Shown here piece after piece: positions 1-64,000 of a DNA stretch of 64,000 nt. Numbering within the stretch: the first letter of the stretch is position 1; every line of letters begins with the position of its first letter. Under the pieces are notes generated by a model. That model had not been told where the DNA came from. It saw nothing but the letters and a program-made list of their open reading frames with translations, and made no database searches. This DNA is from Phormidium tenue FACHB-1050 (GTDB taxonomy: Bacteria; Cyanobacteriota; Cyanobacteriia; Pseudanabaenales; Pseudanabaenaceae), in the NCBI RefSeq assembly GCF_014696925.1, contig NZ_JACJQY010000001.1:1-64000 (forward strand), written 5' to 3'. A program made the position numbers and the translations under genes.

Positions 1-29
1 GGCATGTTTTCTAGTGCTTCTCGTTCATA

Positions 30-719
30 TTGTGGTGGTTCTTTCATCCCTTTACTTTAACCACTTTGACTCTTTTGTCAATTTCTTACCTGATTCTTTA
101 CCTAATACCTATAGCAGAAGCTCTTAGCAAATTTAATAATGAATATGTTGTGAAATCATTGTATAAATTATTAGGCAAAGGGAACAAATTTGCAGCTATT
201 CCATTAGTGAGTTTTGGAAAGCAAGATGCAGTTCCATCTTTACTTGAATTACTAAAAGAACCATTACAAGCAAAGGTTATGGATGATCTCATTTCTTTTG
301 CTTCTTTAGGGAATTTGACGATAGCTTCAGAACTAATTTCAATTTTGCAGAATATCAATAACTATGATCATACAGATGAATGTTTTCGTAATAGGGTAGC
401 AATAGTCCTTGCGAAAATTGAACATAATGATATGGTTTGTTATCTTCCTGATTTAGTTAAACTGCTTCCAACCGAAGTAGGTGAACAAGCATCATGGGCA
501 ATCGCTTCCATTCAGTTTCGTTGTCAGTTTTACAACTATGAAATCGCCTGTCATTCTGATTCAGAAATACAAAAGGCTGAAAATCTTCGCTTATCCAGAC
601 AAGGAACAACCGTAGTCAATAACTATATTGACCAAAGCCACTCAACCATCGGTGTCAACTATGCTGCTGAAAATAGCAACATTCAATTTCAACAAAATGT
701 GAACCAAAACAAGGACTAA
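30..719 (+). CDS. membrane-anchored HEAT-like repeat protein with a TIGVNYAAENSNI tail
   Basis: A 229-residue protein of unknown function. Residues about 8-28 form one hydrophobic segment. Residues 40-165 are short amphipathic helices of HEAT/ARM type (for example AVPSLLELLKEP and VCYLPDLVKLLP). The last 25 residues, TIGVNYAAENSNIQFQQN, repeat almost exactly near the N-terminus of the next gene, 5 bases downstream. The only usable start is TTG, without a clear ribosome site, and the frame closes 15 bases upstream, so the 5' part may be lost or frameshifted. Another frame is open from the window edge to a TAA at 58-60 and may be the end of an upstream gene. It is the first gene of a tight + strand run to 1860. 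Confidence 0.6.
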   Translation: MWWFFHPFTLTTLTLLSISYLILYLIPIAEALSKFNNEYVVKSLYKLLGKGNKFAAIPLVSFGKQDAVPSLLELLKEPLQAKVMDDLISFASLGNLTIASELISILQNINNYDHTDECFRNRVAIVLAKIEHNDMVCYLPDLVKLLPTEVGEQASWAIASIQFRCQFYNYEIACHSDSEIQKAENLRLSRQGTTVVNNYIDQSHSTIGVNYAAENSNIQFQQNVNQNKD

Positions 720-724
720 CCATC

Positions 725-1099
725 ATGACTGACAAACAACCAATCATCAACTTCAACCAAAACAATGCAACCATTGGAGTTAACTATGCTGCTGAAAATA
801 GCAATATCAAATTTCAGCAAAATATAAATATAACCGAACAAGACCTTGCCATAGCTGCTCAAAAGATTCAAGCCATTTTAAATCAGCTTGCCCAAACCTA
901 TCCCACTACTACTGAAATACAAAAACAGGACTTCATTCACAAATTTCTAGAACGGATTGAATCCACACCTGACTTGATTAAAGTAATTCTTGCGGGTGGC
1001 ATTGAATGGGTAAAAGCTCTATTTCCGCTTGCTGGAATCCCTATTGAAATGTCACGCAGCATCTATGAAGCCGTGAAAAAGCGTCATAACCAGTCATAA
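725..1099 (+). CDS. small beta-hook plus helical-bundle domain protein
   Basis: A 124-residue protein. The N-terminal 35 residues carry the motif ATIGVNYAAENSNIKFQQN, which also ends the preceding protein. The rest is a helical module (LAIAAQKIQAILNQLAQTY... to EAVKKR). This module aligns along its length with the last 80 residues of the LRR-Roc protein at 15486-18914 (LSQAAKEIKELLDQLSEEY...). A Gly/Asn-rich strand segment followed by this bundle recurs in cyanobacterial signalling and conflict proteins. It may correspond to a death-like or TRADD-N-type adaptor, but that assignment is inference. An AGGA ribosome site precedes the ATG. Confidence 0.7.
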   Translation: MTDKQPIINFNQNNATIGVNYAAENSNIKFQQNINITEQDLAIAAQKIQAILNQLAQTYPTTTEIQKQDFIHKFLERIESTPDLIKVILAGGIEWVKALFPLAGIPIEMSRSIYEAVKKRHNQS

Positions 1100-1116
1100 A
1101 CTACAAGGAAAATACA

Positions 1117-1374
1117 ATGACAACATCGTTAATTACACCACTTACCACATTACCCAAAAATCTCCCCCTTGATGGCGCGATCGCTATAACACTACAGGAC
1201 GGAGTAATGATCTTTCGCGCATCACAAAACATCCAAGAACGTATCGAGAACCTACTCGACAAACGAGAAGAAACCCCACTCACTGAAACGGAAGAACAAG
1301 AACTAGATGATTTTGCAGCGATCGATGACTATCTCAGCTTTGTCAATCGCATGATTCGCAATCAAATTAATTAA
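1117..1374 (+). CDS. small hypothetical protein, antitoxin-like
   Basis: An 85-residue protein with AAGGA eight bases before the ATG. The C-terminal half (ERIENLLDKREETPLTETEEQELDDFAAIDDYL) is a charged helical pattern common in small cyanobacterial proteins encoded beside toxin-antitoxin genes. No catalytic motif is visible. It lies 17 bases after the helical-bundle gene and 13 bases before the Phd/YefM gene, so co-transcription is likely. The function is not known; antitoxin or accessory is inference from context. Confidence 0.65.
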   Translation: MTTSLITPLTTLPKNLPLDGAIAITLQDGVMIFRASQNIQERIENLLDKREETPLTETEEQELDDFAAIDDYLSFVNRMIRNQIN

Positions 1375-1387
1375 ATTGAGGAATACA

Positions 1388-1636
1388 ATGGATTACCTAC
1401 TACTTCAAGAAGCTACGGAAAACTTTAATAACTTGATTAATCAAGTCAGCACAAACCATAAACCCGTCATGATTAAAGGCTCAGAAAATGACGTGGTTGT
1501 GATTTCAAAAGAAGACTGGACAGCGATCGAAGAGACTATTTATCTAAACTCCATCCATGGATATATCGACTCACTCAAAGAGGTCATGAGCAGCTCTAGA
1601 AGTGAATGGGTAAACGCTCAAGAGCTAGGACTGTAA
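1388..1636 (+). CDS. Phd/YefM family antitoxin
   Basis: An 82-residue protein when started at the ATG at 1388, which has GAGGA about six bases upstream; an in-frame TTG at 1376 overlaps that ribosome site and is unlikely. The N-terminal part has the Phd/YefM pattern: MDYLLLQEATENFNNLINQV, then KPVMIKG and VVVISKEDW. Family members bind DNA as dimers, repress their own operon and neutralise a RelE- or Doc-type toxin through the C-terminal tail. No such toxin follows. The next gene, 2 bases on, is HicB-like, so the partner is unusual or missing. Confidence 0.8.
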   Translation: MDYLLLQEATENFNNLINQVSTNHKPVMIKGSENDVVVISKEDWTAIEETIYLNSIHGYIDSLKEVMSSSRSEWVNAQELGL

Positions 1637-1638
1637 CT

Positions 1639-1860
1639 ATGAAAGATTATCACATCGATATTTTCTACAGCGAAGAAGACGAAGCCTATATTGCCGATAT
1701 TCCTGACTTGAAATATTGCTCAGCGATCGCCCAAACTCCACATCAAGCACTCCATGAAGTAATTCTAGCTAAAACCGCATGGCTAGAAGTTGCCACCGCA
1801 GAAAACAAAACAATCCCATCTAAGAATCATCAGATCCAAAATTCTCGTTTGAAACTCTAG
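1639..1860 (+). CDS. HicB-like antitoxin domain protein
   Basis: A 73-residue protein from the ATG at 1639, which follows the Phd/YefM stop by 2 bases. The sequence KDYHIDIFYSEEDEAYIADIPDL followed by QTPHQALHEV has the HicB partial-RNase-H fold pattern. There is no C-terminal DNA-binding domain and no HicA (double-stranded RNA-binding toxin) gene beside it. It may act with the upstream Phd/YefM protein as a hybrid pair, or be an orphan. A longer frame from 1606 overlaps the upstream gene and is less likely. Confidence 0.72.
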   Translation: MKDYHIDIFYSEEDEAYIADIPDLKYCSAIAQTPHQALHEVILAKTAWLEVATAENKTIPSKNHQIQNSRLKL

Positions 1861-1951
1861 TAACGTAAAGAGCTAAGATAACCTGCTATTAATGTTCATG
1901 GTTTAAGATTAAAGTTTTGCAAATTTACTAGTTTGAGAACGTGAATAAAGA

Positions 1952-4345
1952 ATGCGATCGCTTGCTGTACAAATTAAAAATTGCTTACTTGACCTAGAAA
2001 TCAAAGTAAATGTCACAGTCAGACAAAAGCCTCAAGAGTTACATATTCTATTAGAGTCTACTTATTTTGGCGATCGCCAAGTGCTAGTAGAAGCGATCGC
2101 CACATGTTGTCATGGCTTTGACCATCATAATTTCAAGACTGCACGAATTTATGCATTCTGGTTTGGGCAGCCCTTACCACAATGGATCGAAACTATAGAA
2201 TTTGATCAAGATCATCTAGCCATAAACAACAAAGAAAAAGAAAATACAAAGCCAACTACCAATTCAGGAACTAATCTAAACGCAGAGAGTGAAAGTGTAT
2301 GCGATCGCTTCATCGTTTGTGGCTTAGGAAGTCTAGGACAGCATTCAGTCTTTAACTTAAAGAAATTTGCCTATCGCGAATATGAAGTAAAAATTTGTGC
2401 GATCGATAAAGTCCAGCCAGAAATTATGGAGTTTGATAACTTCTCAGAATTCCTTGATCAATCCATAATTTTAGGAGATTGTCGGCGCTCTGAAATCTTG
2501 ACCAAAGCAGGAATCCATAACTGTCGAGCGATTTTGCTAGTCACCAGTAACGAGAATGTGAACATCGAAACCGCGATCGCCGCCCGTCGCCTTAATCCCA
2601 ATGTGCATATTGTCGTTCGCTCCTCCCGTCAAAATCTCAATCAGTTACTAAAAGATCAATTAGGAAACTTTGTCGCCCTTGATCCTGTAGATCTCCCTGC
2701 GGCTTCCTTTGCGGTGGCAGGTTTAGGCGGAGGCACATTAGGCTTATTTCAACTTGGCGATCGCAAATTAAGGGTAGTGGAACGTTTAGTAGAACCAAAT
2801 GATTATCGTTTTTTGAGAACACCTGCCTATCTCCTACATAAAAAATATTCTCGCCTGTTGAGTGTCACTGACCATAACTCCGATCGCCTCTTCTTTCAAT
2901 GGGAACCTGATACGATTATCCATGTTGACGATCGAGTTGCCTTCATTGAATTTGTGGAAAATGATTTCTCCACGCCTAGCCGACTTGCTCAACTAACTGA
3001 TTTTCCTTCTATTCAGCCCAGTTCTTCAGCTTTGCAAAGAATTGATCAACTGTTGCTCAAAATTACAGGTTCCGCATTTTGGAAATCGAAATGGCATCAG
3101 ATTAGCTCTTGGTTTCAAGCGGTGCGATCGCGTCGTCTCATTCTATGGGGCGTGATAACTGCAATTACCCTATGGGGAATTAGCTCAGTAGTTTTATTCT
3201 TTAATGTGCCGAATATTTCATGGCAAAAGGCTGTTTCGGCAAGCATGATCTTGTTGTTAGGAGGATTTGGGGATGTATTTGGAGGACTGAGCGAAGACCA
3301 AGTACCTTTGTGGGTGGTGATATTTTGCTTATCCATTACCTTGATCAGTCTACTATTTGTTTTAGGTGTAGTCGGATTGATTGCCGATAGCATTCTCAGT
3401 TCCAAATTTGAGTTTTTTAAGCGATCGCTACCTATTCCCAGACGCGATCATATTATTCTGATTGGATTTGGTCGGCTGGGTCAGAGAATTGCGGATATTC
3501 TATTCAAGTTACAACTTCCCTTTGTGATCGTTAGTGAAAATCCCCACGACTGTGATCTGGCGGACAAAGTACCTTGGTTCACTGGCAATATTATCGAAGA
3601 GTTATCAAAAACAAATTTGGCTACAGCCAAGAGTATTCTCTCGGTCACCGACGATCAGATGCTCAATCTCGAAACTGCTTTGCTAGCCCGTGATGCAGCC
3701 AAAAGAATTAATCGCCAAATGAATCTCGCTATTCGTACCTACGATCGCTATTTCAGTGAAAACCTAGCAGAACTTCTGCCCAGTTCTCAATCTTTTTGTG
3801 CCTATGCCCTCTCTGCTGAAGCTTTTGCGGGAGCAGCATTTGGCGAAAACATGCTAAGTCTATTTCGCCTCAATCAGCGCACAGTTTTAGTTGCGGAATA
3901 TATCATTTCCGAGAATGACACATTAATCGGCAAAAATCTTTCGCAAATTGCCTATGGCTATATCGTTGTGCCAGTTTATCTCAAAACTAGCGCCCCTAAA
4001 GCTGATGGACATAGTGAGTTCTATATGCCATCCGATGATGAAGTAATGAAAGTAGGCGATCGCCTGACGTTATTAGCTTCAATTTCAGGGCTGAGACGTA
4101 TTGAATTAGGTAATCTCCATTTACCAAAGCGTTGGCAGTTACGCGCTAAACCACCCCTCAATTCCAGTGTCTTGCTGGATGCGGGCAATAAGCTTAAAAA
4201 TATTTCAGGTTGCGATCTGGAGATAGCGCGGCGCTTTATGCAAAGTCTCCCTGCGGCGATCGAGTTACCAATGTACGATACGCAGGCTTATCGCCTTGGA
4301 CAAGCTCTCATGCGATTACTCCCAATTAAAATCTATCCTTTATAG
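1952..4345 (+). CDS. two-RCK (TrkA-N) ion channel-like membrane protein
   Basis: A 797-residue protein that probably gates monovalent cation flux. An N-terminal domain of about 110 residues has no family I recognise. A first TrkA-N/RCK Rossmann domain follows (DRFIVCGLGSLGQ, about 118-260). Two membrane helices (about 395-415 and 450-480) flank a pore-loop-like LLGGFGDVFGG. A second RCK domain (HIILIGFGRLGQR, about 497-620) and a TrkA-C-like tail end the protein. GGFGD sits where potassium channels have TVGYGD, so selectivity is uncertain. Placing one RCK before the pore differs from the usual 2TM-RCK order. The stop is followed at once by a perfect hairpin shared with the convergent permease gene. 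Confidence 0.8.
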   Translation: MRSLAVQIKNCLLDLEIKVNVTVRQKPQELHILLESTYFGDRQVLVEAIATCCHGFDHHNFKTARIYAFWFGQPLPQWIETIEFDQDHLAINNKEKENTKPTTNSGTNLNAESESVCDRFIVCGLGSLGQHSVFNLKKFAYREYEVKICAIDKVQPEIMEFDNFSEFLDQSIILGDCRRSEILTKAGIHNCRAILLVTSNENVNIETAIAARRLNPNVHIVVRSSRQNLNQLLKDQLGNFVALDPVDLPAASFAVAGLGGGTLGLFQLGDRKLRVVERLVEPNDYRFLRTPAYLLHKKYSRLLSVTDHNSDRLFFQWEPDTIIHVDDRVAFIEFVENDFSTPSRLAQLTDFPSIQPSSSALQRIDQLLLKITGSAFWKSKWHQISSWFQAVRSRRLILWGVITAITLWGISSVVLFFNVPNISWQKAVSASMILLLGGFGDVFGGLSEDQVPLWVVIFCLSITLISLLFVLGVVGLIADSILSSKFEFFKRSLPIPRRDHIILIGFGRLGQRIADILFKLQLPFVIVSENPHDCDLADKVPWFTGNIIEELSKTNLATAKSILSVTDDQMLNLETALLARDAAKRINRQMNLAIRTYDRYFSENLAELLPSSQSFCAYALSAEAFAGAAFGENMLSLFRLNQRTVLVAEYIISENDTLIGKNLSQIAYGYIVVPVYLKTSAPKADGHSEFYMPSDDEVMKVGDRLTLLASISGLRRIELGNLHLPKRWQLRAKPPLNSSVLLDAGNKLKNISGCDLEIARRFMQSLPAAIELPMYDTQAYRLGQALMRLLPIKIYPL

Positions 4346-4390
4346 CAATATAAATGAAGGCTGCGCTTCGCGCAGCCTTCATTTATATTG
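4346..4390. terminator. bidirectional palindromic terminator
   Basis: Perfect 21-bp arms around a TTC loop, lying between two convergent stop codons (4345 and 4395). The core is CTGCGC-TTC-GCGCAG. Confidence 0.8.
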
Positions 4391-4394
4391 GTCA

Positions 4395-5735
4395 TCAAAA
4401 AATCAAAAATCGCAAGGTGACATAGAGCGCCGCAACTACAAGTTGCAGAATCATTACAGGGATGCCATAACGCAAAAATGTCTTAAATGATATTCTCCGC
4501 CCATGCTGCTCAGCAACACCTGCGGCAACAATATTTGCCGAGGCTCCTACTAAAGTTCCATTTCCGCCAAGGGTTGCACCGTACATCATCGCGTAAAACA
4601 GAGGTAAAACGATCGCTGGTAATTGTCCTGCAAAATCTGGAGAGATAATCTCTGAACCAGCTAAACCGACATTAACCACATATTGCTTGAGTAAGGGAAC
4701 CATCGCCACCACGAGAGGAATATTCGGGACAACGCTGGAAATTAATCCTACAAAAAAGATCAGAATAATCGAACCAAGGGCAATATTTTTTCCTAAAAGC
4801 ACTCCCAAGAACCCTGACATACTGCTGATTACACCTGTTTTTTCTAGTCCTCCAATCAGCACAAAAATACACATAAAGAAAATTAAAGTACTCCAATCCA
4901 CATCCCTCAAAATATGCTGCACAGTGTCAATTTTGCTATGGTGCGCTAACATCAATGCAAGGGCTGAGCCTAGTAAGGCTATGGTTGCTGGAGGTACAGG
5001 AATTGGTAATGATTCACCAATTACAAAAAATAGCAGCACAAAAGCAGTGATGATTGCACCAACGATCAGAGTACGAGGGTGATTGATTGTAGGATGAGGA
5101 AGACGCTCAAGGTTTTCTAACTTTTTGTTCCAAATTTTGCGAAATAGAAATGGCAGTATGGCAACAATCACGCCAACAGCAAGCGCCCCACCGAGACTGA
5201 GTTTGAGTAAATAATCGACAAAACTCATATTGATCGCATCACCGACAATATAAGTTGCGGGATCACCCACAATAGTTAATAAGCCTGAGCTATTTGCCAC
5301 AAACACCATCAAAATTAACAATGGTACAAAATCCACCCCAATTTCTTCAGCCATTGGCGGAATGAGTGGTGCTAGTAACATTACAGTTGTGGCATTAGGA
5401 AGAACTGCACAGATTGGAGTAGTAATGGCAACTATGCCCAATAACAAGCGATCGCCTCTTCCTTTAGCCAAGATCACCATCTGCGTGGCAAGATACTCAA
5501 AAACTTTAGTGGGTTGAAAGGCGCGTACCATCACCATCACTCCAAAGAAAAGCCCCAAAGTCCCATGACTTTTACCAATATATCCAAGGGCTTCGGGCAT
5601 GGTCATCACATTCATGACTATCAGAATGAGAGCGCCCAAAAAAGCGGCGATCGTAAAATGTAGCCATTCAGTAATCAGTAGAACGATCACGCTGATAAAG
5701 GTAATCAACGACACTATTGCTTGCCAAGTTGCCAT
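4395..5735 (-). CDS. ArsB/NhaD/CitMHS-type inner-membrane permease
   Basis: A 446-residue polytopic protein with about eleven hydrophobic segments. The pattern ICAVLPNATTVMLLAPLIPPMAEEIGVD and SSGLLTIVGDPATYIVGDAI is typical of the ion transporter superfamily containing ArsB, NhaD and SLC13/CitMHS. A second inverted-repeat half (PNIPLVVAMVPLLKQY, then GGNGTLVGASANIVAAGVAE) confirms the two-fold architecture. The substrate could be arsenite, an organic anion or sodium; the sequence does not decide. No ars genes lie next to it. Confidence 0.85.
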   Translation of the reverse strand: MATWQAIVSLITFISVIVLLITEWLHFTIAAFLGALILIVMNVMTMPEALGYIGKSHGTLGLFFGVMVMVRAFQPTKVFEYLATQMVILAKGRGDRLLLGIVAITTPICAVLPNATTVMLLAPLIPPMAEEIGVDFVPLLILMVFVANSSGLLTIVGDPATYIVGDAINMSFVDYLLKLSLGGALAVGVIVAILPFLFRKIWNKKLENLERLPHPTINHPRTLIVGAIITAFVLLFFVIGESLPIPVPPATIALLGSALALMLAHHSKIDTVQHILRDVDWSTLIFFMCIFVLIGGLEKTGVISSMSGFLGVLLGKNIALGSIILIFFVGLISSVVPNIPLVVAMVPLLKQYVVNVGLAGSEIISPDFAGQLPAIVLPLFYAMMYGATLGGNGTLVGASANIVAAGVAEQHGRRISFKTFLRYGIPVMILQLVVAALYVTLRFLIF

Positions 5736-5777
5736 TCTATTTATTAAATCTGTATATAGCTGTCAGTAAAGTTAGGT

Positions 5778-5836
5778 CATAGAACCTAGAAAGTAAAGGC
5801 AGCGATATACGCCGCCTTTACTTTCTAGGTTCTATG
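5778..5836. repeat. long intergenic palindrome
   Basis: Perfect 23-bp arms around a 13-base loop, upstream of the permease and downstream of the pentapeptide gene's 3' side. Confidence 0.75.
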
Positions 5837-5840
5837 TATT

Positions 5841-5893
5841 CCAGAGAAATCTTAAAAAAGCTTGCTTCGCAAGCTTTTTTAAGATTTCTCTGG
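5841..5893. terminator. long palindrome, likely terminator of the pentapeptide gene
   Basis: Perfect 25-bp arms around TTC (core CTTGC-TTC-GCAAG) with T-rich stretches in the arms, about 40 bases beyond the pentapeptide gene stop. Confidence 0.7.
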
Positions 5894-5932
5894 GTTTCAA
5901 GAAAGCGCAAAACACTGCACTTTCTGGTTATG

Positions 5933-7129
5933 CTACAAGAAAGTTGCGATGACTTGAGGAGACACGGTTACAAAAGAATTATTTTGTAACAGATCCATTA
6001 ATGATTGACTTGGTAAATTAATCGCCTCTAATAAACGTTCACTAAAAGCAAGATTATTTTTAGCTTGATAGCGAATTTCTAATTTGAGGATGGTTAGGCG
6101 ATCGCTTTCCGATGCATCAACATAGCGTTGTAAATATTGCTCAGAAAGCTGTTCAAAAATTTGATGTAATTCTTCAAAGAGAATATGTTCTTGTAAAACC
6201 ACAGAACCATGCTTCTCTAATTCTGAACCTTGATTGACTTTGCTCACTAATTTAACAAAATCACCTTGAGCAAATTTCGCCTTAGGATTAAATGGACGGC
6301 GATCGCTATATTTTCTGAGAATGTAATCAGGCAAGCTTCTCAGGAGATGCTTTAAATAGATAGAATCACAGATCACATCATCCAACTTGGTATCGCCATC
6401 AATAATCCATTCCTCAATACATGCCCCCGTGAGATTTGCGGAACTAAAGTCAGTTCCTAAAGCTAGCGATCGGAAGAGATCAGCACCCTCAAGATTTGCC
6501 TTAGAGAGATTCGCCTTACTGAGATTTACGGCAAATAATTTTGCCTGCTGCAAATTCGCACCACTAAGATTTGCTTCAAAAAGATTTGCAAAATCCAGAT
6601 TTGCTTCACTGAGATTCGCACCACTGAGATTTGCTTCTTTGAGATTGGTTTGGTTGGCATTCACAAAAGGAATGGCGTTTCCTGACAAGATCGCCTGAAT
6701 ATTTTTTGCTTTGACAAATTCTGGTATACCGAGGCTGAGATTAGCTTTGTGTAAATTAGCATTGCTTAAATTGGCATTACTCAGATCCGCCTCACAAAGA
6801 AGTACATCAGTCAAATCGGCATTCTGGAGCGTTGCATTTTGAAGTTCAGCACCACTCAAGGATGCACCGCTCAGATTCGCTGCATTGAGATTTGCACCGC
6901 TCAACTTTGTGCCAAATAAAGTTGCTTCAGTGAGATTAGCATTGCTGAGATTGACTTCACTGAGGTTAGAGCCACTGAGATTAGCTTTACGCAGATTAGC
7001 TCCACTGAGATCCGCTTTCTCTAAATTAGCTCCAGCCGCACTAAATCTTTGTCCTTTCTCGCCATGACTCTCTAACCATAGTTGATGCTTGGCTAAATTC
7101 TCTTTCAAAGATGCTCTAAAAATTAACAT
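5933..7129 (-). CDS. pentapeptide-repeat protein
   Basis: A 398-residue protein. Residues about 33-230 are tandem A(D/N)LxX pentapeptides (for example ANLEKADLSGANLRKANLSGSNLS), which fold as a right-handed quadrilateral beta-helix. One break occurs near residues 130-160. The C-terminal 160 residues are helical and without recognised motifs. There is no signal peptide, so a soluble scaffolding or signalling role is likely; the exact function is unknown. GAGG seven bases before the ATG supports the start. The DNA itself looks repetitive because of the codons, not because of a mobile repeat. Confidence 0.85.
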   Translation of the reverse strand: MLIFRASLKENLAKHQLWLESHGEKGQRFSAAGANLEKADLSGANLRKANLSGSNLSEVNLSNANLTEATLFGTKLSGANLNAANLSGASLSGAELQNATLQNADLTDVLLCEADLSNANLSNANLHKANLSLGIPEFVKAKNIQAILSGNAIPFVNANQTNLKEANLSGANLSEANLDFANLFEANLSGANLQQAKLFAVNLSKANLSKANLEGADLFRSLALGTDFSSANLTGACIEEWIIDGDTKLDDVICDSIYLKHLLRSLPDYILRKYSDRRPFNPKAKFAQGDFVKLVSKVNQGSELEKHGSVVLQEHILFEELHQIFEQLSEQYLQRYVDASESDRLTILKLEIRYQAKNNLAFSERLLEAINLPSQSLMDLLQNNSFVTVSPQVIATFL

Positions 7130-7145
7130 AGATAAGCCTCTAATA

Positions 7146-7176
7146 ATTAGGAGCGGCGCAAAGCACCGCTCCTAAT
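7146..7176. terminator. palindrome at the 3' side of the helix-hairpin-helix gene
   Basis: Imperfect GGAGCGGCGC-AAA-GCACCGCTCC hairpin between two minus-strand genes; terminator for the gene ending at 7192. Confidence 0.6.
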
Positions 7177-7191
7177 CTATTTAAGTAAGTT

Positions 7192-7902
7192 TTAAGTGAG
7201 TTGGCGATATGCACTAAAGGGAATGCCAGTACGCTTTTTGACATCCATAATCGATTTGAATTCACCTCGTCGTTGTCGCTCTTGGGCGATCGCGATCGCT
7301 ACGTTGGGTTCTATCCCAATCGCTATCAAATCATCCGCAGTCATGGAGTTAACTCGCTTCCATGAATAACTTGTCTCTTGGCGGTAGTCATAGCCAAAGG
7401 TTACCATTGGCGCGATTTTTTGCAGAGTTGAGTTAGGGATTTCGAGAATGTCGTGGAGTTCTTCGAGACTAGTGAAGATATGCCCTTCTGCCCTTAATGA
7501 GTCAATATCATTGGCGTAAACGATCGGTAATCCTAAAACGTTAACTAAGTCATTCTTAGAGCAGCCATTAAACTCAATTTTGGGACGGGTAGCAGCGATC
7601 GCCTTAAATAGTTTTTCATCTTCAGGTAATGCTAAATGTTTTGGATAAGTCTTGGTTAAGTATTCACGTTTGAGCGCAAAGGCTGTCGCAATTTGAGCAA
7701 ACCAAACAATTGTCGCAAAGCCAGAAAGATATGGGGATGAGTAGAAAATAATTCCAGCCGTGACGAAACATGCACCGATCCCAATCCAAATATTAGAGCC
7801 AGACTTTACGCCAGCGTAGGCGATCGCGCCACCACCCAATGCTGGTACAAAAGACCACCAAACCCAAGATGGTGTTTGATCAAACCATGAAGGTTGAGAC
7901 AT
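7192..7902 (-). CDS. membrane protein with C-terminal helix-hairpin-helix domain
   Basis: A 236-residue protein. Residues about 15-90 hold three hydrophobic segments. The C-terminal 70 residues resemble ComEA/HhH motifs: VNSMTADDLIAIGIEPNVAIAIAQERQRRGEFKSIMDVKKRTGIP. A preceding segment (IEFNGCSKNDLVNVLGLPIVYANDI) looks like a second, weaker HhH unit. HhH domains usually bind DNA, but this family in cyanobacteria is uncharacterised. It precedes two other small membrane proteins on the same strand. Confidence 0.75.
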   Translation of the reverse strand: MSQPSWFDQTPSWVWWSFVPALGGGAIAYAGVKSGSNIWIGIGACFVTAGIIFYSSPYLSGFATIVWFAQIATAFALKREYLTKTYPKHLALPEDEKLFKAIAATRPKIEFNGCSKNDLVNVLGLPIVYANDIDSLRAEGHIFTSLEELHDILEIPNSTLQKIAPMVTFGYDYRQETSYSWKRVNSMTADDLIAIGIEPNVAIAIAQERQRRGEFKSIMDVKKRTGIPFSAYRQLT

Positions 7903-7942
7903 AGCAATTAAAGTGATTACTGTTTATGTATTGACTAGCTCT

Positions 7943-7989
7943 TAGCGATTAGCGATTAGCTTATGACTAACAAAAGCTAATCGCTAATC
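7943..7989. repeat. inverted GCGATTAGC repeats
   Basis: Two tandem TTAGCGATTAGC units face AGCTAATCGCTAAT, forming a hairpin between 8004 and 7902 on the minus strand; probable terminator of the TM2 gene. Confidence 0.5.
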
Positions 7990-8003
7990 CCCAATTCTGA
8001 AAG

Positions 8004-8339
8004 CTAAATATTCTTAAGTAGCTTTTTTCGTTTTTCTTCGTACTCTTCAGCCGTGATTATACCGTCATCATAAAGTTTTTTCAGATCCCCAAGGGCTGAA
8101 GTCGAATCTTTGACGGATGCTGTAGCTGTATTTGCCCCACCGTTAAATCTACGGTTAAATTCAGCATCAGCCATTAACAACAGCATAATAAACTCAATAA
8201 AAGCAGCAAGAGAAGGGATGCCTGTCCAGCAAAACAGTAGGTAAACGATTCCCCAACCAGATTGCCCTAGATAAAATTTGTGCGCTCCAAATGCTCCTAG
8301 AAAGAAACACCAAAGAATTGCATTAGTTCTGGTCTTCAT
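8004..8339 (-). CDS. TM2-SHOCT domain protein
   Basis: A 111-residue protein. The N-terminal part is a TM2 domain with two membrane helices (ILWCFFLGAFGAHKFYLGQSGWG, then the IPSLAAFIEFIML hairpin). The C-terminal 30 residues are a SHOCT motif (LGDLKKLYDDGIITAEEYEEKRKKLL), a short helical oligomerisation unit. A strong AGAGGGAG ribosome site lies upstream of the ATG. The function is unknown; TM2 proteins occur widely in bacterial membranes. Confidence 0.85.
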   Translation of the reverse strand: MKTRTNAILWCFFLGAFGAHKFYLGQSGWGIVYLLFCWTGIPSLAAFIEFIMLLLMADAEFNRRFNGGANTATASVKDSTSALGDLKKLYDDGIITAEEYEEKRKKLLKNI

Positions 8340-8382
8340 TACTATCTCCCTCTTAAAACTTGGTTAATGTATAACTACAGGC

Positions 8383-8595
8383 TTATCTTACAGGCTTGGA
8401 AATCTTCTTAGCTAGTAAATATACTATGAGGATTCCCAATTTTGCCTCTAGTAATACTATGGAAATTTGCAGATAAGGATGCATATCGGGATTGGTGTTA
8501 AGGACAAACGCAGCTAGCCCGACGAGAGCCAAGGGTAGAAATCTCAAGTTTTTGACTAAGGGTTTCACGCTCAAATGTTTAAAATCAGATGCCAT
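8383..8595 (-). CDS. small two-helix membrane protein
   Basis: A 70-residue hydrophobic protein with two membrane segments (FLPLALVGLAAFVLNT and ISIVLLEAKLGILIVYLLA). It has a basic N-terminus and no recognised family. It lies between the TM2-SHOCT and Uma2 genes on the same strand. Confidence 0.6.
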   Translation of the reverse strand: MASDFKHLSVKPLVKNLRFLPLALVGLAAFVLNTNPDMHPYLQISIVLLEAKLGILIVYLLAKKISKPVR

Positions 8596-8637
8596 AACTT
8601 TTTCTCTGTAAGAGCGATCTCTAAAATAATGCCCTAT

Positions 8638-9210
8638 TTACATTGAAAACTCAATGTTTCGATAGATTTCTGCGATCGCTAATTCAGTATTTAGGGACTC
8701 TAACAAAATCGACTGATCTAAACTATCAAAATCGCTGTATGTCCAGACTTGTGCTTGCTTACTATAGCGTTCCACAAAAATTTTGTTTTGGCGAATTAAG
8801 AGATATTCACAGAAACTGGGAATAGACCGATACATCCGAAACTTATCTGTGCGATCGTATTCCTCCGTCGATGGCGAAAGCACTTCTACAATTAGAACAG
8901 GATTTAAAACTTCATCCTCGCGATCACCATTAAATTGTAAAGCCCCATCAAAAACCATCGCATCAGGATATACGCCACGCCGATAATCAGGAATCCACAG
9001 CCGTAAATCATTGTTAATTGCTTCAAAGTTCGTGTCTCGCAGCAAAAATTTGAGGAGAGCAAAAACATTTCCACCAATACGGCTATGTTTAACAGTTCCA
9101 CCAGTCATTGCAATAATTTCTCCATCGTGGTATTCACATTTTTCTTCAGCGGTATCGGCGATCGCGCGATATTCATCGAGACTGTAATGGCGCTGAATGG
9201 TGGCAATCAT
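8638..9210 (-). CDS. Uma2 family endonuclease
   Basis: A PD-(D/E)xK-fold restriction endonuclease-like protein of the Uma2 (DUF820) family, very expanded in cyanobacteria. Visible signatures are YSLDEYRAIADTAEEKCEYHDGEI, then YPDAMVFDG (catalytic Asp), PVLIVEVLSPST (catalytic Glu) and the DKFRMYRSIPSFCEYLLI helix. I chose the ATG at 9210 because MIATIQRHYSLDEY matches the usual N-terminus, giving 190 residues. In-frame starts at 9234 and 9261 also exist and none has a clear ribosome site. The biological role of the family is unsettled. Confidence 0.82.
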   Translation of the reverse strand: MIATIQRHYSLDEYRAIADTAEEKCEYHDGEIIAMTGGTVKHSRIGGNVFALLKFLLRDTNFEAINNDLRLWIPDYRRGVYPDAMVFDGALQFNGDREDEVLNPVLIVEVLSPSTEEYDRTDKFRMYRSIPSFCEYLLIRQNKIFVERYSKQAQVWTYSDFDSLDQSILLESLNTELAIAEIYRNIEFSM

Positions 9211-9263
9211 GGAGTTGTAACTGAAAGACAACATTGATATTCTAGCGTCATCTCTGAACATGA

Positions 9264-9334
9264 ATTAAAAAAGCAAACCCCGTAAGGGTTTTAAAAACAA
9301 AATGGCATAGCCATTTTGTTTTTTTTGCATAACT
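9264..9334. repeat. partial copy of the composite TGGCGTAGCCA repeat
   Basis: CCCCGTAAGGGTTTTAAAAA is followed by an AAAACAAAATGGC-ATA-GCCATTTTGTTTT hairpin. These are the same two inner modules found at 58258-58366 and 61822-61927, here without the outer hairpin. Confidence 0.65.
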
Positions 9335-9404
9335 TGCCTTATTTTTACTTGGCTGCAAGTAGCTATAGAATAGGAAATAGCTGAATATTTTGTAGGAGTT
9401 GGTT

Positions 9405-10682
9405 TTGATTTCTTCAGCAGGACTTTCTGATAGTTTGGATTCTGACACTTTGGAGCGCGATCGCGAAGAAGACCTATTAGCGCATCGATCGCATTTTCCT
9501 GCTTTAGGAGTTGAAAATCGTACTTACTTTAACTATGGCGGACAGGGGGTTATGTGTGGGGCAGCCCTAGATGCGATCAACAAAAACTTTCGTCATATCG
9601 AGTCACTGGGTAGCTTTTCTAATGCGGCTGGGGATTGGATGGTATCTGAATATAATGCTACAAAAAACGCGATCGCCCAAGAATTTCAAGTCAGCCCCAC
9701 CACGATTACCCTCACCGAAAATACAACTATTGGCTGCAATATTGCTCTTTGGGCGGTGGATTGGCAGCAAGGCGATCACTTATTGCTCTCAGACTGCGAA
9801 CACCCTGGAATTATTGCGGCGGCTATCCAAATTCAGAAACGCTTTGGTATCGAAATTGACTATTTCCCCTTGACTAATACTCGCAATGCTAGCGCTGAAG
9901 GGAAAGATAGTGAAACAGTCGTGGAATTATTAGTTCAGCATTTGCAACCCCAAACGCGGATGGTGATGCTCAGTCATATTTGCTGGAATACAGGACAAGT
10001 TTTGCCATTAAAGGCGATCACTAAGGCTTGCCATGCTCAAAATGTGTTGGTTGCCGTTGATGCCGCGCAGTCAGTGGGTGTATTGCCCTTAAATCTGGCG
10101 GATATTGCGGCGGATTTTTATGCTTTTACTACCCATAAATGGTGGTGTGCGCCCCTAGGTTTGGGTGCTTTGTATATTCGCCCAGAGGTTTTTGAGGTGA
10201 TCGAACCAGTATTTGTGGGTTGGCGCGGACTCACAGGCAAGCTTCCTATTCCTCAGTGGCGACAAGATGGGGCAAAGTTTGAGGTGGCTAGCTCGACCTA
10301 TGCACTCTATGAGTCAATGCGAATTGCGATTGTCCATGCAAATGGTTGGGGAACACAACTGCAACGCTATCAGCGCATTTGTCAACTGAGTAAAATTGTA
10401 TGGGAACGACTGAATGCTTTGCCCCATATTGATTGTATAAGGCAACTACCTCCAGAGTCGGGACTCATTTCCTTTAAAGTTAATCAGGAATTAATCCCAA
10501 GCACATCTCAGAGTGCGATCGCCCAAAAGTCCCATGCATTAATTGCCAAACATTTGGAATCAGAACATCAAATCTTGATCCGTGCGCTTCCCGATCCTGA
10601 TTGTTTAAGGGCTTCAGTTCATTACTTGACTTCTATTGCTGATATAGAACGTTTGATTTCAGTCTTTGCAGCTATTGATTAA
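9405..10682 (+). CDS. C-DES-type cystine/cysteine C-S lyase (class V aminotransferase fold)
   Basis: A PLP-dependent fold-type I enzyme of about 425 residues. It matches what I remember of the Synechocystis cystine lyase C-DES: TYFNYGGQG near the N-terminus, LTENTTIGCNIALW, DCEHPGIIAAAIQI, SHICWNTGQVLPL, and the PLP lysine in YAFTTHKWW. C-DES breaks cystine to cysteine persulfide, pyruvate and ammonia and can supply sulfur for iron-sulfur clusters. The start is TTG at 9405, six bases after AGGAG; the TTG at 9399 abuts the ribosome site. A conventional cysteine desulfurase is the alternative, but the N-terminal motif favours C-DES. Confidence 0.8.
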   Translation: MISSAGLSDSLDSDTLERDREEDLLAHRSHFPALGVENRTYFNYGGQGVMCGAALDAINKNFRHIESLGSFSNAAGDWMVSEYNATKNAIAQEFQVSPTTITLTENTTIGCNIALWAVDWQQGDHLLLSDCEHPGIIAAAIQIQKRFGIEIDYFPLTNTRNASAEGKDSETVVELLVQHLQPQTRMVMLSHICWNTGQVLPLKAITKACHAQNVLVAVDAAQSVGVLPLNLADIAADFYAFTTHKWWCAPLGLGALYIRPEVFEVIEPVFVGWRGLTGKLPIPQWRQDGAKFEVASSTYALYESMRIAIVHANGWGTQLQRYQRICQLSKIVWERLNALPHIDCIRQLPPESGLISFKVNQELIPSTSQSAIAQKSHALIAKHLESEHQILIRALPDPDCLRASVHYLTSIADIERLISVFAAID

Positions 10683-10766
10683 AATTCTCTTCCCTAAATT
10701 CTTCTCTCTAAAACAACAAGAATTATCAACTTCCCAACCTTTAGTTAAATCCACCAAGTCTCTACC

Positions 10767-11369
10767 ATGTCTCTATTTTCACAAGCACCTCAACCAACTC
10801 CCGACAAAAAAGATCAAACTCTTTCGCGATCGCAGGTACTCATTGCGATGGCAGTAACGGCGATCATCTTTTTGGGAATCTCCAAGGGTTGGGTTTACTT
10901 AACGGGTATTCCTATGATTCCGTTAAATTGGCAGCCCGAACATGCCGCGATCGGTGCAGGAATAGGGATAGGTGTAGCTCTACTTAGCAGTTTAATTTAT
11001 GAAATATGGGAAAGTTACCGTATTGCGGCTCAAGAATATCTAGAAATGGTACTTAAACCCTTAGAACCAATCGATCTAATTTGGCTGGGCTTATTACCTG
11101 GATTAAGCGAAGAAATGCTATTTCGGGGGGTGGCTTTACCAGCACTTGGGATGAATGGAATTGCTTTGATTATTACTAGTGTTGTGTTTGGAGCCTTACA
11201 TATGGCGAGTACTAAGCATTTGTCCTATACGGTTTGGGCGATCGCAGTTGGTATGATGCTTGGTGCAGTCACAATGTATACAGGTAATCTGTTATCAGCC
11301 ATCATTGCTCATATCCTTACAAATTCACTTTCAGGCATCATTTGGAAATACAAACAATCCAAAATCTAA
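10767..11369 (+). CDS. CPBP family intramembrane metalloprotease
   Basis: A 200-residue membrane protein with an Abi/CPBP (CaaX protease and bacteriocin-processing) domain. The diagnostic motifs are EEMLFRG (EExxxR), FGALHMA (FxxxH) and IIAHILTN (HxxxN/B). About five hydrophobic segments are visible. Related proteins act as prenyl-protein or peptide proteases, or anchor complexes. No peptide-bacteriocin gene lies nearby. No good ribosome site precedes the ATG. Confidence 0.85.
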   Translation: MSLFSQAPQPTPDKKDQTLSRSQVLIAMAVTAIIFLGISKGWVYLTGIPMIPLNWQPEHAAIGAGIGIGVALLSSLIYEIWESYRIAAQEYLEMVLKPLEPIDLIWLGLLPGLSEEMLFRGVALPALGMNGIALIITSVVFGALHMASTKHLSYTVWAIAVGMMLGAVTMYTGNLLSAIIAHILTNSLSGIIWKYKQSKI

Positions 11370-11404
11370 AGATGACGCAAAGCGCCATTTCTAGATTTTG
11401 AATT

Positions 11405-11447
11405 CTAAAAATGAGAGGCAGCGCATCGCGCTGCCTCTCATTTTTAG
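11405..11447. terminator. bidirectional palindromic terminator
   Basis: Perfect 20-bp arms around ATC (core CAGCGC-ATC-GCGCTG) between the convergent CPBP and HU genes. Confidence 0.75.
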
Positions 11448-11466
11448 ATGATTGCGTGAAAACGCA

Positions 11467-11742
11467 TTACTCAACAACTTTTTCTTTGAATTGCTTACCA
11501 GCCGAAAAAGCAGGAACGCGGGTAGCAGCAATCACCATTTTTTCGCCAGTGCGAGGGTTGCGACCTTCGCGCTCTTGGCGATCGCGTGGCTCGAATGAAC
11601 CAAAGCCAACTAAAGTAACGCGATCGCCTTCAGCCACGGCATCAACAATTGATTCGAGGGCCGCAGTAACGATCACTTCAATATTTTTCTTGGATACGGA
11701 TACCTTTTCGGCGATCGCATCTACTAATTCACCTTTATTCAC
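11467..11742 (-). CDS. HU family nucleoid DNA-binding protein
   Basis: A 91-residue protein when started at the GTG at 11742, preceded by TAGGAG at eight bases. This gives the canonical N-terminus MNKGELVDAIAEK. The longer frame adds 31 unrelated residues and is unlikely. The beta-arm region GFGSFEPRDRQEREGRNPRTGEKMVIAATRVPAFSAGK, with its tip proline, is typical of HU/IHF proteins that bend and compact DNA. Confidence 0.92.
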   Translation of the reverse strand: MNKGELVDAIAEKVSVSKKNIEVIVTAALESIVDAVAEGDRVTLVGFGSFEPRDRQEREGRNPRTGEKMVIAATRVPAFSAGKQFKEKVVE

Positions 11743-11909
11743 AGATATAGCTCCTATGTCGCTTGAGATTAAGACGTAATTTTTCTGGATTGGTATCAGG
11801 ATTGCAGTGGTGCGAAACGCCTCTGTACAATCCATAAGACGGAATCAATACTACAGCACCTATGGCAGTCGTCAAGCGCTTTTGACAAAAGTTTCGCAAA
11901 AGTTTTTAT

Positions 11910-11946
11910 ACCAGTAGAGATTATGCGAAGCATAATCTCTACTGGT
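11910..11946. terminator. palindromic terminator of the FHA-PBP gene
   Basis: Perfect 17-bp arms around GAA (core TTATGC-GAA-GCATAA), overlapping the gene's 3' end. Confidence 0.65.
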
Positions 11947-14217
11947 TTAGCGTACAGCTTGTCGCATATACTCACCCCAAACCTGTGCAGCAACTGCACT
12001 TGAGCCATTGGTCACCCCCTCATCATTACCAAGCCAAACGGCTGTAACGAGGTTTCGCCTTGGCACAGCACCAATAAACCAAAGATCTCTTCCTTCGTCG
12101 GTGGTTCCTGTTTTTCCGACCACAGTACCTTGAGGAATCGCCGCCGATCGCCCCGTACCAAATTGGACAACACCACGCATCATATCTACCATTGTGCTAG
12201 CGACACCAGTATCGATCGCCTGACGTGGCTTTATAAAGGTATTTGCATCAAAAATAACGCGACAGGTACTACGATCTTTTGGATTTTGACAGTCAGCACT
12301 ATCGAGAATACGTTTGATGGCGTGGGGTTTGATGTACTTACCTTCATTGACGACGGTGGCATAGGCTCCAGCCATTTCTAAGATTTTGACTTCATTACCC
12401 CCTAAAACCATATTGCTTGATTCATCAAGTTTGGCAGTTATCCCTAGGTTCTTTGCCATTTTCACCACATTATCCAAGCCTGCGCTATCGGCAACCCTCA
12501 CTGCGACGACGTTTTCTGATAGGGCAAAGCCTCGATACATGTCGATCGCACCGCTACCGCCATTGTGACAGCCGATAAGCCCTGAGAGGGCGCTACAGGA
12601 AAATGTAGTGCTAGGGGAAATGCCGCGATCGATCGCCGCAGCATAACTAAATAATTTAAAAGTTGAACCTGGTTGGCGTAGGGCTTGGGAAGCACGGTTA
12701 AACTGGCTTGCTCTGTAGTCAACACCACCTGTCATCGTTAGGAGCGAACCGTCACTGCTATTCACCGTCACGATCGCCCCTTGACTAAATCCGTAGCTGC
12801 CGCCATCACGAGCAACAGCATCACGTAAAGCATCATCGGAAGCCTTTTGCATGGCGAGATCGAGATTAGTCTCTACAATCAGATTTCCTTCCCGCGCAAA
12901 GTTATCGCCGAGAATATCTTGTAATTCTTCAAACACATAGCTGTAGTAATAAGGCGCAACCGAGCCTTGCAGCTTAGTTTTGGCCGCTTCATTGAGAATT
13001 AGTACCGATCGCCTTGCCCGCTCAGCATCTTTATCGGTAATCATCCCCAATTCCGCCATGCGATTGAGAATGCGATCGCGATATTCGATCGCTAAGTTTT
13101 TGTTTTTAAAAGGATTAATCGTTTCAGGAGAAGGTAACAGCCCGACTAGGGTTGCAGCTTCCGAGAGCGATAATTCTGAAGCTTCTTTGCCAAAATAAAG
13201 TTTAGCGGCATCCTTAAAGCCATAAACGCCATAACCCGTATAGGCTCGATTGAGATATAGCCGCAGGATTTCTTCTTTGTTATAGGTAAATGTGAGTTTA
13301 ATCGCCGCCGCCGCCTCACGCCATTTGCGTCCTGCGGAGTCATCTGTCCCCACATAGGTTTTGCCCAACAAGTTTCTCGCTAACTGCTGGGTGATGGTGC
13401 TAGCGCCTTCTAAGCGCTCACCCCGACTACGGACATTGGTGACGATCGCCCTCGCCACACCTACAGGATCAACACCAATATTCCAATAGAAGGAGGTATC
13501 TTCAGAGGCGATTACCGCTTGCGGAATGAATTTCCCAAACTCACCCAGACTGGCATATTCCGTATGATTAGCAATATCCGTGGGATCAAGGCGCTTGATA
13601 CTGTCGCCAGCAAAAACTTCTACGGGACCCTGTTGAGTCACGGGTAAAGGCTTGAGATCAGGAACACGGCTAAGCTCATAGCCGATCGCTAAAACCAGCA
13701 TCCCTGCGATCGCGCCAATGCCGATTCCCGTATATTGCACTGTGCGAATATACCAAGGCGGCGGGTCAATATAGCGAATTGTGGCGGCTTCGGCAAGTTC
13801 AGGAGGTCCTAAAGTAATTGTCATTTTGTGACGCAGTGGCACGGACTTAAGGCGCTGCTTTTGACGATAAATGCCATTAGTCGAGTCTTGGTCTTGCAGA
13901 ATAAATTGGGCTTTCTTTTGGGTGCGATCGCGAACTAATTGTGCATGAACTTGGCTCACAAGCGGAGTTTGCACGACGATATCGCATTTGCCAGTACTGC
14001 GTCCTAATATGTAGCGATCGCCCACTAAGTCATAAATTTCGGGTTTATCTTTTTGCGATCGGCGTACTTCTAGTTTGGGGACACGCTCTTTGGGATTAAT
14101 TTTTAAAACACCATTAACCACCTGAGTAAGCTGATGGATCTGGGTCATCAACTTGGACTGAGGTGGTTTCGGGGACTTAGGCTGTGATGGTGGCTGTGGC
14201 GATTGTGACGATTTCAT
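11947..14217 (-). CDS. FHA-domain class A penicillin-binding protein
   Basis: A 756-residue bifunctional murein synthase. A Pro/Lys-rich N-terminus leads to a forkhead-associated domain (about 70-130: YILGRSTGKCDI, SQVHAQLV, DSTNGIY), which binds phosphothreonine. One membrane helix follows (about 158-180). The GT51 glycosyltransferase domain has ASEDTSFYWNIGVD (catalytic Glu) and EGASTITQQLARN. The transpeptidase has PGSTFKLF (SxxK, about 517), SEN and GKTGTT (about 702). The fused FHA domain implies control by Ser/Thr phosphorylation. A partner kinase is not in the window. Confidence 0.92.
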   Translation of the reverse strand: MKSSQSPQPPSQPKSPKPPQSKLMTQIHQLTQVVNGVLKINPKERVPKLEVRRSQKDKPEIYDLVGDRYILGRSTGKCDIVVQTPLVSQVHAQLVRDRTQKKAQFILQDQDSTNGIYRQKQRLKSVPLRHKMTITLGPPELAEAATIRYIDPPPWYIRTVQYTGIGIGAIAGMLVLAIGYELSRVPDLKPLPVTQQGPVEVFAGDSIKRLDPTDIANHTEYASLGEFGKFIPQAVIASEDTSFYWNIGVDPVGVARAIVTNVRSRGERLEGASTITQQLARNLLGKTYVGTDDSAGRKWREAAAAIKLTFTYNKEEILRLYLNRAYTGYGVYGFKDAAKLYFGKEASELSLSEAATLVGLLPSPETINPFKNKNLAIEYRDRILNRMAELGMITDKDAERARRSVLILNEAAKTKLQGSVAPYYYSYVFEELQDILGDNFAREGNLIVETNLDLAMQKASDDALRDAVARDGGSYGFSQGAIVTVNSSDGSLLTMTGGVDYRASQFNRASQALRQPGSTFKLFSYAAAIDRGISPSTTFSCSALSGLIGCHNGGSGAIDMYRGFALSENVVAVRVADSAGLDNVVKMAKNLGITAKLDESSNMVLGGNEVKILEMAGAYATVVNEGKYIKPHAIKRILDSADCQNPKDRSTCRVIFDANTFIKPRQAIDTGVASTMVDMMRGVVQFGTGRSAAIPQGTVVGKTGTTDEGRDLWFIGAVPRRNLVTAVWLGNDEGVTNGSSAVAAQVWGEYMRQAVR

Positions 14218-14290
14218 AGGTAGCTAGGACGCTAAATTTGAGGGCGTGGTTTCCGATTATGCTCTCAAATTTAATTATGCACTTAAATAA

Positions 14291-14319
14291 AGAAGAGCAA
14301 CGCTTAGCGTTGCTCTTCT
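14291..14319. terminator. palindromic terminator of the Usp gene
   Basis: AGAAGAGCAACGC-TTA-GCGTTGCTCTTCT, 13-bp perfect arms, 20 bases past the stop. Confidence 0.75.
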
Positions 14320-14338
14320 CAGCATATTTCAATATTTT

Positions 14339-15175
14339 TTATGCTTCTATGGTGCGTGTTAGCAGTACGGGAACTGTGGCATTAACACGCACATAGTCAG
14401 ATACTGAGGAACCCAACAAGCGATCGAGGTCGGGCAAACTACGGGCGATCGAGGGGCGGCGATCGGGTGAACCAATCATCAAGAGACTAGCATTGGAATC
14501 ATCGGCGAGTTTACAGATTTCTTTGCCCACATCACCAGAACTGATGAAGGTGCGAGTTGGAATATTCATCCGCTTCAGTTTAGCGCTCGCTTCAACTAAA
14601 ACTGGATCGGTGTTAGCATTGGCATCCTCTTTGCGCTTGACTACCCTTGCTAAGAAAATCTCTACATCCTTTGCGCCACTGACAAGTTTAATGGCGAGAT
14701 CAAGGCAATTATTGGCGGAGGCTGAACCATCTACGGAAACCATCACACTCCGAATCGTCTTGATGTAAACGTCATCCTTGATCAGCAGCATGGGTGCGTC
14801 AGATAATTGGAAAACATACTGACTGACCGAGTTTGCCAAAATAGCTTGCAAGCGCCCCATGCCACGAGATCCCATGATCATTAGGTCTGGCTTTAGATCT
14901 TCAGCAATTTTGCAGACTACATCTTTAGGCTCACCTTCTTTGAGCATTGCTACGGTGGTATTACCTGAAGCCAAGCGCAAATTTTTTACTTCTCTTTCGA
15001 CAATCTTTTCACCCGCAAGACGATATTCTGTAATCGCTTCGGAGTTGGTTGAATTGGGGATGACATGCAGTACATTAACTTGCAAATTTTGCATACTAGG
15101 CAGGGCTAGTAGCATGTTCATCATTTCGCGCGATCGCCCCGAACCATCGACAGCCAATAAAACTTGTTGGAACAT
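14339..15175 (-). CDS. tandem universal stress protein
   Basis: A 278-residue protein made of two UspA domains (about 1-138 and 140-278). The first has the ATP-binding signature GSRGMGRLQAILANSVSQYV. The second has the looser GSPDRRPSIARSLPDLDRLLGSSVS, with extra residues in the loop, so nucleotide binding there is uncertain. Tandem Usps commonly respond to stress or bind nucleotides. No operon partners are visible. Confidence 0.88.
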   Translation of the reverse strand: MFQQVLLAVDGSGRSREMMNMLLALPSMQNLQVNVLHVIPNSTNSEAITEYRLAGEKIVEREVKNLRLASGNTTVAMLKEGEPKDVVCKIAEDLKPDLMIMGSRGMGRLQAILANSVSQYVFQLSDAPMLLIKDDVYIKTIRSVMVSVDGSASANNCLDLAIKLVSGAKDVEIFLARVVKRKEDANANTDPVLVEASAKLKRMNIPTRTFISSGDVGKEICKLADDSNASLLMIGSPDRRPSIARSLPDLDRLLGSSVSDYVRVNATVPVLLTRTIEA

Positions 15176-15185
15176 AATCTTAGAT

Positions 15186-15480
15186 CTTTAAAAATTTGCT
15201 ATATCTTGAGTAAAGCTTAATTACAAGGCGATCGCTGCAAAACGTTGAGATTCTTAAAAATTAAATATTGAATCCTCTGTGCCTATACCTAGCTATAACC
15301 ATCCTTGAGTTAGCTACTCCTATTGGCGATTAATGGAAGTTGGGCAATAACAAGTTTAATTAATTCGATAAATTTTTTCTCGGAGAGGCGATCGCTCAAC
15401 AAACCAGTAAATATCCAGATCTCCAACTTTTTCTTGGCGATCGTAAAGGACTATAAATTCATAAAAAAGTCGGGGAGCTT
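15186..15480. other. gap with a possible decayed reading-frame fragment
   Basis: No complete gene. On the minus strand two short open stretches lie side by side in different frames: FIVLYDRQEKVGDLDIYWFV, and LSEKKFIELIKLVIAQL ending at a TAA at 15310-15312. Both look like coding remains, but I cannot name a family. An AAAAAAGTCGGGGAGCT repeat lies at 15463-15479. Confidence 0.3.
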
Positions 15481-15485
15481 AATCT

Positions 15486-18400
15486 CTAACCTTCTAGAAA
15501 GCCTTTGGTTGCTGCAATTACAGTTTTTGCAACTGGATGATTGATGGCTTCTTCTAGTGCAGTAACGCTACCTTCTTTAAGAGCGTTAACTATTTTTTGT
15601 TGAAGTGTGGAATCATTTTTGATGACTTTGAGAGCTTCATTTTTTATAGAATTTTGTCCCTTTTCGGTGTTGGGATTATATTCTTCAGAAAGTTGATCGA
15701 GTAGCTCTTTGATTTCTTTGGCAGCTTGGGAAAGATTGGAAGAATAGTTGTTCTGTGTGCCGATGTTGTCTCCTGCAACTGTTATATTACCAGTGTTAAC
15801 TTGTCCGACTGAGTTGTGGAAGTTTAAAGTGGTTTCAGAATTGCTCACGGTTTCCTCTTGATTTTGATTAACGTAAATGTTAACAGATGCTGAATTTGAT
15901 AGTTGGTTATCCAATCGTTTATTTTCATCTTCAAAAGATTTGTAAAGCATTGACCTTGCGCCAGCATCATCAATTAAGCTTATTACATTGACAGATTCAT
16001 AACTAATGTCACATTCAACCGTGTATTTGCGGTTTTCGTAGCGGCGTTTGAGGTTGGCGAAGTCGTAGAAATGGGGATTTTGACTGCCTCCACAGGTGTT
16101 GCAGTTGCAGGGGATTAGCTTTTTGAATTTGTCGGCGAGGCGTGTGTAAGAACTGTGGATTTTGTCGAGTTCGTGGGTAACGACTGTTAGTAAGTCGCGC
16201 TTGTTTTTGCCAGAGACTCGGATCTTGATTTCACGTTTGCCGTAGTTTTCAATAACTTCGGCTCGGGTGATAGCATATTCACGCTTATGGATGATTACGC
16301 CGCTACGCCAGACAATTTGTTTGTTTTCAGTATCTTTCTCAATATACTCGTGCATGGAGACGATGAACTGGCAAACAATCCCTTTGGGCATGAAGTCATA
16401 AGTATAGAGAAGAATTAGGTTATTTCGTTCGTCCCAAAGATAGTTCGGCTGAGTTTTCGTAAGGAGTTGAGGAGCAATATAACTGTCTAATGTTTGAGGT
16501 ATTTTGTAGCATAATTGGAATTTTTGCATTAGTTCCAAGAGTTCAGCATACATTTCCCTGTATTCTTCGTTGCTCCAGATTTGAGATAGATCTTTATAAG
16601 TGAAGCGCCCAAAGTTAGCAATTACCTCTGTACTATCTAGAATAGCATAAGCCGCATCAGTTGCCCATTTGGGTTTGAGGATGACAGTTTTATAGAGAGG
16701 TGAAGTTTTATCGTCTTGAAAATGAAGGCAAATACCAAGATCATGGAAATATTCACTTAGTTTAAATTTATATGTACCCTCTTTATATCCATTCTCTTCG
16801 CAAATTTGTATATAGTCCATATAGCTAATGTAATTTCGCGAATCTTGCTCTAAAGCAGTGCGGACTTTAACCCATGTTTTTGGTAGAAGGTCACCAATAT
16901 GGGGGAGTTGGTTCATTTGATATTTACATGCATCAATAATTTTCTCTAAATTGTAGTTGTCTGCAAGGTTGGTTGGAATGTCCTCTTTTAGACTCCGAAA
17001 GTCACTGCGTAGATTACTAGGGAGTTCTCTTTTGCGATTTTCCTTTTCATTTTTGACAATCAAAATTGGACTATTCTCACCAAGTAATTCTATAATACTG
17101 AGCCAATAGTAAAAATCCGTATCTTCCTTACGATTATCGGCAACAAGGATGTATAAAGAACGTTTGCTGAGAAAAAACTGATGGGTCGTATGATAAATTT
17201 CTTGCCCTCCAAAGTCCCAAATATTTACGAAGAAACGATTTTCATCCTCTCTAACGAATGACCATCTTAAAACTTCTATTCCTTTGGTCGTATCTTCTTT
17301 GCATAGTTGGTAATTAGGATTAATGATTTTATTGGCTAGAGAAGTTTTGCCAGCACCGCCTTCTCCCACAATCAGTAGTTTTGCTTCATAGAGATAATCT
17401 ACGCCTTCAGTTTCTAGCTGTTGGAAGTACTCTCGAATAGCTGTGATGCCTTTTTTTGTCAATTCTAAAGGTGGGATTTGAATTGGATTTTTACTTAAAC
17501 CTAGATACGAAAGCTTTAGCAACTTGGCTATTGATGGTGGCAATATCTCTATTTTATTCTCCTGTAATTCAAGAGATTCAAGAGCAGGTAACTTTGTTAT
17601 TACCTCTGGGAAATGTTCGATAATTTTATTGTTTTTTAGATCAAGGAATTGTAGATTGATTAGCTGAGCAAGTGCTTCTGGAATATTACTGATTCTATTA
17701 AAGCCGAGATTGAGAAATTGGAGGTTTGTCAATCTCGATATCTCTTCTGGAATCTCTTTTATAGAGTTGTGTCTAGTCTGATCTCCACCTAGATCAAGAA
17801 ATTGGAGATTGACCAACCCTGTGATCGCTCTAGGGAAATAGCTTAGATTATTGGAGTTGAGATGAAGGATCTTAAGGTTGGCTAGATCACTAATCACGTC
17901 TGGAATTTGACTGAGATTGTTGTCGCTTAAGTAGAGAGATTGGAGATTCTTTAATCTTGCTATCGATTCAGGAAATCGGTTTAGACGGTTGTCACTTAGG
18001 TGGAGAGATTGAAGACTATTTAATTGTGTGATCGATTCTGGGATCTCACTGATATAATTACTTCTTAGATCAAGAGCTTGGAGTTTTGATAGTTTTGTGA
18101 TTGATTCTGGAAATTCGAGGATACCATTATTCCTTAGGTCGAGAGATTTAAGATTTGATAATTTTGTAATTGACTCTGGGAATTTGTTGATATTGTTGTT
18201 GTTTAAGTTAAGGGATTGAAGCCTTTTTAATCCTATGATTGAATTAGGGAAATACTCTATCTTATTAGAACTTAGGTCAAGAAATTGAAGGTTGGATAGT
18301 TTTGTGATTCCGTTAGCAATCTGACTGATATAGTTGCTTCTTAGATCGAGAGATTGGAGGTTAATCAGTTTCATGATTGTATTAGGAATATCACTAAGAC

Positions 18401-18914
18401 AGTTGTCACTTAAATCAAGCAATTGAAGATTAAACAGCCTTGTTATTATAGAGAATTCGCTTAGCTTATTGGAACTTAAATAAAGAGATTGAAGATTACT
18501 CAATTGAGTAATTGATTCTGGTATCTCATCGATAGAGTTGTTCCTTAAGTCAAGAGATTGAAGATGAATAAGATTTATGATTGCTTCAGGGAAATGGCTA
18601 ATGCGGTTATTACTTAGATCAAGGAATTGGAGATTGCACAACTGTCCTATTACTTCTGGTATTTTGTCGATATCATTAGAGCTTAGATCAAGAGATTGTA
18701 AATTGGGCAGCTTTGCTAACTCAATTGGTAAAGTTTGGAGACGATTTTTTAAAATTCTATATTCCGTAATTTTACCTAAAACCAATTTTTTTAGGCTTTT
18801 ACAGTTACCAATCGCTGCTGGTAATACCTCAATACCTTGCCCAGCCAAGTTGAGTTCTTCCCACTCCTCTCGCGCAGCCTGTTCGATAAGTTCTTCTAAT
18901 TCTGATGGCAACAT
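15486..18914 (-). CDS. LRR-Roc-COR (Roco) GTPase with C-terminal adaptor-like module
   Basis: A 1142-residue Roco protein. About 20 leucine-rich repeats of 23 residues (LxxLxLSxNxIxxIPExIxxL) fill residues 15-490. A Roc GTPase follows, with P-loop GEGGAGKTS at about 515-523 and switch II DFGGQEIYHTTHQ at about 570. The COR region (about 680-960) ends in a Cys cluster (CNCNTCGGS). The last 100 residues carry VNTGNITVAGDNIGTQNNY and a helical module homologous to the protein at 725-1099. Roco proteins are nucleotide-controlled dimers; the tail suggests recruitment of effectors through homotypic contacts, which is inference. The gene is single, with repeats on both sides. Confidence 0.9.
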   Translation of the reverse strand: MLPSELEELIEQAAREEWEELNLAGQGIEVLPAAIGNCKSLKKLVLGKITEYRILKNRLQTLPIELAKLPNLQSLDLSSNDIDKIPEVIGQLCNLQFLDLSNNRISHFPEAIINLIHLQSLDLRNNSIDEIPESITQLSNLQSLYLSSNKLSEFSIITRLFNLQLLDLSDNCLSDIPNTIMKLINLQSLDLRSNYISQIANGITKLSNLQFLDLSSNKIEYFPNSIIGLKRLQSLNLNNNNINKFPESITKLSNLKSLDLRNNGILEFPESITKLSKLQALDLRSNYISEIPESITQLNSLQSLHLSDNRLNRFPESIARLKNLQSLYLSDNNLSQIPDVISDLANLKILHLNSNNLSYFPRAITGLVNLQFLDLGGDQTRHNSIKEIPEEISRLTNLQFLNLGFNRISNIPEALAQLINLQFLDLKNNKIIEHFPEVITKLPALESLELQENKIEILPPSIAKLLKLSYLGLSKNPIQIPPLELTKKGITAIREYFQQLETEGVDYLYEAKLLIVGEGGAGKTSLANKIINPNYQLCKEDTTKGIEVLRWSFVREDENRFFVNIWDFGGQEIYHTTHQFFLSKRSLYILVADNRKEDTDFYYWLSIIELLGENSPILIVKNEKENRKRELPSNLRSDFRSLKEDIPTNLADNYNLEKIIDACKYQMNQLPHIGDLLPKTWVKVRTALEQDSRNYISYMDYIQICEENGYKEGTYKFKLSEYFHDLGICLHFQDDKTSPLYKTVILKPKWATDAAYAILDSTEVIANFGRFTYKDLSQIWSNEEYREMYAELLELMQKFQLCYKIPQTLDSYIAPQLLTKTQPNYLWDERNNLILLYTYDFMPKGIVCQFIVSMHEYIEKDTENKQIVWRSGVIIHKREYAITRAEVIENYGKREIKIRVSGKNKRDLLTVVTHELDKIHSSYTRLADKFKKLIPCNCNTCGGSQNPHFYDFANLKRRYENRKYTVECDISYESVNVISLIDDAGARSMLYKSFEDENKRLDNQLSNSASVNIYVNQNQEETVSNSETTLNFHNSVGQVNTGNITVAGDNIGTQNNYSSNLSQAAKEIKELLDQLSEEYNPNTEKGQNSIKNEALKVIKNDSTLQQKIVNALKEGSVTALEEAINHPVAKTVIAATKGFLEG

Positions 18915-18919
18915 GATTT

Positions 18920-19215
18920 CAAGGAAAAAGTAAAAAGGTAAAAGGCAAAAACTGGGTTGGGTTTGGGAGGTTGAGATCCCCGACTTTTTCTACTCAAGCA
19001 AAAGGGATTTGCAAATTTACAAAAAAAGTCGGGGATCTGGGCTTGTAAGTAATTATCTATGATTTATTTGTTATTTGCAAAATCTTCTGCCATTTCCGCC
19101 ATAAAAGGCGATAGGAAACAAGGAAAAAATTGGGATAGCCGAGAAGGGCAACCACGGGGGGATTGCCCCTACTTTAGAAACTACCAAGTAATGTCAGTAT
19201 AAAGTAAAAATTGAT
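18920..19215. repeat. gap holding an inverted GTCGGGGATCT repeat
   Basis: No gene seen. AGATCCCCGACTTTTT at 18974-18989 faces AAAAAAAGTCGGGGATCT at 19021-19038. The same repeat with its leader GCAAATT(T/C)AC recurs at 57439-57466. A GGGCAACC...GGATTGCCC hairpin lies near 19145-19170. Confidence 0.6.
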
Positions 19216-19217
19216 GT

Positions 19218-20210
19218 TTAGAGAGTGACTATTTGATTGGTGGCTGCTGACTTTTCGGCAGCATTAGCAACCGCAAGAGAATGCAAAATACTCTCATGGT
19301 TAGTGTAGAGCGGCGTACCTGTAAACAGATGCGAGAGAACATTTTCGGTATCCTTCTTAAATAAACCTCGCGTTGTTCCTGCATCAAGTTCCATTTCTCC
19401 ATCTGCTGTAACTAATTTCCCCTTATCACCAGAAAAAATTAGCGCTCCTTGACTACCCTGTAACTCCATAACTCGCTCTGGATGCCAAAAGTCTTCACCT
19501 TTACTATAGCTAACATCAGCGAGAACTCCATTCTCAAACTGAAGTTGAGCATTGCAGACACAGGAAGTAAAATGACGTGGTAGATGATCACCCCTATAGC
19601 GCAACTGACAAGATACAGCCTTTACTTTCCCAAACAGAACAATTATTCGATTCAGCCGTGAAACTGCTGCGGTTAAGGGAAATCCAAACAAATCTGGTTT
19701 GTATGTCCATTTATCTTGGACAGGACGCTGTGGACTTTTAGTGGAATATCGAGCATAAAAAGGATTGCCAACCTTAGATAAATGCTCCATTACTAGTTGA
19801 TGCACACCACCTAATAGTTCAATATGTTCGACATGGAGCATTAAGTTCTGTTGCTGGGCAAGTTTGACCAATTCCTCGGCTTCAGCCAGATTAAAAGAGA
19901 GTGGATATTCGACAATCACATGCTTACCCGATCGCAGGGCTTGTCCCACTACAGCCCCATGATCGCGATTGACATTACAGATCACTACTAGGTCAATATC
20001 AGGACGCACAACTAGTTCTGACCAATATTGATGCACATGGGGAATCGCAAATTCTTGGGCGATCGCCTGTGTTTTTTCGGGATTACCTGCGATCGCCACC
20101 AGCGTAATACGTGGATCTTGACTGAATATTTCAGCGCGTAATTTGGCAACAAAGCCAGACCCAACAATACCAACTCGCAAAGGTTGATGAGAGATCGCGT
20201 AACTAGTCAT
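19218..20210 (-). CDS. bvdR: biliverdin reductase, Gfo/Idh/MocA family
   Basis: A 330-residue NAD(P)H-dependent oxidoreductase. The N-terminal Rossmann motif is VGIVGSGFVAKLRAE. The middle has EYPLSFNLAEAEELV and LHVEHIELLGGVHQLV, then YARYST, WTYKPDLFGFPLTAAVSRLNR and RGLFKKDTENVLSHLFTGTPLY. This order and wording match cyanobacterial BvdR as I know it from Synechocystis. BvdR reduces the C10 bridge of biliverdin IXalpha to bilirubin and is linked to phycobiliprotein metabolism. It stands alone, with palindromes upstream. A generic Gfo/Idh sugar dehydrogenase is the less likely alternative. Confidence 0.85.
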   Translation of the reverse strand: MTSYAISHQPLRVGIVGSGFVAKLRAEIFSQDPRITLVAIAGNPEKTQAIAQEFAIPHVHQYWSELVVRPDIDLVVICNVNRDHGAVVGQALRSGKHVIVEYPLSFNLAEAEELVKLAQQQNLMLHVEHIELLGGVHQLVMEHLSKVGNPFYARYSTKSPQRPVQDKWTYKPDLFGFPLTAAVSRLNRIIVLFGKVKAVSCQLRYRGDHLPRHFTSCVCNAQLQFENGVLADVSYSKGEDFWHPERVMELQGSQGALIFSGDKGKLVTADGEMELDAGTTRGLFKKDTENVLSHLFTGTPLYTNHESILHSLAVANAAEKSAATNQIVTL

Positions 20211-20242
20211 GATTTGGAAGTTCTCTAATTATGTAAATACAT

Positions 20243-20317
20243 AATAAAGGCGGCGCGATGCACCGCTTTTATTTTTTCACTTTATAAAAAAGAGCGGCGT
20301 ATTGCGCCGCCTTTTTT
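20243..20317. terminator. two adjacent GCGGCG hairpins
   Basis: AATAAAGGCGGCGC-GAT-GCACCGCTTTTATT and AAAAAAGAGCGGCG...CGCCGCCTTTTTT in tandem, downstream of the 20317-20604 gene and upstream of bvdR. Confidence 0.65.
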
Positions 20318-20604
20318 TACTTGAGGCGATGCAATTTAGACGGTGGCAATAGTTTGCGCTCTGGGGCAACTTTTTGCCTTGGCGATCGCACATAAAAGAT
20401 TTTGCGTCCTGTCGTCTCATTCACCCAACGGGCAAAGCGACTCCACACTTTTTCAGATAAATATTTCTGAGCAACGATCGCTAAACCAATGACGACAGCG
20501 ATCGGGAATACTGAGTCAAAGGGATTTCCATCGCGGCTACCCACAAATAGCAGCACAACTGCGGAAATCAGTGCAGAGATCAGTAAAAATTGAAATTTAG
20601 ACAT
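20317..20604 (-). CDS. small membrane protein of unknown function
   Basis: A 95-residue protein with two hydrophobic segments (FLLISALISAVVLLFVGS and VFPIAVVIGLAIVAQKYL) and a basic C-terminal tail rich in Arg/Lys (RSPRQKVAPERKLLPPSKLHRLK). No family recognised. Confidence 0.6.
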   Translation of the reverse strand: MSKFQFLLISALISAVVLLFVGSRDGNPFDSVFPIAVVIGLAIVAQKYLSEKVWSRFARWVNETTGRKIFYVRSPRQKVAPERKLLPPSKLHRLK

Positions 20605-20703
20605 ATATTTCCTGAATTATGCGTTTATTGGGGATTGGCTTTTAGCTTTTGGCTTTTAGCTTTTAAATGTACTTGAGAAACCATTTAAGAATTGTAGTTT
20701 TTG

Positions 20704-20771
20704 CCCCCCTACCCCCCCAATTCTGGGGGGAACCATATTTAAGTCCCCCAGAATTGGGGGATTTAGGGGGC
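20704..20771. repeat. CCCCCAATTCTGGGGG repeat element
   Basis: Two AATTCTGGGG/CCCCAGAATT palindromes flanked by CCCCCCTA and TTAGGGGG, together an imperfect large hairpin. A second copy lies inside the MITE at 39822-39900. Short AGCTAACTGCTAATTGC repeats follow at 20827-20876. Confidence 0.75.
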
Positions 20772-20876
20772 TAGACACCTAGAGCTTTAAACGAGAAAGT
20801 ATCGTGTGATTCTTAAATGGGTTCTGAGCTAACAGCTAACAGCTAACTGCTAATTGCTAACAGCTAATTGCTAATT

Positions 20877-21785
20877 CTAACGAGTTTTAAAAGTTGTACC
20901 ATCTTTAGCGATCGCGAGACATTTAGTTATAGCTGTAACACCGATTGATTGCCATGCTTGCTGCATAGCTTGGGCAACTGACTCTATTGTACCCATTGGG
21001 GCTAAAGAAAGTAGTGTTGGTCCCGCGCCACTGATCACCGTGCCATAGGCTCCCGCCGCGATCGCGGCTCCCTGCACATCAGCCATACCTGTTATCAAAC
21101 TTTGGCGATAGGGTTGATGTAATTGATCCTGTAGTCCCGCCTTAATCCAACTAGCATTTCCTGTCTGAATCCCGTGCGTTAACAATGCCAAATGCGAAGC
21201 GTTAAAAACTGCGTCATGCATGGAAAATTGTTTTGGTAAAACCTTGCGTGCTGCTGCGGTCGATAACTCAAAGGCGGGAATTGCTAACGCGATCGCAATA
21301 TCTTCATGCCATTGCAAATCACAAAATTCCCATCCTCCCGCTTGATTGGAAGCCATCAGTTGACATCCGCCCAACATTGCAGGAGCCACATTATCAGGAT
21401 GTCCCTCCATCTCGATCGCAAGATCTAATAAAGCAATGCGATCGAGGGGCGATCCTGCTAACAGATTTGCGCCAAAAATACCGCCCACAATTGCTGTTGC
21501 AGAACTGCCCAAACCTCGCGATAGTGGGATGGCTGTGTCTGTATGAAAGGCGATCGCTGGAATGGGGCGATCAATAAGCTGATAAAACTTAGCTATGCTT
21601 TGATATACAAGGTTGGTTTCGTCTCGTTCCACCTTGTCTGCGCCTTCCCCCGATGCAGTGATGGTTAAGCGATCGGCGAGGGAAAATTCAAAACGGTTAT
21701 AGAGCGATAGGGCTGCGCCAAGGCAGTCAAACCCAGGACCAATATTAGCAGTGGTTGCGGGAACGGAAACTTCAAAAATGGTCAT
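20877..21785 (-). CDS. thrB: homoserine kinase
   Basis: A 302-residue GHMP kinase that makes O-phosphohomoserine for threonine synthesis. The N-terminal substrate motif is VPATTANIGPGFDCLGAAL. The GHMP ATP-binding loop is PLSRGLGSSATAIVGG (about 87-102). The C-terminal glycine motif AYGTVISGAGPTLLSL completes the family pattern. Its pathway partner threonine synthase lies 41 kb away in the same window, not in an operon. Confidence 0.95.
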   Translation of the reverse strand: MTIFEVSVPATTANIGPGFDCLGAALSLYNRFEFSLADRLTITASGEGADKVERDETNLVYQSIAKFYQLIDRPIPAIAFHTDTAIPLSRGLGSSATAIVGGIFGANLLAGSPLDRIALLDLAIEMEGHPDNVAPAMLGGCQLMASNQAGGWEFCDLQWHEDIAIALAIPAFELSTAAARKVLPKQFSMHDAVFNASHLALLTHGIQTGNASWIKAGLQDQLHQPYRQSLITGMADVQGAAIAAGAYGTVISGAGPTLLSLAPMGTIESVAQAMQQAWQSIGVTAITKCLAIAKDGTTFKTR

Positions 21786-21796
21786 GCTGAAAAACT

Positions 21797-21860
21797 AAAA
21801 TAAAGAGCAGTTTTTTGTGGTTCAGCTTCGCCGAACCACAAAAAAACTGCTCTTTATTTT
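21797..21860. terminator. long palindrome between thrB and hemY
   Basis: Arms of 27-28 bases (AAAATAAAGAGCAG... with GTGGTTC) with one bulge around AGCTTCGCC; terminator of hemY, whose stop is 12 bases away. Confidence 0.75.
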
Positions 21861-21872
21861 ACGGTGCAGCCT

Positions 21873-23312
21873 TTACTTTAAGAATGCCTCAATTTTGGTT
21901 GCTTCTTGCAAACTCCGCTTGATGCAATCGCCTAAAGCGACACCACCAATAAAGTTGGCACTCACATACAAGCCTTGAGATTTTTGTAATTCTTTTTCTA
22001 CCGTCGCAAGCCGATCTAAATGTCCAATCTCATATTGAGGGATAGCCTTATCCCAAACATGGACAGCGATCGCCTTCGGTTCGGCTTTTGTGTCAGGACG
22101 CAGGATGGTTTTCTTGAGATCTTGATGAACGGCGGCAATGATTTCAGGCTCTGAAAGCTTAGCTAAAGCAGGATCGAGCGTGCCACCGATAAAGTTTAAT
22201 AACAGTTGCCAACCTTCAGGGGCACGTCCAGCAAATAGACTGGATGACCAGATTGTGCCTAGGGTTCTCACGCCTTGAGTGCGCGGTATCAAATTGCCAA
22301 ATCCTTTCATGTCATAGGCAAATTCGCTCTTAGGATATGCCATCACCACACAAGCTACAGTCGGATAAAAAATCTCGTTTAAGGCTTGGCTAGCTGCTGG
22401 TAGATAGTCTTGCAACAGTTTGGCGGTGACATAGGCGGGGGTACTGAGTACTACCGATCGCGATCGCACCGTTTCTTCACCTATGGGCGTATCAAACTTA
22501 GAAATATAGATTTCGCCTTGCTTTTCTAGCGAGATCAAAGTCCATTGCTGCTTGACGGCTGTACCCTGCTCTCGTAACTTCGTAGCGATCGCCTCAGGCA
22601 ACATCTTAATCCCTTGCCGAAATGAACCCAGTTCACCAGCTTTAACTTTGGGAAGATTGGGATCATTCAGCTTTTGGGCTTTACGTTCTTTTGCCGAAAG
22701 GATTGCGCCTGCAAGCAAACCGTTATAGCTATCTTCTAAGCGAAAAATCTTAGAAAAGGCTGCCTTGGCACTAAGTCGTTTCGGATCACCTGCGTATACA
22801 CCTGAAATAAACGGTGCAACTAATCTTTCAACCGCTTGTTTACCTAGTAGGCGTGAAAAGAATTGATCAACGGATTCTTCGCCAGCCATTGCGGGACGCG
22901 CAAAGCCGATCGCCCCTAAAGCCAGACGAATTTTGCCGCCCCAAGTCAAAATTTTGGAGGCGATCGCTGTCGGTGGACTCATGGGTAAGGCGTTTAACTT
23001 GCCATTGAGAAAGACAAAACGGGGCAATTTGCCATCAGCTAATACCAATTCGTCCTTTAGTCCCACCTGAACTGCTAAACGCAATAACTCAGGCGCAGGC
23101 TGAAAACTATTTGGTCCCTCTTCCCATTGATAACCTTCGTCATTTTTAGCGCTGGTGATCGCACCACCTAACCGATCCTGTGCTTCCGCAACCAAGACGC
23201 GATATTTTTTGGCGATCGCTAGTTCATGGGCGATCGTTAAGCCTGATATCCCTGCGCCAACGACAAGAACATCTAAGGGTTGATTGGTTGCAGAGGAGGG
23301 TGTTAGGGACAT
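21873..23312 (-). CDS. hemY: protoporphyrinogen oxidase, oxygen-dependent FAD type
   Basis: A 479-residue FAD enzyme that oxidises protoporphyrinogen IX to protoporphyrin IX, the last shared step of haem and chlorophyll synthesis. The Rossmann motif is VVGAGISGLTIAHELA, followed by EAQDRLGGAI and EEGPNSFQP. The C-terminal FAD signature is LYVSANFIGGVALGDCIKRSLQEA. Many cyanobacteria use HemJ instead, so the HemY type is of comparative interest. It is separated from thrB by a palindrome. Confidence 0.92.
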   Translation of the reverse strand: MSLTPSSATNQPLDVLVVGAGISGLTIAHELAIAKKYRVLVAEAQDRLGGAITSAKNDEGYQWEEGPNSFQPAPELLRLAVQVGLKDELVLADGKLPRFVFLNGKLNALPMSPPTAIASKILTWGGKIRLALGAIGFARPAMAGEESVDQFFSRLLGKQAVERLVAPFISGVYAGDPKRLSAKAAFSKIFRLEDSYNGLLAGAILSAKERKAQKLNDPNLPKVKAGELGSFRQGIKMLPEAIATKLREQGTAVKQQWTLISLEKQGEIYISKFDTPIGEETVRSRSVVLSTPAYVTAKLLQDYLPAASQALNEIFYPTVACVVMAYPKSEFAYDMKGFGNLIPRTQGVRTLGTIWSSSLFAGRAPEGWQLLLNFIGGTLDPALAKLSEPEIIAAVHQDLKKTILRPDTKAEPKAIAVHVWDKAIPQYEIGHLDRLATVEKELQKSQGLYVSANFIGGVALGDCIKRSLQEATKIEAFLK

Positions 23313-23421
23313 AGCTAAAAGGACTTAAAGGCAATGAGCAATTTTCAGTCTAGTACAACAAAGATCCTATAGCTCAGTACAAGCTTTATTTAGATTTGTG
23401 CAGCCGCCATAGGCGGCTTGT

Positions 23422-23658
23422 TTATACTGAGTGCTGAAATAAAGCGTTCAAATACACTTTGGCTGTACTGCGATAGCTATGGGATGCGTTGTGGGATGTG
23501 CCGTGGCGATCGCTACCACCGTTTTGCAACAAAAACAAAGACAAGGCGGCGGCAAATACACGATCCTGATCCCAGTCAGGATGTGACTCTAGGTAACTTT
23601 TGAGGGTTTCGTGCAATTCTTCAGGAATCTCTGCCAATATACTGACGGTCGTACTCAT
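23422..23658 (-). CDS. DUF2811 family protein
   Basis: A 78-residue protein. The core VSILAEIPEELHETLKSYLESHPDWDQDRVFAAALSLFLLQNG matches the small cyanobacterial DUF2811 family, with an N-terminal strand and two helices like a ribbon-helix-helix protein. DNA binding is inference. The tail after residue 50 is poorly conserved in type. The candidate origin follows its 5' end. Confidence 0.8.
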   Translation of the reverse strand: MSTTVSILAEIPEELHETLKSYLESHPDWDQDRVFAAALSLFLLQNGGSDRHGTSHNASHSYRSTAKVYLNALFQHSV

Positions 23659-23943
23659 GCTGAAACCTCAACTATTAAACAAGTTTGATAGAAATGACGC
23701 AACCATTTTTCAGAGGTCGGGCTTTAATTGTGCGTGCAACTAGCTGTTCTTGTCAACGTAACGAAGTGTTAAGTATTGATGATAAATAAATGAAACCAAC
23801 TTGATAGAATCAGTATTTTAGAGCGATTTGATTTACGTATCTTAATAATCAAAGGGGCTTAAAAGTTTTCCCAAATGAAATGCTCATTCTATTAACGAAT
23901 CCTTAACCAGTAAGGCGGCAGTATCTTTACCTCCAAAAGCACC

Positions 23944-24107
23944 TGTGGAAAACTAACAGTTATCTGTGGAAAAAGTCCCAATATCTGTGGAAAAGTCTGT
24001 GGAAAACTTTTGAAGATCTAATTTGAAAATTATTTTTTTCTTAATATTTATGGTGATTTCTAAATCAACAAAAAACGACACTTTACGTTAATTTACGTTT
24101 TTTGCTG
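23944..24107. other. candidate replication origin: four exact DnaA boxes plus AT-rich stretch
   Basis: The 9-mer TGTGGAAAA, reverse complement of the cyanobacterial DnaA box TTTTCCACA, occurs exactly four times at 23944, 23965, 23986 and 23998, all in one orientation with 21, 21 and 12-base spacing. An AT-rich segment (24017-24105) follows directly. The 450-base gap holds no gene. dnaA and dnaN are not in the window, and chromosomal oriC versus a secondary DnaA-binding locus cannot be settled here. Confidence 0.6.
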
Positions 24108-24542
24108 TTAATGACTCAGCCAATTTTCGGGAACAACGATTAATGTTGTGCCTTGCCGCCTCAGAATAATGACTTTTTGTTGAGCCGCGATCGCAATTTG
24201 AGGGTTATCACATTTTGCTTTCCATGAACTACCCTCATAGTGGACTCTTCCCGACTCTCCTGCGGGGATTTCCGTAAGCGTAACCCCTTCACTCGATTCT
24301 TTTAGTTGATGTGAATCCTTGGGAATAAATCGTCGTGAAGCCACTGCTAACATCGCCGAGATCACCATCCAAGCCAAGATTTGTAAGGCAGGAATCGGCA
24401 AAATCAGCGCGATCAAACCTACTAGCAATGCAGCTAAGCCCATTGCTCCAGCAATCAAAAAGGTTGGCAATGGCACTAGCAACTCAATAATGCAAAGGGC
24501 AATACCGATCAGTAGCCAGACTTGACTAGGTAGTAAATTCAT
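24108..24542 (-). CDS. NfeD family membrane protein
   Basis: A 144-residue protein. Three hydrophobic segments cover residues 8-68, and the C-terminal part is an NfeD OB-fold (GESGRVHYEGSSWKAKCDNPQIAIAAQQKVIILRRQGTTLIVVPE). NfeD proteins associate with SPFH/stomatin-type membrane proteins; none is encoded next to it. It is of the short form without the ClpP-class protease domain. Confidence 0.85.
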   Translation of the reverse strand: MNLLPSQVWLLIGIALCIIELLVPLPTFLIAGAMGLAALLVGLIALILPIPALQILAWMVISAMLAVASRRFIPKDSHQLKESSEGVTLTEIPAGESGRVHYEGSSWKAKCDNPQIAIAAQQKVIILRRQGTTLIVVPENWLSH

Positions 24543-24575
24543 TGCACACCTGATTTATCAGAATTATCCCAAAAC

Positions 24576-24616
24576 ACAGTTTTTGTAGCGCAACGAAGTT
24601 GCGCTACAAAAACTGT
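24576..24616. terminator. palindrome upstream of nfeD / downstream of the MCE gene
   Basis: Perfect 19-bp arms around GAA (GCGCAAC-GAA-GTTGCGC); probable terminator for the MCE-ABC operon ending at 24677. Confidence 0.75.
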
Positions 24617-24676
24617 TCTTTATTTTACTTTCTTGCTACCACAGGAATTAGTAATACGTAGCTTCACCACACACTA

Positions 24677-25990
24677 CTAATTCTTGCCTGTAGCCTCTGT
24701 CGCAGGGACTACTTCTGATTTGACAATTGTGCTACTGGGTTTGGGGCTATTGATTTTGATTTTTTGGGAATCCAGAGCTTTTTCCCGTCTAGAGCGATCA
24801 TCCTCAGTGGTTGATTTAATAACCTTATTGCGAGCGACTTCTACAGTTTCTGGTAATTTAGGGCGATCGCCTGCTGTCGGCTCGCTAGGGCGTGAATTAG
24901 TTGCAGTTGGTGCAATTGAGTCCAAATCTGGCGCATTGGATAACAAACCACCTAAACCATTAATTAAATTGCGAATATTGTTACGCAGCTTTGGATCTCC
25001 TGTCAGTTCATCGAGATCGGCGGTAATTTTCTTCGCATTGGCAAAAGTTGCCCTAGCCGAGTCCAGAGTTTCGCGTAATGCGGAGATGGTAGCTGGATCA
25101 TTGAGTTCACCAGATACTTTGCGAAGGTTTGCCGAGGTTTCGGCAGCATTTTCCGCGAGTTGCTGCAAGTTAGCAATCAACTTGCCATCATTTAACAAAG
25201 GTTTAGCGCTAGCTAGCAGCGATCGCGCTTCTCTGGAAGTAGCCGCGATCCCATCAAGGGTTTGGGCTAGTTTTTCGCGATTGACCTCAATCAAGTCTTG
25301 GGCGCTATTTGCCACATTGCCAACTTTCGTCGCTGCACCACTAATTGCATCAGCAGTATCACCAAATTTCGCAAGCTGACTTTCAAAAGTTCCAACCACT
25401 CGATTGGCTGAATCCGTAAGCTTTTGGATACTTTTAGCCGTTGATTTGGCAGCAACTAAGGTTTCGTTGAGGTTATCGATTAAATTTTGATCGTTGATTT
25501 TGCGTAATGCAGCACTCGAATCCTTGAGTAAGGCAATGAAGCTCACACCACGCACACCGTCAATCTGCCCACCCTGACAAATAATCAAATCAGCATTGCA
25601 ATCCTTAGCGATCGGATTCATTTGCGGATCAATGGCTAATTTATCTTGCGGCGGGAAAATATCAATGTTGGTATTGCCTAAAAAACCGCTTTGATTAGTT
25701 TCGGCAATCGATTGTTTTGGAATAATCAGCTTAGGATTTTCAATACTTACTTGCACATCAACGCCTTCGGTTTGGGCGGTCATGGCAGTTACTCGTCCCA
25801 CTTCTACACCACGAAACCGAACCACTGAGCCAGTATTTAGTCCACTTGCATCAGCTATTTTGATCGTAAACGTAAACTTAGAACTACTCAGTTGTAACCC
25901 GCGCAGCCATAGCAATGCGCCCCCAAGCGCCACTACTCCACCAATGATAAATAAGCCAAGCGCACCGTCGCGTAATGTTTTTCGCTGCAC
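24677..25990 (-). CDS. MCE/MlaD family lipid-binding protein
   Basis: A 437-residue protein. One N-terminal membrane helix (about 11-31) is followed by a single MCE domain (about 37-120: FTIKIADASGLNTGSVVRFRGVEVGRV). A long Ala/Asn-rich helical segment, probably coiled coil, reaches residue 340, with a Pro/Ser-rich tail. MlaD proteins form hexameric rings that carry phospholipids between membranes; in cyanobacteria and chloroplasts (TGD2) they are linked to lipid import. It is encoded 5 bases after the ABC ATPase gene. Confidence 0.9.
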   Translation of the reverse strand: MQRKTLRDGALGLFIIGGVVALGGALLWLRGLQLSSSKFTFTIKIADASGLNTGSVVRFRGVEVGRVTAMTAQTEGVDVQVSIENPKLIIPKQSIAETNQSGFLGNTNIDIFPPQDKLAIDPQMNPIAKDCNADLIICQGGQIDGVRGVSFIALLKDSSAALRKINDQNLIDNLNETLVAAKSTAKSIQKLTDSANRVVGTFESQLAKFGDTADAISGAATKVGNVANSAQDLIEVNREKLAQTLDGIAATSREARSLLASAKPLLNDGKLIANLQQLAENAAETSANLRKVSGELNDPATISALRETLDSARATFANAKKITADLDELTGDPKLRNNIRNLINGLGGLLSNAPDLDSIAPTATNSRPSEPTAGDRPKLPETVEVARNKVIKSTTEDDRSRREKALDSQKIKINSPKPSSTIVKSEVVPATEATGKN

Positions 25991-25995
25991 GAGCC

Positions 25996-26835
25996 TTATA
26001 CCTCCCTAGTCAAAAGTTGAATTGGACCTTCAGTACTGCCACTAAAAAATTGTCTGACATACGGATTGTCGGCAGTATCAATTGTACTCACGTTTCCTGC
26101 ATAGCGCACCGATCCGCGATAAAGAACGATCAAGCGATCGGCTGTACGGCGGATCGTGCTGTCTTGGTGAGTAACGACAATATAGCTATCACAGACCTGT
26201 TGTTCTCGGAGCGATCGCATCAAGTCTTCGATAATGGTCGAAGCCACAGGGTCAAGTCCTGCGGTGGGTTCATCATAGAGCAGCACTTTTTTGGTTTGCG
26301 TTTTGGCGGTGGGGTCATCCATAATCGCACGGGCAAAACTCACCCGTTTCCGCATCCCGCCTGACAGTTGGCTAGGATAGCGATCGCTAATGTTATCTAA
26401 ACCCACCATGGCAAGCTTATGTTCGACCAGTCGATAAATCTCGCGGCGTGACAGGCGGGAATGCTCAAATAACGAGAATCCCACATTTTCGGCAACCGTG
26501 AGTGAGTCAAAGAGGGCGGCATTTTGGAATACCATCCCAATACTTAAGCCGTAACCTCCTTCTTGGATATCATCTTCCGAAGAAACAAGGTTGCCATTGA
26601 TGTATAACTCACCTTGGTCAGGGGCAAGTAGTCCGCAAATAATGCGTAAGATTGTCGATTTGCCAGTACCAGAGGGTCCAATGATAGCGATCGCTTCACC
26701 TGTATGCACAGTGAGATCGACACCATTTAGTACAGCATTAGATCCAAAACTTTTATGAATATCACGCAGTTCTAGCAAGGGTGTGACCACATTGCTACTA
26801 TTTTTGATCAGAGATCGGACTGGCTCCATCGACAT
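25996..26835 (-). CDS. MlaF-type ABC transporter ATP-binding protein
   Basis: A 279-residue ATPase. Walker A is GPSGTGKST, the signature is LSGGMRKRVSFARA, Walker B is VLLYDEPTAGLDP, and the switch His is in VVTHQDS. The MRKR form of the signature and its pairing with an MCE protein place it in the Mla/TGD3 group. The MlaE-like permease is not adjacent and must lie elsewhere. First gene of a two-gene operon. Confidence 0.92.
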   Translation of the reverse strand: MSMEPVRSLIKNSSNVVTPLLELRDIHKSFGSNAVLNGVDLTVHTGEAIAIIGPSGTGKSTILRIICGLLAPDQGELYINGNLVSSEDDIQEGGYGLSIGMVFQNAALFDSLTVAENVGFSLFEHSRLSRREIYRLVEHKLAMVGLDNISDRYPSQLSGGMRKRVSFARAIMDDPTAKTQTKKVLLYDEPTAGLDPVASTIIEDLMRSLREQQVCDSYIVVTHQDSTIRRTADRLIVLYRGSVRYAGNVSTIDTADNPYVRQFFSGSTEGPIQLLTREV

Positions 26836-26926
26836 GTATTTCTGATTGAAAAAATCGCTCTACCAAAAACTAACATTTTTTCAGAAACTTTTCCTAAAAA
26901 AACTCTAAATCAGCAATTGTTACTAA

Positions 26927-26977
26927 AACCCGAAAGAGGATAGGTAGTGCTGAGCACTGCTTCTCCTCTTTCGGGTT
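26927..26977. repeat. intergenic palindrome
   Basis: AACCCGAAAGAGGA faces TCCTCTTTCGGGTT, with a smaller inner GCAGTGCT-type hairpin; upstream of the ABC operon. Confidence 0.7.
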
Positions 26978-27000
26978 ACACGGCGCACGCAAATTGCGAT

Positions 27001-27053
27001 AAAACCGAAAAACTAGAAGCAGTGCTTTTCACTGCTTCTAGTTTTTCGGTTTT
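27001..27053. repeat. intergenic palindrome
   Basis: Perfect 24-bp arms around a five-base CTTTT loop, in the divergent gap before the asparaginase gene. Confidence 0.7.
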
Positions 27054-27096
27054 GAATTACCGTAAGATGTTGGTGGCTATCCTAAAGCATTAATAT

Positions 27097-28056
27097 ATGA
27101 ATCTTGGCAAGCGTAATCGTTTCTCCGCTAACAAAATTACCGTCCAATTGCTACGTGAGGGCATTGTCGAGTCAATCCACTCTTGCCAAGCAGCTGTCGT
27201 TGATACTAGAGGTCGAATCCTCTCAGCAGCAGGTGATCCCCAGACAACTACCTTTGCCCGTTCTAGCCTTAAGCCAATTCAAGCTCTACCCGTCTCGATT
27301 ACTGGTGCACAGGAGCGGTTTAACCTTTCAGAAACCGACCTTGCCATTATTTGCGGCTCGCACCAAGGGACGATCGCCCAAGCTCGACAAGTTTTTAGTA
27401 TTCTGTGGCGATGTGATGTAGAGCCAAGCGCTTTACAATGCCCAGTCCCCGAATGTCAAAAAAGCCCGCTCCAGCATAATTGTTCTGGCAAGCACGCAGG
27501 CATGATTGCTATTTGCAAACAACAAGGGTGGCAGATTTCTTCGTATATGGATCGCCATCATCCTGTACAGCAACTCGCGCTTAATACAATGGCAGATCTC
27601 TTACATATGCCTGCTGCCGAATTTATTTGCGCCCATGATGATTGTGGTGTTCCGACCTATTTATTAGAGATTGGTCAACTAGCGCGACTCTACGCTTTAC
27701 TATCAGCTCATGATCAATTGCATCTAGAACGTATTACCCGTGCGATGACTAGACATCCTGACATGGTGTCTGGAAATGGACAATTTGATACAGAGCTAAT
27801 GCGCCTCAGTAATGGTGAAGTTATCAGTAAGTCTGGTGCAGAAGGAGTGCAATGTATTGGAAGGATTGGCGAAGGATTGGGGTTAGCCATTAAGGTGATG
27901 GATGGCTCTAAAAGAGCAAAAAATGCGGTTTCTATCCATTTGTTAAAACAATTAGGATGGATTAATCCGTCAGTTGCTCAAAGTCTCGAAGAATCATTTC
28001 TTTCCGTTGGTAAATATAGCCGTCTCGAAGCAGTTGGTGAGTTGTCACTAGCATAA
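27097..28056 (+). CDS. L-asparaginase II family protein
   Basis: A 319-residue protein of the asparaginase_II family (PF06089-type), which splits asparagine to aspartate and ammonia. Recognised segments are TFARSSLKPIQALPV near the N-terminus, ICGSHQGTIAQARQV, and HNCSGKHAGMIAICK, plus GRIGEGLGLAIKVMDGSKRA near the end. It is unrelated to the E. coli AnsA/AnsB fold. It is a single gene between palindromes; nitrogen recycling is the likely role. Confidence 0.88.
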   Translation: MNLGKRNRFSANKITVQLLREGIVESIHSCQAAVVDTRGRILSAAGDPQTTTFARSSLKPIQALPVSITGAQERFNLSETDLAIICGSHQGTIAQARQVFSILWRCDVEPSALQCPVPECQKSPLQHNCSGKHAGMIAICKQQGWQISSYMDRHHPVQQLALNTMADLLHMPAAEFICAHDDCGVPTYLLEIGQLARLYALLSAHDQLHLERITRAMTRHPDMVSGNGQFDTELMRLSNGEVISKSGAEGVQCIGRIGEGLGLAIKVMDGSKRAKNAVSIHLLKQLGWINPSVAQSLEESFLSVGKYSRLEAVGELSLA

Positions 28057-28074
28057 AAGAGGATTTAAAAATCA

Positions 28075-28135
28075 AACCCAGTAATACCAAAGCACAAAAT
28101 GGCGTAGCCATTTTGTGCTTTGGTATTACTGGGTT
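28075..28135. terminator. long perfect palindrome with TGGC-GTA-GCCA core
   Basis: 29-bp perfect arms around GTA. It spans the stop codon of the convergent MFS gene (28126) and also follows the asparaginase gene. The core CACAAAATGGC-GTA-GCCATTTTGTG is the inner hairpin of the composite repeat family. Confidence 0.8.
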
Positions 28136-29352
28136 ACTTTCACTGCATAGCTTTTACGTTTTATAAATGCAAAAATTAGCACTAGAAATGTACATATTCC
28201 CGCTAAATAAAGTGGATAACCATAGGAACTAGGATTATTTTGATTAACAACTAATCCTGCGATTACGGGGCCAAAAGCGTTGGATACACTGAGATAGGAG
28301 GAGTTTAGCCCTAAAATTGTACCCTGTTGCTCAGGACTAGTATTTAGAGAAATTAGCGCACTAATCATTGGCTGTACAACTGAGTTCAGTAGCGAAAAGA
28401 GAACGCAAACAGCAACAAAATAATATGCATTCTCCCAAATAGGCATTAAAACGAAAGACAGACTACGTATAAATAATCCTAAAAAGAGAATTTGGACTAG
28501 TTGCAGATGTTTGGTCATTTGAGCAATACCTAGAGTCTGCATCACTACACCTAATACTCCAAATAAAACAAACATTAGGGTAAGTGCATCGCTATTCTGT
28601 TTGAGAACCTGCAAAAAATAGGGTTGGAAAGCAAACGTAAATAGAGTGAATGTCATTCCTGTGAGGAAATTGATAATCAATAAAATACCGATTTTCGGCA
28701 TAAACAATCCTGTAATCAGTTTCTCCAAACCAATGTCAAAGATGTTTTGAGCCTTCTGAGCTTTAGTTTTGAGAGTTTCTGGTAGAAGGAAAATTGTGAG
28801 GAATAAGGCGATCGCAGCAATCGTTCCCGCAACTAAAAAAGAAGCACCAAAGGACTTGCCCAAAGGTGTATTTAGGGCAGCTTTTTGAGCAAGTAAACTG
28901 ATTGCGGGTCCAAGAATAAATCCTAATCCAAAGGCTGCTCCATTAATTCCAAAGGCTTTAGCGCGGTCTTCAGGATTAGTAACATCGGAAATAACAGCTT
29001 GGGCTACTGAAGCATTTCCACCTGTGATTCCGTCAAGAAATCTCGCCAAGAATAGGACTGCGGCACTTCCTGCTGTCCCTGCCATCAGATTGGCAATCAC
29101 CGTCCCTGCTAAACTTAGTATTAATAGAGGCTTACGACCAAATCGGTCTGATAGTTTACCGATAATTGGTGTAGCAAAAAATTGGGCGATCGCATAAATC
29201 GCAAATAGCAAACTGGTCTGAAAATCATCTAATTTAAACTGTCTGCCATAGAGATACAAAACAGGGATCAGAATCGTAAAACTCAGAGAGTTAATAAAAG
29301 AAATGAGAGCAATAATCCAAAATTTACGATTCATTCGCTTAGGCGATCGCAT
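28126..29352 (-). CDS. MFS efflux transporter, TetA-like
   Basis: A 408-residue, 12-helix major facilitator. The loop 2-3 motif is GKLSDRFGRKPLL, and the antiporter-type segment RFLDGITGGNASVAQAVISDVTNPEDRAKAFGINGAAFGLGFILGP is characteristic of TetA-like drug:proton antiporters. AAGGA five bases before the ATG at 29352 supports the start. The substrate is unknown. Confidence 0.88.
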   Translation of the reverse strand: MRSPKRMNRKFWIIALISFINSLSFTILIPVLYLYGRQFKLDDFQTSLLFAIYAIAQFFATPIIGKLSDRFGRKPLLILSLAGTVIANLMAGTAGSAAVLFLARFLDGITGGNASVAQAVISDVTNPEDRAKAFGINGAAFGLGFILGPAISLLAQKAALNTPLGKSFGASFLVAGTIAAIALFLTIFLLPETLKTKAQKAQNIFDIGLEKLITGLFMPKIGILLIINFLTGMTFTLFTFAFQPYFLQVLKQNSDALTLMFVLFGVLGVVMQTLGIAQMTKHLQLVQILFLGLFIRSLSFVLMPIWENAYYFVAVCVLFSLLNSVVQPMISALISLNTSPEQQGTILGLNSSYLSVSNAFGPVIAGLVVNQNNPSSYGYPLYLAGICTFLVLIFAFIKRKSYAVKVTQ

Positions 29353-29417
29353 ATAGTCCTTGTCTATACTACAGTGCTACCACAGACTTTTGTAGCAATT
29401 ACAGAGTAAACGAACCA

Positions 29418-29468
29418 CAAAGAAATTTTTGAAAGCGTTGCTTTGCAACGCTTTCAAAAATTTCTTTG
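29418..29468. repeat. long perfect palindrome
   Basis: 24-bp perfect arms around TTT (GCGTTGC-TTT-GCAACGC), upstream of the MFS gene. Confidence 0.7.
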
Positions 29469-29485
29469 GTTTGTGAACGAAACAC

Positions 29486-29590
29486 ATACCGAAACACAAA
29501 ATGGCTTAGCCATTTTGTGTTTTAAAACCCTTATTGGGTTTGGTTTTCAATTCACAAAAGTGTGACAAAAATTTTGTGAATTGGTATAAA
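29486..29590 (-). repeat. composite repeat, copy C
   Basis: Reading on the minus strand: an outer TACCAATTCACAAAA...TTGTGAATTG hairpin, an AACCC..GGGTTTT module, then CACAAAATGGC-TAA-GCCATTTTGTG. It is the same three-module order as at 58258-58366 and 61822-61927. Confidence 0.75.
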
Positions 29591-29770
29591 AAACTAAATA
29601 AATTTGCGATCGCTATTGCATTCTTGTAGTACGTGTAGTATAAATGTAGTGCAGCGTAGTTCAAGCGCGTAGAACGCCTAACCTGATTGATACTACAAGT
29701 ACTACTCAAGTAGTTGTGTAGCAATTGGGAAAGGAGATACAGCCTCGCAAACTGCTGAATTCCTTTATGC

Positions 29771-29850
29771 AATGACTTGCCTATCTGGGCTGAAGCATTC
29801 AGGGTTATTGCTACCAGATAGGTGCTGCTTGTTCGCAAGTGGCATCTATC
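29771..29850 (+). ncRNA. weak fourth Y-RNA-like structured element
   Basis: A perfect 9-bp stem CCTATCTGG (29780-29788) / CCAGATAGG (29814-29822) encloses a CTGAA-GCA-TTCAG hairpin and the motif GGGTTATTGCT, one base different from the GGTTATCGCT shared by the three tRNA-like loci downstream. A CTTG-TTCG-CAAG hairpin follows. A D-arm-like GTTC...GAAC segment lies 120 bases upstream (about 29658-29674), but no T-arm was found. Orientation is taken from the motif. Confidence 0.35.
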
Positions 29851-29910
29851 ACCAAACCAAAACTCTCAATTTAAATTTTGCCTATGGCAAAATTTAAATT
29901 CGCTAAATAT

Positions 29911-30034
29911 TGACGGGTAGCTCAGTGGTAGAGCATTGAAAACATCCTTTTTCGTCACTTACCTGCAAAGGTCGCAGATTTAGGGTTATCGCCTGAAACG
30001 CCAAGTGTCGGGGGTTCGAGTCCCTCTCCGTCAA
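29911..30034 (+). ncRNA. tRNA-like RNA A, candidate Y RNA
   Basis: 124 nt with the outer parts of a tRNA. The 7-bp acceptor stem is TGACGGG/TCCGTCA, followed by TA and a D arm GCTC-AGTGGTA-GAGC. At the 3' end the T arm GGGGG-TTCGAGT-CCCTC abuts the acceptor, and the discriminator is A. Instead of an anticodon arm there are about 75 nt. These include ACCT-GCAA-AGGT (29961-29972), then CGCAGATTTAGGGTTATCGC (29973-29992), all closed by CACTT/AAGTG. No anticodon stem-loop is present, so it is not a working tRNA. It fits a tRNA-mimicking Y RNA (YrlA-type) partner of the Ro60 protein encoded downstream. Confidence 0.75.
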
Positions 30035-30143
30035 TTGGGAGTTTGATTTTGAGTAATGTTTTGGAGAGATAGTTATGCGATCGCAATCGAAACTTCTCTT
30101 TGCCCTAGATTACTACATGGTGCAAAGCGCCATGTAGTAATTA

Positions 30144-30223
30144 AAGGGACGAATTGGTGAGGGTTATCGCTTAGGATGCATCACCTCCATGAGGTGACTG
30201 GGTTCAATTCCCAAAATCCCTTC
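30144..30223 (+). ncRNA. tRNA-like RNA B, short form, candidate Y RNA
   Basis: About 80 nt. A 6-bp terminal stem AAGGGA/TCCCTT encloses GGTGAGGGTTATCGCTTAGG, a perfect TCACCTC-CAT-GAGGTGA hairpin (30181-30197) and a T-arm TGGG-TTCAATT-CCCA. There is no D arm or anticodon arm. The GGTTATCGCTT motif is identical to that in RNAs A and C, which ties the three together despite different lengths. Confidence 0.6.
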
Positions 30224-30294
30224 CTAAACTAGAGGTTTTGCCTGCTGGTTGCCATCTCTCCTTAACAAAGCAAAAAATCAAAGTTCCAATCTTG

Positions 30295-30417
30295 GGGTGG
30301 ATAGTTCAACTGGTAGAACGCACTTTAGCCCGCAAGGGACGCAGACTTTAAGGTTATCGCTTTTAACGATCCCCCCCTTTATGTCGCGAGATGTGGGTTC
30401 AAGTCCCATTCCACCCC
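30295..30417 (+). ncRNA. tRNA-like RNA C, candidate Y RNA
   Basis: 123 nt. Acceptor stem GGGTGGA/TCCACCC (7 bp), TA, D arm GTTC-AACTGGTA-GAAC, and a 3' T arm GTGGG-TTCAAGT-CCCAT abutting the acceptor. The anticodon arm is replaced by about 70 nt with CCC-GCAA-GGG (30329-30338) followed by CGCAGACTTTAAGG and TTATCGC to 30360, closely matching RNA A. Acceptor and T-stem sequences differ from RNA A while the structure is kept. It lies 140 bases before the Ro60 start. Confidence 0.75.
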
Positions 30418-30442
30418 CTTCTAAAAGCTAATGGCTTTTAGG

Positions 30443-30491
30443 TTTTAGAAAATTTTGATTGCACTGCAAGTGCAATCAAAATTTTCTAAAA
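30443..30491. terminator. long perfect palindrome between the RNA cluster and ro60
   Basis: 23-bp perfect arms (core TTGCACT-GCA-AGTGCAA) with A/T-rich outer parts; may end transcription of the tRNA-like RNAs. Confidence 0.65.
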
Positions 30492-30559
30492 ATATCCTTC
30501 TCTTTGGTCGAGGCGAAGGAAGTTCTCTTTAACTTTTCCCTTACGGGACGGAGAATGTC

Positions 30560-32164
30560 ATGTCTTATAAATTTTTATTCCAGAAACCCAAAGGTACTCC
30601 TCAAACTCAAGCGATCGCAGGTCGTGAAGCTGAAATGATTCAAGGGCGATCTGGTGGCTTTGCCTTTGATGCGGGTATCTGGCGCATGTTGCGTCGTTGC
30701 TTGCTGATTGGTACGGCTCAAAGCACCTACTACGCTGGCAAGCACGAACTGTCCGCCGATTTCATTGATACGGTGCAGAAATGTATTGCCGAAAATCCCG
30801 ATCGCGTGAAGAGCGAAATTCTCTATGCTAGCGATGGTCGGGCGGTGAATAACAGCGCTCCGATTCTGGCATTAGTCTTGCTATCGATGGGCGACAGCCA
30901 AGCGGCGAAACGGAACTTCATGGAAATCTTTCCGCAAGTTGTCCGCACAGGTAGCCACTTCTATGAATGGATGAACTACACCAAATCCATGCGTGGCTTC
31001 GGTAAAGTCATTCGTGAAAGCGGTAAGGCATGGCTCTCCAATCCCGACACCAAGGCGCTCGCCTATCAGTTGCTGAAGTACCAACAACGGCAAGGCTTCT
31101 CGCACCGTGATGCGTTGCGTTTGTTTCACGTTAAGCCTGAAACTGACGATCAACAAGCGCTCTATCAATGGGTGGTCAAGGGTTGGGATGAACTTCCTTC
31201 GCAGATTCCATCGAATGCGCTAGCGCAAATCTGGTGGTATGAATGGCTAAAGCGCCACCCTGACAAGACCCATGAAGCGATCGCTAATGGTAAACTCACC
31301 CATGAAATGGCGGCTCCCATCGGACAGATGGATGTGCGTGCATGGCAGTTGCTCTTTAACGAAATGCCCATCGGTGCGCTATTGCGGAACCTTGGTTCCT
31401 TGACCGAACTTGGTGTCTTGACAGCGAAGAACAAGGATAACTTGAAGCATGTCGCCAATGTGTTGAACAATCGCGATCGCCTCAAGAAGGGACGCATTCA
31501 CCCCATTGATGTTTTGAAAGCTCTCAAGACCTATCAGTCGGGTGGTGCGCTCGGACGCAGCCAAAAGACTTGGCAACCAATTCCGCGCATTGTCGATATT
31601 CTGGAAACTGCTCTGGAAATGTCCTTCGATGCGATCGCGCCCACTGGTGCGACTTTCCTCCATGCGATCGATGTGTCAGGTTCAATGACTTCCTACACCG
31701 TAAGTTCCATCGGCTTGACCTGCTGCGAAATCGCGGCAACGATGGCTTTGGCGACGGTGAAGGCGGAAACCAACTATGCAATTCGTGGATTTGCCACCGA
31801 CTTCCGCGATTTGGGAATCACGAAAAATGATTCCTTCACATCGGCAATGCAAAAGGCATCGAGCCAAAACTTCGGTGGTACGGATGCATCGGTGGCTTAC
31901 GACTGGGCGATTAAGAATAAGTTCTATGCGGATGTGTTCTGCTTCTGGACTGATTCTGAATCTTGGGCAGGTCGTCGTCATCCTAGCGAAGCCTTGGCTG
32001 AATATCGCCGCAAGGTGAATGCTAATGCAAAGGCAATCTATGTGACCTTGGCTCCCTACAAGCTCTCGCTAGTCGATCCTAAAGATCCTAATTCTTGGGA
32101 TATGGGAGGTTTCGACCCCGCTATGCCCCGTGCGATCCAAATGGTAGCAATGGGTGAAGTCTAA
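30560..32164 (+). CDS. rsr: Ro60/Rsr TROVE-domain RNA-binding protein
   Basis: A 534-residue bacterial Ro60 orthologue. The TROVE domain (about 20-345) is a HEAT-repeat ring that binds the ends of misfolded RNAs and Y RNA; LRRCLLIGTAQSTYYAGKHELS and the KYRNRHG-like QLLKYQQRQGFSHRDALRLFH are typical. A von Willebrand A domain (about 365-534) has the MIDAS residues DVSGSMTS (about 370), a Thr in GGTDAS (about 438) and WTDSES (about 463). Ro60 with Y RNA modulates exoribonucleases such as PNPase and aids stress RNA decay in Deinococcus. The ATG follows GGGACGGAG. The tRNA-like RNAs lie just upstream on the same strand. Confidence 0.95.
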   Translation: MSYKFLFQKPKGTPQTQAIAGREAEMIQGRSGGFAFDAGIWRMLRRCLLIGTAQSTYYAGKHELSADFIDTVQKCIAENPDRVKSEILYASDGRAVNNSAPILALVLLSMGDSQAAKRNFMEIFPQVVRTGSHFYEWMNYTKSMRGFGKVIRESGKAWLSNPDTKALAYQLLKYQQRQGFSHRDALRLFHVKPETDDQQALYQWVVKGWDELPSQIPSNALAQIWWYEWLKRHPDKTHEAIANGKLTHEMAAPIGQMDVRAWQLLFNEMPIGALLRNLGSLTELGVLTAKNKDNLKHVANVLNNRDRLKKGRIHPIDVLKALKTYQSGGALGRSQKTWQPIPRIVDILETALEMSFDAIAPTGATFLHAIDVSGSMTSYTVSSIGLTCCEIAATMALATVKAETNYAIRGFATDFRDLGITKNDSFTSAMQKASSQNFGGTDASVAYDWAIKNKFYADVFCFWTDSESWAGRRHPSEALAEYRRKVNANAKAIYVTLAPYKLSLVDPKDPNSWDMGGFDPAMPRAIQMVAMGEV

Positions 32165-32195
32165 AAAAAGGAGTCGCTTAGCGACTCCTTTTTTT
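32163..32195 (+). terminator. intrinsic terminator of ro60
   Basis: AAGGAGTCGC-TTA-GCGACTCC followed by seven Ts, overlapping the stop codon. Confidence 0.9.
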
Positions 32196-32223
32196 GTATG
32201 TAGGTAGCTGGAGTTTGGTAAAG

Positions 32224-32312
32224 CCATCACCCCTAGCCCCTCTCCCGCAGGAGAGGGGAACAAGAGAAATTTTCTCCCCTTCTCCTGCGGGAGAAGGGGT
32301 TGGGGGATGAGG
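32224..32312. repeat. CTCTCCCGCAGGAGAGGGG repeat element
   Basis: Two facing GC-rich palindromes (CCCCTCTCCCGCAGGAGAGG and its counterpart) bounded by CCATCACCCCTAG and TTGGGGGATGAGGG. It is related to the repeats inside the methylase gene at 45574-45610 and 46013-46100. Confidence 0.75.
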
Positions 32313-32321
32313 GCATATTTG

Positions 32322-33698
32322 TTAGGCAACCTCGGCTGGTTCCCTTGTTTCTAATGAAAGCCCACCTGATCGAATTCCTTCCATTTCCTCTAAAACTTGC
32401 AAGTATCTACCAGTAATAATTCTCGCGCCACGACGATGGGTGAAATAGTTCCATCCCCATTGAACCATCACAAGAAGCTTATTATCAAATTCAATCAGAT
32501 AATAAACATGCACAAATGTCCAAATAAACCACGCTAACCAACCTTTGAGACGGATAAACTTGAAGTCCACAACCGCTTCATGACGACCAATTACGGCGAG
32601 ACTTCCAAAATCCCAATACTTGAATTTTGAGGGTTCCTTTTCTTGTACCTTCGCTTCGATATGATGCGCGACATATTCACCCTGCTGCATCGCCACAGGC
32701 GCAACCCCCGGAAGTGGGCGATCGCCTTGGTGGGGATAGTTTGCTAAGTCGCCAATCACATAGACATTAGAAAAATTCGCGATCGACATATCAGGCTGGA
32801 CAACCACACGACCAACGCGATCTAGTTCCGCATTCAGGCGATCGCCCAATACTTTACCCATCGGTGAAGCCTTGACACCCGCCGCCCAGAGAATTGTTTG
32901 GGCTTGGATTTGCTCAACTTGCTCACCCAATTTAAAGGTAACGACATTATTTTCAATATTCGTCACCATCGCATTAGTTTTGACTTCCACGCCTAACTTC
33001 AGCAGGGATTGTTTCGCCGCCGCAGAGAGATCGGCATGGTATGGAGGCAATACGCGATCGGTTCCTTCAATCAAGATGATTCGCGCTTTCTTGGTATCAA
33101 TATTCGTGAATTCATCACTGAGGGTGCGATGGGCTAGTTCGGCTAAGGTTCCTGCGAGTTCCACGCCAGTTGGACCTCCACCGATGACCACGAAGTTCAT
33201 TAATGCTTCTTTAAACTTAGGATCATGGGTCTTTTCGGCTGCCTCAAAAGCGCTCAGGATGCGGCGACGCATATTAATCGCATCTTCAATGGTTTTTAAC
33301 CCAGGGGCTTGCTCTGACCATTGGTCGTTACCAAAGTAATGGTGACTGACTCCCGTGGCAACGATTAGCGAGTCATAGCTTATGTCTAAGTGATTTTTTA
33401 ATTTAACTACTTGCGCTTGGGGATCAATATCTAGCACTTCGCCCATGACGACGCTGGTATTTTTATTTTCGGCGAGGACAGCCCGCAATGGTGAGGCTAT
33501 ATCGGCGGGGGAGAGGCTGCCTGTGGCGACTTGGTAAAGTAGGGGCTGAAAGAGGTGAAAGTTACGTTTGTCGATGAGGGTAACTTTAACGGGAACCTTT
33601 GATTTGCCTAGCTTTTGGGCGGCATAGAGTCCCCCAAAGCCACCGCCAATAATAACAACATGATGGGGTGCGCTTTCATTTTGAGTACTTAGAGACAT
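32322..33698 (-). CDS. type II NAD(P)H dehydrogenase (NDH-2)
   Basis: A 458-residue single-chain flavoprotein. The FAD-binding motif is VVIIGGGFGGLYAAQKL (about 14-30) and the NAD-binding motif is FVVIGGGPTGVELAGTLAEL (about 167-186). The quinone-site region has GVAPVAMQQGEYVAHHI. A C-terminal amphipathic/hydrophobic segment (GWLAWFIWTFVHVYYLIEF) would hold it on the membrane. NDH-2 passes electrons from NAD(P)H to quinone without pumping; in cyanobacteria it serves redox sensing. Confidence 0.92.
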   Translation of the reverse strand: MSLSTQNESAPHHVVIIGGGFGGLYAAQKLGKSKVPVKVTLIDKRNFHLFQPLLYQVATGSLSPADIASPLRAVLAENKNTSVVMGEVLDIDPQAQVVKLKNHLDISYDSLIVATGVSHHYFGNDQWSEQAPGLKTIEDAINMRRRILSAFEAAEKTHDPKFKEALMNFVVIGGGPTGVELAGTLAELAHRTLSDEFTNIDTKKARIILIEGTDRVLPPYHADLSAAAKQSLLKLGVEVKTNAMVTNIENNVVTFKLGEQVEQIQAQTILWAAGVKASPMGKVLGDRLNAELDRVGRVVVQPDMSIANFSNVYVIGDLANYPHQGDRPLPGVAPVAMQQGEYVAHHIEAKVQEKEPSKFKYWDFGSLAVIGRHEAVVDFKFIRLKGWLAWFIWTFVHVYYLIEFDNKLLVMVQWGWNYFTHRRGARIITGRYLQVLEEMEGIRSGGLSLETREPAEVA

Positions 33699-33872
33699 GG
33701 TAAGTATTTAAGTTGGGTGTGATGATTTTGCTGGTGGCATCTTTAAAAATTTATTATATATGTAAATAAAAATATCTTTTTGTATCTTTTTGTTTTGGAT
33801 GGTAGCGATCACACAGTAACTTAATTGCTTTAGAATTAATGTAGATAGCAAATTGGTTAAGCATCATTACTT

Positions 33873-34202
33873 ATGGGAATATTCCAAGAGCCACGAACAG
33901 AAGTTACTTCAATTGAACTTCCTAATGGTGAACTCATTAATGTTGAGGTCAATCAAACAGGTCGAGAAGATGTATCGTTTGGTCCTAAATCTTTTTCAGG
34001 AGTAACGAAAGAGTTAGAGAATATTGTAAAGGCAATGCTTGTGCCCTTGCAGAGAGTTCAACCAGATAAAGCAACTATTAAATTTGGTATCCAGTTAAGG
34101 ATTGATTCTGGACGTGTAGAGGCTGTTGTAACAAAGGGGATTAATGCAGCAAATTTTGAAATTACTATGGAATGGAATCGAGACCGCAGCACAGAGCCTT
34201 AG
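33873..34202 (+). CDS. CU044_2847/Trypco1-domain protein
   Basis: A 109-residue single-domain protein. The pattern TSIELPNGELINVEV..., an SFSGVTKELENIVKAMLVPLQRV helix and KATIKFGIQLRIDSGRVEAVVTKGINAANFEITMEW match the CU044_2847 family (trypsin-co-occurring domain 1). This family often accompanies proteases, NTPases or repeat proteins in conflict and signalling loci. The partner here is probably the pentapeptide membrane protein 31 bases downstream. Molecular function unknown. Confidence 0.8.
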   Translation: MGIFQEPRTEVTSIELPNGELINVEVNQTGREDVSFGPKSFSGVTKELENIVKAMLVPLQRVQPDKATIKFGIQLRIDSGRVEAVVTKGINAANFEITMEWNRDRSTEP

Positions 34203-34233
34203 CTTGATCAGAACATACTAAAGACTACCTTCA

Positions 34234-35190
34234 ATGAATAAGATCCTTTTCCAAGCTAAGATTGTTAGCCAACTGCTTTTTCGATGGTTCATTGTATTTT
34301 TTCTACTTTCTTCGACTGTTGTTGTTATAGATCTTTTTCGCAACAGCAAGACTGAACAGCAGATACTTGAGAAACTTGACTCTAAACTTTTTGACAAAGT
34401 TGAGTCCCTGAGTATTTTGGCAGGTTTGATAGTATTCATACTAGAAATTCCTCAACAAAGAAAGCGATCTCACTATGAAGCATGGCAAGTTATCAATTCT
34501 GCTCAAGGACAAACTGGCAGTTCAGGAAGAATTCAAGCAATTCAAGATTTGAATCAGGACGGAATTAGTCTTGCTGGCTTAGTTGCAAATAAAGCATATC
34601 TATGTTGTATCAACTTGAGGAATGCGGATTTAATTAGAGCTGTTCTTAGTGAATCTAACTTAAGCGGCTCAGATTTAAGAGGTGCAAAGTTAATTAAAGC
34701 TGATTTATATCTCTCTGATTTATCCAAGTGTGATTTTCGAGAAGCTATCTTTAAAGAAGCAAATCTTAGGGAAGCTGATTTAACAAAGTCCAAGCTTTCT
34801 AGAGCTGATTTTTATGCATGTAATTTATATAAGGCTAACTTTAGTAGAACTGACTTAACAAAAGCTATTTTCAAGTCAGCAACGCTTGTAGAAGCTTTCT
34901 TCTCAGGATCTGATCTAAGTGAATCTCAATTTGAAGGAGCTAAATTAAGTGGTGCTAATTTTAGTGGCTCTGATCTAAGAGATGCAGATTTGAGTAGAAC
35001 AGATCTTTTTAAAGTAAGTTTTGATGGAGCAAATTTAGAAGGAGCAAATTTAGCAGGGGCAAACATTGAGGGGGCTGAGTTTAGCGGCTCTCGGGGTCTA
35101 AATCCTGAGCAAATTAAATCAGCTCTAAATTGGGATAAAGCAAAATATGATGAACTTTTTTATCAGAAACTAGGTATTCCCAAAAATTAG
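34234..35190 (+). CDS. membrane-anchored pentapeptide-repeat protein
   Basis: A 318-residue protein. Two hydrophobic segments (LLFRWFIVFFLLSSTVVVIDLF at about 11-32 and LSILAGLIVFILEIP at about 54-68) precede a linker. About 30 pentapeptides of A(D/N)LxX type (residues 115-290) follow, ending with SRGLNPEQIKSALNWDKAKYDELF, a common cap of cyanobacterial pentapeptide proteins. It is likely co-transcribed with the Trypco1 gene. A membrane-tethered beta-helix scaffold is the inference. Confidence 0.85.
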   Translation: MNKILFQAKIVSQLLFRWFIVFFLLSSTVVVIDLFRNSKTEQQILEKLDSKLFDKVESLSILAGLIVFILEIPQQRKRSHYEAWQVINSAQGQTGSSGRIQAIQDLNQDGISLAGLVANKAYLCCINLRNADLIRAVLSESNLSGSDLRGAKLIKADLYLSDLSKCDFREAIFKEANLREADLTKSKLSRADFYACNLYKANFSRTDLTKAIFKSATLVEAFFSGSDLSESQFEGAKLSGANFSGSDLRDADLSRTDLFKVSFDGANLEGANLAGANIEGAEFSGSRGLNPEQIKSALNWDKAKYDELFYQKLGIPKN

Positions 35191-35200
35191 CCGATCGCAT

Positions 35201-35310
35201 AGGGTGCGTTCATGAAATGTAACGCACCCTTTTAATATCAATTAGATGAACCTTTTACAACCTTTGCCATAACAAATGTTTGTGCGTTACGCTACGCTAA
35301 CACACCCTAC
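35201..35310 (+). repeat. 110-bp direct repeat, left copy
   Basis: Begins AGGGTGCGTTCATGAAATGT and contains a GGGTGCGTT...AACGCACCC hairpin. It matches 38247-38356 in the same orientation with about 12 mismatches. The rest of the gap to 35514 shows no gene. Confidence 0.85.
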
Positions 35311-35514
35311 CGAGAGGGATACTAATCACCCAGATAGTGTGAATAGCTAGAATCTTTCCGTATAACACGCCGTATAGGGTGATTAGACAGAATCTTGACA
35401 TTCAGCCTATATGCCTTATAGTCGTATTAGAAGACTAAACTTTTCCGTCTAATACATAATATTAGGTGCTTTCCTGCAATTAATTCATTTTCGCACAGCC
35501 AATTAGGAGACATT

Positions 35515-36378
35515 ATGATTGAACTAATTGATAAAGTTTTGGATAGGTTGTTGCAAATCTATAAATATAAAAAGGATAAAAAAAAATCATTCTTCGAAGA
35601 ATTTATACAACCGTTACAGGATTCTTTTGAACAACTACACAAAGACTATCTTGAATCATTCAACAGTTATCGAGACAAAACTCTATCTGACTTTTCGAGT
35701 GAATTTATATTAGAACTTGCAAACGATATTAGAAAAGATCACTTCTTAACAAAGGGAGTGCGCGGTAAAGTAAAATTAATGTCAAAACATCTAACAGACA
35801 CTGAAGAAAAATCTCGGACGGTTGTCTTAAGTAGTGATGATTTAGGGTATTCTGTCATAAATTCCTTGCCATCAAAGAGTGAGAAAAATTATTTAGAGAA
35901 ATTGCTGAGACAGTATTCAACAAATACCATTAGATACTTTATAATCCCAGAACAGCATTTTTTCAACAACGGCGGAGCAAGGTTAATTGATAATGCACCA
36001 AGAACAAGTTTATTAAAAGGTCTTGAATTTGTAAATGAAATGAGCAAAGAAGACTTATCAAAAATCAGGAAGATATTTAAGGACAATCGCAATAAAAATT
36101 ATCTATTGATTGATGATAGACCGCTGATAGTGAATAAAGAAGACAAATCAGAAATGGCAGATATTATTCACTTCTCTGGTGAATACAAAATTGCTGCTTG
36201 GTTTCCTGAGTTCATTTTTGACAAGACAAGACAAAATGTCTTAAAAACAAACGATATCACTAAAATTAAGCAAGCATTAACAGTCGCATTGATAGATAAC
36301 ATTATCAATTTACTTCAATCTCGATATGAGATGGCTACAGAAGTTTATCTTCTGCTAAAAAAAGAGATAAAAAGTTAG
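35515..36378 (+). CDS. hypothetical protein in repeat-bounded island
   Basis: A 287-residue protein rich in Lys, Asn and Ile, encoded by DNA more AT-rich than its neighbours. No motif I recognise. It is mostly helical, with YFIIPEQHFFNNGG and YLLIDDRPLIVNKED as the most distinctive segments. AGGAG seven bases before the ATG is a good ribosome site. It lies between the direct repeats at 35201 and 38247 together with four toxin-antitoxin-like genes. Recent transfer is plausible. Confidence 0.7.
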   Translation: MIELIDKVLDRLLQIYKYKKDKKKSFFEEFIQPLQDSFEQLHKDYLESFNSYRDKTLSDFSSEFILELANDIRKDHFLTKGVRGKVKLMSKHLTDTEEKSRTVVLSSDDLGYSVINSLPSKSEKNYLEKLLRQYSTNTIRYFIIPEQHFFNNGGARLIDNAPRTSLLKGLEFVNEMSKEDLSKIRKIFKDNRNKNYLLIDDRPLIVNKEDKSEMADIIHFSGEYKIAAWFPEFIFDKTRQNVLKTNDITKIKQALTVALIDNIINLLQSRYEMATEVYLLLKKEIKS

Positions 36379-36421
36379 AAATCGGGTCTCTATCAAAACG
36401 CTCAACATAGTCAGCAGCTTT

Positions 36422-36754
36422 ATGACCGCAGCACCAACCTTAGCAAAACAATATATCGAACAACGCGATCGAGGATACTGGATTGAAGGAACCCGTATTT
36501 CTCTTGATTCCGTTGTTTATGCCTTTTTGAATGGTAAATCACCTGAAAGCATTGCCCAAGACTTTCCATTACTCTCACTAGAACAGGTTTATGGAGCGAT
36601 CGCCTTTTATCTTGGAAGCCGCGAATTAATTGACGCATATCTCAAGGAAGGTGAAGAAGAATTTGAGAAACTTCAAAACTCCTGTAGACAAAAGAATCCA
36701 CTTCTATATCAGAAGTTAACAACTGCTCAAACCCAGAAGCTAATCAAATCATGA
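36422..36754 (+). CDS. DUF433 domain antitoxin-like protein
   Basis: A 110-residue protein. IEQRDRGYWIEGTRISLDSVVYAFLNGKSPESIAQDFPLLSLEQVYGAIAFYL is a DUF433 helix-turn-helix domain. DUF433 proteins are typically encoded directly before DUF5615 PIN-like proteins and are taken to be antitoxins. The stop overlaps the start of the next gene as ATGA (36751-36754), so translation is coupled. Confidence 0.85.
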   Translation: MTAAPTLAKQYIEQRDRGYWIEGTRISLDSVVYAFLNGKSPESIAQDFPLLSLEQVYGAIAFYLGSRELIDAYLKEGEEEFEKLQNSCRQKNPLLYQKLTTAQTQKLIKS

Positions 36755-37104
36755 CGGCAGTTCACTTTCAAGCAGATGCTGACCTTAATCAAGCAATTGT
36801 TACTGGTGCGTTACGCAGACAGCCAAATCTAAGTTTTCAATCAGCTTATACAGCAAGGCTGGAAGGCAAGAAAGACCCAGAAGTGTTAGCAATAGCAGCA
36901 CAAGATGGGAGAGTACTTGTAACCCATGATCGGAAAACGATGCCTGCTGAATTTGGAAAATTTATACTTACAAAAAACAGTTCGGGAGTTTTGATTCTCT
37001 CCCAGAAATTGTCAGTTAGTGAAGCAATTGATGCAATCATCCTCATTTGGGAAGCCTCTACTGCTGAAGAATGGGTTAATCAAATAATGTCTATCCCATT
37101 CTGA
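36751..37104 (+). CDS. DUF5615 PIN-like toxin candidate
   Basis: A 117-residue PIN-like protein. FQADADLN supplies the first acidic residues, and DPEVLAIAAQDGRVLVTHDRKTMP is the characteristic second acidic motif (D...TxD). The Mut7-C/DUF5615 fold is a PIN relative, so RNA cleavage is expected. Pairs with the DUF433 gene it overlaps. Confidence 0.82.
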   Translation: MTAVHFQADADLNQAIVTGALRRQPNLSFQSAYTARLEGKKDPEVLAIAAQDGRVLVTHDRKTMPAEFGKFILTKNSSGVLILSQKLSVSEAIDAIILIWEASTAEEWVNQIMSIPF

Positions 37105-37214
37105 GTAGCTAAAAGATTTAGGATGAGTGCGATCGCCAATTTTGTAGTGCGATCGCCGCTTTTGGTAGATACGTTAATGCAATTTAAAAAAACTTGTAAT
37201 TATCTCAATGCAAA

Positions 37215-37532
37215 TTAGATAGAAATTTCAACATAATCACCAAGTTTAATGACATTGATGACACCACAAACTTTATCAGTCTGTATCCGAATTTTTGGCC
37301 ATGAGGTAGAAAGCAAAACAACAATTGCAATCTGGCGATCGCTTAAATTCTGTTGATAGCGCAAATTTCGATCCGTTGTCACCAATATTTGATATCCCTT
37401 ATCCTCAGCAGATTTAAGCAGATCCCCATTCGACAGATTAGACCACCCCTCTTCATAGGCTGTTGTCACAACATGTTCTATCAAATATTGTCGCAAAGGT
37501 ACAGGCGTTCCCTGATCGAAAAGAATCCTCAT
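37215..37532 (-). CDS. DUF5615 PIN-like toxin candidate, second module
   Basis: A 105-residue protein. MRILFDQGTPVPLR is the usual DUF5615 N-terminus (conserved Asp). SNLSNGDLLKSAEDKGYQILVTTDRNLRYQQNL contains the second and third acidic positions. It is a closer match to the family consensus than the upstream + strand copy. Encoded 3 bases after its DUF433 partner, convergent to the first module. Confidence 0.85.
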   Translation of the reverse strand: MRILFDQGTPVPLRQYLIEHVVTTAYEEGWSNLSNGDLLKSAEDKGYQILVTTDRNLRYQQNLSDRQIAIVVLLSTSWPKIRIQTDKVCGVINVIKLGDYVEISI

Positions 37533-37535
37533 AAT

Positions 37536-37757
37536 TTAAGCCGCAATAGCTAACATATCAAGCTCATAGTTTAATACAGCCTCGACCTGCGATCGCTGTA
37601 CAGGCGGAAACCATTCCAAAAAATCATCCACCGTAGCACCATCGCGCAAATTTTCAAATAATGCCGAAACTGGAACTCGTGTCTTCCGAAATACCCAAGC
37701 ACCACTCACTTTATGAGGTTCCCTTTCGATGGCATCTAGACTTTCCCATTGCCTCAT
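37536..37757 (-). CDS. DUF433 antitoxin-like protein, second module
   Basis: A 73-residue DUF433 protein with PHKVSGAWVFRKTRVPVSALFENLRDGATVDDFLEWFPPVQRSQVEAVL, the standard winged-helix-like core. The C-terminus YELDMLAIAA is short. First gene of a two-gene minus-strand unit with the DUF5615 gene at 37215-37532. Confidence 0.87.
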   Translation of the reverse strand: MRQWESLDAIEREPHKVSGAWVFRKTRVPVSALFENLRDGATVDDFLEWFPPVQRSQVEAVLNYELDMLAIAA

Positions 37758-37923
37758 ATAAAATACCTCTGCAAAGTAAAAATGTACTCAATAACCTGAT
37801 TATAAACTAATTTGAAAGTGCGAACGCCAATCTTGCAGAGTGTTATGAAATTTAGTGCGATCGCCAATTTTGTAGTGCGATCGCTAATTGTTCAATAGGC
37901 TGAATCATGAATCAAGTAAAATT

Positions 37924-38175
37924 CTATTCATTTTTCAATAGTTGAGATTCTAATAAGTCTAGATTCGATACCTGAGAGGGATGTTCATGATTCCACTGTA
38001 GAGCTTTATCCAATTTTTTCGAGAAAGAATCTTCATGTAACCAACTTTCAGAAGGAAATGATTACTTCAATAGAAGATTGTAAAAAGCTTCCCATTCCTT
38101 ACCCCATTGATCCAAATTAATGACAACGGCAGTCTTCTCTCCTTGATCATCTATGATATATTCAATGCCTTTCAT
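37924..38175 (-). pseudogene. antitoxin-like gene broken by an in-frame stop
   Basis: Reads MKGIEYIIDDQGEKTAVV and INLDQWGKEWEAFYNLLLK, then a TAA at 38062-38064, then in the same frame SFPSESWLHEDSFSKKLDKALQW and more, ending NE at 37924. The first part is the Phd/RelB-like antitoxin pattern (YIIDDxGxKTAVVINLxxW). A single nonsense change would explain the break. The 37-residue first part could still be made. Confidence 0.6.
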
Positions 38176-38246
38176 AGGAAGAAGTAGCAATAATTTCAGT
38201 AAATCATATCATTTTTCACTTTTGAAAGTGCGATCGCCAATCGAGT

Positions 38247-38356
38247 AGGGTGCATTCATCAAATGTAACGCACCCTTTTAATAACAATCAGATGAACCCT
38301 TTACAACCTTTGCTCTAACAAATGTTTGTGCGTTATGCTCTGCTAACATACGCTAC
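38247..38356 (+). repeat. 110-bp direct repeat, right copy
   Basis: Same orientation as 35201-35310 and about 89% alike by eye; together they bracket 3 kb with the hypothetical gene, the DUF433-DUF5615 modules and the broken antitoxin. Confidence 0.85.
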
Positions 38357-38383
38357 ATTACTGTTAATGGTAACGCACCGTAA

Positions 38384-39706
38384 TTATGCGGAAATAACCA
38401 CGCGAAAGCCGATATCGTTGTAGCGATCGCTTTGCCAATGCCATTCACGACTTGCAGCGCGACATAACCGCGCTTCGTTACTCCATGAGCCGCCTTTACG
38501 CACGCGCCGACTACTATAGCCGTCGCGTACCCATGCCGATCCATCGGCAGGTGCACCATTAAAATTATCGTGCCACACATCCTCGCACCATTCCCAAACA
38601 CCGCCATGCATCTCGTATAGACCCCAAGAATTTGGAACTTTCTGCCCGACAGGATGCGATCGCTTGTTGGCATTGTTGGCAAACCATGCATAATCTGCGA
38701 GCTGGGCAGGACTATCACCAAAATGGTATGCCATATTTGTGCCAGCCCGACAGGCATATTCCCATTCCGATTCACTAGGTAAGCGGTAAAGATGTTGCGA
38801 TCGCTCTGCTAATTTACGGCAGAAATCCTGAGCCTCGAGCCAAGAGATATTTTCCACAGGCGCTTGGAGATTTTCGCGAAATATGGCGGGGTTAATCCCC
38901 ATCATCGCTACCCATTGCTCTTGGGTAACTGCGAATTTTGCCATGTAAAAAGCAGGAACCTGTACCTCAGATATGGGGGATTCATTTTCGCGTCTACCAA
39001 TTTCATTGGGTGGCGAACCCAGCGCAAATCGACCTGAAGGAATTCGCACCATTTCCATATAGATACCATTACCCAAATCATCACGAAAGGCTTTGTCTCC
39101 TCTCTTGATCGGATCTTTGGGCGGCTCATGCACTGGTCGCGGTTCAGCAATAATGATTGGGGCTGGTTGTGGTTTGAGCTTTTCGAGCAGCATTGCTAAG
39201 CTGAAACCTGTGATCGCCGAACCAGCACTAATCATTAGCTGACGACGATTAATCGTAATCGGTATTTTGACAAGAGATTTCGCCCAGACTTGCCCGATTG
39301 CTAAAGCTTTAACCGTAGAAACTTCTGAGTTTTTTTTAATTTCTGAATCATTTACTTCAGGATCGGCAAAATCATTAACTATTCGGCTAAATTCTTCCAG
39401 ATATTCATAACCTTCCAGATATTCACGCACCAAATAGCAATCATCCTCTTCCGTAAAAAAAGCTTGGACTTTAGGGGCTAGTGTGTAGCTTTGTCCAATT
39501 TCATAGAGCTTTGTGGCGATCGCTTCATGATCTAGGGTGCTTTCTCCTGACACTTGCCAGAAATAAACTACACAAAAAGGTTTAGGTGCGATCGGTATCT
39601 CTAAATTTTCTGCTAGATAAACTGACAAGGCGATCGCGCCAACTTGTTTAGTGCCAATGGTTTGACTTATGCGATAACGATTGCTGAGAATGTGGTCTAC
39701 ATCCAT
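38384..39706 (-). CDS. SUMF1/formylglycine-enzyme-like protein with kinase-like N-terminus
   Basis: A 440-residue protein. Residues 1-105 begin like cyanobacterial Ser/Thr kinase N-lobes (LSNRYRISQTIGTKQVG ... YLVREYLEGYEYLEEFSR) but stop before any catalytic loop. A short hydrophobic stretch (LMISAGSAITGFSLAMLL) lies near 160. A SUMF1/FGE-sulfatase domain (about 205-440: SGRFALGSPPNE, FAVTQEQW, YRLPSESEWEYACRAG, GGVWEWCEDVW, VRKGGSW, IGFRVV) follows. The catalytic Cys pair of true formylglycine enzymes is absent (SNEARLC in its place), so it is probably a binding or regulatory domain. Confidence 0.85.
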   Translation of the reverse strand: MDVDHILSNRYRISQTIGTKQVGAIALSVYLAENLEIPIAPKPFCVVYFWQVSGESTLDHEAIATKLYEIGQSYTLAPKVQAFFTEEDDCYLVREYLEGYEYLEEFSRIVNDFADPEVNDSEIKKNSEVSTVKALAIGQVWAKSLVKIPITINRRQLMISAGSAITGFSLAMLLEKLKPQPAPIIIAEPRPVHEPPKDPIKRGDKAFRDDLGNGIYMEMVRIPSGRFALGSPPNEIGRRENESPISEVQVPAFYMAKFAVTQEQWVAMMGINPAIFRENLQAPVENISWLEAQDFCRKLAERSQHLYRLPSESEWEYACRAGTNMAYHFGDSPAQLADYAWFANNANKRSHPVGQKVPNSWGLYEMHGGVWEWCEDVWHDNFNGAPADGSAWVRDGYSSRRVRKGGSWSNEARLCRAASREWHWQSDRYNDIGFRVVISA

Positions 39707-39774
39707 TGATGTCTAGGCTCATTAAGGTGATTTCCCATTTAAAATTTACCCCACCCTAGCCCCTCCCTTGCAAA

Positions 39775-39949
39775 CTACCGTGTACACACAAGTCTAACTG
39801 TCTTCGTTTCGATGGATCTAAGCCCCCTAAATCCCCCAATTCTGGGGGACTTTGAAAGAATTCTATTTTCTTGTTCCCCCAGAATTGGGGGCTAGGGGGC
39901 GATTAATTGTTGACTTGACTGGGTTTTATGACTTGTGTGTACACCGTAG
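39775..39949. mobile_element. 175-bp MITE with terminal inverted repeats and 10-bp target duplication
   Basis: The ends CTACCGTGTACACACAAGTC (39775-39794) and GACTTGTGTGTACACCGTAG (39930-39949) are inverted repeats matching at 19 of 20 positions. CCCTTGCAAA stands on both sides (39765-39774 and 39950-39959), a perfect target-site duplication. The interior holds the CCCCCAATTCTGGGGG repeat (39822-39900). No transposase. It interrupts another palindrome, CCCCTCCCTTGCAAAGGGGAGGG, which is restored if the element is removed. Confidence 0.88.
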
Positions 39950-40126
39950 CCCTTGCAAAGGGGAGGGAACAAGATTTCTAGTTTTTCCCCTTTGCAAGGG
40001 GGAATTAAAGGGCGTTTTTGAGACTTAAGTCTAGACAAAGTGCCGATTCTTGCTAAATTTCTAGAAATTTCAAAAAAGGGCTTGTGTAAATGTACAAGTC
40101 AGTAGTATTATCAATAACGGTTAAAT

Positions 40127-40200
40127 GGCGAGTGTAGCCAAGTGGTTAAGGCAGTGGTTTGTGGTACCACCATTCGTGGGTTCAATTCCCATCATTCGCC
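40127..40200 (+). tRNA. trnH: tRNA-His (GTG)
   Basis: Acceptor GCGAGTG/CATTCGC with G-1 at 40127 opposite C73 at 40200, the histidine identity pair. D arm GCC-AAGTGGTTAA-GGC, anticodon arm GTGGT-TTGTGGT-ACCAC with anticodon GTG, T arm GTGGG-TTCAATT-CCCAT. CCA is not encoded. Confidence 0.95.
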
Positions 40201-40220
40201 CTCAAAATTCAAAATCACAG

Positions 40221-40253
40221 ACGAAAAGAGGTCAAAAAATGACCTCTTTTCGT
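40221..40253 (+). terminator. terminator of tRNA-His
   Basis: ACGAAAAGAGGTCA-AAAAA-TGACCTCTTTTCGT, 14-bp perfect arms, 20 bases after the tRNA. Confidence 0.8.
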
Positions 40254-40345
40254 TTTGGGTGTTTTGACGGTAGCTCAAAGCCATAAAATTGCGAGACAGT
40301 TTAATTTACGCCTTAGCAATTTTCAAATAGGACGGCTGCAATTTC

Positions 40346-42604
40346 ATGGGTAAGACAGTTGTGAGGTTCTGTGCGATCGCACTGACCACCCTCTTAATCG
40401 TGGTATCGCTCGGCGGCTTATATCCGCAAGGATTGAGGGCTGAAGGAAATACGATCTCGATCGCAGTAGCTGCATCTCTGAGCGGAGATGCAGCCAGTGG
40501 CGGTCAAGAAATCGTCGATAGCATCAAGCTATATATTGATGCGACCAATCGAGACGGGGGGATCAATGGTCGTCAACTTAAATTAAATGTTTTTGATGAT
40601 AAGGGCAATGCGGATGGGGCAGCTCAAGTTGCTAACGACATTGCTAAAAGTGATGCACTAGTGGTGTTAGGACATCGCTCTTCCGATGCCTCGATCGCTG
40701 CTGGTAACATTTACCAAGATAAAAAATTACCAGCAATTACGGGTACGGCGAATAATCCTAAAGTTACCAGCGATCGCCCGTACTATTTTCGGATTATTTA
40801 TACCAATCCCGATCTAGCTAAAACCTTGTCAATCTATGCACAGCAGGTACTTCAGTTCAAGACGGCTAGTGTAATTTATGACAAAGCTAGTAAAAATGAA
40901 CAGACTCAATCGGAAGTAATTAAGTCAGCCTTTGAAGCCAATGGTAATGGCATAATTCAAAAGACTTGGGCGATCGATTCTGATCCAGCTAATCGCAAAG
41001 CCTCAGTGCAGCAAATCGTCAATGAATTAGCTGCTGAGCCTGAAGCAGGAATTTTATTTTTAACCATGTCCAAGGAGGATGTTGCCGAAGACTTTTTGGT
41101 GGCGCTCAAGCAGAAAGGGCTAAAAAATCCTGTTTTAGGGGAGCAAGCATTGGGAAGGGAATCCTTTGCGAAGCGATTTGAGAAATATGATGAAGAGAAG
41201 AAAACGGCGGGATTTTTCACTGATGGCATGTATGTACCATTGCCGATCCTGTTTGATAGTGCAGGAGCCGATGCCCAAGACTTTCTAGCGGCGTATCAAA
41301 AAGCCTACAACAAGACTCCTTCCTATTTAGGAGCAAAGTTTTATGAGGCAGCGATCGCCGCAGTGGATGCAATTCGTAAGGCTAATCCTAAAGGCACAAA
41401 TGTAGAAGGCGATCGCGAACAGGTGCGTGATGCGCTCGCGAAACTAAATAATCGTAAGGTGGGCATCAGAGGCTTAACGGGGTTACTTTATTTCAACAGC
41501 GATCGCAATAGCGATCAGCCCGTTCGCCTTGCTCAATTCCAAAACCAAAAATTGATTTCTGCATCCCAACAATTTACACCGATCGCTAATCCTGAGCGCT
41601 TGAATTTACCAAAAGAAATCCAAGCTGGAAGCATTGTTCAATCGGGTGAACAATATTTTTGGCGGCAGCGTGTAGTTTATGCGGGAATGGATATCAATAA
41701 GCTGAATCGCATTGATAAGGCAACTTTTACCGCAGATTTTTATGTGTGGTTCCGCTATAACGGCAATGATGAACCTACAGAGATTCAGTTTCCTGATGCG
41801 GTCAGTAATAGTGTTAATCCCACTGCACCTGTATTTGATGGTAAAGCCCCAATCAAAGCCCAAGTTGTCAATGGCTTAAACTATCGGCTCTATCGGGTAC
41901 GTGGTGAATTTCGGAATGCCTTTGATTTCCGCGATTATCCCTTTGATTCGCAAAGATTAAACTTGCGTTTTGATAATCCTAATCTATCGACTGAGAGATT
42001 GATCTATGCGATCGATAAAGTTGGATTAAGATTACCAAGACCTGAAGCCGAGGAACGCAAACCATTCCAAGGGCTTCAGCTTTGGAATTTTAAAAATATT
42101 ACCTATTTCCAAGACTCATCACGCAGTACTTCCACTCAAGGCGATCCTGATTTGTTCCAGTCCAATGCTCAGGTGGAATACCCTGGGTTAAGCATTCGCA
42201 TGACTTTTCAACGCAAAACCTTAGTATTTCTATCTAAGAATGTGTTGCCGTTGATTTTGCTTTCGCTTTTAACCTATTGCTGCCTGTTCTTCCCCTATTC
42301 GATGTTTGTGCCACGCACGATGGCTCCTGCCTCGGCATTACTATCAGGAATTGTGTTGTTGCTTTCCTTTAACAATCAACTTCCTGAAGTTGGCTACACC
42401 GTAGCGATGGAATATGTGTTTTATGTCTATTTCTGTTTATGTTTACTACCGATTCTGGTCACAGTAATCGGCACAAAACTGGAAAAAGATGGGCATAAAA
42501 AAGCGTTTAAATACTTAAATATCGCTTCTTGGATTGTCTATCCATTGATTTTGATCATCACTATTTCGACTTTTGCGATCGCCTATAGCGATCGCTTAGT
42601 TTAA
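40346..42604 (+). CDS. periplasmic-binding-protein fused to a pentameric ligand-gated ion channel
   Basis: A 752-residue fusion. A signal peptide (1-32, ending GLRAEG) leads to a type I periplasmic binding domain like Leu/Ile/Val-binding proteins (about 35-400: ISIAVAASLSGDAASGGQEIVDSIKLYIDATNRDGGINGRQLKL). Then comes a Cys-loop-receptor beta-sandwich (about 430-615) with the Pro-loop FDFRDYPFDSQRLNL (about 530) but without the loop cysteines. Four membrane helices (about 622-750) follow, the second reading APASALLSGIVLLLSF. Relatives of the channel half are GLIC and ELIC. Amino acid-like ligands are the likely trigger, an inference from the fused domain. First gene of a three-gene operon. 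Confidence 0.9.
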   Translation: MGKTVVRFCAIALTTLLIVVSLGGLYPQGLRAEGNTISIAVAASLSGDAASGGQEIVDSIKLYIDATNRDGGINGRQLKLNVFDDKGNADGAAQVANDIAKSDALVVLGHRSSDASIAAGNIYQDKKLPAITGTANNPKVTSDRPYYFRIIYTNPDLAKTLSIYAQQVLQFKTASVIYDKASKNEQTQSEVIKSAFEANGNGIIQKTWAIDSDPANRKASVQQIVNELAAEPEAGILFLTMSKEDVAEDFLVALKQKGLKNPVLGEQALGRESFAKRFEKYDEEKKTAGFFTDGMYVPLPILFDSAGADAQDFLAAYQKAYNKTPSYLGAKFYEAAIAAVDAIRKANPKGTNVEGDREQVRDALAKLNNRKVGIRGLTGLLYFNSDRNSDQPVRLAQFQNQKLISASQQFTPIANPERLNLPKEIQAGSIVQSGEQYFWRQRVVYAGMDINKLNRIDKATFTADFYVWFRYNGNDEPTEIQFPDAVSNSVNPTAPVFDGKAPIKAQVVNGLNYRLYRVRGEFRNAFDFRDYPFDSQRLNLRFDNPNLSTERLIYAIDKVGLRLPRPEAEERKPFQGLQLWNFKNITYFQDSSRSTSTQGDPDLFQSNAQVEYPGLSIRMTFQRKTLVFLSKNVLPLILLSLLTYCCLFFPYSMFVPRTMAPASALLSGIVLLLSFNNQLPEVGYTVAMEYVFYVYFCLCLLPILVTVIGTKLEKDGHKKAFKYLNIASWIVYPLILIITISTFAIAYSDRLV

Positions 42605-42611
42605 ACAATAG

Positions 42612-42634
42612 ATGCGGCGCTTTGCACCGCATCT
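42612..42634. terminator. GCGGCGC-TTT-GCACCGC hairpin
   Basis: Short imperfect hairpin eight bases after the fusion-channel stop; may be a partial terminator within the operon. Confidence 0.5.
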
Positions 42635-42654
42635 AGCATCTATCAACGATGTTT

Positions 42655-42755
42655 TATAGCAAAACTCAAAATGGCGTAGCCATTTTTGAAAAACCTTACT
42701 GGGTTTGGTTTTTAATTCTCAAAAGTGTTGTCACACTTTCGTGAATTGCTATTAG
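42655..42755 (-). repeat. composite repeat, copy D
   Basis: CAAAATGGC-GTA-GCCATTTTTG, an AAACCTTACTGGGTTTGG module and a TTCTCAAAAGTG...CACTTTCGTGAATT hairpin, in the order of copy C. Confidence 0.7.
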
Positions 42756-42819
42756 AAATGTTCAAAAATTACAACTAAAAAATGTAATCAGCTTTCTGTA
42801 GGTTAGCTGTAAGCAAACT

Positions 42820-43977
42820 ATGAATATTAAATGGAAGTCTCAATTATTGCTGTTTATGGTGGCTATCACCACTTCGATCGTGTCAGCGTATTCGGGGTTT
42901 GGGGCAAGCAATGCCATGATCGAAAGTGCAAAGAAACGTGAACTAAATGTTACAGCCACATTGATCCAAAGCAATATCAACGAGCAGATCAACAAAGCTG
43001 CCGCCCGTGCTTCAATGGTGTCCTCATTGCCCTCGATTAAACAGGCTTTTCGGGCAAAAGATCGCGATGCGATCGCCACACGTCTATTGCCTGCGATGAT
43101 TGTCCAACGCGACCAGTTTGGCGTGAGAGAAGGACAGTTTATTTTGCCTCCTGCGATCTCTTTTCTCCGCATCTATGCCCTTAAGGACGGACATGGTGAA
43201 GATTTGAGTGGATTTCGCCAAATGATTCTCATTGCCAATCGCACTGGAGAACCCCAACGCGGTATCGAAATCGGTCGGCGTGGACTCAGTATTCGCGCAG
43301 TCTATCCAGTCAAAGATGATGATGGACTGATTGGCTCCTTTGAGATCGGTATGAGTTTCTCCTCAATACTCGCGCAAACCAAGACAAATACTGGCTTCGA
43401 TTCGGGTGTATTCATCGATGATAAGTTGATGACTGATGTCGCTAAATTGATTCCTCGTCCCGACAACGAGCGCATCGTGGGCGGCTATCAAGCCGTTGAA
43501 GTTACTGATTGGGCGACACTTAAGCCGTTGCTATCTCCTGCGATGTTTGCTAAGGCTCGTGATGTTTCCCTTGACCTACTCACGGTCAATGGCATTGACT
43601 ACGGACTGGTATTAGTACCTGTACTTGACTACAAGGGCGAACGCATTGGTGCAGTGGTGGCAGTTCGAGACTTTAGCGAATTTCAGACTCAGCAGAGGTG
43701 GGCGCTCACAGGCACAGTTGCGATGGCGGGACTACAGATTGTGTTGCTGACAGGCGCATTGTTAATCGTAGTTAATGCTATGTTGCTTAAACCGTTTGAG
43801 GCGATCGCCCTTGCTAGTGACCAGCTTGCCGATGGCAACCCAGCCACCGACCTAGACGACTTAGCAAACCGCAAAGATGAAATTGGCGACATGGCGCGAT
43901 CGCTACAAACATTGGCGAATAAGGGTACTGCTAAAGGTGACACAAAGATTACTGCCAAGGAGTCCCAAAATGCGTAG
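42820..43977 (+). CDS. Cache-HAMP membrane sensor without output domain
   Basis: A 385-residue protein. A first membrane helix (about 8-28), an extracytoplasmic region of about 260 residues of Cache type (SIRAVYPVKDDDGLIGSFEIGMSFSSIL and GLVLVPVLDYKGERIGAVVAVRDFSEFQ), a second helix (about 296-325) and a HAMP linker (about 326-372: MLLKPFEAIALASDQLADGNP ... NRKDEIGDMARSLQTL) are visible. It ends just after HAMP, with no chemotaxis, kinase or cyclase domain. Encoded between two ligand-gated channel genes, it probably senses a solute for them; this is inference. The 3' end overlaps the next gene by 8 bases. Confidence 0.85.
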   Translation: MNIKWKSQLLLFMVAITTSIVSAYSGFGASNAMIESAKKRELNVTATLIQSNINEQINKAAARASMVSSLPSIKQAFRAKDRDAIATRLLPAMIVQRDQFGVREGQFILPPAISFLRIYALKDGHGEDLSGFRQMILIANRTGEPQRGIEIGRRGLSIRAVYPVKDDDGLIGSFEIGMSFSSILAQTKTNTGFDSGVFIDDKLMTDVAKLIPRPDNERIVGGYQAVEVTDWATLKPLLSPAMFAKARDVSLDLLTVNGIDYGLVLVPVLDYKGERIGAVVAVRDFSEFQTQQRWALTGTVAMAGLQIVLLTGALLIVVNAMLLKPFEAIALASDQLADGNPATDLDDLANRKDEIGDMARSLQTLANKGTAKGDTKITAKESQNA

Positions 43978-45247
43978 ACGTAGACCTTGGAAAATTGCAG
44001 TACCCCACATCCTCATCGCCTTTCTACTATGCTTTTTCATTTCCATTATGGGTATGGGTTCAAGAACAGCGACAGCCACTTTTGCCCAAACTGAGCCTGA
44101 GACAGCAGTTAATGCGCCAAGTGCTTCAGCCTCTGCATCTAAGATGTCCAGCATTGCCAATAAAACTGTTGCTGATGCAATCAAGCCCCCAGCCAGCAAG
44201 GCGATCGCAAAGGATAGCGTCAAAAAAAGCACTCCCACAGACGCAAACCCTCTGGAGAATAATCTTGTACCTTTCCCATCCAATGTAGCTTTACCAATGC
44301 GGGTTGGTGTCGCTTTATTCGTGAACAGCATCAACAAAATCAACGAAGCTACTAATACCTTCGAGAGTCAGTTTGATATTAGATATGTTTGGAACGATCC
44401 TCGCTTAGCCTTCGATACTGGCGAAATGGGAACGAATCGTTTAGAGTTTGGGCAAGAAGCGGCAGTGGCAAAGTTAGCAACGATCTGGAATCCTCAGATC
44501 AAAATCACCAACATCATCGAGAAGGATGCTCAGATTTCACCAGGATTATTTATCCACTACGATGGCAAAGTAGAACTGATTCAACGTGTCAAGGCTACCT
44601 TCGAGAGCAAATTAAATTTAGATGCCTTCCCCTTTGACAACCAGTCACTGCTAGTAGCAATGCTTTCGTCGAAGTACAACTCCAACCAGATTGCTCTGTC
44701 TCAGGATCAGGACGATCTCAACGCATCAGGACTTAATCCAGAACTCAAGGTTAATGGATGGAATCCGCAGGGTATTACCTTTAAAACATCGCAGCTCCGC
44801 GCTTGGAATGGTGCATTTCTCCGCCAGATTGAGGCTCGCGTAGGGATGAAGCGCATACCAAATGCGATTCTAGGCTCGATCTTCACGCCTTTCCTGTTAA
44901 CTTTGATTGTGCCGACGATCTTTACGTTCTTTGCAAATGTAGACTTAGCACCCCGTTTGGTCGCTTGGAGTGGCTCGATCTTAGCTTTGGTGGCACTTAC
45001 CTTCACGTTTTCGGTGCGATACCCTTGGCTCGGTAGCAACAGCCTTGTGTCACAGATATTTACCGCAGGTCATGCCTATCAGATGCTCTCAGTGATTCTG
45101 TCGATAACCCTGTTGAACCCAGATGTAGCTAAGCGGATGGATCGGTTCATTGTTGCCGAACTGGTCAGCTATCTGCGATGGCTTGTGCCTGTCGGCTTTT
45201 TAGGTGTCTTGGTTACTAAGTCTTTGCTCACAGCTTTTGACTGGTAA
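43970..45247 (+). CDS. pentameric ligand-gated ion channel subunit
   Basis: A 425-residue Cys-loop-receptor relative. A basic N-terminus and hydrophobic segment (about 12-32) form a signal or anchor, followed by an 80-residue Ala/Ser/Lys linker. The ligand-binding beta-sandwich (about 105-295) has FPFDNQSLLVAML (about 220) and WNDPRLAF. Four membrane helices begin at NAILGSIFTPFLLTLIVP. No Cys pair flanks the Pro-loop. The ATG at 43970 follows AAGGAG by seven bases; the longer frame from 43877 is an artefact overlapping the sensor gene. It may form hetero-oligomers with the upstream fusion channel. Confidence 0.87.
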   Translation: MRRRRPWKIAVPHILIAFLLCFFISIMGMGSRTATATFAQTEPETAVNAPSASASASKMSSIANKTVADAIKPPASKAIAKDSVKKSTPTDANPLENNLVPFPSNVALPMRVGVALFVNSINKINEATNTFESQFDIRYVWNDPRLAFDTGEMGTNRLEFGQEAAVAKLATIWNPQIKITNIIEKDAQISPGLFIHYDGKVELIQRVKATFESKLNLDAFPFDNQSLLVAMLSSKYNSNQIALSQDQDDLNASGLNPELKVNGWNPQGITFKTSQLRAWNGAFLRQIEARVGMKRIPNAILGSIFTPFLLTLIVPTIFTFFANVDLAPRLVAWSGSILALVALTFTFSVRYPWLGSNSLVSQIFTAGHAYQMLSVILSITLLNPDVAKRMDRFIVAELVSYLRWLVPVGFLGVLVTKSLLTAFDW

Positions 45248-45250
45248 TGC

Positions 45251-45319
45251 GATCGCGCCTTGGCGCGATCACCTAGTTTAAATATCGGTAATAGAAGCGG
45301 TACTCCAATCCGCTTCTAT
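45251..45319. terminator. two hairpins between convergent genes
   Basis: GATCGCGCC-TT-GGCGCGATC (45251-45270) and ATAGAAGCGG...CCGCTTCTAT (45291-45319), between the channel operon and the restriction-methylase gene. Confidence 0.7.
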
Positions 45320-48300
45320 TGGTTAGAATCTTTTTCTTGTGCAGCGATCGCTTGATTAAGATGTAGTAGTTTTTCTAGTAGGTCGTCACTGTCGCTAAAG
45401 CCGTAAAGTTGCATTACGAGTTTGTCGAGCTTGGCATGGAGTTTATAAAGTTGGCTAGCGGGTTCGTGAAAGTATTCGTTATAAAGTTTGGTGATGCCCC
45501 ATTGTTTGCTCTCCATTTGCTCAGTGCGATATTGATGTAGCTCTTGCATGGCGGCGCGGATTTGTTGGACAAGACCCTCACCCCCAGCCCCTTTCTCTAG
45601 GGGAGAGGGGAGCAAAGAGGATATTTGAGTAAGGGTTTCTTCTGGATGGTCGAGAATAGCTTGATTGGAGAAACGAATTACGTTAAATCCGTGGGATTTC
45701 ATCCATTGATCGCGATCGCTATCACGTTCTTGCTGATTTTGATGGATGTCGCCATCGAGTTCGATGACTAGTTTGGCTTCATGGCAGTAGAAATCTGCGA
45801 TGTATTGCCCAATATTGTGCTGGCGGCGAAATTTTGCTTCAAATAAACGGCGATCGCGTAAACATTCCCACAATACTTTTTCCGCAGGTGTCTGCTTTTG
45901 GCGAAGTTCCCGCGCTCTCTGCAAAAGAACTTGAGGAATTTGTCGTTCTCTACCTGCAAGTTTGTTGCCCTCACCCCTAGAAATCTGGGAGCCTTCACTT
46001 GCAAGTTTATTGCCCTCACCCCTGCCCCTCTCCCTAGGGGAGAGGGGTTCTGAGTCTTGCTCCCCCTCTCCCCTAGGGAGAGGGGGCTGGGGGGTGAGGG
46101 CAGGAAATGGGAATGTCTCGAAACAAGTGTTTGGAGTATAACGGGTATCTCCTTTTAGAGTAGAGCTTTGAGCTGCAACCCAAGTTCTATGGACATTTGA
46201 TGTTAGGACTCCAAGAATATAAAAATCTTCAGAAGCTATAACGACATTTGAACAATTAGGTAACCAAGAACTTTCCGCAGGCGTAAAGATAAACCATTTG
46301 GAGTGTCTTGGAATAGTGAAATACAAAGAAAGTGGCGCAATGAAACGCCTCATTTTTTGACAATTCTCTCCATATTTCCACCAATTAAGTTTTCTTGTTT
46401 CACGCCTATTAATATCTCTTTCTGGCTTAACCGTTGTCTTAACGTGCTTAAAGGGTGAAGTATAAGCGCTAGCATCTTCAAAGCTCAAATCATTAAAATC
46501 AATAATCCATTGTTCTGGTTTACCATGAGGGTTCTGAGTTAAATCTCTAGCCACTGAAAAAGGTCGAAGCACTTTTTCATTTAACGGATCATCATTAATC
46601 CACTGAATAACTTTTTCTTTGGAAATTACGAAGCCATTTCCATTCAGTTGACATCCTATAAATGAGAGATTGAAATTCGCTTTAAGCTTCACAGCTTGTG
46701 AAACATCTATTGTGGCTTGAAGTGATGAATTAATACTGGGAGTTTGTTGATTGTCTAGATAGCAAATTTCTGGCTTCTTATAATTCCAGTTAACAATACT
46801 GACATGAACTTTTGCTTCTCCAGACCATTTCTGAGTAGAGATTGCATCATAGATATATCCATCATTATGAATAATATAGTCTAGAGATACAGACCTACTT
46901 TTTCCCTGACTAATTGAATTAGTTGCAACTAATCCAGCTCTACCATTTTTATTAAGATTCTCATGAGCTAACCTAAACCAATAGCTTGCAAAATCAACCT
47001 GAGCCTGAATATCACCAAATTTTGCAAAGACTCTTTCTGCATACTCATTACTTAATTCGGTGCGAATACGATAACCGCCCAAAAATGGGGGATTGCCAAT
47101 AATCGCATCAGCCTCAAACCAATCAGAAAATAAAGCATCCTGACAAACAATATTTTGATCTAACGTATCCAAAGGTAAAGCAGGTTCAGATAGACCATGC
47201 TTATCGATCGCCACTTTACGAGCGATCATCAAAGTCACCCTAGCCAACTCAACCGCAAACGGATTTATATCCATTCCAAAAAACTGATTAGGCGTAACCA
47301 AACCCATTTGCACTTGCTGCGATTTTTGTCTAGAAGCCAACTTAGCAAGCAACATCACCTCGATCCGCTTTAGCTCTTGGTAAGCAAGATATAGAAAATT
47401 TCCAGACCCACAGGCAGGATCTAAAACTCGATAAGCCTGTAACTCCAACTGCAAAGCATTGAGATCAGCGATCGTATTCGCAGCCTCGATCTTCTCCTCC
47501 CAATACCTTGTGATTGTCGGTACAACAATCTTCATGATATCCACCTCAGACGTGAAATGCATCCCCCTTGCATGACGCTCCTTAGAGTCTGAAGTCGCTT
47601 CAAAAATACTGCCAAAAATAGCAGGTCGGATTTTGCCCCAATTTTCCCTAGCCGCCGTATCTAAAATCTCTAACTCCTTCCTCTCAAGCTCGATCGCATG
47701 AATCTCCGTGAATAAGCCCCCATTAAAATAGTCAACACCCCTATAACGTCCTGCGGGTGTAATTCCCTTACGATTCATCTCCTGAAATAAACCACCAATC
47801 AGATCGTAAGTACTTGCCCCATTAAGGCAATCTTGCACACAAGCAACAAACAGATCATCAGGCAATAGTCCCCGATCCTCTGCAAACATCGCTAAAACGC
47901 ATTGCAAAATAAACTTTTGAGCAATTAGCTCTGTAAACCCATCCTTAGCGGCTCTAGCCTTAAGTAACCTATAAAGCTCACCTAACCGCTTAGCCGTGTT
48001 GATCGTCACCTCTACTTGGTTATTTCTAAATACAGGTGTCGTATTAACTGCAATTTCCATGAAGCGAAATGCACTGGCTCTATTTGGTAGATCAGCGATC
48101 GCAACAGTATCTACAGGTGTATCGACTTGCAGATTAAAGTCATAAATCCAAAACTCATCAAAATTGCAAAGGACTACATATCTGGGGCGATCGGGTACAA
48201 GATAAGTCCAATATTGAAAAGCTTGCGAATAATGCTTATTAAGATCCTCACCCCGCTTTTTCATCTCAATCAAAACGCCGCCCTTACCATTACTCTCAGG

Positions 48301-48504
48301 ACGTTTCCAGACTAAATCCGCAAAGCCCGTCTTACCCTTAGCACTACCCTTTTTAACCCTTTGCTCATACACCGCCCCCGCCTCAATCGCGCCCTTATGG
48401 TGAAAAGCTTGAAAAAAGCGGTCTAAAAATATCTGTGATTCTGATTTTTCATCACCCTTTAAAGTGGAATGGAAGTTAACAAAATCTTGCAAAGGTTCAG
48501 ACAT
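45316..48504 (-). CDS. MmeI-like restriction-modification protein with embedded DUF559 nuclease
   Basis: A 1062-residue protein. An N-terminal PD-(D/E)xK nuclease (TGFADLVWKRP ... GGVLIEMKKRG, about 60-82) and helical linker precede an adenine-N6 methyltransferase (motif I DPACGSGNFLY at about 360, motif IV GNPPF at about 473). A target recognition region follows (about 590-800), the layout of type IIL single-chain enzymes. At residue about 803 the frame enters repeat-encoded LTPQPPLPRGEGE, then a DUF559 nuclease (about 855-960: TPAEKVLWECLRDRRL, FRRQHNIGQYIADFYCHEAKLVIELDGDIH), then repeat-encoded LPSPLEKGAGGEG. The usual C-terminal helices (about 975-1062) come last. The frame is intact through both repeats. 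Confidence 0.88.
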   Translation of the reverse strand: MSEPLQDFVNFHSTLKGDEKSESQIFLDRFFQAFHHKGAIEAGAVYEQRVKKGSAKGKTGFADLVWKRPESNGKGGVLIEMKKRGEDLNKHYSQAFQYWTYLVPDRPRYVVLCNFDEFWIYDFNLQVDTPVDTVAIADLPNRASAFRFMEIAVNTTPVFRNNQVEVTINTAKRLGELYRLLKARAAKDGFTELIAQKFILQCVLAMFAEDRGLLPDDLFVACVQDCLNGASTYDLIGGLFQEMNRKGITPAGRYRGVDYFNGGLFTEIHAIELERKELEILDTAARENWGKIRPAIFGSIFEATSDSKERHARGMHFTSEVDIMKIVVPTITRYWEEKIEAANTIADLNALQLELQAYRVLDPACGSGNFLYLAYQELKRIEVMLLAKLASRQKSQQVQMGLVTPNQFFGMDINPFAVELARVTLMIARKVAIDKHGLSEPALPLDTLDQNIVCQDALFSDWFEADAIIGNPPFLGGYRIRTELSNEYAERVFAKFGDIQAQVDFASYWFRLAHENLNKNGRAGLVATNSISQGKSRSVSLDYIIHNDGYIYDAISTQKWSGEAKVHVSIVNWNYKKPEICYLDNQQTPSINSSLQATIDVSQAVKLKANFNLSFIGCQLNGNGFVISKEKVIQWINDDPLNEKVLRPFSVARDLTQNPHGKPEQWIIDFNDLSFEDASAYTSPFKHVKTTVKPERDINRRETRKLNWWKYGENCQKMRRFIAPLSLYFTIPRHSKWFIFTPAESSWLPNCSNVVIASEDFYILGVLTSNVHRTWVAAQSSTLKGDTRYTPNTCFETFPFPALTPQPPLPRGEGEQDSEPLSPRERGRGEGNKLASEGSQISRGEGNKLAGRERQIPQVLLQRARELRQKQTPAEKVLWECLRDRRLFEAKFRRQHNIGQYIADFYCHEAKLVIELDGDIHQNQQERDSDRDQWMKSHGFNVIRFSNQAILDHPEETLTQISSLLPSPLEKGAGGEGLVQQIRAAMQELHQYRTEQMESKQWGITKLYNEYFHEPASQLYKLHAKLDKLVMQLYGFSDSDDLLEKLLHLNQAIAAQEKDSNQ
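45574..45610. repeat. GC-rich REP palindrome inside the methylase gene, 3' side
   Basis: ACCCTCACCCCCAGCCCC then CTAGGGGAGAGGGG, related to 46013-46100 and to the intergenic element at 32224-32312; encodes SPLEKGAGGEG. Confidence 0.8.
46013..46100. repeat. GC-rich REP palindrome pair inside the methylase gene, 5' side
   Basis: CCCTCACCCCTGCCCCTCTC and its facing partner ending GGCTGGGGGGTGAGGG; encodes the PQPPLPRGEGE...SPRERGRGEG linker that starts the DUF559 insert. Confidence 0.85.
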
Positions 48505-48600
48505 TTTTTAATCCCAATATCGTATGGACTAAATCTTAGATTTAGCTTAGATATACCATGCTACCGCCACACCAAGATTTAGGCTAGATATTTTCTTGAG

Positions 48601-48650
48601 TGTCATAAATTAAGCGATCGCGCCTTGGCGCGATCGCTTAATTTATGACA
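48601..48650. terminator. 50-bp perfect palindrome after apt
   Basis: 24-bp arms around TT, containing two HIP1 octamers (GCGATCGC) facing each other; directly downstream of the apt stop. Confidence 0.8.
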
Positions 48651-49172
48651 CTAATAATTGACTAGCGAAACAATGGGAACTTCTGGTAAAGCTTTCCTAC
48701 CATTGAGAAAATCTAGCTCGATCAAAAATCCATACCCGATCAATTCTGCACCCGCTTGCTGAATCAACTTTGCAGTTGCCGCCGCAGTCCCACCTGTAGC
48801 AATTACGTCATCAATAATGATTACTCTCTCACCTGCGGCGATCGCATCTTGATGCATCTCTAATGTATCAGTTCCATATTCCAAAGAATATTCAACCCGA
48901 AATACTGCTGATGGTAACTTTTTCGGTTTACGGACTGGCACAAAGCTACAACCCAAAGACATTGCAAGCGCTGCGCCAAGGATGAATCCCCTCGACTCAA
49001 TCCCGACAATGCAATCAATCTCCCCAATATTCAATTCTGCAAATTTTGTTTTAAAGTCTTGGATAATTGCGGTTAAGCCATCACGATGAGCTAACAATGG
49101 CGTAATATCTCGAAAAATGATACCTTGCTGTGGAAAATCAGGTATATCGCGAATAATGCTTTTAAAGTCCAT
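48651..49172 (-). CDS. apt: adenine phosphoribosyltransferase
   Basis: A 173-residue enzyme converting adenine and PRPP to AMP. The N-terminus [26 protein letters not shown] and the PRPP motif [18 protein letters not shown] are diagnostic. I chose the second ATG (49172) because [14 protein letters not shown] is the family N-terminus; an ATG at 49187 is possible. It stands beside, and divergent from, the purine degradation genes, so salvage and breakdown are neighbours. Confidence 0.93.
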
Positions 49173-49270
49173 AGAATATTTGACCATCGTCGATCGCTAG
49201 AGAACTTCACAATCTTATCTGTATCCGCGATCGCATTGAACACAACAATATTGCGGTTTGATAACCTACA

Positions 49271-49380
49271 GCAATGTAAGTTTTGCTTAGGACATTAAAC
49301 CCAAAAGATGAGTGGCGGCGCGAAGCGCCGCCACTCATCTTTTGGGTTTTGATTTTTGTCCGAGCTATCTCTTACATTGC
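49271..49380 (+). mobile_element. 110-bp MITE-like element, copy 1
   Basis: Ends GCAATGTAAG and CTTACATTGC are inverted repeats. The interior is a large perfect palindrome AAACCCAAAAGATGAGTGGC... with GCGGCGC-GAA-GCGCCGC core. Its reverse complement is identical base for base to 58411-58520. Confidence 0.85.
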
Positions 49381-49414
49381 CATATCTCTAAGTAGAGGTG
49401 GCTCTTTGTGTATT

Positions 49415-49449
49415 AAATGAGAGACAGTGCAAAGCACTGTCTCTCATTT
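49415..49449. repeat. palindrome before the purine operon
   Basis: AAATGAGAGACAGTGC-AAA-GCACTGTCTCTCATTT, 16-bp perfect arms. Confidence 0.7.
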
Positions 49450-49485
49450 TCCTTTGAAATTTTGATGTGCATCAAAAAATGTGCA

Positions 49486-49500
49486 TGTATACTGTATACA
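49486..49500. promoter_or_regulatory. operator-like palindrome upstream of hpxO
   Basis: TGTATAC-T-GTATACA, a perfect odd palindrome ending 20 bases before the hpxO start. The GTATAC-N-GTATAC core recurs before uraH (53836) and, nearly, before the porin gene (54396-54413). Confidence 0.7.
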
Positions 49501-49520
49501 AAATATATGGGTTTGTTGCG

Positions 49521-50690
49521 ATGTATGGCTTAAAAGCAATTGTCATCGGTGCGGGTATTGGTGGTCTCACCACAGGACTCGCCTTGCGACAAGCTGGGTA
49601 TGAAGTAGAAATCTACGATCGGGTAAGGGATCTGCGTCCAATTGGGGCAGGGATCTCGCTCTGGTCTAACGGAGTCAAAGTCCTCAATCGTCTTGGCTTA
49701 AGTCAACAGCTAGCAGCAATTGGCGGACAAATGCATTACATGGAATACCGTAATCTTTCGGGAAATGTCCTCAATCATATTTCCTTGCAACCGTTAGTCG
49801 AAGAAGTTGGGCAGCGTCCCTATCCTGTGGCAAGGCGAGACTTGCAAAATGTTTTGTTAGAAGCCTTTGAGTCTGCGGGTGGTAAGTTAACCCTTGGCAC
49901 TAAATGTATCGGAATTCTCGATGGATTTCGTGATGTCACAGCAAAATTTGAAGATGGCAGCACTGCCAAAGGCGATCTACTGGTAGCAGCCGACGGAGTG
50001 CGCTCTCTCCTCCGTCAGTATATTCTCGGCGAAACTGTTGAACCAAAATACGCTGGCTATGTCAATTGGAATGGCTTAGTTCCCATTAGTACAGATCTTG
50101 CCGCAGCAGATACTTGGTCAATTTATGTGGGAGAAAATAAACGCGCTTCGCTGATGCCATTAGCTGGCAATCGCTTCTATTTCTTTTTTGATGTGCCATT
50201 ACCCAAGGGAACAGTGAATAATATTGCTAACTATAGAAATGAATTAAAAGAACATTTCCAAGGTTGGGCAAAACCAGTACAGCTACTAATTGATCGTCTT
50301 GAACCTGAATCCGTGGCTCGTTTAGAAATTCATGATGTAGGACCAATCTCCAAGATCGTCAAAGGTCGAGTGGCACTACTGGGTGATGCAGCTCATGCGA
50401 CTTGTCCCGATCTTGGTCAGGGTGGATGCCAAGCGATCGAAGATGGTTGGGTGTTAGCTAATTATTTGTCCTCCACAAATTTGAGTGTTCCCGATGCCCT
50501 AAGACGCTATGAAATAGAACGCAAGGTTCGCACCACTGAAATTGTGAACAAAGCACGTAATCGGGCGGAAACAATTCACGGTAAAGATCCTGAAGTTACC
50601 CAAAAGTGGTATGACCAACTCGCCCAAGAAAATCCTTTAGATGTCACCAAAGCGATCGCCAAAATTATTAGTGGAGGACCCTTACATTGA
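49521..50690 (+). CDS. hpxO: FAD-dependent urate hydroxylase
   Basis: A 389-residue flavoprotein monooxygenase turning urate into 5-hydroxyisourate. It has GxGxxG in VIGAGIGGLTTGLALRQAG, the substrate region GISLWSNGVKVLNRLG, and the second FAD motif RVALLGDAAHATCPDLGQGGCQAIEDG. I start at the ATG at 49521 (MYGLKAIVIGAG); a longer frame from 49467 would begin inside the operator. It opens an operon with uraD, overlapping it by 4 bases, then puuE and the amidohydrolase gene. Confidence 0.9.
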   Translation: MYGLKAIVIGAGIGGLTTGLALRQAGYEVEIYDRVRDLRPIGAGISLWSNGVKVLNRLGLSQQLAAIGGQMHYMEYRNLSGNVLNHISLQPLVEEVGQRPYPVARRDLQNVLLEAFESAGGKLTLGTKCIGILDGFRDVTAKFEDGSTAKGDLLVAADGVRSLLRQYILGETVEPKYAGYVNWNGLVPISTDLAAADTWSIYVGENKRASLMPLAGNRFYFFFDVPLPKGTVNNIANYRNELKEHFQGWAKPVQLLIDRLEPESVARLEIHDVGPISKIVKGRVALLGDAAHATCPDLGQGGCQAIEDGWVLANYLSSTNLSVPDALRRYEIERKVRTTEIVNKARNRAETIHGKDPEVTQKWYDQLAQENPLDVTKAIAKIISGGPLH

Positions 50691-51196
50691 GTAATTCAAG
50701 TTATACGATCGCGATGCTCAATCAGATGAGCCAATCAGAATTTACCGAAGCGATCGGTTCGATCTTTGAACATACCCCAGAAATAGCCGCCGAAGCATGG
50801 CGATCGCGTCCTTTTGATGATGTCCAGAATTTGCATCAAATCATGGCAGCGATCGTTTTGAAAATGAGTGATGCTGAGAAATTAAAGTTGATTTGCGCTC
50901 ACCCCGATCTGGGCAGTAAGTTCAAAATGGCAGAAGCTTCTGTACAGGAGCAGTCCACCGTCGGACTTGATCAACTCTCCGCCGCAGAATACGATCGCTT
51001 TCAAAATCTTAATCAAGCCTATAAAGAGAAGTTCTCATTCCCTTTTATTATTGCTGTTCGCAACAATACCAAAGATAGTATTCTTGCAGCTTTTGAACAA
51101 AGACTTCAGAACAATTTAGAAGTAGAAAAACAACAAGCGATCGCGGAAATTATCGAAATTGCCAGATGGCGGTTAGTTTTGGCAGTTAAAAATTAG
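50687..51196 (+). CDS. uraD: OHCU decarboxylase
   Basis: A 169-residue enzyme that decarboxylates 2-oxo-4-hydroxy-4-carboxy-5-ureidoimidazoline to (S)-allantoin. The signatures are FTEAIGSIFEHTPEIAAEAW, ICAHPDLGSKF (active-site His) and FPFIIAVRNNTKDSILAAFEQRL. The start is TTG overlapping the hpxO stop, with GGAGG nine bases upstream; a downstream ATG at 50714 has no such site. Follows hpxO in the same operon. Confidence 0.92.
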   Translation: MSNSSYTIAMLNQMSQSEFTEAIGSIFEHTPEIAAEAWRSRPFDDVQNLHQIMAAIVLKMSDAEKLKLICAHPDLGSKFKMAEASVQEQSTVGLDQLSAAEYDRFQNLNQAYKEKFSFPFIIAVRNNTKDSILAAFEQRLQNNLEVEKQQAIAEIIEIARWRLVLAVKN

Positions 51197-51237
51197 TAGG
51201 GGCAATTCATGAATTGCCCCTACTAATTTTTAACTGC
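51182..51237. repeat. long palindrome over the uraD 3' end
   Basis: 27-bp perfect arms around AT, starting inside the last five uraD codons; an unusual case where coding sequence forms one arm. Confidence 0.75.
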
Positions 51238-51268
51238 TTAGTAACTCTATTAATCCTTTACAAATCCT

Positions 51269-52171
51269 ATGACATACCCAAGAGACATGATTGGCTACGG
51301 GCGATTTGTTCCCGATGCGAAATGGAAAGATAACGCTCGTGTTGCTGTCCAGTTTGTGATTAATTATGAAGAAGGAGGCGAAACTTGTATCCTGCATGGA
51401 GACAGTGCATCTGAAACTTTTCTGTCAGAAATTGTGGGTGCAGTTCCCTTTAATGGATTGCGCCATATGAATATGGAGTCTTGCTATGAATATGGTAGTC
51501 GTGCAGGATTTTGGCGATTGTATCGGATGTTTTGCGATCGCAATATTCCTGTAACTATTTACGGTATTGCGATGGCTCTCGCTCGTAATCCTGAAGCCGT
51601 CGCCGCCATGCTGGAGGCAGATTGGGAAATTGCTAGTCATGGCTATCGTTGGATTGATTACAAATATTTTTCGCCTGAACAAGAGCGCGAACATTTACAA
51701 AAGGCGATCGCTATTCATACACAAGTAACAGGAGAACGCCCCCTCGGTTGGTATACGGGGCGCACTAGTGAGCATACACGTCGTTTAGTTGTGGAAGAAG
51801 GTGGATTTCTCTATGATTCCGATAGCTATGCCGATGATCTTCCCTATTGGAATTATGAATATGGTAAACCGCATCTAGTTATTCCCTATACCCTCGACAA
51901 TAACGATATGCGCTTTGCTACGCCCCAAGGCTTTAATTCAGGGGATCAGTTCTTTGCCTATTTGCGTGATGCCTTTGATGTTCTCTACGCTGAAGGCGAC
52001 GCATCACCAAAAATGATGAGCATCGGTTTGCATTGCCGATTAGTCGGACGACCAGGGAGAGCAGCAGCACTGGCGAAATTTTTGGACTATGTGCAGAGTC
52101 ATGATCGCGTTTGGCTCTGTCGGCGCATTGATATTGCTCATCATTGGCACAAGCACCATAAACCAGCCTAA
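51269..52171 (+). CDS. puuE: allantoinase, polysaccharide-deacetylase type
   Basis: A 300-residue PuuE-type allantoinase, metal-independent and unrelated to AllB. Family features are RDMIGYGRFVPDAKWKDNARVAVQFVINYEEGGE, YGSRAGFWRLYRMF, SHGYRWIDY and GWYTGRTSEHTRRLV. It hydrolyses allantoin to allantoate. No allantoate amidohydrolase is encoded in the window, so the next step is done elsewhere. Confidence 0.92.
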   Translation: MTYPRDMIGYGRFVPDAKWKDNARVAVQFVINYEEGGETCILHGDSASETFLSEIVGAVPFNGLRHMNMESCYEYGSRAGFWRLYRMFCDRNIPVTIYGIAMALARNPEAVAAMLEADWEIASHGYRWIDYKYFSPEQEREHLQKAIAIHTQVTGERPLGWYTGRTSEHTRRLVVEEGGFLYDSDSYADDLPYWNYEYGKPHLVIPYTLDNNDMRFATPQGFNSGDQFFAYLRDAFDVLYAEGDASPKMMSIGLHCRLVGRPGRAAALAKFLDYVQSHDRVWLCRRIDIAHHWHKHHKPA

Positions 52172-52174
52172 GAA

Positions 52175-52199
52175 TCGGCGGCGCAAAGCGCCGCCGCTG
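52175..52199. repeat. GGCGGCGC-AAA-GCGCCGCC palindrome
   Basis: Short GC-rich hairpin between puuE and the amidohydrolase gene, with the core found in the MITE-like elements. Confidence 0.65.
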
Positions 52200-52226
52200 A
52201 CGAAACCCTATCTCAAATAAAAAACA

Positions 52227-53297
52227 ATGAAAGTTGATGTATATAAGCTTCCGCAAAATAGTCCTGATGATCTCACGGCTCTAGAAGCGGCGATCGCTTC
52301 AGGTAAAATTAATCCCCAGCAAATTGTGGCGATTATGGGGAAAACCGAAGGAAACGGCTGTGTTAACGATTTTACACGCGGTTTTGCAGTGCAAACTTTA
52401 AAGAACTATCTTGCGAATTTTGTAGGGCAGGAAAAATCGGCAGCAATTGTTTACGTCATGTCTGGGGGAACTGAGGGAGCCTTAAGCCCTCATTTAACAA
52501 TTTTTACAAGTCAACCTTCATCGCCAGACACCCCAACCCGTATGGCTTTAACCTTGGGAGTGATTCATACCCGTGATTTTACCCCTGCGGAAATTGGCTC
52601 GTTAACAATGGTCAAAGAAGTTGCCCTAGCCGTGAATCAAGCGATCGCTGCCGCAGGAATTGCCAAAGATGATGTGCATTTTATCCAAATTAAATGTCCC
52701 CTTGTCACCAGTCGCGATCGCTTACTCGATGAAGATCACGATGCAAAATCAGTCAGTAAATCGATAACTAGCTATCAGTCAATGGGTTACTCTCGTGGAG
52801 CCTCAGCGCTAGGCGTAGCAGTGGCTTTAGGTGAAGTTCAGCTAGAAGATCTCACAGCAGCAGATATTTGCCAAAATTATGCTTTATATTCCACAGTTGC
52901 TTCCACATCCGCAGGGGTGGAGTTACGCAATTGTGAGATTTTGGTATTAGGGAATGCCCCAACATCCACTAGCAATTTTGTGATTGGTCATAGTGTGATG
53001 CAACATGCTCTAGATGCTCAAGCAGTTGTCAAGGCGATCGCCTCCACAGGGCAAACAAGCGATCGGATCGTAAATATATTCGCCAAAGCTGAAGCTGATC
53101 CATCGGGAGAGCTTTTGGGCAGAAGACACACAATGATGGATGACTCCGATATCAACCATACGCGCATGGCAAGGGCTGTAGTTGGCGCAGTAGTGGCTTC
53201 TATCGTGCAAGATCCGATGGTTTATGTTTCAGGAGGTGCTGAACATCAAGGACCTTCAGGTGGGGGGCCAGTTGCCGCGATCGCTCGCATAGATTAA
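52227..53297 (+). CDS. ring-opening amidohydrolase (cyanuric acid hydrolase/barbiturase family)
   Basis: A 356-residue protein of the AtzD/TrzD-barbiturase family, which has a three-fold repeated fold with Ser-Lys dyads. The segments IVAIMGKTEGNGCVNDFTRG, VYVMSGGTEGALSPHLTIF, MGYSRGASALGVAVALGEV and VYVSGGAEHQGPSGGGPVAAI fit the family. Known members open cyanuric acid or barbiturate rings. In a urate operon the natural substrate may be a purine- or pyrimidine-derived ring; this is inference. Probably co-transcribed with puuE. Confidence 0.87.
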   Translation: MKVDVYKLPQNSPDDLTALEAAIASGKINPQQIVAIMGKTEGNGCVNDFTRGFAVQTLKNYLANFVGQEKSAAIVYVMSGGTEGALSPHLTIFTSQPSSPDTPTRMALTLGVIHTRDFTPAEIGSLTMVKEVALAVNQAIAAAGIAKDDVHFIQIKCPLVTSRDRLLDEDHDAKSVSKSITSYQSMGYSRGASALGVAVALGEVQLEDLTAADICQNYALYSTVASTSAGVELRNCEILVLGNAPTSTSNFVIGHSVMQHALDAQAVVKAIASTGQTSDRIVNIFAKAEADPSGELLGRRHTMMDDSDINHTRMARAVVGAVVASIVQDPMVYVSGGAEHQGPSGGGPVAAIARID

Positions 53298-53337
53298 GAA
53301 AAGGGTTCGCTTCGCGAACCCTTTTCTTAATCTATGC
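53287..53337. terminator. bidirectional palindrome spanning two stop codons
   Basis: 24-bp perfect arms around TTC (GGGTTCGC-TTC-GCGAACCC). It covers the ends of the convergent amidohydrolase and allophanate-related genes. Confidence 0.8.
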
Positions 53338-53724
53338 ATTTTTATAAGCAGCCCATCCACCAAGATGAGAGATATCTTTCCAATTAAACTTCTCAATTAA
53401 TTCTTGAGGATAGAGAAAAGCCGTTAAAACCTCTCCATCTTCTAAATAAACATCCGCAGGGTACATATTTGGCGGTTCATTACTGGCGAGATAGTCAAAT
53501 TCATCAGCTTGCATCTCATAGACTTCTCCAGGGATTGAAATTCCACCTGTTTCTACTTCATAAATCGCAGGATGCCAGCCGTCGCCAGCCGAATGAAGTC
53601 GATAGCGAGTTTGGGTGTTTGCTGGACGGATAAACTTTGCGCCTTGCAAATTCCCATGATCAGGCTGTCCGCGTAGAGCCGAACCACAAATAAATACTCG
53701 TCTTGTCCCGTTGGATACTGTCAT
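53332..53724 (-). CDS. allophanate hydrolase C-terminal-domain (gamma-glutamylcyclotransferase-fold) protein
   Basis: A 130-residue protein. RVFICGSALRGQPDHGNLQGAKFI and RYRLHSAGDGWHPAIYEVETGGISIPGEVYEM match the C-terminal domain of AtzF/DUR1,2-type allophanate hydrolases, a gamma-glutamylcyclotransferase-like fold. The amidase domain is missing, so it cannot cut allophanate by itself. A free-standing version in a urate cluster suggests work on a ureido intermediate; function not established. Confidence 0.75.
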   Translation of the reverse strand: MTVSNGTRRVFICGSALRGQPDHGNLQGAKFIRPANTQTRYRLHSAGDGWHPAIYEVETGGISIPGEVYEMQADEFDYLASNEPPNMYPADVYLEDGEVLTAFLYPQELIEKFNWKDISHLGGWAAYKNA

Positions 53725-53759
53725 AAATAGAGCTGATGAATTTGTAGATTAATTTTAGT

Positions 53760-53816
53760 CCCAAATGATTTGAGAGAGTTCGCCCCGTCGGGGCGAACTC
53801 TCTCAAATCATTTGGG
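53760..53816. repeat. 57-bp perfect palindrome in a divergent gap
   Basis: 27-bp arms around GTC (CGCCCC-GTC-GGGGCG) between the divergent allophanate-related and uraH genes, so not a simple terminator. Confidence 0.75.
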
Positions 53817-53835
53817 CTTGCTATACAAGTCTAGT

Positions 53836-53848
53836 GTATACAGTATAC
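53836..53848. promoter_or_regulatory. operator-like palindrome upstream of uraH
   Basis: GTATAC-A-GTATAC, perfect, 70 bases before the uraH ATG; same core as 49486-49500. Confidence 0.7.
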
Positions 53849-53863
53849 GCTTGTGAAGTAGAA

Positions 53864-53902
53864 TATTTTAATAAGTGGCGCGAAGCGCCACTTATTAAAA
53901 TA
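53864..53902 (+). repeat. palindrome in the uraH leader
   Basis: 18-bp perfect arms around GAA (AGTGGCGC-GAA-GCGCCACT), between the operator and the uraH start; could form an attenuator-like hairpin. Confidence 0.6.
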
Positions 53903-53917
53903 GTGATTTGTGAAATT

Positions 53918-54277
53918 ATGTCTGGGAAACTTTCAACTCACGTCCTTGATACAGTGCATGGATGTCCCGCCAGAAATATGGAGATTGAACTATGGGCGAT
54001 CGCTAGCATTGGTCAAAAACAATTAGTCAAAACTTTATATACCAACAATGATGGTAGAACAGATGAACTTTTGTTAAATGAAAATGAGATTAAAGTTGGT
54101 ATATACGAAATTTGTTTTTACGTTAGCGACTACTTTAAAGGCTATGCTCTATCTCTACCTCAGCCTAGTTTTTTGACAGTTGTTCCTGTGCGATTTGGTA
54201 TTGCTGATGCAAGCGATCGCTACCATGTGCCTCTGCTAGTCTCACCTTGGGCTTATAGCACTTATCGTGGTAGTTAG
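53918..54277 (+). CDS. uraH: 5-hydroxyisourate hydrolase
   Basis: A 119-residue transthyretin-like enzyme that converts 5-hydroxyisourate to OHCU. The N-terminal LSTHVLDTVHGCPARNMEIELW and the C-terminal RYHVPLLVSPWAYSTYRGS contain the active-site His and Arg and the YRGS tail that separates enzymes from transthyretin. The ATG at 53918 is chosen; the frame from 53834 begins inside the operator. It lies apart from hpxO-uraD but shares its operator. Confidence 0.95.
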   Translation: MSGKLSTHVLDTVHGCPARNMEIELWAIASIGQKQLVKTLYTNNDGRTDELLLNENEIKVGIYEICFYVSDYFKGYALSLPQPSFLTVVPVRFGIADASDRYHVPLLVSPWAYSTYRGS

Positions 54278-54381
54278 TTCTTTTGTGGAGTGGCGAAGCT
54301 ACCACAGAAAAATTTGAGCTTTGTTAATGGGTGAATTCTTTGTAATCTGCAATACAGAAAGCGATCGCAAATCTAAAGTTT

Positions 54382-54429
54382 AATCGCAGTAATTTGGATA
54401 CTGTATACAGTATCCAAATTACTGCGATT
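54382..54429. promoter_or_regulatory. 48-bp perfect palindrome centred on the GTATAC operator motif
   Basis: Arms of 24 bp with centre GATACTGTATACAGTATC. It holds two overlapping near-copies of the operator (GGATACTGTATAC at 54396-54408, 12 of 13, and its mirror). It lies 38 bases before the porin start. Confidence 0.65.
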
Positions 54430-54466
54430 TTCCGTTTCGTCGCTCATGTAATTGGTTTGAGGAGTT

Positions 54467-56368
54467 ATGTCAAAGGCTTTCAATAGTTCGCTTTCATGTC
54501 TAGCGATGTTTGTCGCGCTATCTAGTTTGTACGAGGCTCCTGCAAAAGCTGCGCCTCAAGCTTCAGATAATTTACCTAAAGATTCATCAACTAATTTATC
54601 GACAGCAAATTTATCAGCAAGTACCTCCCCAGAGGCTAACACATCGATTAGTAATTTAATTGATCGCCAAGAAAATGCTGTCAGTCTTCAACCCAGTTTG
54701 TCCACGGGTTCATCAGCTAGTAATTTAGAAGTGGATAAACTGGCAGAAACTACAGATGTTTCTCAAGTAACATCTGTTTCACAGCTATCTGATGTACGTC
54801 CAACTGATTGGGCTTTTACCGCTCTTCAATCCTTAGTAGAGCGTTATGGATGTATTGCAGGTTATCCAGACAGCACCTTTAGAGGTGGTAAATCTCTAGC
54901 AAGATACGAGTTTGCGGCTGGGCTAAATGCATGTTTGGATAAGATCAATGAAATCATTTCCGCAGGGCTAGCCGATAAAGTTTCTAAGGAAGATCTTGCC
55001 ACTTTACAGAAACTTCAAGAAGAATTTGCTGCGGAATTGGCGACTCTCCGTGGTCGTGTGGATGCCCTTGATGCGAAAACAGCAAAGCTCGAAGCACAGC
55101 AGTTCTCAACAACAACTAAACTCAGTGGGTTAGCATTCTTTAACCTCACTGGAGCTACAGCATCTGCACCTGTCAGAGCTGAGCGTAGTTCAACGGCTCC
55201 CAATAATATCAATGCTGCACCAACTCGCACTGGTGATGTTCCAAGCATATCATTGAGAAGTAATCCAAACGTAACCTTTGGATATTATTTATTCCTTAAT
55301 TTAACGACTTCTTTCACAGGCAAAGATGCCTTAGTTACCCAATTGGTAACAGGTAATGGTAACTCCCCTGCAAATAACTTTGCTTCGGCTGGCTTTACAA
55401 ACTCTTGGGGAACTCCATTTCTTGATCAGACAGGTGTGCCAACAGCACCTGGGCTTCCTGGAGCAAACACCTTCAATATCCGTGAATTGTTTTACAGTTT
55501 CCCTGTGGCAAGTAATGTCAATGTCGCGATCGGTCCTCGTTTGAATTTCTATCGCTATTTTGACGGCAATCGTTTTACTAGTTTCTTAACAGGTGCAACC
55601 AGTTTTAACTCAAATGGAAGCACTTTATCGAATGCCGTTGATCGCGGATCAGGCGCTGTTGTAACTTGGACGATTAATCCGCAGTTTAGATTTACAGCAG
55701 GCTATCTTGGTGAAAACACAGAGTTTCTTAGTGCTCCTAACAATACCTCCAGCGATCCGCAAAAAGGACTATTTGGTGGAACCAATACTCTAAGTGCCGA
55801 GTTAGTCTATTCACCAAGTCGCGATGCTAACATTCGGTTCTTGTATACCCGATCCAATATTCAAGCTAATGGCGGTCGCATCAGTGGCGCAATTGCTGAA
55901 CCTCTGCCATACGGTTTTGCTGATGATGGTCTGGGTGGTCCAATCAACAATGCTACAGCCGATACAATCATCTTGAATTTTGACTGGTTGGTTACTAAAG
56001 GCTTTGGGATCTTTGGTCGCTACTCATACGGTAGTACCAATATTTCGCCAACCACTATTGGGGTACAAGGTGGGAGCATTAATGTTAACGCATTTCAATT
56101 TGGTCTAGCTTTCCCTGATCTATTTAAAGAAAGTGCGCTGGCTGTACTTTCTTTTGTTGTGCCTCATAGCTACAGCAGCGGACGTAATTTCTTGCTCTCT
56201 GGTGGTGGTGATGGCGCTACTCAATACGATTTGGAGCTTTCTTACTACTATCCAATCAGCAAAAATATTGCGATCGTTCCTGCGTTCTACGCAATTTTCA
56301 ATCCCAATAGTTTCTCAACTAACCCAACTGTATTTGTAGGCAATCTACGCACTCAGTTTAGTTTCTAA
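54467..56368 (+). CDS. SLH-OprB outer-membrane porin (iron uptake porin family)
   Basis: A 633-residue outer-membrane protein. Signal peptide about 1-28 (ends PAKAAP), a Ser/Thr-rich linker, an SLH domain (about 105-165: VSQLSDVRPTDWAFTALQSLVERYGCIAGYPDSTFRGGKSLARYEFAAGLNACL), a coiled coil (about 170-210) and an OprB-type beta-barrel ending in Phe (FVGNLRTQFSF). The family includes cyanobacterial SomA/B-like porins. GAGGAG four bases before the ATG is a strong ribosome site. The shared operator suggests uptake linked to purine or ureide use, an inference. Confidence 0.92.
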   Translation: MSKAFNSSLSCLAMFVALSSLYEAPAKAAPQASDNLPKDSSTNLSTANLSASTSPEANTSISNLIDRQENAVSLQPSLSTGSSASNLEVDKLAETTDVSQVTSVSQLSDVRPTDWAFTALQSLVERYGCIAGYPDSTFRGGKSLARYEFAAGLNACLDKINEIISAGLADKVSKEDLATLQKLQEEFAAELATLRGRVDALDAKTAKLEAQQFSTTTKLSGLAFFNLTGATASAPVRAERSSTAPNNINAAPTRTGDVPSISLRSNPNVTFGYYLFLNLTTSFTGKDALVTQLVTGNGNSPANNFASAGFTNSWGTPFLDQTGVPTAPGLPGANTFNIRELFYSFPVASNVNVAIGPRLNFYRYFDGNRFTSFLTGATSFNSNGSTLSNAVDRGSGAVVTWTINPQFRFTAGYLGENTEFLSAPNNTSSDPQKGLFGGTNTLSAELVYSPSRDANIRFLYTRSNIQANGGRISGAIAEPLPYGFADDGLGGPINNATADTIILNFDWLVTKGFGIFGRYSYGSTNISPTTIGVQGGSINVNAFQFGLAFPDLFKESALAVLSFVVPHSYSSGRNFLLSGGGDGATQYDLELSYYYPISKNIAIVPAFYAIFNPNSFSTNPTVFVGNLRTQFSF

Positions 56369-56369
56369 C

Positions 56370-56415
56370 ATCAAAACCTGTGGCACACGCGCAGCGTGTG
56401 CCATAGGTTTTGATT
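56370..56415. terminator. bidirectional palindrome after the porin gene
   Basis: ATCAAAACCT...GGCACACGC-GCA-GCGTGTGCC...AGGTTTTGAT with one mismatch, between convergent stops. Confidence 0.75.
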
Positions 56416-57040
56416 AGGATACTCTGGGCAAAGTAAAAGTAAACAGGATGCCCTGATCATCTCCAGATGTAACCAATAATTCACCGCGATTTTTTTCTGC
56501 AAATCGATGGCATAGTAATAATTCAACTCCCGCAATCATCTCGTCTATTGTAAATAATGTGATTGGTTTAGCGTCAATTTTGAAAAGTTGATGTAGCTTC
56601 TCTTTACTAATGCCAACTCCTGAGCTAGAGATAGATACTACCACCATGTTGGGAGTAACCTTAGAGGCAATCCTGACTATTTCATGTTCGTAGGAAAAAC
56701 TTATTGCATTCGTCACCAAATTGTGAGCCATTGCATAAACCATATCTTGATCAGCATAGACGATCGCATCAAGATTTTGCTCAAAAACGATCTGTACTCC
56801 CTTCGGAGCGGCAATTTTGGCAATCATCGAAAGAGCTTCAGCAATGACCTCATCTAGCAGAAAAGAACTGGATGAGGTATTTATCCAATCTTTGTGCAGC
56901 GTTTGTTGAAATGATCTTTCTACCAAGTTTGCTGGAATTATTGAGTTTTGGCAATTACTCAGTAACGGATCTGATTCTGATAAAAATACACTCATTCCCG
57001 TTTTATCTTTTGCTTGTGTTTTAGGTGCGTCTGAAAGCAT
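56414..57040 (-). CDS. stand-alone HATPase_c domain protein
   Basis: A 208-residue protein resembling the ATP-binding half of a histidine kinase. N box HNLVTNAISFS and G1-type SSSGVGISKEKLHQLF are visible, with EMIAGVELLLCHRFAEKNRGELLVTS in place of a normal G2 region. No dimerisation helix with a phospho-acceptor His, sensor domain or membrane segment precedes it. It may be a split kinase module or an anti-sigma/serine-kinase-like ATPase. The canonical DxGxG is altered to SSGVG, so ATP binding is doubtful. Confidence 0.7.
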   Translation of the reverse strand: MLSDAPKTQAKDKTGMSVFLSESDPLLSNCQNSIIPANLVERSFQQTLHKDWINTSSSSFLLDEVIAEALSMIAKIAAPKGVQIVFEQNLDAIVYADQDMVYAMAHNLVTNAISFSYEHEIVRIASKVTPNMVVVSISSSGVGISKEKLHQLFKIDAKPITLFTIDEMIAGVELLLCHRFAEKNRGELLVTSGDDQGILFTFTLPRVS

Positions 57041-57066
57041 GTTAACTCCATCAAAATGAGGTGCTC

Positions 57067-57104
57067 CAAGGTATCTGAGCGGCGCTTTGCGCCGCCCAGA
57101 TACT
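57067..57104. repeat. GAGCGGCGC-TTT-GCGCCGCCC palindrome
   Basis: AAGGTATCTG and CAGATACTT arms with the common core; overlaps the stop of the 57104-57292 gene. Confidence 0.7.
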
Positions 57105-57292
57105 TAATAAACAGAAATCACTTTGCGTCCAATATTTTCCAGGAGATATTGAGCTTGACTGGCGGAGCGATCGCCAACAATTGCAGCTACTAAAAATCTG
57201 CCATTATTGACAGACTGTTCAAATCGTGATGCATCAGATTCCACATGGCTGGCATCCTCAGAATTAACAATTTTGTACTCAGTTCGCATCAT
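57104..57292 (-). CDS. truncated paralogue of the neighbouring stress-type protein
   Basis: A 62-residue protein. FEQSVNNGRFLVAAIVGDRSASQAQYLLE parallels FVEACENGKFLVIEIGDDREASQAQHVLE at the C-terminus of the 57541-58014 gene. Only the last third of the family domain is present, so it is either a decayed duplicate or a small derived protein. Confidence 0.55.
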   Translation of the reverse strand: MMRTEYKIVNSEDASHVESDASRFEQSVNNGRFLVAAIVGDRSASQAQYLLENIGRKVISVY

Positions 57293-57365
57293 TATCAGTT
57301 CTCTCCAAAAACATTAAGATTGAGATATTCACTTTCCAGCGTAAAAATGACTTGAAACCCATATT

Positions 57366-57403
57366 GCAAAGTAAGAGCAATTCGTGAATTGCTCTTACTT
57401 TGC
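57366..57403. repeat. palindrome between stress-protein genes
   Basis: GCAAAGTAAGAGCAATTC-GT-GAATTGCTCTTACTTTGC, 18-bp perfect arms. Confidence 0.7.
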
Positions 57404-57438
57404 GTTCTTTTGCATAAAGCCTTAAAGTAAGGCAATTT

Positions 57439-57466
57439 GCAAATTCACAAAAAAAGTCGGGGATCT
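57439..57466 (+). repeat. AAAAAAAGTCGGGGATCT repeat
   Basis: Same 28-base sequence, with one difference, as at 19011-19038. Confidence 0.7.
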
Positions 57467-57540
57467 ATGTATTTATAGTTTTCTTTTGATAACCTACTTA
57501 GTTACAGGATGGGGCAGCGCAAAGCCCCGACTATACAGTT

Positions 57541-58014
57541 TCAGTTCTCTTGAAGGGAATGCCCAGCTTTTTCTAAAACATGCTGTGCTTGACTAGCTTC
57601 GCGATCATCGCCAATCTCGATCACCAAAAATTTGCCATTCTCACAGGCTTCTACAAATTTTGAAACTGCATAATCGCTAATTCCCAATTTGATTAAAGCC
57701 CCAGCCAATCCACCTTCCGCCATAAGGGTCTTCCAAGTGATCATGTTGCCAGACCCTTGATAGTTTTTAGCAACAATCGAAATATTCGTCGATCGCAAAC
57801 CTTTTTGTTCCATTTCCAACACAGCACTTTTAGCTTCTTCTTCAGAATCAAAGATATCAACTACAGTCACTCTTTCAGTCATTTTAGATAAAGAGTTGCC
57901 ATCTTCTTCATACATTTCTGGCTCGATCGCATAGTTATTTAGCAAGCCTTCGTTATCGACAGTGTGACCATGAGCCTTGTTGATCTCATCAGGCATAGTT
58001 GTGAGTGTAGTCAT
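57541..58014 (-). CDS. general-stress/heat-induced protein-like (YflT-type) protein
   Basis: A 157-residue protein. ERVTVVDIFDSEEEAKSAVLEMEQKGLRSTNISIVAKNYQGSG is the start of a YflT/'general stress protein 17M'-like fold. A Gly-rich EGGLAGALIKLGISDYAVSKFVEACENGKFLVIEI follows. The ATG at 58014 has TTGAGGAAAG as ribosome site; the longer TTG start overlaps it. Role unknown; the paralogue lies downstream. Confidence 0.72.
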   Translation of the reverse strand: MTTLTTMPDEINKAHGHTVDNEGLLNNYAIEPEMYEEDGNSLSKMTERVTVVDIFDSEEEAKSAVLEMEQKGLRSTNISIVAKNYQGSGNMITWKTLMAEGGLAGALIKLGISDYAVSKFVEACENGKFLVIEIGDDREASQAQHVLEKAGHSLQEN

Positions 58015-58171
58015 GGATTCTTTCCTCAAGGTTTCTATAACTAACTTCCCAACCCAACGATTGACTTGATATATGGGATCTCCAAGTTGTTTGATTTTGT
58101 TACAAAACTTGATTTTAGAACCTTGTTTGGGAAATTTACTGATTTAGCTGTCGCCAAGTGTATGAGGACAT

Positions 58172-58226
58172 AAAACCCAAGAAGAGAATGGAGGCGCGAA
58201 GCGCCGCCATTCTCTTCTTGGGTTTT
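58172..58226. repeat. AAACCCAA-armed GGCGC-GAA-GCGCC palindrome
   Basis: AAAACCCAAGAAGAGAATGG arm and its near-perfect complement. The flanks GGACATA and TTTTGTCC resemble those of the MITE-like element at 58411, but the arm differs. Confidence 0.7.
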
Positions 58227-58257
58227 GCTTTTGTCCTAACACAATCGACGGCAGCTA

Positions 58258-58366
58258 TAATACCAATTCACGAAAGTGTGACTACACTTTCGTGAATTAA
58301 AAGCCAAATCCCGTAAGGGTTTTAAAAACACAAAATAGCTACGCCTTTTTGTGTTTTGGTATTAGT
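58258..58366 (+). repeat. composite repeat, copy B
   Basis: TACCAATTCACGAAAGTGTG hairpin, CCCGTAAGGG module, and ACACAAAATAGC...TTTTTGTGT hairpin in order; the third module is degenerate. Confidence 0.75.
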
Positions 58367-58410
58367 CCTATGCCTTCGATTTTGGTCGCCCGTGTCTATG
58401 TTGATATACA

Positions 58411-58520
58411 GCAATGTAAGAGATAGCTCGGACAAAAATCAAAACCCAAAAGATGAGTGGCGGCGCTTCGCGCCGCCACTCATCTTTTGGGTTTAATGTC
58501 CTAAGCAAAACTTACATTGC
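58411..58520 (-). mobile_element. 110-bp MITE-like element, copy 2
   Basis: Exact reverse complement of 49271-49380. GCAATGTAAG/CTTACATTGC ends; no transposase. The remaining gap to 58734 shows only a TAGAATG/CATTCTA hairpin (58671-58708). Confidence 0.85.
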
Positions 58521-58734
58521 TATAGTTACTTAATCTCAACAACAACCAAAGGAACAAGGGAATATCCACAGTTTATATTTAGCTCGTGGCATTTTTTGCC
58601 ATGAATGGAAACTATAGCGCAGGAATTTTGGTGGGAATTGTCCATTATTATCTAGACAATCAAAGATGGATAGAATGATGTGTCGCTAAAAGCGTGACAC
58701 ACATTCTATAAGCAAACATACTTTAGGAAAATCC

Positions 58735-60687
58735 ATGTACGAACAAATCTCTCATTCCCTTTTAAATTCTATCCTTGACGATTTAAAGCCTGAAATTCGC
58801 CGTCAAGACTTGCGACATTTTTATACGAGGTTGGGAGCAAATTTTTATGCAATCCATTCGCTATTTTATACGCTATACGGACATCGTAATGATTTTAAGT
58901 TGCAAATGTTGCGCCTAGTGGAAACAATGGCGAAGGGATATATTGATCGCTCTGCGGAATTGGAGCGATTGGATATTCTACGCGAACAGGATCACAACTG
59001 GTTTTTGTCTCAAAAGTGGGTGGGAATGGCGCTTTATTCCAATGGATTTGCTGATAATCTCAAGGATCTGGCCAGCAAATCCAGCTATTTCCAAGAATTA
59101 GGTATTAATTTAGTGCATATTATGCCCATTTTGAAATGTCCTGAAGGTAAAAGTGATGGAGGCTATGCCATCAGTGATTTTCGGCAAATTGATGAACGTG
59201 TTGGGGATCTAGAAGATATACGCCACATTGCCGCCGACTTCCGCAAACGCGATATTTTATTAGTTCTCGATATTGTTCTCAATCATACTTCTGATGAACA
59301 TGAATGGGCTAAGAAAGCGATTAATGGCGATCGCCGCTTTCAGGACTATTACTATATTTTTGAAAGTCGAGAAATTCCTGATATGTTCGAGCAGAGTATG
59401 CCAGAGATATTTCCTGAAACTTCTCCCGGAAATTTTACTTGGAATCCTGAAATGCAGAAATGGGTAATGACAGTTTTCCATGATTATCAATGGGATTTGA
59501 ACTACAGCAATCCTAATGTATTTATTGAGATGCTGGACATTATTCTGTTTTGGGCAAATCAAGGTGTGGATATTTTGCGGCTTGATGCGGTGGCTTTTTT
59601 ATGGAAGAAGATCGGAACTTCCTGTCAAAATGAACGCAAAGCGCATTTGATTTTGCAGTTAATGAAGGACTGTTGCCAAGTAACTGCTCCAGGAGTGTTA
59701 TTTATTGCTGAAGCGATCGTTGCACCTGTGGAAGTGATTAAATATTTTGGAGAAGATGCGATCGTTGCTAAAGAATGTGAAATTGCCTATAACGCTACTT
59801 TAATGGCTCTGCTCTGGGATAGCGTGGCAACTAAAAACACGAAACTTCTCAGTCAAGGGATTAAAAACCTGCCCAATAAACTGGAACGGGCGACTTGGCT
59901 AAATTATGTCCGCTGTCATGATGATATTGGGTTTGGTTTTGACGATAACGATATTCGCTTAGCGGGTTACGAACCCTATTCTCACAGACGCTTTTTAATT
60001 GATTACTTTAGCGGTAAGTTTGACGGCTCTGCTAGGGGACTAGAATTCATGCATAATGAAGCAACAGGAGATGGACGAATCTGTGGGTCATTAGCTTCTC
60101 TGGTCGGGCTAGAATCAGCTCTGGAGTCGGAAGACAAAAACTTGATTTCTACTGCTATTAATAGAATTCTCTTATTGCATGGAATCATTCTATCCTTTGG
60201 TGGAATTCCTTTAATTTATAACGGTGATGCGATCGGTGTGCTCAATGATTACAGCTTTACCGACGATCCTAGCAAAAGCAGTGATAATCGTTGGGTTCAT
60301 CGTCCGAAAATTGATTGGGAAAAAGCCGAACTCCGCAAAAAACAAGGCACTGAACAATATGCGATCTTCACTGCCATGAAAAAAATGATTGCTATTCGCA
60401 AAGAGATCTCAGCCTTTGCCGATTTTAATAATCGTGAATTGCTGCAATTAGACAATGAACATTTGCTCGGTTTTATTCGGTTCGATCATCAGCGTCCATC
60501 CGAGAAAGTGTTGGTACTTGCCAATTTTGATGTAAATCCGCAATATTTAGACTTGTCAGCGTTAAGTAATAAGGGTTTTAGTGCTTATAGTCGATTTATC
60601 GATTTATATACTGGTAAAAAGCCATCTCAACATGATGAACGCATTGTTCTTAATGGTTATCAGTTCTGTTGGTTGACAGAAACATAA
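58735..60687 (+). CDS. amylosucrase-type alpha-glucosidase (GH13)
   Basis: A 650-residue GH13 enzyme of the amylosucrase/sucrose hydrolase group. An N-terminal helical domain (1-90) is followed by the barrel. Its landmarks are VGMALYSNGFADNLKDL, HIMPILKCPEGKSDGGYAISDFRQ, DIVLNHTSDEH, nucleophile Asp in DILRLDAVAF (about 283), acid Glu in FIAEAIVAP (about 326) and RCHDDIGFGF (about 395). Amylosucrase makes alpha-1,4-glucan from sucrose and releases fructose; simple sucrose hydrolysis is possible. Confidence 0.9.
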   Translation: MYEQISHSLLNSILDDLKPEIRRQDLRHFYTRLGANFYAIHSLFYTLYGHRNDFKLQMLRLVETMAKGYIDRSAELERLDILREQDHNWFLSQKWVGMALYSNGFADNLKDLASKSSYFQELGINLVHIMPILKCPEGKSDGGYAISDFRQIDERVGDLEDIRHIAADFRKRDILLVLDIVLNHTSDEHEWAKKAINGDRRFQDYYYIFESREIPDMFEQSMPEIFPETSPGNFTWNPEMQKWVMTVFHDYQWDLNYSNPNVFIEMLDIILFWANQGVDILRLDAVAFLWKKIGTSCQNERKAHLILQLMKDCCQVTAPGVLFIAEAIVAPVEVIKYFGEDAIVAKECEIAYNATLMALLWDSVATKNTKLLSQGIKNLPNKLERATWLNYVRCHDDIGFGFDDNDIRLAGYEPYSHRRFLIDYFSGKFDGSARGLEFMHNEATGDGRICGSLASLVGLESALESEDKNLISTAINRILLLHGIILSFGGIPLIYNGDAIGVLNDYSFTDDPSKSSDNRWVHRPKIDWEKAELRKKQGTEQYAIFTAMKKMIAIRKEISAFADFNNRELLQLDNEHLLGFIRFDHQRPSEKVLVLANFDVNPQYLDLSALSNKGFSAYSRFIDLYTGKKPSQHDERIVLNGYQFCWLTET

Positions 60688-60710
60688 GTAGTTAAGCATA
60701 AGTAAACTTA

Positions 60711-60755
60711 CCAGATTGCCGAGTCGCCCGCTATGCGGGCGACTCGATAATCTGG
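60711..60755. terminator. palindromic terminator of the amylosucrase gene
   Basis: CCAGATT..CGAGTCGCCCGC-TAT-GCGGGCGACTCG..AATCTGG with one mismatch. Confidence 0.75.
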
Positions 60756-60816
60756 GTTAGGTTTTAATTATGGTGAGCTACTTACTTCTTTAGCACTACC
60801 GATTTGTTATTTGTAA

Positions 60817-61746
60817 TCATTTTCCTTCAAAGATAGATTGCATAAAATCACTTATGACTTCCCACGCATGGATATTTGGGAAGATATCTATACCCATGAA
60901 ACTTTTGATAATATATAATAAAACTACAACAGCAATAATTCGGATCAGCATTAAACCAATTAGCCCAAAGGTTTTAGGCTTTTCTTGAGGTCTACAAAGG
61001 GAATATCCCTGTACTCCTTTTATTCCTAGATTGTTGGCAAAGTTTAAAGCAAATTTATCATCAATCCCCTTAAGAACGCATTGCTTTTGGTAAATTTTAC
61101 TCGTATAGGCGATCGCGGTTACTAGCTGTTTTTGGGCTAAAGATAGAGGTTGTCGAGCAAACCTGCGATCTAGTTTAATTATAGCTATGGGTAACTGTTG
61201 TAGTTCTAGTAAGGAAAAAAATCTACCCGTAAAATTGTCAATCACGATATCACAGCCCATCATCTGTAGTTCTGTAATAAATGGAAGCACCAGTGATTGT
61301 TTTTGAAAAAGGATTTCTTCTTCTATTTCAAAACTAATTCTTTTTGCAGCAACTTTATATTGATTGAACCATGCATAAAGTTGAGCTAGAAATTCCTGAT
61401 CTACAAAAATTTCGTCAGATAAATTAATCGAGACTTTTATATTAGCTTGCTGAGATAATACAGCAATGGATTTTTCTACAACAATCCGATCTAACTGGTT
61501 GAGTAATTGAGTATCTTGGAGAGCAATTAATAATTCTTGCGGTTGTCGTAAACTACCTTGTTCGTCTCGCCAACGTACTAGCACTTCATTGTGTAATATC
61601 TTGCCTGTAGCCAACTCATAGACTGGTTGGAACCATAACTCAAACTTCTCTGCTTCCAACCGAATCTCTGGGAATTCTTCTGCTAATTGGAGATCGATAT
61701 GAGCAGTAGTAAGGGGATTAAATTCAGGTTCCATAACTTCGATCAT
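60817..61746 (-). CDS. degenerate EAL domain protein with C-terminal membrane helix
   Basis: A 309-residue protein. The EAL-fold order is clear (WFQPVYELATGKILHNEVLVRWRDEQG, then KVSINLSDEIFVDQEF, FEIEEEIL, DIVIDNFTGRFFSLLELQQLPIAIIKLDR). Key catalytic positions differ: EVL for EAL and DNFTG for DDFGTG. Cyclic-di-GMP cleavage is therefore unlikely, though binding is possible. A hydrophobic helix near 262-282 anchors it by its C-terminus. Confidence 0.82.
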   Translation of the reverse strand: MIEVMEPEFNPLTTAHIDLQLAEEFPEIRLEAEKFELWFQPVYELATGKILHNEVLVRWRDEQGSLRQPQELLIALQDTQLLNQLDRIVVEKSIAVLSQQANIKVSINLSDEIFVDQEFLAQLYAWFNQYKVAAKRISFEIEEEILFQKQSLVLPFITELQMMGCDIVIDNFTGRFFSLLELQQLPIAIIKLDRRFARQPLSLAQKQLVTAIAYTSKIYQKQCVLKGIDDKFALNFANNLGIKGVQGYSLCRPQEKPKTFGLIGLMLIRIIAVVVLLYIIKSFMGIDIFPNIHAWEVISDFMQSIFEGK

Positions 61747-61768
61747 ATAGCAAAAAAAGAGTTATACC

Positions 61769-61823
61769 AAAACCCAAAAAGCAAGTGGCGGCGCAAAGCG
61801 CCGCCACTTGCTTTTTGGGTTTT
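61769..61823. repeat. AAAACCCAAAAAGCAAGTGGCG palindrome
   Basis: Arms of 26 bases (core GGCGGCGC-AAA-GCGCCGCC) upstream of the EAL gene; shares AAAACCCAA ends with the MITE-like elements but has its own middle arm. The call string is cut short deliberately. Confidence 0.7.
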
Positions 61824-61927
61824 ATACCAATTCACGAAAGTGTGGCAGCACTTTTGTGAATTGGTATAAAACCCAGTAAGGGTTTTAAAAACACAAAATG
61901 GCGTAGCCATTTTGTGTTTTGGTATTA
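61822..61927 (+). repeat. composite repeat, copy A
   Basis: Best-preserved copy: TACCAATTCACGAAAGTG...CACTTTTGTGAATTGGTA hairpin, ACCCAGTAAGGGT module, and ACACAAAATGGC-GTA-GCCATTTTGTGT hairpin ending GGTATTA. Confidence 0.8.
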
Positions 61928-61977
61928 CGTCCTAAAAATAAGAGCAGTACATTGCACTGCTCTTATTTTTAGGACGT
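61927..61977. terminator. palindromic terminator of thrC
   Basis: 22-bp perfect arms around ACATTGC (ACGTCCTAAAAATAAG...), ending 9 bases before the thrC stop. Confidence 0.75.
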
Positions 61978-61985
61978 GAATAACA

Positions 61986-63293
61986 CTAGACGGATACAGT
62001 TTGCCATTCGAGTTTATCTAAAGTGTGTGAACGCTCTAGCGCACGCTCGAAACTATCGAGTTTTGGCTCAATCAAGAATGGTTCGCCAACATAGCCTTGA
62101 ATAGCTTCTTGAGTCTTCAAACCATTGCCTGTGATATAGACAACAGTGGTTTCTTCAGGGTCGATTTTGCCAGCTTCAACTAGCTTTTTGAGAACTGCGA
62201 TCGTCGTACCGCCAGCAGTCTCGGTGAAGATACCTTCAGTTTCCGCAAGCAACTTCATGGCTTGGATGATTTCATCATCATTAACAGATTCGATGTTGCC
62301 ATTGGTCTTGTGAGCAATGTCGATCGCGTAGATACCATCAGCAGGGTTGCCGATCGCCAAGCTCTTGGCAATTGTCTTAGGCTTAACAGGAGTGATAAAG
62401 TCGCGACCTTCTTTGTAAGCAGCAGCGATCGGTGAACAACCTTCAGCCTGTGCGCCACTGAATCGAACAGCTTTGTCATCGACTAAGCCAACCTTCACAA
62501 ATTCATTGAAGCCTTTGTAAATCTTTGTGAATAGAGAGCCAGAAGCCAGAGGTGCAACGATGTGATCGGGCAACTTCCAGCCGAGTTGTTCGACAACCTC
62601 ATAGGCAAGGGTCTTGGAACCTTCAGAGTAATAAGGACGCAGGTTGATATTGACAAATCCCCAACCATGAGTGTTGGCTACTTCTGAACAAAGACGATTT
62701 ACTTGGTCGTAGTTACCATGTACTGAGAAAACCTTGGGATTGTAAATGGTTGTACCGAGAACTTTACCTGCTTCGAGGTCAGAGGGAATGAACACGCAAC
62801 ATTCTAGACCTGCATGGGCTGCGATCGCGGCGGTGGAGTTAGCAAGGTTGCCAGTACTAGCACAAGCAACGGTGGTGAAACCTAATTCACGGGCGCGGCT
62901 AAGCGCTACAGAAACTACGCGATCCTTGAAGCTCAAGGTGGGCATGTTGACAGCATCATTTTTGATGTAGAGATTTTTGATGCCGAGACGCTTTGCAAGG
63001 CGATTTGCTTTGATCAAAGGAGTCATGCCAGTGGATACATCGATATAGTCGTCAGTCTTGACTGGGAGGAAATCGCGATAGCGCCAGATTGAGAGGGGAC
63101 CAGCTTGAATTGTTTCACGGCTGACTCTAGCGGCGATCGCATCATAGTTATAGGCAACCTCTAGGGGACCAAAGCATAGTTCACAAACATGCATCGCTTT
63201 GGCTTCATATTCTGCACCGCACTCTTTGCACTTGAGATTACTAAATGTATCAACGCGATCGCTGGTGTAAGGAGAAACAATCGTTGCAGTCAT
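61986..63293 (-). CDS. thrC: threonine synthase
   Basis: A 435-residue PLP enzyme making threonine from O-phosphohomoserine. An N-terminal four-Cys segment (LKCKECGAEYEAKAMHVCELCFGPLEV) precedes the PLP lysine motif NMPTLSFKDRVV and the CASTGNLANSTAAIAAHAG phosphate loop. I start at the ATG at 63293 (MTATIVSPYTSDR), which gives the usual length; the frame extends to 63368 without a better signal. It works with ThrB encoded at 20877-21785. Confidence 0.94.
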   Translation of the reverse strand: MTATIVSPYTSDRVDTFSNLKCKECGAEYEAKAMHVCELCFGPLEVAYNYDAIAARVSRETIQAGPLSIWRYRDFLPVKTDDYIDVSTGMTPLIKANRLAKRLGIKNLYIKNDAVNMPTLSFKDRVVSVALSRARELGFTTVACASTGNLANSTAAIAAHAGLECCVFIPSDLEAGKVLGTTIYNPKVFSVHGNYDQVNRLCSEVANTHGWGFVNINLRPYYSEGSKTLAYEVVEQLGWKLPDHIVAPLASGSLFTKIYKGFNEFVKVGLVDDKAVRFSGAQAEGCSPIAAAYKEGRDFITPVKPKTIAKSLAIGNPADGIYAIDIAHKTNGNIESVNDDEIIQAMKLLAETEGIFTETAGGTTIAVLKKLVEAGKIDPEETTVVYITGNGLKTQEAIQGYVGEPFLIEPKLDSFERALERSHTLDKLEWQTVSV

Positions 63294-63441
63294 GTTCTTG
63301 GTTGCCCTTTGAATCAATAAAGGTGTTTGTTTTGATTTACTTATTGAAATGAACATTAACACAGGCATTAATTGTCGTCAAATATACCCGACTAATTTAA
63401 TCGGGTATTGCTTTATTCGTTAAATTATCCCGTCATGCTGA

Positions 63442-63484
63442 CAAAAAATGAGATGCGGCGTTTATCTCTGCATCTCATTTTTTG
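63442..63484. terminator. palindrome after the GH94 gene
   Basis: CAAAAAATGAGATGC faces GCATCTCATTTTTTG; 15-bp perfect arms, about 50 bases past the stop at 63538 and upstream of thrC. Confidence 0.75.
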
Positions 63485-63537
63485 ATGGTGAATAATTCCA
63501 GTCAGGTAGAGGTCGCTTTGCGATCTCTAGCTAGATC

Positions 63538-64000
63538 TTAAAGATGAACGGCGATCGCTATTTCATCGTCCTCATAGAGAGCCATATCGATGAAGTTACT
63601 TTCTACAACTTCACCATTGACTAGCATTTGTTTGACATCGCTATGATTAACTACTGTCAGCGAGAGCGTCTTACCGCGAAACTTGCGTTGTGCAGTAAAG
63701 CCCGACCATTCATTTGGAATTTTAGGATCGATAATCATGCCTGTGAAAGTAGGTTGAAATCCTAAAATGTAATCGATGCCAATGCGTAGCATCCATACTG
63801 CTGTACCTGTCAGCCATGAATGACTTGCCTGTCCTTGGGTTTCGTGATCTGGACTAGTCACATATTCAGGATAGACATAGGGTTCTGTTTCAAAGCGATC
63901 GCATTTATCATCAGTTGCCTGTGAGGAATTAATCGGCATCATCCGACGATAGATTTCCCATGCAAATTCGGTGTCACCATTGAGAAGCGAAGCGAGGACA
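63538..64000 (-). CDS. GH94-like glycoside phosphorylase/hydrolase, C-terminal part
   Basis: The last 153 residues of a gene that runs off the right edge; the frame is open through 64000 (VLASLLNGDTEFAWEIYRRMMPIN...). EPYVYPEYVTSPDHETQGQASHSWLTGTAVWMLRIGIDYILGFQPTFTGMIIDPKIPNEWSGFTAQRKFRG is the C-terminal signature of cellobiose/chitobiose phosphorylase-type GH94 enzymes. The exact substrate cannot be told from this part. Confidence 0.82.
   Translation of the reverse strand, partial: VLASLLNGDTEFAWEIYRRMMPINSSQATDDKCDRFETEPYVYPEYVTSPDHETQGQASHSWLTGTAVWMLRIGIDYILGFQPTFTGMIIDPKIPNEWSGFTAQRKFRGKTLSLTVVNHSDVKQMLVNGEVVESNFIDMALYEDDEIAIAVHL

Follow-up and report, generated by a model that had tools for sequence, protein, structure and literature searches.

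Constant pairing of a chemoreceptor-like Cache sensor gene with a pentameric ligand-gated channel gene in Cyanobacteriota and Pseudomonadota

The pairing of a gene for a Cache sensor (B) with a gene for a pentameric ligand-gated ion channel (pLGIC; C) was constant across two phyla, Cyanobacteriota and Pseudomonadota. Comparison of the loci indicates that this B–C pair, not the A–B–C trio seen in the window (the whole stretch of 64,000 nucleotides analyzed, from Phormidium tenue FACHB-1050, family Pseudanabaenaceae; Table 1), is the conserved unit. On balance, we think that the locus probably holds two separate chemical-sensing channels side by side, in which B would be the front half of a chemoreceptor and an auxiliary to a homopentameric C. 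The original prediction had described A as a periplasmic-binding protein (PBP) fused to a channel, B as a Cache-HAMP protein without an output domain, and C as a second channel; it was accurate in frames, place, and strand, as well as in the overlap of B and C. Purifying selection acts on each of A, B, and C (dN/dS 0.044–0.140, 16 gene pairs).

Table 1. Features of the locus, numbered from the first nucleotide of the window.
Feature	Position	Strand	Description
tRNA-His (GTG)	40128..40201	+	ARAGORN; last gene before A; neighbor, outside the system
Gene A	40346..42604	+	752 aa; signal peptide, PBP-I, pLGIC-type domain, four membrane helices
Domains of A			PBP domain, residues 36–399; ligand-binding-type domain, ~430–620; membrane helices, ~625–750
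Stem-loop just 3' of the A stop	42609..42635	+	Terminator-like shape, without a clear T run on the + strand
Gene B	42820..43977	+	385 aa; membrane helix, dCache_3, second membrane helix, HAMP, end
Overlap of B end and C start	43970..43977	+	8 bases, from the sequence
Gene C	43970..45247	+	425 aa; N-terminal helix, linker, pLGIC ligand-binding domain, four membrane helices
Motifs of C			Low-complexity linker, residues ~25–98; Pro-loop, FPFD

The window belongs to the genus Pseudanabaena. Among 26 Pseudanabaena genomes, B and C each occurred in 14, and these were the same 14. B adjoined C at all 17 Pseudanabaena places, 12 of them orthologous (including two remnants) and five paralogous, and outside the genus it directly adjoined the channel at 12 of 12 C-clade loci. 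When 398 Pseudomonadota genomes were searched later and separately, B lay beside both C-clade members (2/2), whose C-clade status rests on an enlarged tree that placed them inside the B-paired clade (18 rows, SH-aLRT 100). At none of a further 44 pLGIC loci (30 unfused and 14 PBP-fused) was the B profile matched; the listed pLGIC places inspected numbered 21 of 35 in one search and 18 of 21 in the later search of Pseudomonadota. Distances among B proteins correlated with those among C proteins (r = 0.911, 15 pairs), a value reached in none of 2000 permutations. The two genes also overlapped elsewhere, by 8 bases in locus L112 and by 4 bases in most Rhizobiales loci. Among the pairs are those of Pseudanabaena biceps and of Rhizobium sp. 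FKY42, the latter with the shortest C. The functional link of sensor with channel that had been inferred for the window is supported, and B and C co-occurred wherever they were examined; adjacency and translational overlap mean co-expression, not contact.

In B, the double Cache domain was matched by dCache_3 (PF14827; E = 5.5e-26, 92.1 bits against a cut-off of 25.7) and is flanked by membrane helices at about residues 9 and 296–333. A HAMP domain follows at the limit of detection (E = 1.8e-05, 25.4 bits against a cut-off of 25; Pfam), and the Pfam scan of B found no MCP signaling domain, or anything else, C-terminal of it. All 17 B rows end within 330–401 residues, and B lacks the C-terminal domain expected of a methyl-accepting chemotaxis protein. 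In nine B proteins scanned, dCache_3 was present in every one, whereas HAMP exceeded the Pfam cut-off in only one. The HAMP-less proteins of four loci (L184, L186, L187, and L188) end 31–35 residues past the start of TM2; these loci form one subclade and hence count as one loss event. The sensor and the membrane layout are common to B and dCache_3-HAMP-MCPsignal chemoreceptors, which carry the MCP signaling domain that B lacks. Alignment of 17 B proteins gave 20 columns with at least 88% conservation, and three dCache_3 chemoreceptors are identical to B in 16 of these. The shared columns lie mostly in the distal sensor module; conserved residues of B include R117, R133, and E150. Three of the four long relatives scanned were dCache_3-MCP proteins, the fourth (L247) giving no MCP domain match, and the nearest output-bearing kin of B are mostly chemoreceptors. 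One B-like gene, on contig 379 of genome G078, lies at the contig end and has no visible partner.

C can be classed as a putative pLGIC of the Pro-loop/Cys-loop superfamily by its profile match, Pro-loop, and helices. Neur_chan_LBD (PF02931) matched it with E = 2.6e-21 (76.5 bits against a cut-off of 26), whereas a scan with PF02932 gave no match. The C family profile matched GLIC constructs in the PDB (best E = 3.7e-21), and the Pro-loop residues F220, P221, F222, and D223, together with a basic residue before M1, R295, were invariant in 15 rows. The AlphaFold model of C (eight rows, mean pLDDT 63) showed a beta-sandwich followed by four C-terminal membrane helices (298–321, 326–350, 359–382, and 392–423), and its best Foldseek match was GLIC (E = 1.9e-20, TM 0.43/0.56, rmsd ~8 Å); the low TM and large rmsd mean that the domain packing is wrong, and the model was taken for secondary structure and fold class only. 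C matches GLIC, the proton-gated channel of Gloeobacter, over both the ligand-binding and membrane domains. GLIC is known as a stand-alone channel, whereas C comes with a Cache protein beside it and carries a long linker.

One half of A is a type-I PBP (Leu/Ile/Val type), judged from a match over the whole domain to Peripla_BP_6 (E = 1.4e-35, profile positions 1–339 of 343; Pfam), and this half also matched PDB entry 3hut (1e-22). The channel half fell short of the Pfam cut-off for Neur_chan_memb (10.9 bits against 28.1), with no LBD match, but a profile of this half from 11 A orthologues matched pLGIC chains in the PDB (best E = 2.4e-7), and A grouped in the tree with PBP-pLGIC proteins from other genera. 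The AlphaFold model of A (pLDDT 37), built on six near-identical rows, was left unused. C and, probably, A are two different relatives of animal nerve-receptor channels in one cyanobacterium. A glutamate ring in M2 is a motif of cation channels; none was seen in M2 of A or C, where the alignment is uncertain. The PBP-fused type occurred at four cyanobacterial loci outside Pseudanabaena and at 10 Pseudomonadota loci. Such PBP-I fusions are known from Magnetospirillum and Bradyrhizobium (Tasneem et al. 2004/2005, PMC549065), and A has the same order of signal peptide, PBP-I, ligand-binding domain, and four membrane helices. Cyanobacterial pLGICs are described there as simple in architecture; A indicates that some are not.

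The three genes had been predicted to form one operon. This was not confirmed, as a 215-bp gap (~100–217 bp across Pseudanabaena loci) and the stem-loop (z = −4.37 against 200 dinucleotide shuffles) separate A from B. A hairpin 3' of A, with z of −2.6 or lower against mononucleotide shuffles, was found at 20 of the 21 Pseudanabaena loci folded, the exception being G019 (z = +0.5). We do not regard the hairpin as a proven terminator, because a T run occurs in few loci, G019 has no hairpin, and the pattern scan found terminators only slightly more often than expected by chance, and promoters no more often than that.

A, B, and C were contiguous in eight of the 26 Pseudanabaena genomes (B being interrupted by ~1 kb in one), and remnants of B and C adjoined an intact A in two more (G006 and G023). 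Outside Pseudanabaena, no A-type match was found in 10 of 11 B–C genomes, and the 11th had one weak match. Co-occurrence elsewhere, on which the prediction had staked itself, is therefore partly wanting for A with B–C, but B and C do co-occur. In Pseudanabaena, A was present in every one of the 14 C-bearing genomes (P = 0.012, kinship uncorrected), a hint of some tie between A and B–C. A recent insertion of B–C beside A is less likely than repeated loss, given the decaying copies and the starts of the flanks, the latter being used alone because repeats inflate the aligned lengths. The flank 3' of C in G000 and G020 begins 6 bases after A in G017; that 3' of C in G025 and of B–C in G016 begins 1–3 bases after A in G010, G014, and G015; and that 3' of B–C in G012 equals that 3' of C in G004. 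Within this one genus, the trio is an old neighborhood.

The age and contiguity of the trio, together with the presence of A wherever C occurs in the genus, would fit a single heteromeric solute-gated channel in which A and C are different subunits and B is the sensor, and tandem pairs of different pLGIC genes do exist elsewhere (L121, L125, and L227). However, this claim of the prediction found no direct support, and we consider it improbable. PBP-fused and B-paired channels formed separate clades (100/100 for both; in the enlarged tree, the B-paired rows had an SH-aLRT of 100 and the PBP-fused set, also enlarged, one of 90), each coherent even though long branches flagged in the trees make the place of both among other pLGICs unsure. 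A is intact in five genomes without any C or C2 (G003, G011, G017, G018, and G019), with dN/dS of 0.06–0.08 among four of them. Conversely, G012 and G016 have the pair apart from A, on different contigs, and the paralogous pair never adjoins A in Pseudanabaena; the absence of A-type matches from most B–C genomes of other genera and the hairpin between A and B also argue against a heteromer.

Alternatively, B and C may be co-expressed for the same response without contact, with B acting elsewhere, for example, in mixed dimers with chemoreceptors. B is descended from, or close to, dCache_3 chemoreceptors, which persist in several of the same genomes, and HAMP is kept in Pseudanabaena B. Nonetheless, we regard this as rather unlikely, since no other protein in Pseudanabaena reached E = 1e-20 against the B profile, which leaves B there without a close partner receptor, since HAMP is absent in one subclade, and since both phyla show the same constant pairing of B with a pLGIC. 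It is very improbable that B serves C assembly as a chaperone or anchor and has lost ligand sensing: its output is gone and its HAMP is degenerate, but its distal Cache module keeps the polar residues that it shares with working-type chemoreceptors, and the dN/dS of B is 0.06–0.09.

We therefore return to two devices side by side. A would be a self-contained homopentamer, the pore of which is gated through solute sensing by an amino-acid-type PBP-I atop each subunit. B and C would form one two-gene device: C as a homopentameric channel, and B as a periplasmic dCache_3 domain held between two membrane helices, no longer driving a cytoplasmic output. The lack of the usual output together with the pairing with a channel suggests that B works through C. 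We infer that B contacts C both within the membrane and in the periplasm, and that a small ligand in the Cache pocket of B may then open or close C, the direction of gating, the ligand, and the ion selectivity being equally conjectural. Symmetry counts against such a complex, as a Cache receptor is dimeric and the channel pentameric. A bolder version, which we offer tentatively, is a split chemoreceptor: B would be an obligate auxiliary subunit of C, turning binding of a Cache ligand into ion flux instead of kinase control, as a bacterial counterpart of the Cache-containing auxiliary subunits of animal channels. On the same tentative footing, this clade would span cyanobacteria and alphaproteobacteria, and Pseudanabaena would run B–C beside a second, PBP-gated channel, A.

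A pLGIC gene and a stand-alone Cache gene in a predicted operon have been reported from Rhodopseudomonas (PMC549065), and this putative pair is very probably of the same kind as B–C. That pair was reported from one bacterium, whereas B–C represents a clade with constant pairing over two phyla, to which the two helices around Cache, the degenerate or lost HAMP, and the kinship with chemoreceptors can be added. Our limited literature searches found no report of Cache-pLGIC pairing across a whole clade. Cache or MCP-N domains are also fused to pLGICs in Methanosarcina, Cytophaga, and Microbulbifer (PMC549065), and the N-terminal domain of DeCLIC, whose lobes are jelly-rolls, influences gating kinetics (PMC9897478). 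B–C resembles these systems in adding an extra periplasmic module to a pLGIC, but their module lies within the channel chain, whereas B is a separate membrane protein.

With the likely agonist sensor on a separate, conserved chemoreceptor-type subunit, the question of gating becomes testable: the ligand could be looked for on the soluble Cache domain, whose kin are ordinary chemoreceptors, and then applied to the channel with and without B. If B gates C, a bacterial pLGIC would have an auxiliary sensory subunit in B, and the pair would be a small system in which the control of a channel by an accessory Cache domain could be studied.

Genes A, B and C, three consecutive genes of the window, have the domain make-up given in the original prediction: a periplasmic-binding protein (PBP) fused to a channel (A), a Cache-HAMP protein without output domain (B), and a second channel (C) whose reading frame shares 8 bases with that of B. 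The channel half of A scores under the Pfam cut-offs, and a profile of 11 orthologues matched pentameric ligand-gated channel (pLGIC) chains in the PDB (best E 2.4e-7). The C family profile matched constructs of GLIC, the proton-gated pLGIC of Gloeobacter (3.7e-21), which was also the structure nearest to the predicted C model (1.9e-20; TM 0.43/0.56). Across 16 gene pairs that together sample A, B and C, dN/dS was 0.044–0.140. The observation was confirmed and its interpretation partly supported. Of the proposed three-gene operon, B and C, whose frames share 4 to 8 bp in most Pseudanabaena trios, are read as a probable single transcription unit; A probably forms its own unit, given an A–B gap of ~100 to 217 bp and a hairpin directly after A (z −2.6 or lower against mononucleotide shuffles in 20 of 21 Pseudanabaena loci folded; genome G019 had no such fold). 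Elsewhere in the window, an MmeI-type protein carries a DUF559 bordered by Pro/Gly/Glu-rich stretches, and a DUF433/DUF5615 gene pair is presumably toxin-antitoxin-like.

Positions of features in the window and at other pLGIC loci (L numbers, loci; G numbers, genomes; PBP-I/PBP-II, type-I/type-II PBP domain)
Feature	Position	Strand	Description
Gene A	40346-42604	+	752 residues: signal peptide, PBP-I domain (Peripla_BP_6, 1.4e-35), channel part
Hairpin	42609-42635		3′ of A stop; z −4.37
Gene B	42820-43977	+	385 residues: dCache_3 between two membrane helices, then HAMP at the C-terminal end
Gene C	43970-45247	+	425 residues: helix, low-complexity linker, pLGIC ligand-binding domain (2.6e-21), four helices
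Window, DUF433 + DUF5615	36422-37104	+	4-base overlap
Window, MmeI-type restriction-modification protein	45316-48504	−	DUF559 (residues 861-964) between target-recognition domain and C-terminus
L125 (G141 contig 91)	900-4463; 4550-8101	−	Tandem PBP-I-pLGIC proteins, ~1185 aa each, C-terminal SBP_bac_1
L123 (G197)	8301-9725	−	PBP-II gene adjoining pLGIC gene, same strand
L230 (G841)	3256-4917	−	As L123
L225 (G713)	5614-6498	−	As L123
L231	3967-5604	−	Two-helix protein directly downstream of PBP-pLGIC gene; sub-threshold MCPsignal
L233	7193-8737	+	As L231
L234	6502-8190	+	As L231
L227 (G744)	4415-5620; 5598-7925	−	Tandem, PBP-fused and plain pLGIC genes
L121 (G019)	5364-6395; 6470-7537	−	Tandem, two different plain pLGIC genes
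L117	5374-6258		Two-helix protein convergent to pLGIC, within ~50 bp
L118	6410-7303		As L117
L119	5369-6253		As L117

Contigs assigned by name to the genus include Pseudanabaena frigida, P. biceps PCC 7429, P. sp. UWO311, 'Roaring Creek', SR411 and two MAGs. We searched 26 Pseudanabaena genomes. A had a full open frame in 19, was split (G014), truncated at a contig end (G021) or fragmented (G005) in one genome each, and gave no match in G002, G009, G013 and G024. B and C were present in an identical set of 14. Conservation of the trio holds in part: orthologous B–C lies downstream of A in eight of the 26 (G000, the window genome, G001, G004, G007, G008, G020, G022, with a ~1 kb interruption in B, and G025), B–C remnants adjoin A in G006 and G023, and B–C and A are on different contigs in G012 and G016. 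A paralogous B–C pair (~40–43% identical) in G000, G010, G015, G022 and G025 adjoins A in none of them. B and C were together at 17 of 17 places, making A the separable member. The presence of A in 14 of 14 genomes with C, versus 21 of 26 overall (P 0.012, uncorrected for kinship), is a weak hint of dependence. A third, unfused pLGIC gene, 26–28% identical to the A channel half, was seen in G022 (L069, contig 1 near 1347235) and G004 (L070, contig 66 near 64897).

C in G000, C in G020 and A in G017 are followed by the same DNA; likewise, one downstream flank is common to C in G025, B–C in G016 and A in G010, G014 and G015, and another to C in G004 and B–C in G012. Given these flanks and two decaying B–C copies, the simplest history is that Pseudanabaena had the trio ancestrally, from which B–C would have been lost several times and moved away from A twice; the opposite course, repeated gain of B–C at one spot, is less likely.

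Outside the genus, the C profile matched 12 of 386 Cyanobacteriota genomes, 26 of 297 genomes of the Rhizobium sp. FKY42 order (21 of 35 listed places inspected) and 20 of 398 Pseudomonadota genomes (18 of 21). B directly adjoined C in 12 of 12 C-clade loci (L111–L113, L181–L189), in reversed order, C then B, at L113; the taxon of L112 and L113 is unsure because their assemblies carry 7 and 9% contamination. Two strong C relatives added from Pseudomonadota (G975, G735) had B directly upstream. In these loci, the overlap was mostly 4 bases wherever the start was readable. The B profile gave no match at 44 other inspected pLGIC loci, 30 unfused (L114–L121, L126–L131, L190–L200, L224, L225, L235–L237) and 14 PBP-fused (L122–L125, L226–L234, L238); contig ends truncate a few of the stretches. 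Some of these loci have other sensors nearby, and a neighbouring sensor is thus not in itself peculiar to the C clade.

In a tree built on 49 channel domains, one branch (100/100) set apart the 16 rows paired with B, and another (100/100) the 7 A-type rows. In a 60-row tree made by a quick method, G975 and G735 fell among the B-paired rows (18 rows, SH-aLRT 100) and 11 PBP-fused rows grouped together (support 90); long branches were flagged in both trees. With separate clades and a separable A, the suggested mixed A/C pentamer found no direct support; the constant pair is B–C, and A is read as an independent channel. The tandems at L227 and L121 are better heteromer candidates than A and C.

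Other loci offer further partners. Both L125 proteins run PBP-I, pLGIC, last membrane helix, SBP_bac_1 (PBP-II; 4.4e-32 and 1.1e-33), which fits the periplasmic C-terminus of pLGICs; we know of no described C-terminal fusion to a pLGIC. The separate PBP-II genes at L123, L230 and L225 are of the SBP_bac_1/8, SBP_bac_5 and Phosphonate-bd types, and, as L123 and L125 share a clade, the same partner is a gene of its own at L123 and part of the channel protein at L125. MCPsignal scores at L231, L233 and L234 (24.6–28.6 bits versus a cut-off of 34.6) are in line with the older idea of a chemotaxis role. Of the convergent proteins at three related cyanobacterial loci, the two that were scanned, at L117 and L118, are Tll0287-like.

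The component parts were already known: Tasneem et al. (PMC549065) describe bacterial pLGICs with PBP-I and Cache/MCP-N fusions, PBP-II genes as neighbours and, in Rhodopseudomonas, a separate Cache gene predicted to share the pLGIC operon; they propose bacterial pLGICs as chemotaxis receptors and homopentamers. The 2016 inventory (PMC4795631) omits flanking domains and urges work on them; fused N-terminal domains are the subject of the DeCLIC papers (PMC9897478, PMC12664993). We found no account of a clade-wide Cache–pLGIC pair in the largely open-access literature searched on Cache and pLGICs or on Pseudanabaena and ligand-gated channels.

For B, 25 places were listed by its profile in 27 genomes: 13 B adjoining C, 11 longer frames (639–960 aa) and one B-like place at a contig end (G078 contig 379). 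Three of the four longer relatives scanned are dCache_3-HAMP-MCPsignal chemoreceptors (the fourth shows dCache_3 only). Among 17 B proteins, 20 columns reach a conservation of at least 88%, and 16 of them are identical in these three chemoreceptors. HAMP exceeds its Pfam cut-off in one of nine scanned B proteins, and at four loci of one subclade B ends 31–35 residues after the TM2 start. Judging from these sequences, B has kept its sensor and not its output, its cytoplasmic end being eroded. Because B lacks an output domain, and one subclade a real cytoplasmic domain, its signal would have to exit via membrane or periplasm; as C is its sole constant partner, we propose for B the role of auxiliary sensory subunit to this channel. 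Contact, stoichiometry, ligand and sign of gating are inferred in this model, which builds on the observed gene identities, pairing, clade separation, output loss and conserved sensor. Sensing by B would thereby be passed to the channel C, while A would act as an independent PBP-gated channel.
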